Assembly (NCBI GenBank): GCA_947472795.1
Contig: CANJBL010000024.1
Coordinates: forward strand, 1-34,060
Direction of reading: 5' to 3'
DNA: 34,060 nucleotides
From: Fidelibacterota bacterium
GTDB lineage: Bacteria > Pseudomonadota > Alphaproteobacteria > Rhodospirillales > Rhodospirillaceae
In this document: positions 1 through 34,060 of the stretch, one piece after another
Position numbering within the stretch: the first letter of the stretch is position 1
Layout of the letters: the number at the start of each line of letters is the position of its first letter
Translations under genes and position numbers: made by a program
Notes under the pieces: model-generated
The model's input: the letters and a program-made list of their open reading frames with translations, nothing else
What the model was told of the DNA's origin: nothing
Databases searched by the model: none

Positions 1-72
1 CAGGAACGACACCGCATCAAACGGAAAACCATCGAACATCGTCGCTTGCTTCACCGCAAGCTCGCCGCCTAA
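1..72 (+). CDS. IS3-family transposase OrfB, C-terminal fragment (truncated by window edge)
   Basis: Frame 1 reads 23 codons to a TAA at 70-72. The basic tail (…KRKTIEHRRLLHRKLAA) is of the kind that ends OrfB transposases of IS3-family elements. The inverted repeat 50 bp downstream supports the assignment. The DDE catalytic domain lies outside the window, so whether the copy is intact cannot be judged. Family assignment rests on this short tail together with the inverted repeats and the OrfA-like start at the other edge. Confidence 0.65.
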   Translation, partial: QERHRIKRKTIEHRRLLHRKLAA

Positions 73-121
73 GATCGATCAACCATATGAGGCTAACACT
101 CCGCTAAATCACGCCCGCATC

Positions 122-147
122 TGTCCCAAATGATCTGACGACGCACA
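122..147 (+). repeat. IS right inverted repeat (IRR)
   Basis: This 26-bp segment ends in …GACGACGCACA. Its reverse complement starts TGTGCGTCGTCAG and aligns without gaps to the left repeat at 33913, which starts TGTACGGCGTCAG. The TG…CA termini are as expected for IS3-family elements. Confidence 0.75.
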
Positions 148-206
148 CCGTCGGTATTCTATCTTAGAAAATCAAAGACATCTCTTATATTGCAAGGTAG
201 AGCGCC

Positions 207-1700
207 TCAGACAGGCGTTAAAGCGTCGGTTCGGATCGCCCCATCCGAAGCCCCGCGGTCAAGTGGCTGCGTCAATCCTGGAAAGCGCCTCCGATACCAA
301 TACCCGGCAACGACAACCGCCACGCAGATCATACTCGAATAAAATTCTTTGTAGTGAGCGCCGGTCAGCGCCATTGCGAGTAAGACAGCCAGCAGAATGG
401 CCATGGTCAGGTAGCTCAGCCATGGGAACAGCCACATTCTCACTTGAAGGCGCGATGGATCGACCTTCTCGAAATGCCGGCGCAACCTGATCTGCGCCAT
501 TGTCTCAATGAGATATATGACAATCATGATTGCGCCCGAAGCATCCACGAGGAACGCAAAAACCACTTTTGGCGAGACGATGGAGATCAGCACTCCGACG
601 TATCCCACGGAGCTTCCCAGTAGGATCGCGCGCACCGGCACGCTACGCGAATTAAGCTTCACCAACGACTGCGGCGCATCTCCCTGTGCGGCCAGCGTAA
701 AGAGAACGCGCGAGGTCACATACAGCCCGGAATTGAGGCAGGACAACACCGCGACCAGAACAATGAAGTTCATGATCGCGGCGGCCGTTGGAATTCCCAT
801 GACTTCCAACGCGGATGCGAATGGGGAATACCCAATTTTAATTTCCGGCCACGGCACAACCGATACGATCAAGGAAATCGAAAGAATGTAGAAAAGCGCA
901 ATGCGCACGACGACGGACGTCGTGAGTTTGGCAACCGTCCGGGCGGGTTCGTCTGACTCCGCCGCCGCGATGGTGGCTATTTCCGCGCCACATAGGGCGA
1001 ATATGACGCTCGTGACTCCTGACAATACTGCCATGGGTCCGAAGGGGGCAAAGCCACCATGGTCAAGCAAATTGGAAAAAGTTGGGCCGTTTGGGGACGC
1101 CAAGCCCGTGGCATATGCAAAAGCAAAGATGATGAAAGCAATAATGGCCGCAACCTTGAGAGAGGCGAACCAGAACTCAAACTCGCCGTAAGACCGGGCC
1201 GACATTAGATTGACGGCGGTCAGGGCCGATATCAGCCCCACTCCGATGAGCCACGAAGGTGCCGTTGGCAACAACAATTGGACAATGGTGCTGCCCGCGA
1301 TGGTCTCAATGGCGATGACAATTGCCCAGAAGTACCAATAGAGCCATCCATTCACGAAGCCGGCCCAATGACCCAGGCCCAATCGTGCATATTCCGTGAA
1401 TGATCCAATCTCGGGTGATGCCGTCGCCATCTCGCCAAGCATACGCATCACCAGCAGGATGATGGCACCAGCGATGAAATAGCTGACGACAACCGCCGGC
1501 CCAATGGTGGCAATAGAGGCGCTCGATCCGACAAAAAGACCTGCGCCAATGATCCCGCCAATGGAGATCATCGCGATGTGCCGCGATTTCAATTGCCTGC
1601 TGAGGCGTGGCGCTTTGAATAGAACTTGCCCGCCACAAAAAGACGCGGGTAAGGAATCGCCACTGTCATTTTGTGTGGCGGGCAAATCTACGGGAGTCAT
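207..1700 (-). CDS. APC-superfamily amino acid permease (GabP/AAT-like)
   Basis: This is an inner-membrane transporter, probably for an amino acid or amine such as GABA, beta-alanine or an aromatic amino acid. The 497-residue length and about 12 hydrophobic segments fit the AAT family. The first membrane segment carries the family signature IGGIIGAGLFVGS at residues 47-59, and GEMATASPEIGSF follows near residue 90. The ATG at 1700 was chosen because it gives the normal cytoplasmic N-terminus, although its Shine-Dalgarno is poor. It is the last gene of the minus-strand unit that starts with an omega-aminotransferase, 48 bp after the preceding stop. This suggests it imports the amino donor used by that enzyme. 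The substrate cannot be read from the sequence. Confidence 0.93.
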   Translation of the reverse strand: MTPVDLPATQNDSGDSLPASFCGGQVLFKAPRLSRQLKSRHIAMISIGGIIGAGLFVGSSASIATIGPAVVVSYFIAGAIILLVMRMLGEMATASPEIGSFTEYARLGLGHWAGFVNGWLYWYFWAIVIAIETIAGSTIVQLLLPTAPSWLIGVGLISALTAVNLMSARSYGEFEFWFASLKVAAIIAFIIFAFAYATGLASPNGPTFSNLLDHGGFAPFGPMAVLSGVTSVIFALCGAEIATIAAAESDEPARTVAKLTTSVVVRIALFYILSISLIVSVVPWPEIKIGYSPFASALEVMGIPTAAAIMNFIVLVAVLSCLNSGLYVTSRVLFTLAAQGDAPQSLVKLNSRSVPVRAILLGSSVGYVGVLISIVSPKVVFAFLVDASGAIMIVIYLIETMAQIRLRRHFEKVDPSRLQVRMWLFPWLSYLTMAILLAVLLAMALTGAHYKEFYSSMICVAVVVAGYWYRRRFPGLTQPLDRGASDGAIRTDALTPV

Positions 1701-1748
1701 CGGTAACGACTTTCGCCCTAAACGGATTTCCCTGATCCGCCTACTCTA

Positions 1749-3155
1749 TCAATAAAACAGTCCGACCGTATGCCAGTAAAAACCCGCGCCCGCTTGCTCG
1801 CGTCCCGGCCGCTGATCCCGCCCTACAACACCGCCGCCGTACACGGCTGTATTCATTTCCACCGCGCCAAGCTGAGGCTGTGAGGCAGAGGATTCACGCG
1901 GATCGCTGCCCGGATTGCTGTAGATATATCCGCCTTTTGCGTCGCCGTAGACGATCACATAGCGGTTATTTCCCTCCAAATCCCCCGGCTTCTTATCCCC
2001 TGCGAAGGCATAGACAGGGCTGCCCTTAAAGGCCCACTGCTTGGTGCCGTCGGTGCGGTCTATGACCTCCCAAAACCCCCATCCTTGATCCTTTGCAGTG
2101 GCCAGGAAGGGCTTCCAGGAATTTGTGCACTCACCCACGCACGCCGCTGTGCCCAAGGCCTTGGCGTCGTTGTACGTGATCGCATGGCCTTCGCGCGTTT
2201 CACGCGCGCCATACTGCAGCTGATACCGTGAGACGTAATAGAGCGAGAGCCCTTTGCCGTTCGTCATGATAGGACCACGGCCAGGAGAAGTTCTGACCTC
2301 GATACCCGGGGGCGTGAAGTTCCGCATCGCGAGCGCCGCATGGATAGCGGCATCGCCTGTAAAGATGCCGTTGACCTCGCCTGGCGAATAATCGCCGGTG
2401 AAGGTATAAAGGGCCTCGCCCTTGTAACCCCATTGCAGAGAGTGATCATCGGCCCGGGTGATGATTGAGAATTCACCTATGGGCCGCGCAATCGTGGAGG
2501 CACGTAGAGGACGCCACTCTTTCGCAAGCTTATGAGCAACAGGTGCCGCATAGACCGTTAAATGGTTTGTGGCGTCCACGAAACCGAAACCGCCCGCGAT
2601 GGCTAGGTCGTCAAGTTCCACAGTGCCGGGCATGACAGCGGTTTGATCCGGCATGTAGGCCGCGCGACGCCAGCTGGCCTTTGGTGAAAACACATCGCTG
2701 GCGGGGTCGGCCCATTTCGGATCTTCCTTGAGCGCAAAGCGCGCGCCGACGGGCTGGCCTGCAGGATCGGTACCCGAGTAGCGGTAGAGGGGTTTGCCTT
2801 GATAGGCCCACTGCTTGCCGCCGTCACTCCGAGACACGAGTGTGAAGTCGCCTAAAGCCTTTGCCTGAGGACCCGCAAGATAGGGCGGAAACTCTTTTGC
2901 ACACTCGGCAGCGCAGCTCGATGCACCGGATTGGTCAGCATCCGACGTATAAAGCGGTTTCCCCGTCGCATCTCCCAGCCGCCGCCAGAGGTATTGTGGG
3001 ATGGCATCGTCCATGGTCTTCATGACGTTGACCAGCGTAATGCCCTCAGGAGCCGAATAGGGCGCCGTGTAAGCTTGGGCGGTGCCCGAAGCAATGCCGA
3101 CAGCGAGCAACAGTCCTGCAGCAGCGCAACGCCGCGTAGGGGAAACCTTGGTCAT
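1749..3155 (-). CDS. Secreted PF03640-type repeat protein (lipoprotein_15 / COG4315-like)
   Basis: This is a 468-residue exported protein with a Sec signal peptide at residues 1-28 (hydrophobic core, then GTAQA). It contains three modules of the 'secreted repeat of unknown function' type. Each pairs a GKPLY-like strand with a phrase such as SDGGKQWAYQGKPLY (roughly residues 107-125), LQWGYKGEALY and KQWAFKGSPVY. Two modules keep the C-x3-C pair (SSCAAEC, AACVGEC) before a W/F-x-P motif. Function of the family is unknown, although it is often found with redox and c-type cytochrome genes. There is a good Shine-Dalgarno (TAGGAG) before the ATG. It starts 25 bp after the DUF1552 gene and is presumably in the same transcript. 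There is no lipobox cysteine, so it is probably soluble in the periplasm or secreted. Confidence 0.88.
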   Translation of the reverse strand: MTKVSPTRRCAAAGLLLAVGIASGTAQAYTAPYSAPEGITLVNVMKTMDDAIPQYLWRRLGDATGKPLYTSDADQSGASSCAAECAKEFPPYLAGPQAKALGDFTLVSRSDGGKQWAYQGKPLYRYSGTDPAGQPVGARFALKEDPKWADPASDVFSPKASWRRAAYMPDQTAVMPGTVELDDLAIAGGFGFVDATNHLTVYAAPVAHKLAKEWRPLRASTIARPIGEFSIITRADDHSLQWGYKGEALYTFTGDYSPGEVNGIFTGDAAIHAALAMRNFTPPGIEVRTSPGRGPIMTNGKGLSLYYVSRYQLQYGARETREGHAITYNDAKALGTAACVGECTNSWKPFLATAKDQGWGFWEVIDRTDGTKQWAFKGSPVYAFAGDKKPGDLEGNNRYVIVYGDAKGGYIYSNPGSDPRESSASQPQLGAVEMNTAVYGGGVVGRDQRPGREQAGAGFYWHTVGLFY

Positions 3156-3180
3156 AAGAACTCCTATCGCTGTAATTTGG

Positions 3181-4524
3181 TCAGGTCAGCACGCCGCTGA
3201 CGGGGCTGTTGCACTGGTTAGAGCCTGCGCCCCAGCTGCTCACGTGCACGCCCATCGCCTGCTGCATCGTCAAAGTCACGCGCGCCGCTGTATCGCCCGG
3301 CGTTGAGAAGTGCATGCCGGTCTTGATGGCGCCATTTGCGTTTCCAATGGTGATGAAGGGGTAGTTCAGGATCGAGTGCAGGCGCGGCGCCGAGTGATCC
3401 GTGAAGGCAAATAGGATCGAGCGGTCGAGCAGGCTCTTATCGCCTTCCTTCACGCTGTCGAGCATCGCAGCGTAGTCCCGCAGATTCTCGAAATATTGCC
3501 GCTGGAACCACGCCACTTTCACCTGGTAACCCAGCACCGGATCGACCGGCTCTTCATGCGTATAGCTGTGATGCGAGGTGGGATCGCCATCGCGACGAAG
3601 GCCTGTCATACCCTGAGTTATGGCGAGATTGACGACGCGCGTCTGATCGCAGGCCAATGCATGAGTCATCAGCGAGCAGAAGAGTTTATGGCGCACCATC
3701 CCCTCTTCAATCAGGAACAGAGGGTGCCCATCGTCCTTGGCTTCTTCCGGCTTCGAGCAGGCTTCCAACGGCGATGGCTTCTGCAATTGAATTTCAAGCT
3801 GCTGCTCTAAGGAGCGCAGCGCCGTAAAGTAGTAGTCAAGTTTCTGCTTGTCGGCCGCGCCGAGGGATTTGCTGAGATCGGCTCTCTGTTCGGAAATTCC
3901 CGACAGCACGCTTTTGGTGACCATTGTCTCAGGATCGGGCACGAACGTGGCGGCGTTCGGATCGCTATATCCGGGTCCAAAAATGCGTGTGTAGAGAGCC
4001 ATTGGGGACACTTCCCCGGGAACCTTGCCGCTCGCGAATGCGCTCCAGGACGCTTTCGGGTCCCCGTCGCAAACGACCACCAACGACTTGAAGCGCGACC
4101 GGCTGCCGATGTTGTCAGCAATGACACCGTCGACGCTATTGAAGTAATCGCCGGAGCTCGTAACCTTGCCCGTCATCAAACCCTGAACGCCGGTGAAGTG
4201 GGTTTGGTTGGCCACCCCATCGAGGAACACGTGAGAGCCGCTAAACAGGTTCAGCCGCTCTTTGAAGGGCTTCAAAGCCTCCAATTGCCGCGGCAATTCA
4301 TAATCGCGCCCGGCTGTTTTCGGCGCCCAATCTTGCTCCGAAAATCCGCAGGGCCAGAACCACGATGCAAATCGCGTCGGCAGCGGCGCTCCGCTCGCGG
4401 CGAAAGCGTTGCCGTTTTCGTTCAACAGCCCGTCAAAAATGGGCAGCCCTACGGTGACGGCCCCTCCGGCCAGCATGCCGCGCAAAACCCGGCGGCGGCT
4501 TAAGTTCTCAAGGGAAGATTTCAT
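3181..4524 (-). CDS. Tat-exported DUF1552 protein
   Basis: This 447-residue protein has a twin-arginine signal at its N-terminus (LSRRRVLRGMLAGG, then AASG), matching the DUF1552 family (PF07586). The phrase RFASWFWPCGFSEQDWAPK and a C-terminal half rich in His and Asp (HHSYTHEEP, FTDHSAPRLH) fit that family's alkaline-phosphatase/sulfatase-like fold. DUF1552 proteins are characteristically encoded next to DUF1592/DUF1588/DUF1585 proteins, as here. The molecular function is not established. The open frame extends upstream to 4665, but ATG 4524 is chosen because it begins the Tat signal and lies 35 bp after the upstream stop. The extension would overlap the preceding gene by about 100 bp. Confidence 0.9.
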   Translation of the reverse strand: MKSSLENLSRRRVLRGMLAGGAVTVGLPIFDGLLNENGNAFAASGAPLPTRFASWFWPCGFSEQDWAPKTAGRDYELPRQLEALKPFKERLNLFSGSHVFLDGVANQTHFTGVQGLMTGKVTSSGDYFNSVDGVIADNIGSRSRFKSLVVVCDGDPKASWSAFASGKVPGEVSPMALYTRIFGPGYSDPNAATFVPDPETMVTKSVLSGISEQRADLSKSLGAADKQKLDYYFTALRSLEQQLEIQLQKPSPLEACSKPEEAKDDGHPLFLIEEGMVRHKLFCSLMTHALACDQTRVVNLAITQGMTGLRRDGDPTSHHSYTHEEPVDPVLGYQVKVAWFQRQYFENLRDYAAMLDSVKEGDKSLLDRSILFAFTDHSAPRLHSILNYPFITIGNANGAIKTGMHFSTPGDTAARVTLTMQQAMGVHVSSWGAGSNQCNSPVSGVLT

Positions 4525-4559
4525 GTTGGATCTCCTAGCCTGTGATCTATGTGATTGGC

Positions 4560-6203
4560 TTAGACGCCGAGGCGGCTGTATGCGAGATCGCTCAGTGCGA
4601 TTGCGCGCAGCAACGCCATGACGTCGTAATGACTTTGAGAGAACGTCTGCTCTATCTGCCGCCATCTATCGTCCTTGGGCGGCACGTAACCTGTCGCGAA
4701 GGCAAAAGCGCGCTGCGCGACACAACTGGTCGCCGCCGGATCGTCATGCACGGCCTTGGCCAGGCCTTGCGGCCCTTGATAGGGCTTACCATTAAGTTCG
4801 CCGCTAGCATCGATGACAACGCCGTTCTCGGTGCTGCGGTATTCCCCTCCGGAATTAAAGTTCTCCAATGAGAGCCCCATAGGGTCTGTCAATTTATGGC
4901 AACCGGCGCACATGGCTTCGGAGCGATGGGCCTCGAGACGGGCGCGCGTGGTCTTGAACTCCGGATTGCCCGTGTCATCCACGAACTTGAACTCCACATT
5001 GCCCGGCGGAGGTGGCACGCGCTGGCAAAGGATGTGCTCTCGCAACGCCTTGCCGCGCGATGTCGCAGACGTGCGCGCCGACGGTGACCATAGCGTTGTA
5101 AAGCTTGCTTGCGACAGGATCCCAGAGCGGACATTGCCGTCTTCGTACTTATAGGTCACCCACCTTTGCGGCTGACCGTTCTCGGTCCTATCCACGACGG
5201 GCACGCCGTAAAGAGCGGCGAGATCCATCGTGAGGAAGGTATTGGGGGTCGTAAAAATATCGCGATAATCGCCATGTTTGTTGACGACGTGATCAACGAC
5301 CGTCCGCAGTGTTTGCTCCTGCGCTTGCTCTTTGATGAGGAGCGTATAACGCGGGAAGAATGCCGGATCTTTGGAAACGGATTCAAAATCGCTGAAAGAG
5401 AACATATCGGCAAACAGGCCGCGCACCCCATCCGCTACTCGGGGAGACTGCATCAGGCGATCCACCTGCTGCTCCAGTCCTTTCTGTGTATTCAGCTCCC
5501 CGTCTCGTGCGGCCCGCATCAGCTCGGCATCGGGCGTGCTGTTCCACAGGAAATAGCTGAGTTGGGAGGCCTTATCATAGGCATTGATACGTTCTTGGCC
5601 GGGGCGATCAGCCGCGGCCTCCATATTCCGGTATCTCAACAGAAATTTCGGCGAGACCAACATCTCTGTGAGTGCCAGGCGAACACCCGAGTAAAAATCG
5701 TGGAGCTGATCCGCTGCCTTACCCGCGGTCTCCACACTGCGCGCAATTTCCGCTTCGTTCAGAGCTTGCCGATACAAAGCCGGCACGACCCGCTTAAAGA
5801 AAGAAGCGGCGCACTGGTCGTCGCGGCTGGCAGCTGACTTCGGCGTACATCCGATCAATGTTGCGCGGTGACGTGTGTCAACCACTTGAGCCGCAATGCC
5901 GCGTGCAATGTGGTAATAACTTTCGAAACCACTGTCGGTGAAATTCTCGGTGCGCGCACCAACGGCCAACAGCCCCTGATCGCGCTGCTCTGGTTCAAAG
6001 CGGCCATTGATTTTAATCGAACTGTCGAAAACGTCGGAGATCGACTGCCGATACTGACTGGGTGTCAAGCGCAGGGTTGTCGGCGTGTCGGCGGATGCGG
6101 GCGCTGGGCTTGCTGCGTTAGCTAAGGTCTGCAACCCAATACCTGCGAGCGACACAGCGCCCGCGATCGCCAGCACCAACGACCCGCGATAGATAACTTT
6201 CAT
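4560..6203 (-). CDS. DUF1592/DUF1588/DUF1585 protein with one CxxCH motif
   Basis: This is a 547-residue exported protein with a signal peptide at about residues 1-31. The domain order follows the planctomycete-type architecture: a DUF1587-like start (LRLTPSQYRQSISDVF), DUF1595 (residues about 125-195), DUF1592 (about 205-335), DUF1588 (about 350-455) and DUF1585 (to the C-terminus, ending ALSDLAYSRLGV). A CAGCH motif at residues 432-436 within DUF1588 could bind one covalent haem c, so the protein may be a periplasmic redox enzyme. No activity is established for the family. Its ATG overlaps the upstream stop by 4 bp (ATGA), so it is translationally coupled to that gene. The DUF1552 gene follows 35 bp later, the usual partner. 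Confidence 0.92.
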   Translation of the reverse strand: MKVIYRGSLVLAIAGAVSLAGIGLQTLANAASPAPASADTPTTLRLTPSQYRQSISDVFDSSIKINGRFEPEQRDQGLLAVGARTENFTDSGFESYYHIARGIAAQVVDTRHRATLIGCTPKSAASRDDQCAASFFKRVVPALYRQALNEAEIARSVETAGKAADQLHDFYSGVRLALTEMLVSPKFLLRYRNMEAAADRPGQERINAYDKASQLSYFLWNSTPDAELMRAARDGELNTQKGLEQQVDRLMQSPRVADGVRGLFADMFSFSDFESVSKDPAFFPRYTLLIKEQAQEQTLRTVVDHVVNKHGDYRDIFTTPNTFLTMDLAALYGVPVVDRTENGQPQRWVTYKYEDGNVRSGILSQASFTTLWSPSARTSATSRGKALREHILCQRVPPPPGNVEFKFVDDTGNPEFKTTRARLEAHRSEAMCAGCHKLTDPMGLSLENFNSGGEYRSTENGVVIDASGELNGKPYQGPQGLAKAVHDDPAATSCVAQRAFAFATGYVPPKDDRWRQIEQTFSQSHYDVMALLRAIALSDLAYSRLGV

Positions 6204-7336
6204 TTCTTTACTCCGTCTGCACTTGCTGTCTTTTGCGTTGCGGGTGTTGTGAGGATTTTGCCGCCGAGCCCTTCATCCGATGCCGTCGCCACAATTTTTC
6301 CGTCGGCATTTGTGGCGAAAAAGGCTGGCAGCGCTTCTAAGCGCCAGGTCACAGATATCTTGCGGTTTTCACCGGTCTTCGGGTCTGGGTCGACGTCGGC
6401 CATCTTTTTCAAGGCCCAATAGATGCCGATGTTGTCGGCTCCTGCGCCCGGCCGGGCCGTAAACGTGTAGACCCAGGCATGCCAGTCGGCGTATCCGCCC
6501 CAATATCCAACAAGCTTACCACCCTGCTCGCTGTGGATGCGCATATGCGCATTCTGCAGATCGATCTGCGGATAGAAGGGCATGTTGCCCACGAGATAGA
6601 TGAACGCGGGTTTGATCGAGAGAACACCATTCTTGATTTCACCCGTCAGCACGTTATGCGAGCGCGGGCTCGGATCGAGAACGTAGGTGACCCCGCTCCT
6701 GACGCCGCCAGCCGCATCGCGTTCGAGATGACGCAGCGTGCGGTCCAAGGTGACGGTTACGGGGCCGTCCTTGCTGAGATCATTGCCGGTGACTTGGATC
6801 GTATAAGCAGGCGAGGTGTCGATCATCGCGCCCCAGGGCGCCGTCTCGGAGTACGGCAGAGCGGGCGGTGTGTACTGAAATGTTGGAACGCACCCAATCG
6901 CGCGCCACAGCTGGTTATCGACTTTCTCATGCGTCTCCGGATCGATGAACTTATTCGTTTCCGATCCGCCGAGATCAAAACCGTAAGCATACTTTCCCAC
7001 CACCGTTTCCATACCGGGATCTTTGGTCACCAAATCCGGGTAGTTCGCCGCAGGAACCGGTTTGCCGTCGAGGAGCGCAGTATCTCTGCGACGTCTATCC
7101 TGATTGCCGTCGGCGTAGGCGTCGACTTTGTTCGTGCTGGCCGCTTGTTGCGGGCAGTTGACGGGCGTGTCGGGATTGTTGGTTGCAACGGCGAACCAGC
7201 TCACAACGTAACCGCGTGTTTCAGCAGACGCTGCGGAAGCGCCAAAGACAATGGGCAGAAAGGCGCCGGCCGTGGCTGCAGCCAATCGGAGCGTGCGGGG
7301 CATTTTTGTTTCTCGAGGGCTTCGTTGCGTCATCAT
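6200..7336 (-). CDS. Secreted protein of unknown function
   Basis: I do not recognise the family. It is a 378-residue protein with a clear signal peptide (MPRTLRLAAATAGAFLPI, then SAASA-ETRG), so it is exported. The mature part is Gly-, Pro- and Trp-containing with no obvious membrane segment or haem motif. A conserved-looking central block reads WRAIGC…PPALPYSETAPWGAM. A C-terminal block is rich in aromatics (GYWGGYADWHAWVYTF). Start ATG 7336 is preferred because GGAGG lies 5 nt upstream; ATG 7333 is also possible, and an in-frame GTG at 7387 is unsupported. The stop overlaps the DUF1592 start by ATGA, so the two are coupled and probably act together outside the cytoplasm. It may be a dedicated partner of the DUF1592/DUF1552 pair. 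Confidence 0.85.
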   Translation of the reverse strand: MMTQRSPRETKMPRTLRLAAATAGAFLPIVFGASAASAETRGYVVSWFAVATNNPDTPVNCPQQAASTNKVDAYADGNQDRRRRDTALLDGKPVPAANYPDLVTKDPGMETVVGKYAYGFDLGGSETNKFIDPETHEKVDNQLWRAIGCVPTFQYTPPALPYSETAPWGAMIDTSPAYTIQVTGNDLSKDGPVTVTLDRTLRHLERDAAGGVRSGVTYVLDPSPRSHNVLTGEIKNGVLSIKPAFIYLVGNMPFYPQIDLQNAHMRIHSEQGGKLVGYWGGYADWHAWVYTFTARPGAGADNIGIYWALKKMADVDPDPKTGENRKISVTWRLEALPAFFATNADGKIVATASDEGLGGKILTTPATQKTASADGVKK

Positions 7337-7388
7337 GCTGACCTCCAGCTCCACTGTTTTCTGACCAAGCTCACGACAAAATCGCACT

Positions 7389-8804
7389 CTAGTTCACCGC
7401 GCTGATAGCCGTACGCAGCGTATCCATCACACGATCCACCTGCGCCTTTTCCATCACGAACGACGGCGAGAGAGCGATAATATCGCCTGTCGCACGCACG
7501 AGGACGCCGCGCTCGAAACAGCGCGCGAATACTTCGGACGCACGGGCGCCGGGCGCATCCGGCCGGGGGGCGAGTTGGATGCCGCCGATGAGGCCTAAAT
7601 TGCGGATGTCCTCGATATGCTGCAGGCCCTTAAGCTCGTGCAATTTCTGTTCGAAGTACGGCGCCAACTCCGCGGCGCGGTTGAAGAGACCTTCCTGGTT
7701 GTAGACGTCCAGGGCCGCGAGGCCGGCAGCACATGCGAGTGGATGCGCCGAGTAGGTATAGCCGTGAAAGAGCTCGATGCCTCCACCGGCCTTGTCCGCC
7801 AACGCCGAGAAGATCCCTTCCCGCGCCATGACGCCGCCCATGGGAACAGCCCCGTTTGTCATGCCTTTGGCCATGGTGATGAGGTCTGGTTTGACGTCGA
7901 AATACTGGGCGGCAAAGTTAGCGCCCACGCGGCCAAATCCCGTGATGACCTCGTCGAAGATCAGCAAGATGCCGTGCTTGTCGCAAATCTTGCGCAAGCG
8001 TTGCAGATAGCCCTTCGGCGGCGGCAGCACGCCTGTAGAACAGGCGACCGGCTCGACGATGACACAGGCGATGGTAGAAGCGTCATGGAGCGCAACGATG
8101 CGCTCGAGATCATCGGCCAGTTCCTCGCCGTATTGGGGCTGGCCTTTGGTAAAACGGGATTTGTCCATATCCAGCGTATGGCGCATGTGGTCGACGCCTG
8201 CGAGCAGGGGACCGAACATCTTGCGGTTGGCAACCATTCCGCCCACGGAAATGCCGCCAAAACCGACGCCATGATAGCCGCGCTCGCGACCGATCATGCG
8301 CGTGCGCGTGACTTGGCCGATAGAACGTTGATAGGCGATGGCAATCTTCAGCGCTGTATCGACGGCTTCTGAACCGGAGTTGCAGAAGAAGACGTGCGAG
8401 AAGCCTTTCGGGGCTAGGTCGATTAGCCGCGCGGAAAGTTCGAATGCTTTTGGGTGGGCGATTTGGAAAGGCGGCGCGTAATCCATCGTTGCCGCTTGCT
8501 GCTGGATAGCCGCCACGATCTTGGGATGATTGTGGCCGGCATTGCAGCACCACAAGCCCGAAACGGAATCGAGAATCTCCCGGCCATCGTCCGTGCGGTA
8601 ATAGAGGCCTTCCGCCGAAACGAAAATCCTGGGCGATGCCTTAAAGGCGCGGTTGGGCGTAAAGGGAAGCCAATAAGCCTCCATATCGGCGACGCTCGTC
8701 GCCTGCTCCCGCATTTTGCTGATACGCTCTTCGCTCGAACCCAAAGCGCCCTCCACAGCCGCAATGATTTCGTCGTAAATTGGCGATCTAATTTTGTGCG
8801 TCAC
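7389..8804 (-). CDS. Omega-amino acid--pyruvate aminotransferase (class III, PLP)
   Basis: This is a fold-type I class III aminotransferase that moves an omega-amino group (beta-alanine, GABA or an arylalkylamine type) to pyruvate. Diagnostic stretches are AYWLPFTPNRAFK, CCNAGHNHPKI, FCNSGSEAVDTALKIA, the LIFDEVITGFGR aspartate region and the PLP lysine in TMAKGMTNG (about K313). The family is usually about 440-450 residues. The GTG at 8804 has GAGG 6 nt upstream and gives 471. An internal ATG at 8714 gives 441 residues, closer to known enzymes, so the start is uncertain. It is the first gene of the minus-strand unit and divergent from a MocR regulator, a common arrangement for aminotransferase operons. 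The enzyme is cytosolic and forms an aldehyde. No dedicated aldehyde dehydrogenase lies in this unit. Confidence 0.94.
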   Translation of the reverse strand: MTHKIRSPIYDEIIAAVEGALGSSEERISKMREQATSVADMEAYWLPFTPNRAFKASPRIFVSAEGLYYRTDDGREILDSVSGLWCCNAGHNHPKIVAAIQQQAATMDYAPPFQIAHPKAFELSARLIDLAPKGFSHVFFCNSGSEAVDTALKIAIAYQRSIGQVTRTRMIGRERGYHGVGFGGISVGGMVANRKMFGPLLAGVDHMRHTLDMDKSRFTKGQPQYGEELADDLERIVALHDASTIACVIVEPVACSTGVLPPPKGYLQRLRKICDKHGILLIFDEVITGFGRVGANFAAQYFDVKPDLITMAKGMTNGAVPMGGVMAREGIFSALADKAGGGIELFHGYTYSAHPLACAAGLAALDVYNQEGLFNRAAELAPYFEQKLHELKGLQHIEDIRNLGLIGGIQLAPRPDAPGARASEVFARCFERGVLVRATGDIIALSPSFVMEKAQVDRVMDTLRTAISAVN

Positions 8805-8920
8805 CACCAACCTCTGATGACGCTACATCAGTTCAGCAAGAGGTGCGCTCTCCCTCGGCGAGCCCGCTATTTCAGAGCGAGATGCCATGGCGCATCCATT
8901 GCTTTACCCAGGGATTTGAC

Positions 8921-8975
8921 CGACAATCCTGCATATATGGAATATCCACTTCTGAGGAATTCACGTGGACCAGTT
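8921..8975 (+). promoter_or_regulatory. Candidate MocR-regulator operator, copy A (paired direct repeat)
   Basis: The region contains CCACTT at 8946-8951 and CCAGTT at 8970-8975, 24 bp start to start. It lies in the divergent promoter between the aminotransferase and the MocR gene and runs into the regulator's GTG start. About 45 of 55 positions match copy B near 14284-14339, with the same 24-bp spacing despite small indels between them. MocR-family regulators typically bind direct repeats spaced over about two helical turns. Assignment to this MocR is inference. Confidence 0.6.
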
Positions 8976-10419
8976 AACGAATTCCGGGCCGGTTGGGCGC
9001 ATTAATTATGGCATGGCGCGGCGCATTACGGAGTCCGTTAAAGACCAAATTCGCCGTGGCATTTACAAAGCCGGAGACAAGCTTCCTTCGTCGCGTGCCT
9101 TTGCAGTTGAGTGGGGAGTTTCCCGCACGACAGTAACAGCGGCCTACGGTCAACTGGCGGCGGAAGGGTACCTCATCACGCACACGGGTACGCGCGTCAA
9201 AGTTGCCCCAGGACTCGAACAAGATCCTAGCGCCCCACAGAGCACTGCCGACTCTTCCATGCGTCATGTTTCAACTTACACGCATCGCCTCCTTTCATTT
9301 CAACATCTCTCACTACCCGAAAAGATTCGCATAGCGGATTTCCGTTACGGTGATTTGGCGCCCACGGATTTCCCCGTTCTGGCCTGGCGCCGCGCGCTCA
9401 ACAAGGTGATGCTGCGTCGGCGCACGCAATTACGCTACGACCAGCCGCAAGGATACCCTCCCTTACGGGCCGCTCTTCAAAGCTACCTTTGGCGCGCACG
9501 CGGAATTCGCTGTACATGCGACCAAATCGTAATCGTGAACGGATCTCAGCAAGGGATGGATTTGTGCGCGCGCCTTCTTCTTGATCCAGGCGATCGCTTT
9601 ATAATGGAAAACCCGGGCTATCTGCATGCGCGACAGTCTTTTGAATCTGTCGGTGGCGTTGGGATTTCCATTTCAGTCGATCAGGAAGGATTACAAACTG
9701 GGTCTTTGCCTTCTGCACGGCTCGCTTACGTAACGCCATCGCATCAATTTCCATTGGGCGCCGTGCTCTCTGCCGCGCGGCGCCGCGCTCTGCTCGCATG
9801 GGCAACGAGCAATCGCTCTTATATTGTAGAGGACGACTATGATGGGGAATTCCGTCACGGTATTGCGCCTATAGCGCCCCTTCAGACAATGGATCCCAAT
9901 TCTGTGATCTATATTGGGACGTTGTCAAAAACCCTTTCGCCGACGCTGCGCCTTGGCTACCTGATTGTGCCGAATAGTTTGCGCCCCGCGTTTGCCGGCG
10001 CAAAGCGCCTCACCGATCGTCACAGCTCCCTCTACGATCAAGAAGCATTGACCGAGCTCCTGGAAAGCGGCGTCTATGAACGCCATGTTCGCAGCATGCG
10101 CCGAAAATATGCTCAGCGGAGGAACGTGCTCCTTGAAGCCTTAAATAAGAAGCTGGGTGACGCCGTCACCATCGCCGGTGCAGATACAGGATTGCATATC
10201 CTACTTTGGCTCAAAGGGATTTCAGCCAACTGCGAGAGCAATATTGTCGATGATGCCCGCGCCCTGGGCGTGGGGCTTTATCCCATATCGCCCCTCTTCG
10301 ATAAAACCGGACCAAAGCCCACGGCCACCGGAATTAATTTGGGGTACGCAGGCCTCAGCGACACCGCTTTACGTCAGGGCGTTTCCATCTTGGCAAAAGT
10401 CATTGCCAAGTACAGATGA
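8965..10419 (+). CDS. MocR-family regulator (GntR winged helix fused to aminotransferase domain)
   Basis: This 484-residue PLP-dependent transcription factor has an N-terminal GntR winged helix (residues about 13-80; GDKLPSSRAFAVEWGVSRTTV) joined to a fold-type I aminotransferase-like effector domain. The PLP lysine is present (K322 in GTLSKTLSPTLRLGY), as are the VEDDYDGEFR aspartates, so it should bind PLP and sense an amino compound. The GTG at 8965 has GAGGA 6 nt upstream. The next ATG (9013) would clip the first helix. It is divergent from the aminotransferase operon, which it most likely controls, and probably also itself, because the operator touches its start codon. It converges on the quinoprotein gene with only 16 bp between stops. 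Confidence 0.94.
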   Translation: MDQLTNSGPVGRINYGMARRITESVKDQIRRGIYKAGDKLPSSRAFAVEWGVSRTTVTAAYGQLAAEGYLITHTGTRVKVAPGLEQDPSAPQSTADSSMRHVSTYTHRLLSFQHLSLPEKIRIADFRYGDLAPTDFPVLAWRRALNKVMLRRRTQLRYDQPQGYPPLRAALQSYLWRARGIRCTCDQIVIVNGSQQGMDLCARLLLDPGDRFIMENPGYLHARQSFESVGGVGISISVDQEGLQTGSLPSARLAYVTPSHQFPLGAVLSAARRRALLAWATSNRSYIVEDDYDGEFRHGIAPIAPLQTMDPNSVIYIGTLSKTLSPTLRLGYLIVPNSLRPAFAGAKRLTDRHSSLYDQEALTELLESGVYERHVRSMRRKYAQRRNVLLEALNKKLGDAVTIAGADTGLHILLWLKGISANCESNIVDDARALGVGLYPISPLFDKTGPKPTATGINLGYAGLSDTALRQGVSILAKVIAKYR

Positions 10420-10435
10420 ACCACTCTCGCCGATA

Positions 10436-12442
10436 TCAGGGCAGCGCCAGCGCGGCAACTTCCGATGTTTTGTCGTGCCAACCCAAGGTCACCACGATGT
10501 ATTGCTTGCCATTGTACATATAGGTCATCGGAGCACCCGAGGTTCCGAGGCCGAGATCCATCTGCCATACAACCTTGCCTGTGGCCTTGTCGAAAGCCTG
10601 GAACTTCGTTCCGCCAGCCCAGGGCGGCACCAACGACGGACCATTGGGGCCGTCACGCCCCTCGCCCATGAAGAGCAGCGTTTTTGTCACCAAGGGCGAC
10701 GGCCGGCTGTGGCTGCCGAGAGGCGGAAGATTGAGACCCTTCAGCGCGGGATGATTGCGCGGACCATCTCCGTTCGCGACCTTCCATAGAAGCTCACCCT
10801 TGTTCATGTCATAGGCAGCTATGCCGCCATAGGGAGGTTTGGTGAGCGGCAGCTCGGTCATATCACCGGGCTTCGCGGCTTTGCGCTGACTTGCACCCGG
10901 GAACGGGATTTCTAAATTTCGCTCGGAGTCGGCTTTGCGTTCGTAATCGAACGACGAATTATCATCGCCTTTGATATCGAGGGAATGCACCGCATTACGT
11001 ACAAAAGGCACATACAGCTTGCCCGTTTCCGGATCGAACGCTGCGCCCGGCCAATTGGCGGCACCGGTCGTGCCCGGCATCATGATGATTTCCTGGTCGG
11101 TCCGCTGCGGCGAATACACCGTATTGCCCGGCACGTACTTCTTGAAGATATCCAAGGCTTGTTGATGTAATTCCGGTGTGAAATCCGTGAGGTCTTTCTC
11201 CGTCAGCTGTTGCATGTCGACGGGCTCTGGCTTCGTCGGGATCGGCTGCGTCGGCGAGTAGTATTCGCCCGGAATATTGCCGGCCGGAACCGGCTTCTCC
11301 TCGATCGGCCACACCGGCTTTCCATTCACGCGGTTGAGCACATAGACGTAAGCCTGCTTGGAAATTTGCGCGAGCGCCGGAATCTTTTTGCCATCAACCG
11401 TGATGTCGATCAGCGTCGGCGGCGCCGGGTGATCAAAATCCCAGATGTCGTGATGGATAGTCTGGAAGTGCCAGACGCGTTTACCGGTCTTGGCATCGAG
11501 ACACAAAATAGTATCGCCGAACAGATTGTCGCCGGGACGATGGCCGCCGAAGAAATCGTTCGAGGGCGCTTCCGTGGCGATATAGACGTAACCCAATTTT
11601 TCGTCGGCGGTCAGCCAGGTCCAGGTGCCACCGAGACCATTGATGTCGGCGGAATTGTTCTTCCAGGTGTCGTAGCCGAACTCACCCGGGCGGGGGATGA
11701 CGTGGAACGTCCAGACCAGCTTACCCGAACGTGCGTCATAGCCGCGAATGTCGCCCGGAGCGTCTAGAGCCGGCTTGGCGCTGGGCGGCGCTTTTTCGCG
11801 GTCCAGTTCCGGCACACCGGCGACAACCACTGTATTGCCGATGACCACCGGGAACGACGACCAGGAATAGCTCTTGATCGGCGAGTTCGGGCGCGGGTCC
11901 GCGTAAACCCTGAGGTCCACGGCACCATCGGCACCAAAGCCGGGATAACGCTCGCCGGTCTTGGCATTGACGGCGATGAGGGTGGAACCATCCAGCGCGA
12001 AAATGCGCGCGTCTTTTCCATCGGTCCAATAGCTGATGCCGCGGCTACGGCCAACTTCCTTAGCCTGTTTGTCGACCCACAGCACTTTGCCGGTGAGCGG
12101 ATCCATCGCAACGACGGGACCGGCCTCACTGCGCATATACAGTTTGCCGTCCACGAAAAGCGGTGTCTGTTCAAAGTTGTTGCCGACGACCTGTTTTCGC
12201 CCGTTGAGTATTGCTTCTGGCGGCGCGGCTGGCACGCGCCAGACGACCTTCAGATCTTTCACGTTCTCGGCATTGATCTGGTCAAGGGGCGCGTACTTCG
12301 TGCCACCCAGCGTACCGGCGTAATATTGCCAGTTGGTGTTTTTTGGTGCGGCGGAGGCAGCACTCACGGCACGTTGCGCAACGAAAGCTGATGAAGTTAA
12401 AGCCGTTGCCAGCAAGCCCGCTACAAAGATTCGCCGTTTCAT
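10436..12442 (-). CDS. Periplasmic PQQ-dependent quinoprotein dehydrogenase
   Basis: This 668-residue eight-bladed beta-propeller quinoprotein oxidises an alcohol, polyol or aldehyde in the periplasm and passes electrons to the respiratory chain. A signal peptide (KRRIFVAGLLATALTSSAF) is followed by propeller repeats. Typical phrases include NNFEQTPLFVDGKLY, WHFQTIHHDIWDFDHPAPPTL and TTGAANWPGAAFDPETGKLY. It lacks the five N-terminal membrane helices of membrane glucose dehydrogenase, and no fused cytochrome c domain is seen. TTG and GTG codons precede it, but ATG 12442 has GGAGGA 6 nt upstream and begins the signal peptide. It follows the tannase gene by 111 bp on the same strand, so it may oxidise an alcohol released by that esterase. 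No PQQ synthesis genes are in the window. Confidence 0.92.
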   Translation of the reverse strand: MKRRIFVAGLLATALTSSAFVAQRAVSAASAAPKNTNWQYYAGTLGGTKYAPLDQINAENVKDLKVVWRVPAAPPEAILNGRKQVVGNNFEQTPLFVDGKLYMRSEAGPVVAMDPLTGKVLWVDKQAKEVGRSRGISYWTDGKDARIFALDGSTLIAVNAKTGERYPGFGADGAVDLRVYADPRPNSPIKSYSWSSFPVVIGNTVVVAGVPELDREKAPPSAKPALDAPGDIRGYDARSGKLVWTFHVIPRPGEFGYDTWKNNSADINGLGGTWTWLTADEKLGYVYIATEAPSNDFFGGHRPGDNLFGDTILCLDAKTGKRVWHFQTIHHDIWDFDHPAPPTLIDITVDGKKIPALAQISKQAYVYVLNRVNGKPVWPIEEKPVPAGNIPGEYYSPTQPIPTKPEPVDMQQLTEKDLTDFTPELHQQALDIFKKYVPGNTVYSPQRTDQEIIMMPGTTGAANWPGAAFDPETGKLYVPFVRNAVHSLDIKGDDNSSFDYERKADSERNLEIPFPGASQRKAAKPGDMTELPLTKPPYGGIAAYDMNKGELLWKVANGDGPRNHPALKGLNLPPLGSHSRPSPLVTKTLLFMGEGRDGPNGPSLVPPWAGGTKFQAFDKATGKVVWQMDLGLGTSGAPMTYMYNGKQYIVVTLGWHDKTSEVAALALP

Positions 12443-12498
12443 CACCAATCCTCCCCCTTCATCAAACTTTCCCGTTCCGCATCAGACTGAGCGGAAGG

Positions 12499-12536
12499 CC
12501 CGCAGCTGGATCGCTCTTAAACACTCCAGCCGCGGG
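12499..12536 (-). other. Intercistronic hairpin between tannase and quinoprotein genes
   Basis: Arms 12499-12509 and 12526-12536 pair over 11 bp with one mismatch around a 16-nt loop. No T-tract follows on the minus strand, so it looks more like an mRNA-stabilising or processing structure than a terminator. It could set different expression of the two genes. Confidence 0.45.
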
Positions 12537-12553
12537 TCGCGTCTCGTATCTCT

Positions 12554-14143
12554 TTAGCGGCACTGGAAGTTGGCAGCGTCGTTGGTATCGCCTTTGCCTG
12601 AGTAGGTCTGCACCTTCGGGTATGCGCAGACCGGACGGGTCATCGCAACGCCGCTCGCAGGCTTGCCTTCTTCTTTATACTTGGTGCCGACAATTCTCTC
12701 GGGCGCCTTGCCCTTTTCGACCCAAGTATGCAGCGCGACGGTCATGTCGTGATCCGCATCCGCGCTCATATTAAAGGTCAGGTTCGTAGCGCCGGGTCCG
12801 CCACCGCAATGGCCTTGGCCCGGGACCTGGAAGAACCGCGAGAAATTAGCGGCATTCGCGTTTGTCTTGGTGAGGTTTTCGTAATAGGCCGTTGTGTCAT
12901 AAGCCGAAACCACGGGGTCCACCAAGCCTGCGTACATAATGAGCTTGCCACCATGCTTGCTGAAGGCCGCCATATCGGTGTCGGTCATATCGGTCAACGG
13001 CGCCATGCGCTTGCGCGCGAAGTCCACGTCTTTGGCCCAGTCAAAATTCCACCAGTTCCAGTTCGGGTCGTTGAAAACCCATTTACGGAAGTATCCACCG
13101 CGCTTCGGCAGTTGAGCATCCGTGCCGTCGAAGAAGTAGGCGGCCCAACCTTGTTTGGTTCCGACCACGGCTTCACTGCCGACCGGGTAACCCGGGTAGA
13201 TCACCTCGCCGTTATCGCGGCGCTTCGTTCCGTTGTACATCGATTGCACGGCGGCAATCTGCTTGTCGTCGAGGCACTCGCTGCCGCTCTTATTCTTGGA
13301 GCAGCTCAGGCTTGTCAGGTCGAATTTGCAAGCCTTCGGGTTGGCGATGACGCCGTCACGCACGCCGTCGATGGCATCGCATTGCTCTAAAACAGCGTGA
13401 TCGACGCGCTCAAGATCGGCATGCGAGAGAAACATCTTGGTGTTGTTGCCTGCCTCGTGGGTTGCCAGGAAGCGCGCCAGATAAGTGAGATTGAGATTGG
13501 TGCGATTGTTCGCGGCCGCACCGGAAAGAATGCCGTCGAAATCCTCAGGGTGACGCACCGCTTCCGTCAGCGCCTGATGGCCACCGGTCGAGCAACCGAG
13601 GAAGTAACTGTATTGCTGCGCTTTACCGTAATAGGAGGTGACCATTGACTTGGCGGCAACAATGGATTCATGCATCGAACGGTTGACCCAATCGAAGATG
13701 ACGTCGTCATTGCCTTCGCCGAACGTATAATCCTCGCCGTTGCCTGTGTGGCCGGTATCCGTTCCCACGGCTACGCTGCCTGCGCGGATCAAGGTGGCCA
13801 TTTCTCCGAAGTAGATGGCGGCGCTGTTGCCGTGGTTGCCGACCATCTCGAGACGCCCTGACCATCCTTCAGCGGGCAGCCACACTTCGAATTGGATGTT
13901 GGATTTGGGTGTCGGCTTGGACGTGGCGCGGATGCGGCAGAACGCCGGCAAATTAGCCTGCGCAGGACCTTCCGCAGGCTGGTAAGACCCGGCCTTAACG
14001 GCGTCGGCTTTTTGGATGGTGACGTTGGTGAGGGTCTTTGCAGCAAGTGCGGCGCACTTCGCGTCGTCCTCTGCGGCCATAGCAGGAACCGCGAGCGGTA
14101 CACCGGCACATAGAATTGCGAAAAAGCTAATTGCATTACGCAT
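12554..14143 (-). CDS. Tannase/feruloyl esterase-family hydrolase
   Basis: This 529-residue exported alpha/beta hydrolase of the tannase family (PF07519) cleaves ester bonds of phenolic acids such as galloyl or feruloyl esters. The signal peptide ends near AMAAEDD (residues 21-27). The nucleophile is S185 in GCSTGGHQ. Aspartate D409 (GLVDPVVS) and histidine H445 (GQGHCGGG) complete the triad, and C184 with C446 form the family's CS-D-HC disulfide pair. An inner NHGNSAA stretch (about residues 103-109) also matches. GGGAGGAAGATATA precedes the ATG, a strong Shine-Dalgarno. The upstream region carries copy B of the putative MocR operator. The ester substrate is not deducible. Confidence 0.94.
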   Translation of the reverse strand: MRNAISFFAILCAGVPLAVPAMAAEDDAKCAALAAKTLTNVTIQKADAVKAGSYQPAEGPAQANLPAFCRIRATSKPTPKSNIQFEVWLPAEGWSGRLEMVGNHGNSAAIYFGEMATLIRAGSVAVGTDTGHTGNGEDYTFGEGNDDVIFDWVNRSMHESIVAAKSMVTSYYGKAQQYSYFLGCSTGGHQALTEAVRHPEDFDGILSGAAANNRTNLNLTYLARFLATHEAGNNTKMFLSHADLERVDHAVLEQCDAIDGVRDGVIANPKACKFDLTSLSCSKNKSGSECLDDKQIAAVQSMYNGTKRRDNGEVIYPGYPVGSEAVVGTKQGWAAYFFDGTDAQLPKRGGYFRKWVFNDPNWNWWNFDWAKDVDFARKRMAPLTDMTDTDMAAFSKHGGKLIMYAGLVDPVVSAYDTTAYYENLTKTNANAANFSRFFQVPGQGHCGGGPGATNLTFNMSADADHDMTVALHTWVEKGKAPERIVGTKYKEEGKPASGVAMTRPVCAYPKVQTYSGKGDTNDAANFQCR

Positions 14144-14283
14144 TATATCTTCCTCCCTTTGCGTGGCAGCCTACCGGACTTCAGAAACGTAACCTCCCGT
14201 TACGATCGCGCCGACATTGCGCCGATGCGATGATTTCTGAGTCATATTTTGACTTAGCTTAGGCTCGGTAACCGCATGGTTGC

Positions 14284-14339
14284 ACGACCATCCGGCACAT
14301 ATAGAATAGCCAGTTGTGAGAATTCGAGGTGGTCCAGTT
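14284..14339 (+). promoter_or_regulatory. Candidate MocR-regulator operator, copy B
   Basis: A perfect direct repeat of CCAGTT occurs at 14310-14315 and 14334-14339, 24 bp start to start. It sits in a block strongly similar to the divergent promoter at 8921-8975. It lies about 170 bp upstream of the tannase start, in the same orientation relative to the minus-strand gene as copy A is to the aminotransferase. This implies shared control of regions 1 and 2. It could instead be a duplicated remnant of the MocR gene's 5' end, since GTGGTCCAGTTG resembles that gene's first codons before diverging. Confidence 0.58.
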
Positions 14340-14409
14340 GTCTTGCCAATGAATGACTGGCGCAAGCCTGAGCCACTCAAGCTGGTCAACGTGCGGCAGA
14401 TCTCAAATC

Positions 14410-14440
14410 GCGGCGGCGCGGGTTCAACCCACACCGCCGC
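14410..14440 (-). terminator. Terminator-like hairpin after the cupin-like gene
   Basis: GCGGCGG (14410-14416) pairs with CCGCCGC (14434-14440), with an inner GGGT/ACCC stem. It begins 12 bp beyond the stop at 14453. The downstream T-run on the minus strand is short (ATTT), so termination may be partial. Confidence 0.5.
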
Positions 14441-14452
14441 AGGTATTGAGGA

Positions 14453-14926
14453 TCAGCTCTTTAACTCGATGTACAGCGAACGATAGGCTTTATTGATGAC
14501 CGTCTTGGGTGTCCTTGAATCCTTAGGATGCCATACGACGGTGCCAGCCGGGTGCTTGCCGGTGACCACGCTACCGTCCAATGCGATCGCGCTCTCGGGT
14601 CCGCGTACCGGAGCCGCACCGGCGTTCGGGTTGGCGGGCGCGCCGGGCGGGCGGATCACCGTGTAGTCCCCTTCATCGACCCATACGATTATTTGATCGA
14701 ATGGACGCCGCTTGCCGCCTTCCTTTTTAAAGCCCGCGGGATGGGACGCGAGCGTTATGCGCGCTCGGCTATTTTCGATCAGGACCTTAGAAGGCGCTCC
14801 GCTCGCCACATCGGGTTCATATCCGACCTCATCTGCGGCTTGGACATGCTGACCGTAGCTCAACCCTGCGGCTATTCCACCAACCGCCGTAGCGGCAACG
14901 AGAGCAGTGAACAAAGTCTTTCTCAT
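14453..14926 (-). CDS. Small exported cupin-like protein
   Basis: This 157-residue protein has a signal peptide (RKTLFTALVAATAVGG…VQAAD). The mature domain reads like a small beta-barrel of the cupin superfamily: ENSRARITLASHPAGF, then QIIVWVDEGDYTV, then TGKHPAGTVVWHPKDS and a closing YRSLYIELKS. The histidines expected for a metal site are only partly present, so an enzymatic role is doubtful. The frame is open to 14995, but ATG 14926 is preceded by GGGGAGGG and begins the signal peptide. It stands alone between the IS407-type remnant and the tannase promoter, with a hairpin right after its stop. No function can be assigned. Confidence 0.8.
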   Translation of the reverse strand: MRKTLFTALVAATAVGGIAAGLSYGQHVQAADEVGYEPDVASGAPSKVLIENSRARITLASHPAGFKKEGGKRRPFDQIIVWVDEGDYTVIRPPGAPANPNAGAAPVRGPESAIALDGSVVTGKHPAGTVVWHPKDSRTPKTVINKAYRSLYIELKS

Positions 14927-14953
14927 GAAAATCCCTCCCCTTTTATATGGAAG

Positions 14954-15171
14954 CCACGTGGCTCCCTGAACCACGGACCATCCTAAATTTTCCAATAGTC
15001 CTTTTCACGCTTAAACAACTGGATCATCTCGATTTCTCAAAACTGGTTATTTTCCCTCAACCTGCCGCAACTTCGCGACGATCTCTTCGGCTGTATGTCT
15101 CTTTCTCGCCATCTTGGTCCTCCTTGGAAAAACCATACCTCAGGATGGACCACTTCAAGGGGGGCACCTCA
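14954..15171 (-). mobile_element. Internally deleted IS407-type (IS3-family) element, MITE-like
   Basis: On the minus strand the element begins TGAGGTGCCCCCC at 15171, carries a Shine-Dalgarno (AAGGAGG) and then only the first codons of OrfA. It ends about 60-90 bp later near 14954-14984, where the plus strand reads GTGGCTCCCTGAACC…GACCATCCT, an imperfect match to the other end. The right boundary is uncertain because the terminal bases there are degenerate. It is about 0.2 kb instead of a full 1.2-1.3 kb element. Confidence 0.55.
15047..15112 (-). pseudogene. IS407-type transposase OrfA, 5' fragment
   Basis: The minus strand encodes MARKRHTAEEIVAKLRQVE, followed by GK and a stop. The first 19 residues are the well-known N-terminus of OrfA of IS3-family, IS407-group elements, which normally run to about 90 residues. 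The original Shine-Dalgarno (AAGGAGG) is kept. All the helix-turn-helix, leucine-zipper and OrfB sequence is missing. Confidence 0.8.
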
Positions 15172-15174
15172 CCC

Positions 15175-16632
15175 TTACGGCGATGGAGCCAAGCCCGGCC
15201 AGTCGCCGCCATCGTCAATCGCCTTCCCATCGACTGCCGGCGTGTTGATGTGGTCTGCCCATTCGGCAGCAGCAAAGTTTTCCGTATGCGACGCTTCCAG
15301 CTCCGGCAGCATCGTGCTGTTCCAAGCATTCCATTCCTCGGTGAGCTTTCTGTAAATGTCGGCGTTTTTCTTCTTGAGATCCGAGCGTTCTAAGGGATCG
15401 TCGACGACATTGAAGAGGTAGCCGTTGGCTCCAATCTTGAGCGCTTTGTAATCGCCGTCCCTCACCGCACGCTGGGCATTCGCCTTATACCGCCAGAATA
15501 GCGTTCGGTTCACAGGCGCCGCAGCCTGGGTCAAGCAGGGCAGCAGGTTTATGCCGTCGCTTGGCGATTCCGAATCGACTTGACCATGCGCGGCGGCGAC
15601 AAACGTGGGCAGCCAGTCCATGTGAATGATGACTTGTTCGCTCACCAGACCCGGGCGGATCCGTCCCGGCCAGCGGACAACCGCCGGAACTCTGAGCCCG
15701 CCTTCGAGCAATTCCGTTTTCTTACCGGAGAACGGCCAAGTGTTGGAAAGCCTCTCGCCACCGTTATCGCTGGTAAAGAGCACGATCGTGTTGTCGGCCT
15801 GCCCGGTCTCGTCCAGCGCCTTGAGGATCAGCCCGATCTGCTGGTCCATGGACTCTACCATCTTGATATAGGTTGCCAGCTTTGCTCCTAGCGGGTCCCT
15901 GTTGGCGCTGCCAATTTCTTTCGAATGCGCTTCGTCATCGGGCCCCTCCCATGGCCAGTGGGGTGCATTGAAATGAACGCTAATGAAGAACGGTTTGTCG
16001 CTCTGCTTATTACCCCGGATGATCTCTGCGGTTCGCGCGCCGATCAATTCCGTCAGATATCCTTTTTCTTCTACCTCGCGATCGTCGTCCCACAAGTCGT
16101 GCTTACCGTTGTTTTGGTGCGAGAAATAATCGAGGGCCCCCGAGCGGAAACCCCAAAAATGGTCGTAACCACTCTTGAGGGGTCCGAAGTTCGGCAAGAA
16201 CCCCAGGTGCCACTTGCCGATCAGATATGTTGAATATCCAGCCTGCTTCAGCATCGAGGGAAGCGTGGGCTGTTCCGGCGGTATTCCGATTGCTCCCGGC
16301 GAGGAAGGTGCAATCGGTTCCTCCAACCCTACACGTAGCCGATACTGATAGCGGCCGGTGATGATGCCGACGCGTGACGCTGTGCATACCGCCGAGTTGG
16401 CATAGGCCTGTGTGAAGCGCGCACCGTTCTTGGCGATACCGTCGATCGCCGGAGTTCGAATTTGCGGTGCTCCGTAACATGATATGTCGGCTACGCCGAG
16501 ATCGTCCGCCATGAGAAAAATAATATTAGGAGTTCGGCTGGCGCCAGCCGTCCGCTTGCAGCCGGAAAGAGCCGCCAAAGCTCCCGCGGCCGATGCGGAC
16601 GCGAGAACACTACGTCTTGTCACCAAATTCAT
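15175..16632 (-). CDS. Exported type I sulfatase
   Basis: This 485-residue sulfatase (PF00884) hydrolyses a sulfate ester outside the cytoplasm. The formylglycine signature is C83-T-A-S-R87. The metal site begins with D43/D44 in MADDLG and continues at FTSDNGGERL. It needs a formylglycine-generating enzyme, which is not in the window. The N-terminus is unusual: a twin-arginine start (TRRSVLASASAAG) leads into a lipobox-like LSGC at residue 25, so it may be a Tat-exported lipoprotein. GGGGAGGAG precedes the ATG. The gene ends 3 bp from the IS407-type remnant, which may have cut a longer operon. The substrate (aryl or carbohydrate sulfate) is unknown, though the aromatic neighbours favour an aryl sulfate. 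Confidence 0.93.
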   Translation of the reverse strand: MNLVTRRSVLASASAAGALAALSGCKRTAGASRTPNIIFLMADDLGVADISCYGAPQIRTPAIDGIAKNGARFTQAYANSAVCTASRVGIITGRYQYRLRVGLEEPIAPSSPGAIGIPPEQPTLPSMLKQAGYSTYLIGKWHLGFLPNFGPLKSGYDHFWGFRSGALDYFSHQNNGKHDLWDDDREVEEKGYLTELIGARTAEIIRGNKQSDKPFFISVHFNAPHWPWEGPDDEAHSKEIGSANRDPLGAKLATYIKMVESMDQQIGLILKALDETGQADNTIVLFTSDNGGERLSNTWPFSGKKTELLEGGLRVPAVVRWPGRIRPGLVSEQVIIHMDWLPTFVAAAHGQVDSESPSDGINLLPCLTQAAAPVNRTLFWRYKANAQRAVRDGDYKALKIGANGYLFNVVDDPLERSDLKKKNADIYRKLTEEWNAWNSTMLPELEASHTENFAAAEWADHINTPAVDGKAIDDGGDWPGLAPSP

Positions 16633-16736
16633 CTATTCTCCTCCCCTCTCCGTTTTGCGGCCTCTCCAGCAAAAAGGCCGAATCATTTCACCAAATATTG
16701 GCGCGCGGTCCCGGCGCCGCGGCAAAGGCCCGGTAG

Positions 16737-17054
16737 CTACTCCTCGGGTGCAACTTCCACATGCAGACCTGACAGAGCATCTAAGACTTTTATCTGACAA
16801 GCCAATCTGGAGAGGTCTGTACGGCAAGTGCTAGCGTCAAGGAGATCATCCTCGACAGCAGTTATGGGACCCAAAAGATCAGCAAAAGAGGGGTCGACAT
16901 AGACGTGGCATGTACCGCAGGAACAGACACCCCCGCAAAGGGCGAGAATTTCATCTATCCCACCATCCCTGAGAGCGTGCATGAGAGAATCCCCGGCTTG
17001 GCCCGTAACATGGCGTTCGGCGCCGCTGCGAGTGATGACCGTAATGTCTACCAT
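16737..17054 (-). CDS. Adrenodoxin-type [2Fe-2S] ferredoxin
   Basis: This 105-residue electron carrier has cluster ligands C40, C46, C49 (C-x5-C-x2-C) and C86, the pattern of adrenodoxin/putidaredoxin-type ferredoxins. There is an extra cysteine at C44. It starts 18 bp after the Rieske oxygenase stop and is almost certainly its electron donor, as in three-component demethylases such as dicamba demethylase. The matching NAD(P)H reductase is absent from the window and must come from elsewhere. Its Shine-Dalgarno is weak (AAAGG), consistent with translation downstream of the oxygenase in one message. Confidence 0.92.
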   Translation of the reverse strand: MVDITVITRSGAERHVTGQAGDSLMHALRDGGIDEILALCGGVCSCGTCHVYVDPSFADLLGPITAVEDDLLDASTCRTDLSRLACQIKVLDALSGLHVEVAPEE

Positions 17055-17072
17055 CTGAGCCTTTGAGACTAA

Positions 17073-18122
17073 TTATGCAGAGCCACATGCGGCAGATTGC
17101 TCCGCCGCGATGCGTGCCTCAAGAAGGCGACGCCCCTGTGTCAACGCTGCGTCGACATAGATATAAGCCATCTTGTCGTTTCCGCTCATGTTGACAACTT
17201 TCTGCTGAGCTTCGATGGTTCGCCGATCTTCATCAAATCCGATTTGGATGCGATCAGCGAGTGCGCGCGTAAACGCGCCGTCCTCAAGATTAAAATTGTG
17301 GGCATAAGTCCAGAAAAAGTGGGAATGCGTTTCGTCTTCCGGCGTCGTGCATTGCGTTGCGTGAAACTGTAGAGCTTCGGCTACGCGATGTCCCTGAGGG
17401 GCTCCCGTTCCGGCTGGAGCGCTGCCTGAATCCATGTTCAGGACATTGCCAGCGATCGACCAGTCGTAGATATGCCAACGGTCAATTGGGCCTTGGAGAT
17501 TGACCACACCTTTAAGATAAGGAGCGATCTCGGGCTCATTCAAATACCATCGAGTTAGTCTGAGGTTTCCATCAATGACCTCGACCTTCGGCTTTGTTTC
17601 CGCAATTCTCTTCGATCCACCGAGCGTTCCTTCATGCACGAATGAAAGATGCGAAAAATCCAGTTGGTTATCCATGATTAGCCGATAGTCAGCGTTATAG
17701 TGAATATAAGCGGGGATCGAACGCCACGCGGGATCGTCTTGCCAATGACAATCCGGAATCAAAGCTGGATCGGCCAGGGCGACATCACCCATCCATATCC
17801 AAAGCTGCTTGTAGCGTTCCACCAATGGATAGCTTCGGATCGACGTTTGTGGGCTTGGTCTGGGACGACCCGGTTCCTCAACACATTTACCATCTGCGGC
17901 GAAAACCAGGCCATGATACATGCAGCGAATACAGTCGCCTTCGCGCCGACCCATCGATAAAGGCGCAAAGCGGTGGCTACAACGATCAATGAGTGCGGCT
18001 GCTATTCCGTTCTGTTGCCGGAACAGTACAACTTGATCTCCCAAGATTTTCCTTGAAAGCAACACATCGCCCTCAACCTCGTTGGCCCAGGCAGCGACAT
18101 ACCAGCTATTCCTCATAAACAC
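17073..18122 (-). CDS. Rieske non-haem iron oxygenase (VanA/dicamba demethylase-like)
   Basis: This 349-residue oxygenase subunit likely O-demethylates or hydroxylates an aromatic acid. The Rieske cluster is bound by C48, H50, C67 and H70 (C-x-H-x16-C-x2-H). The mononuclear iron site is D155-x2-H158-x4-H163, with N152 and D155 placed as in dicamba demethylase. The opening WYVAAW and HRFAPLSMGR are typical of VanA-type enzymes. GTG 18122 is chosen because GGAGGA lies 7 nt upstream; ATG 18116 is the alternative. The ferredoxin follows, and an aromatic acid transporter precedes by 41 bp. An HpaR-type operator upstream of the transporter ties it to the homoprotocatechuate pathway, so homovanillate is an attractive substrate, but that is inference. 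Confidence 0.93.
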   Translation of the reverse strand: MFMRNSWYVAAWANEVEGDVLLSRKILGDQVVLFRQQNGIAAALIDRCSHRFAPLSMGRREGDCIRCMYHGLVFAADGKCVEEPGRPRPSPQTSIRSYPLVERYKQLWIWMGDVALADPALIPDCHWQDDPAWRSIPAYIHYNADYRLIMDNQLDFSHLSFVHEGTLGGSKRIAETKPKVEVIDGNLRLTRWYLNEPEIAPYLKGVVNLQGPIDRWHIYDWSIAGNVLNMDSGSAPAGTGAPQGHRVAEALQFHATQCTTPEDETHSHFFWTYAHNFNLEDGAFTRALADRIQIGFDEDRRTIEAQQKVVNMSGNDKMAYIYVDAALTQGRRLLEARIAAEQSAACGSA

Positions 18123-18163
18123 GCGTAAATCCTCCGTTTCTCGAAATCGATCTCGCGGCGCGC

Positions 18164-19549
18164 TTATCGCGAGATAAAGTCGCTGGCGGTATTAGTAGCG
18201 CCCTCCTTGGAAGCCACGAGTCTGGATCGAATGGGAATATGACGACGCACCAAAACCAACGCCATCGCGGCACCTATCATCGCGACCGCCAACGCTAGAT
18301 AGAATCCTTTTGCTCCAACGACAGCGATGGGAACGGCCGCATAGGAACTGGCAATGGCACCTATCCGCCCCACGCTCAGCGCGGCTCCAGATCCGCTAGA
18401 TCGGGTTTCAGCACCATACACATACGCCGCGAGGGCATAGAGCGACGTCTGCACGCCATTTACCAGAAAACCATGGCTGGCCAGTGCAAGCCACAGAGGC
18501 CACAAGAGCGGGCCTGTTGTGACGGGTATAGAAGCGAGGATGACAGCACTAAGGGCGGCCAACACCGCAAACCCCGTCATGAGGAGGCGCGAGCCCAGAC
18601 GATGAATGACTAAGGCGCACGTGATTGCACCAAGTACCCCACCAAAGTTGTATGTCGCGGTCGCTCTGCTTGCATCCGGCAAATTGAGCCCCTGCCCCGC
18701 CAAAACGGTGGGCGCCCAATTGAACATTCCATAAACTGCAAACAGGCTGCAGAAAAATGCGCCCCACAATGCAAGCGTGTCATGGCGATAAACTGGCCCG
18801 ACTAACTCCGCTAACTTGATCGAGCGCTTTTCCGTGTAAGTAGCCACCACAAGTTTGGCGGTATTGAGTCCGAGTCGCGCTAACAGGCGATCTAATTCTG
18901 GCCGCCGCTCTTGGCGCAGAGCGAGAAAATGTGGCGACTCTGGAAAGCCGAACGCTAAAACGCCTGCCGCAAGCAGAGGAGCGAGTCCGCCGATCAGAAA
19001 CAAAGTACGCCACCCGAACAACGGAAGAACTTCTGCCGCGACGAGGCCGCCCACCATTCCCCCTAGAGGCACACAAACAATCGTAAGAACCACCGCTGTC
19101 GGCCTGAACCGAGGGGGCGTGAATTCAGCAGCGAGTGCGGAGGCGTTAGGCAGAGCGCCGCCAATACCTGCGCCGGCAAAAAATCTAAGGACGGCTAGCG
19201 TCGTCAAGTCATGAGCTTGCGTCGTAAAAGCTGTGGCTACTCCAAAGAGCATGACGCTGGCCAGTAATGCGTTTTTGCGGCCGAAGCGATCGCCGAGATA
19301 ACCCGCGATAGCTGCTCCCAAGGCGGTCCCGATCGTTCCCAACGCAACGACCGGTGCAAGATCCGCTCGTGTCAGTCCCCATTCCCCGATAATCAAGGGC
19401 GCAGCGAAACCCAGAGCCTGGTTGTCAAAACCATCAATAATGAGCGTGAAGGCGGTAAATGCGACGAGGAAACGCGCAAGCACCGACCATGGCGCCTGAT
19501 CAAGCACCGCGTCTAAATTGTTCTCGCCCATGTTGGCCGTAGTCTGCAT
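18164..19549 (-). CDS. AAHS-family MFS aromatic acid:H+ symporter
   Basis: This 461-residue inner-membrane carrier with about 12 membrane segments imports an aromatic acid with protons. The DGFD motif in the first helix (TLIIDGFDNQALGF) is the hallmark of the AAHS family (PcaK-type). GYLGDRFGRKNAL is the usual MFS loop 2-3 motif. It is the first gene of a minus-strand unit with the Rieske oxygenase and ferredoxin. A perfect TTATCATGATAA palindrome lies 68 bp upstream, implying repression by the MarR/HpaR protein. The natural substrate is probably that of the Rieske enzyme. Confidence 0.93.
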   Translation of the reverse strand: MQTTANMGENNLDAVLDQAPWSVLARFLVAFTAFTLIIDGFDNQALGFAAPLIIGEWGLTRADLAPVVALGTIGTALGAAIAGYLGDRFGRKNALLASVMLFGVATAFTTQAHDLTTLAVLRFFAGAGIGGALPNASALAAEFTPPRFRPTAVVLTIVCVPLGGMVGGLVAAEVLPLFGWRTLFLIGGLAPLLAAGVLAFGFPESPHFLALRQERRPELDRLLARLGLNTAKLVVATYTEKRSIKLAELVGPVYRHDTLALWGAFFCSLFAVYGMFNWAPTVLAGQGLNLPDASRATATYNFGGVLGAITCALVIHRLGSRLLMTGFAVLAALSAVILASIPVTTGPLLWPLWLALASHGFLVNGVQTSLYALAAYVYGAETRSSGSGAALSVGRIGAIASSYAAVPIAVVGAKGFYLALAVAMIGAAMALVLVRRHIPIRSRLVASKEGATNTASDFISR

Positions 19550-19616
19550 GTCCGGCCTCTTTGGCTGATATCAAGCCCGGAGGTCGCTTATGCAAAGCGA
19601 CGCTCGGAGGAACTAA

Positions 19617-19628
19617 TTATCATGATAA
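19617..19628. promoter_or_regulatory. HpaR-type operator 1 (TTATCATGATAA)
   Basis: This perfect 12-bp palindrome extends to AATTATCATGATAATC. It lies 68 bp upstream of the transporter gene that starts the Rieske operon. The identical 12-mer occurs at only two other places in the window, both also promoters. Confidence 0.75.
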
Positions 19629-19742
19629 TCGTATAGCAATCAATCGGTGACGGACAAAGAAATCTTAGCCCGCGCTGTTGAGGCGCTATAACAGGCTAAA
19701 AAGGCTGGAGTTTCGCGGATAGCGCCACTTGCGGGCAACAAT

Positions 19743-19754
19743 TTATCATGATAA
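19743..19754. promoter_or_regulatory. HpaR-type operator 2 (TTATCATGATAA)
   Basis: This perfect 12-bp palindrome lies 31 bp upstream of the hpaE ATG at 19785, so bound repressor would cover the promoter or ribosome access. It is 126 bp from operator 1, close to 12 helical turns. Confidence 0.75.
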
Positions 19755-19784
19755 CTACATGCCGTCAGCTTCTTGGAGACGACC

Positions 19785-21293
19785 ATGGCCCATCCTCGCC
19801 GCAGCAACGCGCTCAACACCATCTCCGCTCACCAACGCGACACTCTCGGACACCTTATCAATGGAAAGTCTGTTGCCGGCGAGGGTGAGAAAGTTGACGT
19901 CTTTGAGCCCGCAACTGGAGAAGTTCTGGGTCAGGTAAGAGACGCTACCCGCGCCGAACTCAATTCAGCAGTGGCGGCGGCGAAGAATGCATTCCCGGGT
20001 TGGGCTGCAACACCTGGCGATAAGCGGAAGAAAATTCTGCATAAGGTTGCCGATCTTATTGAGTCGCGCGCCGAGCAGATCGCTGAAGTCGAATGTCTAG
20101 ACGCTGGTCAATGCTGGCGTTTCATGTCCAAAGCGGCATTGCGAGGTGCAGAGAATTTTCGTTTCTTTGCAGATCGCGCGCCTTCTGCATCTGATGGGCA
20201 AGCTCTTCCCTCTTCCGACCACCTCAACTTCACCACACGCGCGCCAATAGGTCCCGTGGCAGTTATTACGCCGTGGAACACGCCATTCATGCTTTCGACG
20301 TGGAAGATTGCGCCTGCTTTAGCTGCCGGGTGCACTGTCGTTCATAAACCGGCAGAGTGGTCGCCCTACTCCGCCCGCCTGCTCGCTGAAATCGCCCACG
20401 AAGCCGGCCTGCCCGCGGGCGTTTTGAACTCAGTCAATGGATTAGGTGAAACCACCGGCAAAGCACTGACCGAACATCCAGACATCAAAGCTGTGGCATT
20501 CGTCGGCGAAAGCAAGACTGGTTCGGCGATCATGCGCCAAGGGTCCGAGACTCTTAAGCGCGTACATTTTGAATTAGGTGGCAAGAATCCGGTCATCGTG
20601 TTCGATGACGCAGATCTAGATAGGGCCTTAGATGCAGTCATATTTATGATTTACTCGCTCAACGGCCAGCGCTGCACATCTTCCTCACGACTGTTGATCC
20701 AACGGTCGATCTACGATGCCTTCCTCGCCAAAGCTATCGCGCGTGTGCAAAAGCTCAAAGTCGGAGACCCATTTGATCCAGCCACGGAAGTAGGCCCGCT
20801 GATCCATCCGCGCCACCTACAAAAAGTGGCTAGCTATGAGCTGGTCGCCTCTCGTGACGGCGCTCGTGTAGCGGCTGGCGGCCGCCTCATGCCGGAAGCC
20901 GGAAAAGGCTACTTCTATCAACCAACACTCTATGCAGACGTCGAGCCCTCAATGCGTATAGCGCAAGAAGAGGTTTTCGGGCCAGTTCTTGCAGCGATCC
21001 CATTCACTGATGAAGCTGATGCAATTCGCAAGGCTAACGACGTGCCTTATGGTCTCGCAGGCTATCTCTGGACCAATGATCTTGGCCGGTCGCTGCGTGT
21101 GAGCCAGGCACTCGAAGCAGGAATGATTTGGGTCAATAGTGAGAATGTTCGGCATCTTCCCACGCCCTTCGGGGGCGTGAAGGCTTCCGGAATCGGTCGT
21201 GACGGTGGCGACTGGAGTTTCGAGTTCTTTATGGAGACCAAGAACGTTGCGCTCGCCTATGGCTCGCATAGCATCCAGCGCATGGGCCTTTGA
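19785..21293 (+). CDS. hpaE: 5-carboxymethyl-2-hydroxymuconate semialdehyde dehydrogenase
   Basis: This 502-residue aldehyde dehydrogenase oxidises the ring-cleavage product CHMS to 5-carboxymethyl-2-hydroxymuconate with NAD. The catalytic residues are N165 (PWNTPF), E263 (FELGGKN) and C297 (NGQRCTSS). The C-terminus (GGVKASGIGRDGGDWSFEFF … GSHSIQRMG) closely follows the pattern of known HpaE enzymes, which distinguishes it from generic family members. ATG 19785 is chosen because GGAG lies 6 nt upstream; a TTG at 19773 is also in frame. It stands apart from the main operon, convergent with hpaR, but has its own HpaR-type operator. Confidence 0.92.
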   Translation: MAHPRRSNALNTISAHQRDTLGHLINGKSVAGEGEKVDVFEPATGEVLGQVRDATRAELNSAVAAAKNAFPGWAATPGDKRKKILHKVADLIESRAEQIAEVECLDAGQCWRFMSKAALRGAENFRFFADRAPSASDGQALPSSDHLNFTTRAPIGPVAVITPWNTPFMLSTWKIAPALAAGCTVVHKPAEWSPYSARLLAEIAHEAGLPAGVLNSVNGLGETTGKALTEHPDIKAVAFVGESKTGSAIMRQGSETLKRVHFELGGKNPVIVFDDADLDRALDAVIFMIYSLNGQRCTSSSRLLIQRSIYDAFLAKAIARVQKLKVGDPFDPATEVGPLIHPRHLQKVASYELVASRDGARVAAGGRLMPEAGKGYFYQPTLYADVEPSMRIAQEEVFGPVLAAIPFTDEADAIRKANDVPYGLAGYLWTNDLGRSLRVSQALEAGMIWVNSENVRHLPTPFGGVKASGIGRDGGDWSFEFFMETKNVALAYGSHSIQRMGL

Positions 21294-21313
21294 AACCATT
21301 GTTGATCAGAACG

Positions 21314-21339
21314 GCGCATCTAAAAAAGTAGATATGCGC
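21314..21339. terminator. Possible bidirectional hairpin between hpaE and hpaR
   Basis: GCGCATCTA and TAGATATGCGC pair with a 2-nt bulge around an A-rich loop. The structure lies in the 47-bp gap between two convergent genes. There is no clear T-run, so terminator activity is only suggested by position. Confidence 0.35.
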
Positions 21340-21340
21340 G

Positions 21341-21808
21341 TCAGTCGTCTTCAGTGCTAGCTTCTGATGACAACGGCGCGACGACACGCGCAAGCGCTGC
21401 AAGTTCAGCCTGCAAAGCCTCAAGCCGTTCAGCGCCAAAGAGCGCAGCGTATTCCTTTAAGACGGCGGTAGTCTTACGCGCGGTGGCTTCCATGAGATTT
21501 CTGCCGGCGGGCGTCACCGAAATCATCCACCGCCGCCCATCTTCTGAACTGGGCCGCCGTTCCAGTAATCCTCTCTCCGACAACTCCCGCAAAATTCGGG
21601 TGACCGTTGGGCGATACAGCAGCCCTGCCTGGGCTAAACCAGAAGGATCGGTATCTCCTTCATCTACCAGTACGCGCAGCACGCGCCATTGCTGGTCGGT
21701 TAGGCCAGCTTCCCGCAGAAAGGGCCTCAGAGGGGTCATAACTGCTTCCCGAGCTGCGAGCAAAGTCCCAGCAAGAGACAGTCTATAGGGAGGACGACGC
21801 GTGTTCAT
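21341..21808 (-). CDS. hpaR: MarR-family repressor of homoprotocatechuate degradation
   Basis: This 155-residue MarR protein resembles HpaR: an N-terminal LLAAREAVMTPLRPFLREAG, then LTDQQWRVLRVLVDEG. The winged helix with SGLAQAGLLYRPTVTRILREL (recognition part) and ERRPSSEDGRRWMISVT (wing) spans about residues 36-100. HpaR represses the meta-cleavage operon and is released by homoprotocatechuate or hydroxyphenylacetate. It is divergent from hpaG1, with a 16-bp perfect palindrome in the 62-bp gap, so it probably represses both directions. Two further copies of the palindrome suggest it also controls hpaE and the Rieske operon. Confidence 0.9.
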   Translation of the reverse strand: MNTRRPPYRLSLAGTLLAAREAVMTPLRPFLREAGLTDQQWRVLRVLVDEGDTDPSGLAQAGLLYRPTVTRILRELSERGLLERRPSSEDGRRWMISVTPAGRNLMEATARKTTAVLKEYAALFGAERLEALQAELAALARVVAPLSSEASTEDD

Positions 21809-21841
21809 TGCCTAGGGATACATCAAATCCAACGATTGACA

Positions 21842-21857
21842 AATTATCATGATAATT
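21842..21857. promoter_or_regulatory. HpaR-type operator 3 (AATTATCATGATAATT)
   Basis: This perfect 16-bp palindrome contains the same 12-bp core as operators 1 and 2. It is centred between hpaR (start 21808) and hpaG1 (start 21871), only 13 bp before the hpaG1 ATG. Binding would block both divergent promoters. Confidence 0.78.
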
Positions 21858-21870
21858 ACATTCTGGCGAT

Positions 21871-22521
21871 ATGGTGAGAGCGATTTCCACGTCCTGGGGA
21901 ACTGTGTACGGCGCCGCATTGAACGACGCCGAGCTGTTGCGGTCGCTCTCCGACGAATTCAAAAAACCTCCCTATAAGGCGCCTCCCCTGGCGCCTGTGC
22001 TGTTTATTAAACCGCGTAATTGCTTGAGCTTTGGAGGCGCTGCGGTACCACTGCCTGCGGACTTAACCAGCGTTCGCGTGGCCGCAACGGTAGCCGTATT
22101 CTTTTCCCGAGACTTAACCAAGGCAAAGCCGAAGGACGTTAAGTCCGCGATCGGTGCAGCTTGTCTAGCATTAGATGTCAGCGAATTGGGCTCAAACTTC
22201 TTTCGCCCTGCTGTACGCCAGCAGTGCCGCGATGGATTTCTACCTTTGTCGTCATTCGTAGACCTTCCTAACGAATTAGCCGAGGTAATCACGTCTATAG
22301 ATGGTCGCGAAGCCCACCGATGGTCGCTCTCGCGTCTCGCACGCTCGGTCGAAGTCCTGTGTTCCGAGATCAGCAGCTTCATGACCCTGAAGAGCGGCGA
22401 CCTGCTTCTTCTGGGTCTGCCAGGCGATGCACCAGTGGCCACCGTCGGGCAATCGATTGAAGTTTCTTCGGCGCATTTTGCTTCTCTGCGCACCTCGATC
22501 GTTGCGGAGTCAACACTGTGA
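21871..22521 (+). CDS. hpaG1: HpaG N-terminal-type isomerase/decarboxylase subunit
   Basis: This 216-residue FAH-fold protein corresponds to the N-terminal half of the HpaG/HpcE isomerase-decarboxylase. It acts after hpaE/hpaF, converting 5-oxopent-3-ene-1,2,5-tricarboxylate towards 2-oxohept-3-ene-1,7-dioate. The retained phrase FFRPAVRQQCRDGFLPL and the closing LKSGDLLLLGLPG match that half. The acidic metal-binding E-x-E of active FAH domains is replaced by AATVAVFF, which is also poorly acidic in the enterobacterial N-half. The ATG lies 13 bp after the operator and has little Shine-Dalgarno, so the transcript may have a very short leader. It overlaps hpaG2 by 4 bp (GTGA). Confidence 0.85.
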   Translation: MVRAISTSWGTVYGAALNDAELLRSLSDEFKKPPYKAPPLAPVLFIKPRNCLSFGGAAVPLPADLTSVRVAATVAVFFSRDLTKAKPKDVKSAIGAACLALDVSELGSNFFRPAVRQQCRDGFLPLSSFVDLPNELAEVITSIDGREAHRWSLSRLARSVEVLCSEISSFMTLKSGDLLLLGLPGDAPVATVGQSIEVSSAHFASLRTSIVAESTL

Positions 22522-23270
22522 GACGCGCACGCATATATCATCAGGGGCGCGTGATTTGGGCTAACGCAAGTGAGGACGGCTCAGTCTTGCATTTACCGAG
22601 CGGAGAAACAGTCCGGTCCGACGAAGTTCATTGGTTGCCGCCCATCGAACCCGGCGCAACCGTGTTCGCACTGGGTCTGAATTATGCAGATCACAGCGCG
22701 GAGCTAGGTTTCAAACCACCCGAAACGCCCTTGGTTTTCCTCAAAGGCGGGAACGCGTTCGTCGGGCACGGCGGTTACACACCTAGGCCAGCCGATGCCA
22801 ACCAAATGCATCCCGAATGCGAGCTTGTCGCGGTCATTGGTCGGCCCGCGCGGAGAGTGCCCAAGGCCAGTGCCCTTGAGTACGTGAGCGGTTATACGAT
22901 CGCGAACGACTATGCGATCAGAGAATATCTTGAGAACTACTACCGCCCAAATCTGAGAGTTAAGAATCGAGACGCAACCACGCCCCTTGGGCCTTGGATT
23001 GTCGATGCCGCTGTTGTGGAAGATCCTCAGGCCCTCAAACTCTCAACCCGCGTGAATGGCGCCGAGATACAGTCTGGCAGCACCGTAGACATGGTGTTCG
23101 ATATTGCGACACTGGTAGAATATCTCTCGGAGTTCATGACTTTACTGCCGGGCGACATGATTCTCACCGGCACGCCGCACGGTGTCCATTTTGTCTCCCA
23201 CGGCGACGAGGTTGTCTGCGAGATTGAGAAAATTGGCCGGTTAATAAATCGAATTGAAATGGCGCCATGA
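22518..23270 (+). CDS. hpaG2: HpaG C-terminal-type FAH-family decarboxylase/isomerase
   Basis: This 250-residue FAH-family enzyme is equivalent to the C-terminal half of HpaG/HpcE. Metal ligands are in place: E100 and E102 (HPECELVAVIG) and D131 (TIANDYAIREY). ALGLNYADHSAELG and GDMILTGTPHG are family signatures. With HpaG1 it should perform OPET decarboxylation and double-bond isomerisation. The GTG start overlaps the hpaG1 stop and its own stop overlaps the next ATG (ATGA), so translation is coupled on both sides. In enterobacteria the two halves are one fused polypeptide; here they are separate genes. Confidence 0.93.
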   Translation: MRRARIYHQGRVIWANASEDGSVLHLPSGETVRSDEVHWLPPIEPGATVFALGLNYADHSAELGFKPPETPLVFLKGGNAFVGHGGYTPRPADANQMHPECELVAVIGRPARRVPKASALEYVSGYTIANDYAIREYLENYYRPNLRVKNRDATTPLGPWIVDAAVVEDPQALKLSTRVNGAEIQSGSTVDMVFDIATLVEYLSEFMTLLPGDMILTGTPHGVHFVSHGDEVVCEIEKIGRLINRIEMAP

Positions 23271-23590
23271 GCCTTTATCAATTATCGAAGTTGATGTTCG
23301 ATCTCAATCGCGACAACGCGGTAAAGGAAGCTTTCAGGGCTGACCCGCGCCAAGTCATTGTTAAGTACGATCTTGATGACGAAGAACGTCGCGCGATTAT
23401 GGATCCTGACATTGGGCTTCTTTATGTGCTCGGCGTAAACGGGCAGTTGCTAATGCACTATGCCGCGCTCTTGGGAATCGAATGGTCCGATTACCTCCAG
23501 CGAATGCGAGATGGGGTAAAAATGCACGGTCCCGTCCGTGCCGGTATCTATACCATGACCACATCGCCCGATGAAAAGGTGGCGGGATGA
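23267..23590 (+). CDS. LigA-like extradiol dioxygenase small (alpha) subunit
   Basis: This 107-residue all-helical protein is of the LigA type (protocatechuate 4,5-dioxygenase alpha subunit, PF07746). It has FDLNRDNAVKEAFRADP near the start and DPDIGLLYVLGVNGQLLMHYA in the middle. The alpha subunit shapes the active-site lid of its LigB-type partner, the next gene, which it overlaps by 4 bp (ATGA). Canonical homoprotocatechuate dioxygenases (HpaD) have no such subunit, so its presence in an hpa operon is noteworthy. Confidence 0.88.
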   Translation: MSLYQLSKLMFDLNRDNAVKEAFRADPRQVIVKYDLDDEERRAIMDPDIGLLYVLGVNGQLLMHYAALLGIEWSDYLQRMRDGVKMHGPVRAGIYTMTTSPDEKVAG

Positions 23591-24405
23591 GTTTGGTTTT
23601 TGTCGGAGTCTGTAGCCATGCGCCGGGTATCACCGGACGCGAGGAACGCGCGCCACGTGAATTGCGCGACGAACTTTATGCTGGCTACGCGACTATGAGA
23701 GCGGCTTTGGAAGACACCAAGCCCGATGCTTTAATTGTCATTGCGGCAGAACACTTCGCCAATTTTTTTATGAACAATATGCCGTCCTTCGCCCTTGGAA
23801 TGGCAGACCAGTATCATGGTCCGATCGAGGACGCAGATTGGCTGCGGGTCCCTCAACGCACGGTGAAAGGCGCCGCCGACCTTTCGCGACGCATCATTTC
23901 GGCAATCATGCAAACCGTGGACGTTTCGTACTGCGAAGAGTGGAAGTTTGATCACGGAATCATGGTGCCGTTACATTTTCTTGACCCTGGCAATAAGCTC
24001 CCGGTCATCCCAGCAAACATTAATTGCCAAGGCCCGCCGCTCACCCCTCTGCATCGCGCGTGGGCCTTTGGCGATGCTATCCGTCGCGCCGCGGACACAG
24101 TCCCCGAACGGATCGCCCTTGTTGGAACAGGCGGTATTTCTCATTGGCCTGCAACGCCAGACAGCGGACGTATCAACGAAGCTTGGGATCGCGAATTCCT
24201 GGATAAATGGTCGCGCAACGACCGCGACGCCATGCTGGCGTACAAGGACACAGAGATCTATCGCAACGCCGGGCAAGGTGGCTTTGAAATCCGAACATTT
24301 ATTTCGGCGGCTGCGGCCGCTCGTGGCCGCGGCAACGTCATATGTTATACGCCAATCCCCATATATGCGGTTGGCTGTACAACAGCGACTATGGAGATTG
24401 TGTAA
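23587..24405 (+). CDS. LigB-type class III extradiol ring-cleavage dioxygenase (beta subunit)
   Basis: This 272-residue iron(II) dioxygenase opens a catechol ring next to one hydroxyl, most likely homoprotocatechuate given its neighbours. Candidate iron ligands are H11, H56 and E234. The catalytic base is H186 (GTGGISHWP), and H123 (FDHGIMVPL) matches the second-sphere histidine of LigB. The text lies between LigB and Mhp[19 protein letters not shown] and VSYCEEW recall MhpB, GTGGISH recalls LigB. It is paired with the LigA-like gene. The stop overlaps the hpaH start (TAATG). Protocatechuate, gallate or a methoxycatechol remain possible substrates. Confidence 0.92.
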
Positions 24406-25196
24406 TGGACTTTGAAGCGCTCGCACAGGAACTCGACGCAGCAGAGAAAGAACGGCGCCAGATCGGCCAGTTCTCTTTGGCATATCCTAACATCACCATT
24501 GAGGACGCTTACGCTATTCAACGAGCGTGGGTAAGCCGCAAGCTCACGGATGGACGCCATCTCATTGGTCATAAGATAGGTTTAACAAGCCGTGCGATGC
24601 AGCGATCATCCAATATCAGCGAGCCAGATTATGGCGCGTTGCTTGACGATATGCTCTTCGAAGATGGGCAAGACATTCCGGTCAGTCGCTTCATCGTCCC
24701 CAGAGTGGAAGTCGAACTTGCATTTATTCTGAAAAGTCGCCTCGAAGGGCCAGATTGCACCATATTTGATGTTATCAAAGCGACAGACTTTGTAATTCCT
24801 GCGATCGAGATTATCGACGCACGCATCCAGCAGGTGGACCCAAAAACCAACCTCACCCGCAAGGTATTTGATACAATTTCTGACAATGCCGCGAATGCAG
24901 GCCTGGTGCTCGGCGGACGCCCGGTAAAACCGGAAGCAATCGATCTCCGTTGGGTCGCGGCTCTATTGTTCCGGAATGGCGTAATTGAAGATTCCGGCGT
25001 CGCAGCGGCAGTGCTCGGCAATCCCGTAAAAGGTCCCGCATGGCTTGCCAATAAGTTGGCGCCTTATGGAGAGTGCCTCGAGCCCGGAGAAATTATCCTT
25101 GGTGGTAGTTTTACAGCCCCGGTACCTGCTCGTCAGGGAGACAGTTTCCATGTCGACTACGGCCAACTGGGATGCATCTCGGTTCGCTTCACATGA
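24405..25196 (+). CDS. hpaH: 2-oxohept-4-ene-1,7-dioate hydratase
   Basis: This 263-residue hydratase adds water to the 2-oxo-heptenedioate from HpaG to give 4-hydroxy-2-oxoheptanedioate. Metal ligands E102 and E104 ([10 protein letters not shown]) and E135 (PAIEIIDAR) are present, as is [12 protein letters not shown] near residue 55. The length matches HpaH (about 267). The frame is open from 24342, but ATG 24405 is the real start because it follows the dioxygenase stop in the coupled TAATG arrangement. Its stop overlaps hpaI by 4 bp. Confidence 0.94.
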
Positions 25197-25978
25197 ACAT
25201 TCTCAAGAAAGCCTTCGCTGATGGCCGGCCGGCTTTGGGTCTGTGGCAGGCCTTAGCCACACCCTACACTGCCGAAATATGCGCACACGCAGGCTTCGAT
25301 TGGCTGATGTTTGATGGTGAGCACGCTCCGAACACATTACAGACGTTGCTGGGCCAATTACAGGCAGTGGCCCCTTTTTCTCTAGAGCCGGTAGCACGCC
25401 CACCTATCGGAGACCCCGTCCTCATCAAGCAATATCTCGATATTGGGTTCCGTTCTCTGTTGATCCCAATGGTGGACTCAGCAGACCAAGCTCAAAGACT
25501 CGTCGCGGCAACACGTTTTCCGCCTGCTGGAATTCGGGGCGTGGCCAGCGCAACTAGCCGCGCATCGGGGTTCGGTTCCCGGCCTGACTATCTCGCCCGC
25601 ACACATGAAGACATATGTCTCATTGTTCAAATTGAAAGTCGCGCCGCTCTTGAAAATATCGAGGCAATCGCAGCCGTTCCGGGCGTCGACGCTCTGTTTA
25701 TTGGCCCCGCCGATTTAGCAGGTTCGCTGGGATATCTAGGCCGCTCTGGGGATCCTGTAGTGCAAGATGCGATCGCCAAAGCCCTCGGACGCATTAGAGC
25801 TGCCAACAAGCCTGCGGGAATTTTCGCAGTGGACGTTGCTGATGCGCGCGCGCGCATCGATGCCGGCGCCGCTTTTGTATCAATCGGCACGGATATCGGC
25901 CTGCTATCAAATGGTGCAAGAGCGCTATTGAATGCCTGTCGCTCACCGCAAGGCTCATCAAGTTCACTCGCGCAATAG
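25193..25978 (+). CDS. hpaI: 4-hydroxy-2-oxoheptane-1,7-dioate aldolase
   Basis: This 261-residue class II aldolase cleaves 4-hydroxy-2-oxoheptanedioate to pyruvate and succinic semialdehyde, the last step of the pathway. Active-site residues line up with E. coli HpaI at an offset of one: H44 (DGEHAPN), R69, and metal ligands E148 (VQIESR) and D174 ([10 protein letters not shown]). ATG 25193 overlaps the hpaH stop (ATGA); an earlier ATG at 25172 is less likely. No succinic semialdehyde dehydrogenase is in the window other than hpaE. Confidence 0.95.
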
Positions 25979-25986
25979 GAACTACT

Positions 25987-26394
25987 ATGCCTCACGTCAT
26001 TGTCGAATATTCGGAAAACGTTGAGCCCGAGGCGGGCATTCCAGCGCTTCTTCGCCTGATTGCTGATCGATGCGCGAACACCGACAATGTTCTTCCGGTG
26101 GCGGGTATCCGCGTCCGCGCGGTTCGGCTGACAGAATATGTGATTGCCGACGGTAAACCGGAATACGGTCTCGTCAATGTCACGGTCAAGATGGGCGCAG
26201 GTCGACCGCAGGAATTCAAGAAAACTTTCTTTGGCAGCCTTTTTGAGGCCATCAAGTCTCACCTCAGTAACGCTTTCAAGGCGAGACCTGTGGCTTTGTC
26301 TATGTATGTTGAAGAAATCGACGAACAGGGCGCTTATCGTCACAACGGGGTTCGAGATGCAATGGGGCTCCCTCCAAAGCAATCGGCGACTTAA
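25987..26394 (+). CDS. hpaF: 5-carboxymethyl-2-hydroxymuconate delta-isomerase
   Basis: This 135-residue tautomerase-superfamily isomerase shifts the double bond of 5-carboxymethyl-2-hydroxymuconate. The catalytic proline follows the initiator methionine (MPHVIVEYSENVE). The C-terminal VALSMYVEEIDEQGAYRHN is typical of CHMI enzymes. It starts 8 bp after hpaI and is the last gene of the tightly packed operon. A 152-bp gap follows. Confidence 0.93.
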   Translation: MPHVIVEYSENVEPEAGIPALLRLIADRCANTDNVLPVAGIRVRAVRLTEYVIADGKPEYGLVNVTVKMGAGRPQEFKKTFFGSLFEAIKSHLSNAFKARPVALSMYVEEIDEQGAYRHNGVRDAMGLPPKQSAT

Positions 26395-26546
26395 CGAGCG
26401 TCCCTTGCTTGCATGATATCTGGATATTTTGTGGCCATTTAAGAACGTAAATGGGTTGCGATCTCTCTCTTGGGCGTGCTCCAAAATCGGACGCAGCGTC
26501 TGAATAATAGGGGCAATCGTTCTTTAATTCTTAGAGTTGAGACGTC

Positions 26547-28190
26547 ATGAAGCGTGTACTTACAACTGATGTTGTAATCATTGGGGCCGGACCAGTCGGA
26601 ATGACGATGGCAATCGATCTCGCCCAGCGCGGCATCGATGTTTGTGTATTGGAACGTAGGGCAGCAGGAGAAGCGCCGAGCATTAAGTGCAATCATATTT
26701 CGGCTCGCTCCATGGAGATATTCCGGCGACTTGGTGTTGTGCAAAAAATTCGCGACGTAGGTTTGCCACATGACTATCCTAACGATGTGGCGTACCGCAC
26801 GACCATGGTCGGTCCCGACCTGGCGCGCATCCTAATTCCGTGCCGAAGGGATCGCTATCAATCCAAAAACGGGCCTGATACTTGGTGGCCAACTCCAGAG
26901 CCTCCTCACCGGGTTAATCAGACCTTTTTCGAGCCAGTCTTATTCGCAGCCGCAATAGCCACCAGAGGCGTTTCCATTGTAAATCGTGTTGAGTATGATG
27001 AATTCGTTGAAGCGGAAAATGCCGTCAAAGTGAGGGCGCACTATCTGGATAACTCCGACCAGCTCGAGATAATCTGCAAGTATTTAGTTGGTTGCGATGG
27101 TGGACGGTCCAAAGTCCGCGAGCAAATTGGCGCGAAACTATCCGGTGATCCGGTCGTGCAACGTGTCCAGTCAACCTATATCCGCGCGCCTGAGTTAATC
27201 AACATGCTAACCACAGAGCGTGCTTGGGCGAACTTCGCCATGAATCCGCGTCGTTCCGGGAACGTATATGCGATCGACGGAAGGGCAACATGGCTCGTTC
27301 ACAACTACCTGCGAGAATCAGAACCCACATTTGACTCTGTCGATCGCGACTACTGTATTCGCGCAATCTTGGGTGTGGGAAAGGGGTTCAAATATGAAGT
27401 GTTGTCTAATGAAGATTGGTATGGGCGTCGTCTCGTAGCTGACAAGTTTCGTCAAGGGCGAGTTTTCATTTGCGGTGACGCCGCTCATCTTTGGGTCCCC
27501 TATGCCGGGTACGGAATGAACGCAGGCTTGGCGGACGGCGCCAACCTGGCGTGGATGTTGGCCGCGACAATTAATGGGTGGGGCGGTGAGAATCTCTTAA
27601 GTGCACACGAGCGCGAGCGTCAGCCTATTACTCAGCAGGTGTCATACTATGCAATGAACCATGCGATTGAGATGGCCAAGCAGCGTGGAGGGATACCCGA
27701 CGAAATCGAAGACCAAACCGAAGTCGGCGAGCAGACACGGCGAAGGATCGGCCAAGCAATATATGATCTGAATGTGCAGCAGTACTGCTGTGCAGGTCTT
27801 AACTTTGGGTACTTCTATGATAACAGTCCGATCATTGTATACGACGGCGAGAAGGCACCCGCTTATTCCATGGGGTCATTCACCCCTTCGACAGTTCCGG
27901 GATGTAGGACGCCTCACATATGGCTAGATAACGGATCATCGCTTTACGATGTAGTGGGCAGCGATTATGCGCTTTTGCGCTTTGACCCTTTAGTGGACGT
28001 AGCGCCCATAAAGACTGCAGCAGCAGCCAAACAAGTTCCTCTCCGTATTATCGATCTACCTGCCCACCAAAAGAAGGCGCCCTTCGAGCACACCCTTATT
28101 TTGTCGCGTCCCGATCAGCACATCGCCTGGCGAGGCAATAACCTACCCGACAATGTAACGAGACTAGTCGACACCGTGCGCGGCGCATGA
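26547..28190 (+). CDS. FAD-dependent aromatic ring hydroxylase (PheA/TfdB/MhpA-like)
   Basis: This 547-residue class A flavoprotein monooxygenase hydroxylates a phenolic ring using NAD(P)H and O2. The dinucleotide motif GAGPVG is at residues 13-18, the DG motif CDGGRSKVR near 183-191, and the GD motif CGDAAHLWVPYAGYGMNAG at 309-326. Its C-terminal thioredoxin-like region runs from about residue 440. It lies 152 bp after hpaF on the same strand without a recognisable terminator between, so it may be read through or have its own promoter. It could supply the catechol in place of the missing hpaBC or act on a related phenol. The substrate is not deducible. Confidence 0.93.
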   Translation: MKRVLTTDVVIIGAGPVGMTMAIDLAQRGIDVCVLERRAAGEAPSIKCNHISARSMEIFRRLGVVQKIRDVGLPHDYPNDVAYRTTMVGPDLARILIPCRRDRYQSKNGPDTWWPTPEPPHRVNQTFFEPVLFAAAIATRGVSIVNRVEYDEFVEAENAVKVRAHYLDNSDQLEIICKYLVGCDGGRSKVREQIGAKLSGDPVVQRVQSTYIRAPELINMLTTERAWANFAMNPRRSGNVYAIDGRATWLVHNYLRESEPTFDSVDRDYCIRAILGVGKGFKYEVLSNEDWYGRRLVADKFRQGRVFICGDAAHLWVPYAGYGMNAGLADGANLAWMLAATINGWGGENLLSAHERERQPITQQVSYYAMNHAIEMAKQRGGIPDEIEDQTEVGEQTRRRIGQAIYDLNVQQYCCAGLNFGYFYDNSPIIVYDGEKAPAYSMGSFTPSTVPGCRTPHIWLDNGSSLYDVVGSDYALLRFDPLVDVAPIKTAAAAKQVPLRIIDLPAHQKKAPFEHTLILSRPDQHIAWRGNNLPDNVTRLVDTVRGA

Positions 28191-28242
28191 ACGCGTCGAA
28201 TTTTTCTAAAGCCGACCGGCAGCTTGGTTACTTCATAGCAGC

Positions 28243-29634
28243 TCACGACTGTTTGCCCGTTCCCGCCTTCGCCACGGACCGAGCGACGGGCACGAATAGC
28301 ACCGCAGATAGCGCCGTCAATGCCGCAGCGTAGTAGATTCCAGCATTGAAGCTGCCTGTTATGTCGCGCAGGACACCGACCACCGAGGGGCTGGTGACCG
28401 ATCCCAGAATTCCAATCGCAGATAAAATGGCGAGACCAATGGGACGCGCCTTTGGCGTCAATATGGCGGCAGGAATAGACCAGAGAATGGGCATTGAGCC
28501 GAAGCCAAACGCCGTGGCCAGAACCAAACCGGAGACACGGCCTGAGATTGACATGGAGGAAGCAACCAAAAGCCAACCAAGCACTGCGATAATCGCTGAT
28601 ATGCCGTAATGCCACGCACGTTCAGATTTTCGGTCCGACGACGCTGCCAGGAGCGGCATAGCAATCGCTGCAAGCACTCCCGGAATCGCGGATAGAAGTC
28701 CAATCTTTAAAAATTCAGCATTTTTGCCCACCACTTCTTGAATAATAAGTGGTGACCATGTGGCGAGGGCATTGAGCCCGGTGATCAATGCAAAATTTGC
28801 GACACCAATCATAATAAATGGCAACGTCGCGAATTCGGCGAAACCCACTTTTCCTGGAATGCCCGAAGGCTCTGCCTCCAAAGCTACAATCACGCTATCC
28901 TTTTCGACCTGCGTTAGCCACTTTGCGGACCTTGGTCCGTCAGGAAGGTAGGACAATGCAAAGAGTCCGAGGATGACGGCTGGAACTCCCTCAAGAATGA
29001 ACATCCATTGCCATCCACTCAGACCCAGCGTCTGATCGGTGTGTGACATGATCAAACCAGAAAGGAGGGACCCAAACCCGATCGCGATAGGTTGGGCGAT
29101 CATGAACAGCGACGTCGCGCGAGCGCGCCTTTTTGTCGGAACCCAATAGGTAACGTAGAGCAAGACACCGGGCAAGAAACCCGCCTCCGCAACCCCAACG
29201 ATGAAGCGGACAATGTAGACGCCCATCGGGCTGCTGACTGCGGCCGTCGCAGCAGACGCGATACCCCAAGTAATCATGATCCGAGAGATCCAGCGCCGCG
29301 CGCCGAATTTAACCAGCAGTATGTTACTTGGCACTTCGAACGCGAAGTACCCTGTGTACATAATGGTGCCCGCCAATCCGAAAGTCGCTGCGGTCAGCCC
29401 TAGTTCCTTGTTCATCGAAATGGCGGCGAAGGCAAAGTTAATGCGATCTAGGAAAGCCATCACGTACAAAAGGAATAAAAAGCTTATAAGCCGGCGAAAT
29501 ATTTTCCTTTGTGCAGAATCAAGATTTTCGAGGTGAACGCTACCGATATCAGCTGGCGCGGACGCCACTCCAGCTATGCTTACTGTTGTTTCGCTCACTT
29601 CCGGATTTCCCCCGAATTCGAGATTGAGCCCCAT
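28243..29634 (-). CDS. ACS-family MFS transporter (anion:cation symporter)
   Basis: This transporter of about 463 residues and 12 membrane segments imports an organic anion with protons. The first helix FLFLLYVMAFLDRINFAFAAIS and the phrase FEVPSNILLVKFGARRW are typical of the ACS family (phthalate, tartrate, hydroxyphenylacetate HpaX-type carriers). The start is uncertain: ATG 29634 is used here, but GTG 29598 with GGGGGA upstream is plausible and the frame is open to 29694. Its N-terminal coding region overlaps the 3' part of the SDR gene. HpaX belongs to the same family, so it may carry a hydroxyphenylacetate. Confidence 0.9.
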   Translation of the reverse strand: MGLNLEFGGNPEVSETTVSIAGVASAPADIGSVHLENLDSAQRKIFRRLISFLFLLYVMAFLDRINFAFAAISMNKELGLTAATFGLAGTIMYTGYFAFEVPSNILLVKFGARRWISRIMITWGIASAATAAVSSPMGVYIVRFIVGVAEAGFLPGVLLYVTYWVPTKRRARATSLFMIAQPIAIGFGSLLSGLIMSHTDQTLGLSGWQWMFILEGVPAVILGLFALSYLPDGPRSAKWLTQVEKDSVIVALEAEPSGIPGKVGFAEFATLPFIMIGVANFALITGLNALATWSPLIIQEVVGKNAEFLKIGLLSAIPGVLAAIAMPLLAASSDRKSERAWHYGISAIIAVLGWLLVASSMSISGRVSGLVLATAFGFGSMPILWSIPAAILTPKARPIGLAILSAIGILGSVTSPSVVGVLRDITGSFNAGIYYAAALTALSAVLFVPVARSVAKAGTGKQS

Positions 29635-30193
29635 CAGCCAACGCAACAGTATACAGAACTCCTCGTGCAAACACAGCTGCGCGCTGATAAGCATGGAGAG
29701 AATCTGTCAGTTGGCCAGGCTGCAGAAAGTACAAGTCAAGCAACTCATCGGCAGGCGTAGTAGCCAATGCCTTGTTCTGTTCTGCGCTGAGTGGAGGCAG
29801 CCGATGTCCCGATTGCGATGAGATCACAACACCCGAACCACCCGGAGCGATCACAGTGCCAAACTCCTCGAGGACCAATGCAGTTCCATATAAATCCACC
29901 TCGAGAATTACTTCGGGCGGCGCTTGGCTGGGAGATACCCCCGCAGCATGGATGAGGCCTTTTATTTCTCCTAGGTTGGTGGCCGCTTTAACAAGCTCTT
30001 GCACGGAAGAGCGCGAAGCCACATCCACAGCCGCGATACTAACGTCGTATCCCGCGTTTGCCAGCACGTCGGCAGCAGCCGCTGCATTCTCCTCACGCAA
30101 ATCCGAAAGGAGAACATGACCGCCAACTCCCACGCGCCGTGCGACGGCTTGCCCTATTTGCCCAGACCCAATGAGCACAATCACGGTTTTCAT
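29549..30193 (-). pseudogene. Truncated short-chain dehydrogenase/reductase
   Basis: The first about 170 residues read as a good SDR: IGSGQIGQAVARR nucleotide motif, DLREENA after strand 2, HAAGVSPSQAPPEV and the catalytic serine region VISSQSGHRLPPLSAEQN. The Y-x3-K signature breaks down: HAYQ at residues 167-170 is followed by RAA, with no lysine four residues after Y169. The family's PGII/GSDFLMDGG C-terminus, about 60-100 residues, is missing. The 214-residue product instead ends in unrelated sequence that lies over the start of the ACS transporter. It is therefore probably inactive. The promoter side looks intact, with a Shine-Dalgarno-like GGAGG 13-17 nt upstream of the ATG. Confidence 0.7.
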
Positions 30194-30310
30194 GGTTTGC
30201 CTTGTTTGGAGGAGGAGAGATTCCGTCTCGGAGCGGTTCTCAAAGATTGAGACTTCATTTCAATTAAGGCAATACGCCAACTTTTCCGATTAAATCAAAG
30301 CTGTAGATTG

Positions 30311-30347
30311 GGAAAAAGAAAGCCGATCACCAGTGGCGATCGGCTTT
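30311..30347 (-). terminator. Rho-independent terminator of the TonB receptor gene
   Basis: A perfect 10-bp stem (30319-30328 with 30338-30347, AAAGCCGATC/GATCGGCTTT) with a 9-nt loop is followed on the minus strand by TCTTTTTCCC. It lies about 100 bp past the receptor stop. Confidence 0.85.
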
Positions 30348-30401
30348 GAGTATATCGCCGAGCAGAATCGACAAGCGATTCTCAGCGATAGGAGAGTGGT
30401 C

Positions 30402-30429
30402 TAGCGCGTGCAGATCTCTGCACGCGCTA
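30402..30429. repeat. Perfect 13-bp inverted repeat just after the TonB receptor stop
   Basis: TAGCGCGTGCAGA (30402-30414) pairs perfectly with 30417-30429 around a 2-nt spacer, 18 bp beyond the stop at 30448. There is no T-run on either strand, so it is not itself a standard terminator. It may protect the 3' end of the mRNA or serve as a DNA-binding site. Confidence 0.7.
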
Positions 30430-30447
30430 AATCAACTCAAGTGCTCT

Positions 30448-33300
30448 TTAGAAGCGGAAGCGAACACCTGCTCTGAACTGCCGTCCCATCATGTCGTACA
30501 GAGACGCACTCGTCTGCGCGCCATAGGTGACTGAGTTCGTGGGGAACGGCTGCGGGTCGCGATCGAACAGGTTATCCACATTAAAGAAGGCTTCCGCGTT
30601 GTTCTGCCCATCGCGATAGAAGCGGTAGGCCAGCGAGATGCTGTTTAGGAAATAAGAGCCTACGTGGTTCTTGTCGACGGTCGTCAAACCAGGAATGACC
30701 GGGCAAGCGGACGTGCACTGATAGAAGTCAGCCGACATGTTCACAGGCCCAACGAAACGTGTCGTCCACGTCGCGCGGAACGCATCGAGCGAATACGTTC
30801 CATTAAACGCGGCAGTCCACTTCGGCGCAGGCACACCAAGCAAACCACCACCTGCCGACCCCGCCTGTTGACTGATCGTGGTGCCGTTATTGGTATAAAG
30901 GCTAATCACATGGGTGGCGACTAAGCGCAAACGGACGTCGCCATTCAAGGGCGACCAAATGTCGCTAAGCGGCTTGGCATAGCTAGCCTCGAAATCTATC
31001 CCCTTGGCCAATTGCGCGTTTTGATTGCGCGGCAGCAGGAAGATGGTGTCGAGCTCGCCGTTTGGTAAGCGCGTAATATTAGAGCAGAAGGATTGGTTGC
31101 CGGCAAAGCACTGAGCCAAGGTGTAGGCCTCTGTCACTGCCGCGACCGCCCCCTTGATTTTGATGCGATAGAAGTCGACTGACGTACTAAAGCCAGACAA
31201 CCAGCTCGGCTGATAGACGACGCCGACACCGGTCGTGTCGGCATTTTCAGGATTCAGGCCCGGGTTACCGGACTGCGTATAGTAGTAACCATAGGTGCCG
31301 TTAGCCTTGAACGGGTCGGCGATAGAGCCATGCTTGGTCTGCGGGCGGGCGAAGAGATCCACGAGGTTGGGCGCGCGAATGTCACGCGATTGCGTGATGC
31401 GAAAACGAACGTCGTCCATCGGTTGGTATGTTGCGCCAAGTTTCCAGGTAGTGACGTAACCGGAAACACTATAGTTGGTGAAGCGGACCGCCGCGTTTAC
31501 ATCCAGCGATTTTGCCCAGCTCGTACCCTTTGCCAATGGCACAACGGTTTCCAGGGCTCCTTCAACCACGCTCTGGTGCGCATTGAACCCGACAGTATTG
31601 GTGGAGAACCAACCGCGAATATCGGAGATGGGATCATTGATTGAGCGAACACTGTCCCTGCGCCACTCTGCACTGACGGCCAACGAAATCGGCCCCGCCC
31701 AGCTGGAGAATGGTTCCCCGGTTGTGCTTCCGCCAACAACCTGCTGACCCATGCGCTGCGTTAAGTGCGGGGAGCCCATAACATAGTTGAGCGCAGCCTC
31801 CGAAGCTACGTCTGTGCCGAACACGTTAAACGCGACGCAGCCAGGGTTCGTCGCGGCATTGCGGCAAACGATTTGACCGTTCGGACCGCGAACAGCGTCC
31901 ATGGCTGCGGCGAAGTTGGCGCTATTAATTTGCGGCGGGTCATTGATGGAGGCTTTGGCAAATCCTGTCTCTCCATAGACGTCCCATGACCACTTCGTAT
32001 CAAAAGCGTTGAACTTTCCTTTGGCACCGATGACATACTCATTGTTTAGGCGAGAAAATACAGGCCCGAAAGGAATGACGGAACGGATCGTCGTACCGAA
32101 GGGGAGCGAAGTAAGTCCCAATGCCGCCGCACGAGCAGCGACCGATGCAGGCAGGAAGGGATTCGACGCGCTCACTGCCAAAGTCCCGAAATAGTAATCG
32201 TAGCAGCAGTAGCTTCTCGTCTTGGCAAGGCCGTTGTTGAATTCAACAAACACCTGAACGTCGTCGCTTATATCGTAGCTCGCGTGCGCAAAGAGGTGAC
32301 TTGCGTTAATCCCGCTATTTAAGGACCCCGCGCCATTCATCGTCGATGACTTCCAGTCACCGCCGATATTGTATGTGCCCGAGACAAAGCTGCCGTAGTT
32401 GTAGTTGAACGGCTGACCGCCTGGCCCGAAGGCGATACCCTTCAAAGGACCGCCGGAGATAATGCCGCCCGGATAGCCAGAGGCGAGACCGACACTGGAT
32501 GCGATGATCTGCTGCGGCTGCCCGTTGCCCGCGACGTACGCAGGATTCACCATGCGTACCAAGCCTGTCATATTCCAATCGCGCTGTGTGCCCGGCACCA
32601 GATCTTCGTGCGCGAAATCACCTTCCAGAATCACGTGGCCACGGTCCCCGGCGAAAGTCGTGCCGGCTGCGAGCTGGAGCTTGTATTGGCGATCGTCGCC
32701 GTGACCCGAGACGCCACCCTGGATCGATCCTTTTACGCCGGTAAAGTTTGTATCGAGAACGAAGTTGACCACGCCAGCCAACGCATCAGATCCATAAACT
32801 GCGGAGGCGCCACCGGTGACCACATCAACGCGGCTAATGAGCGCGTCAGGGAATAAGTTAATGTCGACAGAGCCATCGACGAATTCGGGGACATAGCGAC
32901 GCCCGTCGAAGAGCACGAGAGTTCTGTTAATCCCCAAACCACGGAGGTTGAGGTTGTTACCACCCGCTTTCCCGGACGTGCTGGCGGTGGAATTGTTGGT
33001 GGTCGTGCTGCCCTGGAACGTCGGCATCTGGTTCAACACGTCGGCTATATTGGTTTTGGCGGCATCCTGAAGCTGTTCCACACCGACGACGGTGACCGGT
33101 GTTGGGGCTTCATATCCGTCGCGGACGATACGTGATCCGGTAATGACAATCTCTTCCACAGGCTCCTGAGCTGTTTGTGCTTCCGCCGCGCGCGCTGGTG
33201 CGGGCATGCAGGCAAGCAACGCAAATGCGCTCACTGCGGTACCCGCAATGAATTTGCGTGCGCGAAGCGGGTTGTGGATGGCTTTTGTCACATCGATCAT
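30448..33300 (-). CDS. TonB-dependent outer-membrane receptor
   Basis: This 950-residue receptor has a signal peptide of about 38 residues (APARA-AEAQ), a TonB-box-like VEEIVITGSRIV near residue 50, a plug domain (TPVTVVGVEQLQDA … GGNNLNLRGLG … VDVVTGGASAVYGSDALAGVVNFV) and a long beta-barrel ending in the usual aromatic residue (RAGVRFRF). The plug style is common among sphingomonads, Caulobacter relatives and Steroidobacter-like bacteria, where such receptors take up plant-derived or aromatic compounds. It has its own terminator and is not clearly co-transcribed with neighbours. GGGAG precedes the ATG. It is the only outer-membrane uptake gene in the window, so it probably imports the conjugated substrate. 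Confidence 0.95.
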   Translation of the reverse strand: MIDVTKAIHNPLRARKFIAGTAVSAFALLACMPAPARAAEAQTAQEPVEEIVITGSRIVRDGYEAPTPVTVVGVEQLQDAAKTNIADVLNQMPTFQGSTTTNNSTASTSGKAGGNNLNLRGLGINRTLVLFDGRRYVPEFVDGSVDINLFPDALISRVDVVTGGASAVYGSDALAGVVNFVLDTNFTGVKGSIQGGVSGHGDDRQYKLQLAAGTTFAGDRGHVILEGDFAHEDLVPGTQRDWNMTGLVRMVNPAYVAGNGQPQQIIASSVGLASGYPGGIISGGPLKGIAFGPGGQPFNYNYGSFVSGTYNIGGDWKSSTMNGAGSLNSGINASHLFAHASYDISDDVQVFVEFNNGLAKTRSYCCYDYYFGTLAVSASNPFLPASVAARAAALGLTSLPFGTTIRSVIPFGPVFSRLNNEYVIGAKGKFNAFDTKWSWDVYGETGFAKASINDPPQINSANFAAAMDAVRGPNGQIVCRNAATNPGCVAFNVFGTDVASEAALNYVMGSPHLTQRMGQQVVGGSTTGEPFSSWAGPISLAVSAEWRRDSVRSINDPISDIRGWFSTNTVGFNAHQSVVEGALETVVPLAKGTSWAKSLDVNAAVRFTNYSVSGYVTTWKLGATYQPMDDVRFRITQSRDIRAPNLVDLFARPQTKHGSIADPFKANGTYGYYYTQSGNPGLNPENADTTGVGVVYQPSWLSGFSTSVDFYRIKIKGAVAAVTEAYTLAQCFAGNQSFCSNITRLPNGELDTIFLLPRNQNAQLAKGIDFEASYAKPLSDIWSPLNGDVRLRLVATHVISLYTNNGTTISQQAGSAGGGLLGVPAPKWTAAFNGTYSLDAFRATWTTRFVGPVNMSADFYQCTSACPVIPGLTTVDKNHVGSYFLNSISLAYRFYRDGQNNAEAFFNVDNLFDRDPQPFPTNSVTYGAQTSASLYDMMGRQFRAGVRFRF

Positions 33301-33412
33301 GGATTTCTCCCAAAAAAAAGAGGCGTTATAGTGAATTGAGTGATGAATCTAGAAATAGGGGGCTGCGTGCGGTCTCTTTACTTGCTTAGTGAGATCCACG
33401 CAGGCGAACCGG

Positions 33413-33583
33413 TCACGATGGGTAGATCGCTAGCGGTTCAAGAACCCGCGACTGAGGGAGATAGTCCGAGTTCAGTTTCGTGATTCGATTGCGCTGGCTG
33501 TAGCCATAACCAACGCTGAATATACGGGCAAAAAATCCCCGCACCGTGACCGCACGGTTTGTGAGAATTTCAAATAGAGACAT
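33413..33583 (-). CDS. Small ORF (56 residues) with a strong Shine-Dalgarno
   Basis: The minus-strand ORF starts MSLFEILTNRAVTVRGFF and ends VLEPLAIYPS. GGGGAGGAAACG immediately precedes the ATG, one of the best ribosome-binding sites in the window. The product is basic, with no signal peptide or clear membrane segment and a Tyr/Arg-rich middle (SVGYGYSQRNRITK). It lies 112 bp upstream of the TonB receptor on the same strand, so it could be a leader or a small partner. I do not recognise a family with confidence. Confidence 0.5.
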   Translation of the reverse strand: MSLFEILTNRAVTVRGFFARIFSVGYGYSQRNRITKLNSDYLPQSRVLEPLAIYPS

Positions 33584-33912
33584 CGTTTCCTCCCCAAGAT
33601 CGCAGTCACGGCGAAGCCCCTACCGTCGAGGTGGGTTGAATTGGCTCTCTGTCTCGGGAATGTTTGGAGCGACAACTTTTGCTGTTTAGACGCAAGCCTG
33701 CTTCGGTTTGAAGCCGCCATAGTCAAATCATGATCGGTTTCGGGTCGCAGCGGATTTGCTCCGCACGCGCTTAACCAAACTTGCAATTAACAACAACCGG
33801 TTGTGCCACCTCCCCTTTTCCACCCAGAAATCTCGCCAACGAAGCAGCCCGTCGTCGTGACAGCTGCTCTACCATAGAGCAGAGGCACGGCAAGCGAAAC
33901 CCCCGCCCAGAT
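33584..33912. other. Intergenic region next to the right IS
   Basis: These 329 bp lie between the small ORF and the IS left end. The promoter for the small ORF and receptor should be here, but I cannot define one. A partial operator-like ATCATGAT at 33727-33734 is too short to call. Overlapping ORFs lack coding character. Confidence 0.6.
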
Positions 33913-33938
33913 TGTACGGCGTCAGCGCCTATGGGACC
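33913..33938 (+). repeat. IS left inverted repeat (IRL)
   Basis: The segment starts TGTACGGCGTCAGCGCC and matches the reverse complement of 122-147 at about 19 of 26 positions. It starts 85 bp before the OrfA start codon, the expected layout of an IS3-family left end. Confidence 0.75.
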
Positions 33939-33997
33939 GAATTGGGGTGGTGAGTTAAGGAGGGTTTTGGTCTCATCGCAGTGACGGAGGAACGAAG

Positions 33998-34060
33998 ATG
34001 AGATCAAAACCCATGACCACGAAGGCGCCTGCTGAGCGGGTGCTCAAGGACATTCGCCGG
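33998..34060 (+). CDS. IS3-family transposase OrfA, N-terminal fragment
   Basis: Twenty-one codons are visible, starting MRSKPMTTKAPAERVLKDIRR. The AERVLKDIRR phrase matches the N-terminus of a widespread group of IS3-family OrfA proteins. ATG 33998 has GGAGG 6-7 nt upstream; ATG 34013 is an alternative. The helix-turn-helix region lies beyond the window. Confidence 0.75.
   Translation, partial: MRSKPMTTKAPAERVLKDIRR

Follow-up and report, generated by a model that had tools for sequence, protein, structure and literature searches.

The locus raises the question of whether six closely spaced genes, read from the same strand, make up one system, and of what such a system would do. The window, that is, the whole stretch of 34,060 nucleotides that was analysed, belongs to a 3.2 Mb genome in 51 contigs. 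On its minus strand, a tight run of genes is transcribed in the order AptA, X, DUF1592, DUF1552, PF03640 and permease. AptA (positions 7389–8810) is a class III aminotransferase (omega-aminotransferase) which matches NF052567 with 719 bits, for a cut-off of 500, and a MocR/PdxR-like regulator is encoded divergently from it on the plus strand (8965–10419). X (6200–7336, with an alternative start at an upstream GTG, at 7387) is a secreted protein of 378 amino acids. The DUF1592-type protein (4560–6203), whose start shares ATGA with the stop of X, matches PSD3, PSD5, PSD4, PSCyt3 and PSD2, all above their cut-offs. The DUF1552/HXXSHH protein (3181–4524) matches PF07586 with 153.8 bits (cut-off 30) and has a twin-arginine signal; the PF03640 repeat protein (1749–3155) matches its family in three stretches with 111.4 bits (cut-off 24.4); a GABA-permease-like amino acid permease (207–1700) ends the run. 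Every gene of the run described in an earlier note on this DNA is present, and the ATGA overlap which it reported between X and DUF1592 is real.

A conserved unit of four genes

The earlier note drew the boundaries of the system too wide, around the whole run. Its four middle genes, from X at the head to PF03640 at the end, do form one conserved unit, the true limits of which are 1749 and 7336, but the aminotransferase and the permease are neighbours that lie outside. That X, DUF1592, DUF1552 and PF03640 constitute a single four-gene unit is as good as certain: the linkage that the earlier note had seen between X, the DUF1592/DUF1552 pair and PF03640 is borne out in the window's genome and in others, and because the same four genes recur together, their grouping is far beyond chance.

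The window's genome has 21 profile matches for X, 22 for DUF1552 and 20 for DUF1592, and PF03640 is matched by 26 open frames, one of them below the cut-off. All four genes are found together at 19 places, namely 15 clean units and four places that were read by hand, being cut at the fetch limits or having a doubled DUF1552. The genes usually share one strand and follow the order X-DUF1592-DUF1552-PF03640, which 14 of the clean units have; the remaining one has the order DUF1592-DUF1552-PF03640-X. The same genome also contains one unit that lacks X, one pair that lacks DUF1592 and DUF1552, and genes that stand apart: X alone at L016, DUF1552 alone at L026, and PF03640 three times at L025.

The four proteins diverge together. 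In the 15 units of the window's genome, the pairwise distances of the proteins are correlated with Mantel r values of 0.91–0.97, and in a set of 71 units with values of 0.83–0.92; in both sets, none of 2000 permutations reaches the value of any pair. The unit therefore moves as a whole. Joint inheritance suffices as the cause of this co-divergence, which does not prove that the proteins form a complex. The mean identities in the window's genome show that X (0.42) and the PF03640 protein (0.41) diverge fastest, compared to 0.53 for DUF1592 and 0.55 for DUF1552; perhaps X and the PF03640 protein are the substrate-specific parts.

Distribution in other genomes

Nineteen genomes of the genus were searched, that of the window among them, and X is present in every one, with 2 to 40 copies. 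It also occurs in four of six other genera of the family, in one searched genome of each, and in none of 16 genomes from other families of the same order. A draw of 249 genomes from the phylum, including that of the window, in which the best 7 or 8 candidates were scored per genome, contains X in two genomes and DUF1552 in four. In the second of the genomes with X, the X, DUF1592 and DUF1552 genes are adjacent (L146), and in the two DUF1552 genomes that lack X, giant DUF1592 proteins adjoin DUF1552 (L144 and L145).

A scan of the sequence collection with one peptide pattern, using the best 80 of 105 matches, gives 77 loci, among which are those of Steroidobacter gossypii, Peristeroidobacter soli, Sphingomonas laterariae and Sphingobium vermicomposti. 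An X match is seen in 13 plasmid records, four of which were examined; TomTYG65 carries X alone, and some copies of the unit are carried by plasmids of 1 Mb or so, or larger.

The earlier note supposed that the linkage would be incidental if homologues of X and of the DUF pair were mostly apart. They are not, with the reservation that X is followed by DUF1592 in a minority of the cases outside the family. The counts of adjacency are rough and probably low, since the custom script that called the genes of the loci missed some module genes and gave some false ones: X is followed by DUF1592 in 14/20 cases in the window's genome, 44/61 in genomes of the same family and 28/81 in the loci of the collection scan, DUF1592 by DUF1552 in 18/20, 38/44 and 33/38 cases, and DUF1552 by PF03640 in 15/18, 35/36 and 35/40 cases, respectively. 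In the scan loci, X is often not followed by DUF1592, and X is therefore more loosely attached than the other three. X and PF03640 are also found in the absence of DUF1592 and DUF1552.

Eight further genomes were picked among loci in which X had already been seen; of their 17 X genes, 15 have a DUF1552 gene at a distance of 2.4 kb or less, and the remaining two are 12 and 56 kb away from one. These genomes have 102 DUF1552 matches. The 14 that are paired with X all score 147–169 bits, compared to 228–360 bits for 86 unpaired ones, which come from two Acidobacteria, so that X goes with one divergent group of DUF1552 proteins; two other unpaired matches score 138–141 bits. A low DUF1552 score alone is no marker of X, since X-less Pseudomonadota score 118 and 131.

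Some bacteria have DUF1592 and DUF1552 genes in many copies. The module resembles in this respect the PSCyt/PSD–DUF1552 pairs of Planctomycetes and Verrucomicrobia, and here of Acidobacteria (the two records have 43 and 47 DUF1552 matches), which belong to the same Pfam families. It differs from them in the score of its DUF1552 proteins, and in that X and usually PF03640 have joined the pair. Its DUF1592 proteins are also short, about 550–640 amino acids, compared to 1862 and 2157 in the two X-less Pseudomonadota.

Regarding these families, the parts of PMC5615132 that deal with freshwater Verrucomicrobia report that genes of the PSCyt3 type usually adjoin an unknown gene family, in neighbourhoods that are likened to those of glycoside hydrolase genes, and that PSCyt/PSD genes are often near sulfatase genes. 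The section concerned of PMC2754498 takes PSD1/PSC2 domains in a Rhodopirellula protein to suggest a redox function, and that of PMC7789669 counts DUF1588, DUF1587, DUF1592 and DUF1595, by domain comparison, among the unknown domains that should be added for anaerobic respiration. The passages concerned of PMC6004670 and PMC11495043 contain nothing on function. Searches of the literature covered, which includes few subscription papers, list no paper that describes X or the four genes as a unit.

Protein features and putative redox partners

X was described in the earlier note as an unrecognised secreted protein, and so it is: profile searches of Pfam, NCBIfam, PHROGs and PADLOC give no match for it, and an alignment of 81 X proteins has no member with a Pfam match. 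The lack of any PADLOC match led us to discard a defence system. The invariant residues of the aligned X proteins include C61, D140, R145 and C149. The predicted structure (pLDDT 86, pTM 0.83) is rich in strands and has no fold match in the PDB at E values up to 0.001 and no match among viral models. The list of weak PDB hits, from which we conclude nothing, contains several up-and-down barrels (TbpB, avidin-like, GFP, ApoD), with E values of 0.2 or more.

The DUF1592 protein has the domain order PSD3-PSD5-PSD4-PSCyt3-PSD2. The CxxCH that the earlier note had seen in it is indeed present, at residues 432–436 of the window's protein, in PSCyt3, and it is the only one; it is kept in all 41 aligned sequences. 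Four further cysteines are invariant in the same 41 sequences and could provide two disulfides. The model of the protein (pLDDT 90.5, pTM 0.88) has no PDB match at E values up to 0.001, the best E value being 2.5, and there is no cytochrome among the 37 matches listed. The model is matched to no known cytochrome fold; therefore, the putative haem of this protein is deduced from the CxxCH motif and the neighbours, along with CcmF, which is encoded in the window's genome. We abandoned the assignment of a function to X and DUF1592 from their folds: the models are confident and nothing matched them in the PDB at E values up to 0.001. Searching the sequences of the PDB with profiles was of no help either.

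In the DUF1552 protein, the first residue of the twin arginine is present in 42/42 aligned sequences and the second in 40/42. Many histidine, aspartate and glutamate residues are invariant in the alignment, and the protein has a TDH motif with a putative resemblance to the alkaline phosphatase superfamily.

Secreted CxxCH proteins are encoded by 12 of the 212 genes that lie within 310 bases of a unit, by 4 of 356 genes at 310–3000 bases and by 3 of 493 genes at 3 kb or more. The P value for near versus far, 8e-5, is too favourable, since the limit of 310 bases was chosen after inspection of the list and there is relatedness among the loci (L072 and L082). A Pfam match to a haem protein is present in nine of the 12 adjacent proteins, which alone give a P value of 0.0016, and absent from the other three. 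None of the 12 is from the window's own genome.

We examined five copies of X-DUF1592-DUF1552 from sphingomonads, none of which has an adjoining PF03640 gene. A gene for a cytochrome c' adjoins four of them (in Sphingomonas laterariae, Sphingobium sp. TomTYG74, Sphingobium herbicidovorans and Novosphingobium sp. RL4), and in all but the last of these strains a cytochrome b561 comes next. In the fifth, the copy of Sphingobium vermicomposti, both are absent from the listed genes. PQQ proteins or quinohemoproteins are near a few copies, and at L037 the haem-binding subunit of a quinohemoprotein amine dehydrogenase adjoins the copy. A link with PQQ dehydrogenases was dropped for the window's genome, where only one matched gene, that of the window itself (10496–12331), is near a module. 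The haem-linked extracytoplasmic function proposed in the earlier note is supported by this context, namely the conserved CxxCH, the cytochromes beside copies in other genomes and CcmF.

The unit is also associated with TonB-dependent receptors. In the window's genome, 8 of the 37 matches to TonB receptors are within 5 kb of a unit, while 1.4 are expected (P 6e-5). Of the 12 receptors with the motif GSRI..GYEAPTP, 7 are near a unit, compared to 1 of the 25 others, or 7/12 and 0/20 when five receptor fragments of less than 500 amino acids are left out; since the motif was first spotted in receptors linked to the unit, this comparison is not independent. In the window, a receptor with the motif is encoded on the minus strand at 30448–33300, about 23 kb from the unit. 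Receptors of this type are present in the fetched stretches of only 8/18 loci of the window's genome, 5/40 loci of the same family and 8/76 other loci. Two Sphingobium plasmids have a TonB receptor upstream of X-DUF1592-DUF1552, and in S. herbicidovorans, where X is annotated as two frames, an AraC regulator separates the receptor from the unit.

Candidate functions of the module

The module itself is an observation, and its chemistry we infer. We give an even chance to the idea that it is an envelope module, fed by a TonB receptor, which processes imported organic compounds by redox chemistry. The receptor would bring an organic compound into the periplasm, where X and the PF03640 protein would bind or present it. 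The DUF1552 protein, exported by the Tat pathway, and the DUF1592 protein, with its CxxCH, would be the catalytic pair, and the electrons would pass via the haem to a c-type cytochrome (in sphingomonads, possibly by way of c' and b561) and then to the respiratory chain. Different copies may serve different compounds. At the window locus, an omega-amino acid or an amine may be formed, to be handled by the permease and AptA.

In polysaccharide utilisation loci, which are expanded in Bacteroidetes, a TonB receptor and exported proteins are likewise encoded in many diverged copies with mixed catabolic neighbours, and the division of labour between copies that we propose is much like theirs. The module shares all these features; it differs in that neither a SusD partner nor a glycoside hydrolase was seen in its unit, and in the presence of a haem motif, to which cytochromes are added in other genomes. 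In three Sphingobium plasmids, glycosidase genes are within 14 kb of X. Quinohemoprotein or PQQ dehydrogenases that work with a cytochrome c are also exported and cytochrome-linked systems, as the module would be, and a few copies are near such enzymes, but none of the four module proteins matches a PQQ family. It may be, and we say this tentatively since we hold it to be rather improbable, that the module represents a new class of nutrient acquisition in Gram-negative bacteria, made of TonB-coupled, haem-linked oxidative modules for different dissolved organic compounds, with dozens of copies in one genus and with two proteins whose predicted folds are unmatched in solved structures. The compact unit is present in named strains of Sphingobium, Sphingomonas, Novosphingobium and Steroidobacter, with cytochrome partners, and therefore the role of DUF1592/DUF1552 can be tested by gene deletion.

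According to a different explanation, the unit is no catabolic enzyme system: it would be a module of the envelope or the surface, involved in adhesion, matrix or sensing, with copies diversified for the sake of variation. The export signals of all four proteins, judged by eye, are consistent with this, as are the fast divergence of the strand-rich X and of the PF03640 protein, which belongs to a repeat family, and the fact that no catalytic fold was identified in the models of X and DUF1592. However, TonB receptors and cytochromes are associated with the unit, and the many invariant histidine, aspartate and glutamate residues of DUF1552 also argue against this explanation, which we consider unlikely.

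The electrons could also flow in the opposite direction. The position of cytochrome c' and b561 directly downstream of the unit in Sphingobium and Sphingomonas would suit a reductive or oxygen-activating path, in which the DUF1592/DUF1552 pair receives electrons that the two cytochromes take from quinol. A weak sign of oxidation, given by the PQQ proteins and quinohemoproteins that accompany some copies, speaks against this path, and we regard it as quite unlikely.

The redox module that we favour would not be devoted to one type of compound. The 123 immediate neighbours that were scanned (drawn from 188, after exclusion of the TonB receptors) match 135 Pfam families, a mixture so wide that it indicates no substrate. 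The earlier note had counted the aminotransferase and the permease as members of the system and suggested a substrate that yields an amine or amino acid; neither idea is supported as a general one. A class III aminotransferase is found in only two of the 123 neighbours, one being the window's own, and there are five matches to the AptA profile among all genes of the loci covered by that count. The other copies in the window's genome have different neighbours; only at C16 are an aminotransferase fragment and a permease also close by, on the far side of a receptor and a regulator.

Hence we reject as a general explanation, and hold to be very unlikely, an amine or amino acid oxidation system in which the module frees an amine or omega-amino acid, the permease imports it and AptA transaminates it, even if the tight run of six genes in the window and the amine dehydrogenase subunit at L037 speak in its favour. 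A locus-specific link with amines is possible, based on the copy of Steroidobacter gossypii, which is a partial exception: a class III aminotransferase, a GABA-permease-like transporter (60% identical) and two amidohydrolases are encoded upstream of the unit, but the aminotransferase is only 30% identical. At L134, another homologue of AptA adjoins the X gene, on the opposite strand.

Variant arrangements of the module genes

The modules of loci L015, L011/L012 and L020/L021 have the gene order DUF1592–DUF1552–PF03640–X (X being the unnamed secreted family whose gene usually comes first), as if a head-to-tail array had been cut one gene later. In the window's own genome, three PF03640 genes (locus L025, positions 6334–12145) stand without adjoining X, DUF1592 or DUF1552, and are flanked by two TonB-receptor matches. 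The X gene on a plasmid of Sphingobium herbicidovorans (L174, 11405–12750) is annotated as two overlapping frames.

DUF1592 and DUF1552 outside the X modules

Giant DUF1592 proteins are encoded beside DUF1552 in two Pseudomonadota that have no X match; one is 2157 amino acids long (L144, 2720–9193) and the other 1862 (L145, 10856–16444). The genomes of two X-carrying Acidobacteria records contain 43 (L039) and 47 (L038) DUF1552 matches, of which a single one is paired with X in each case.

Genes near the modules

The haem-binding subunit of a quinohemoprotein amine dehydrogenase is encoded immediately after the module in L037 (14469–14993). Secreted proteins of 740–770 amino acids, which look similar to one another by eye, adjoin or stand near the modules of L111 (15536–17854), L124 (15488–17707) and L122 (13694–15961); they have one CxxCH motif and a weak carboxypeptidase-regulatory match, below the cut-off.

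Arrays of small secreted proteins (approximately 150–180 amino acids) occur near some modules (L018, 5323–8541; L011, 9894–11652). Those of the proteins that were scanned have no Pfam match, and the window's genome holds 10 of a cluster of 15. By eye, the window's 14453–14995 product resembles them.

Aromatic-compound catabolism genes in the window

The window also carries a gene set for aromatic-compound catabolism (12554–28190), which includes genes for a tannase/feruloyl esterase, a sulfatase, a VanA-like Rieske oxygenase, a LigB dioxygenase, an FAA hydrolase, an HpcH aldolase and an FAD monooxygenase.
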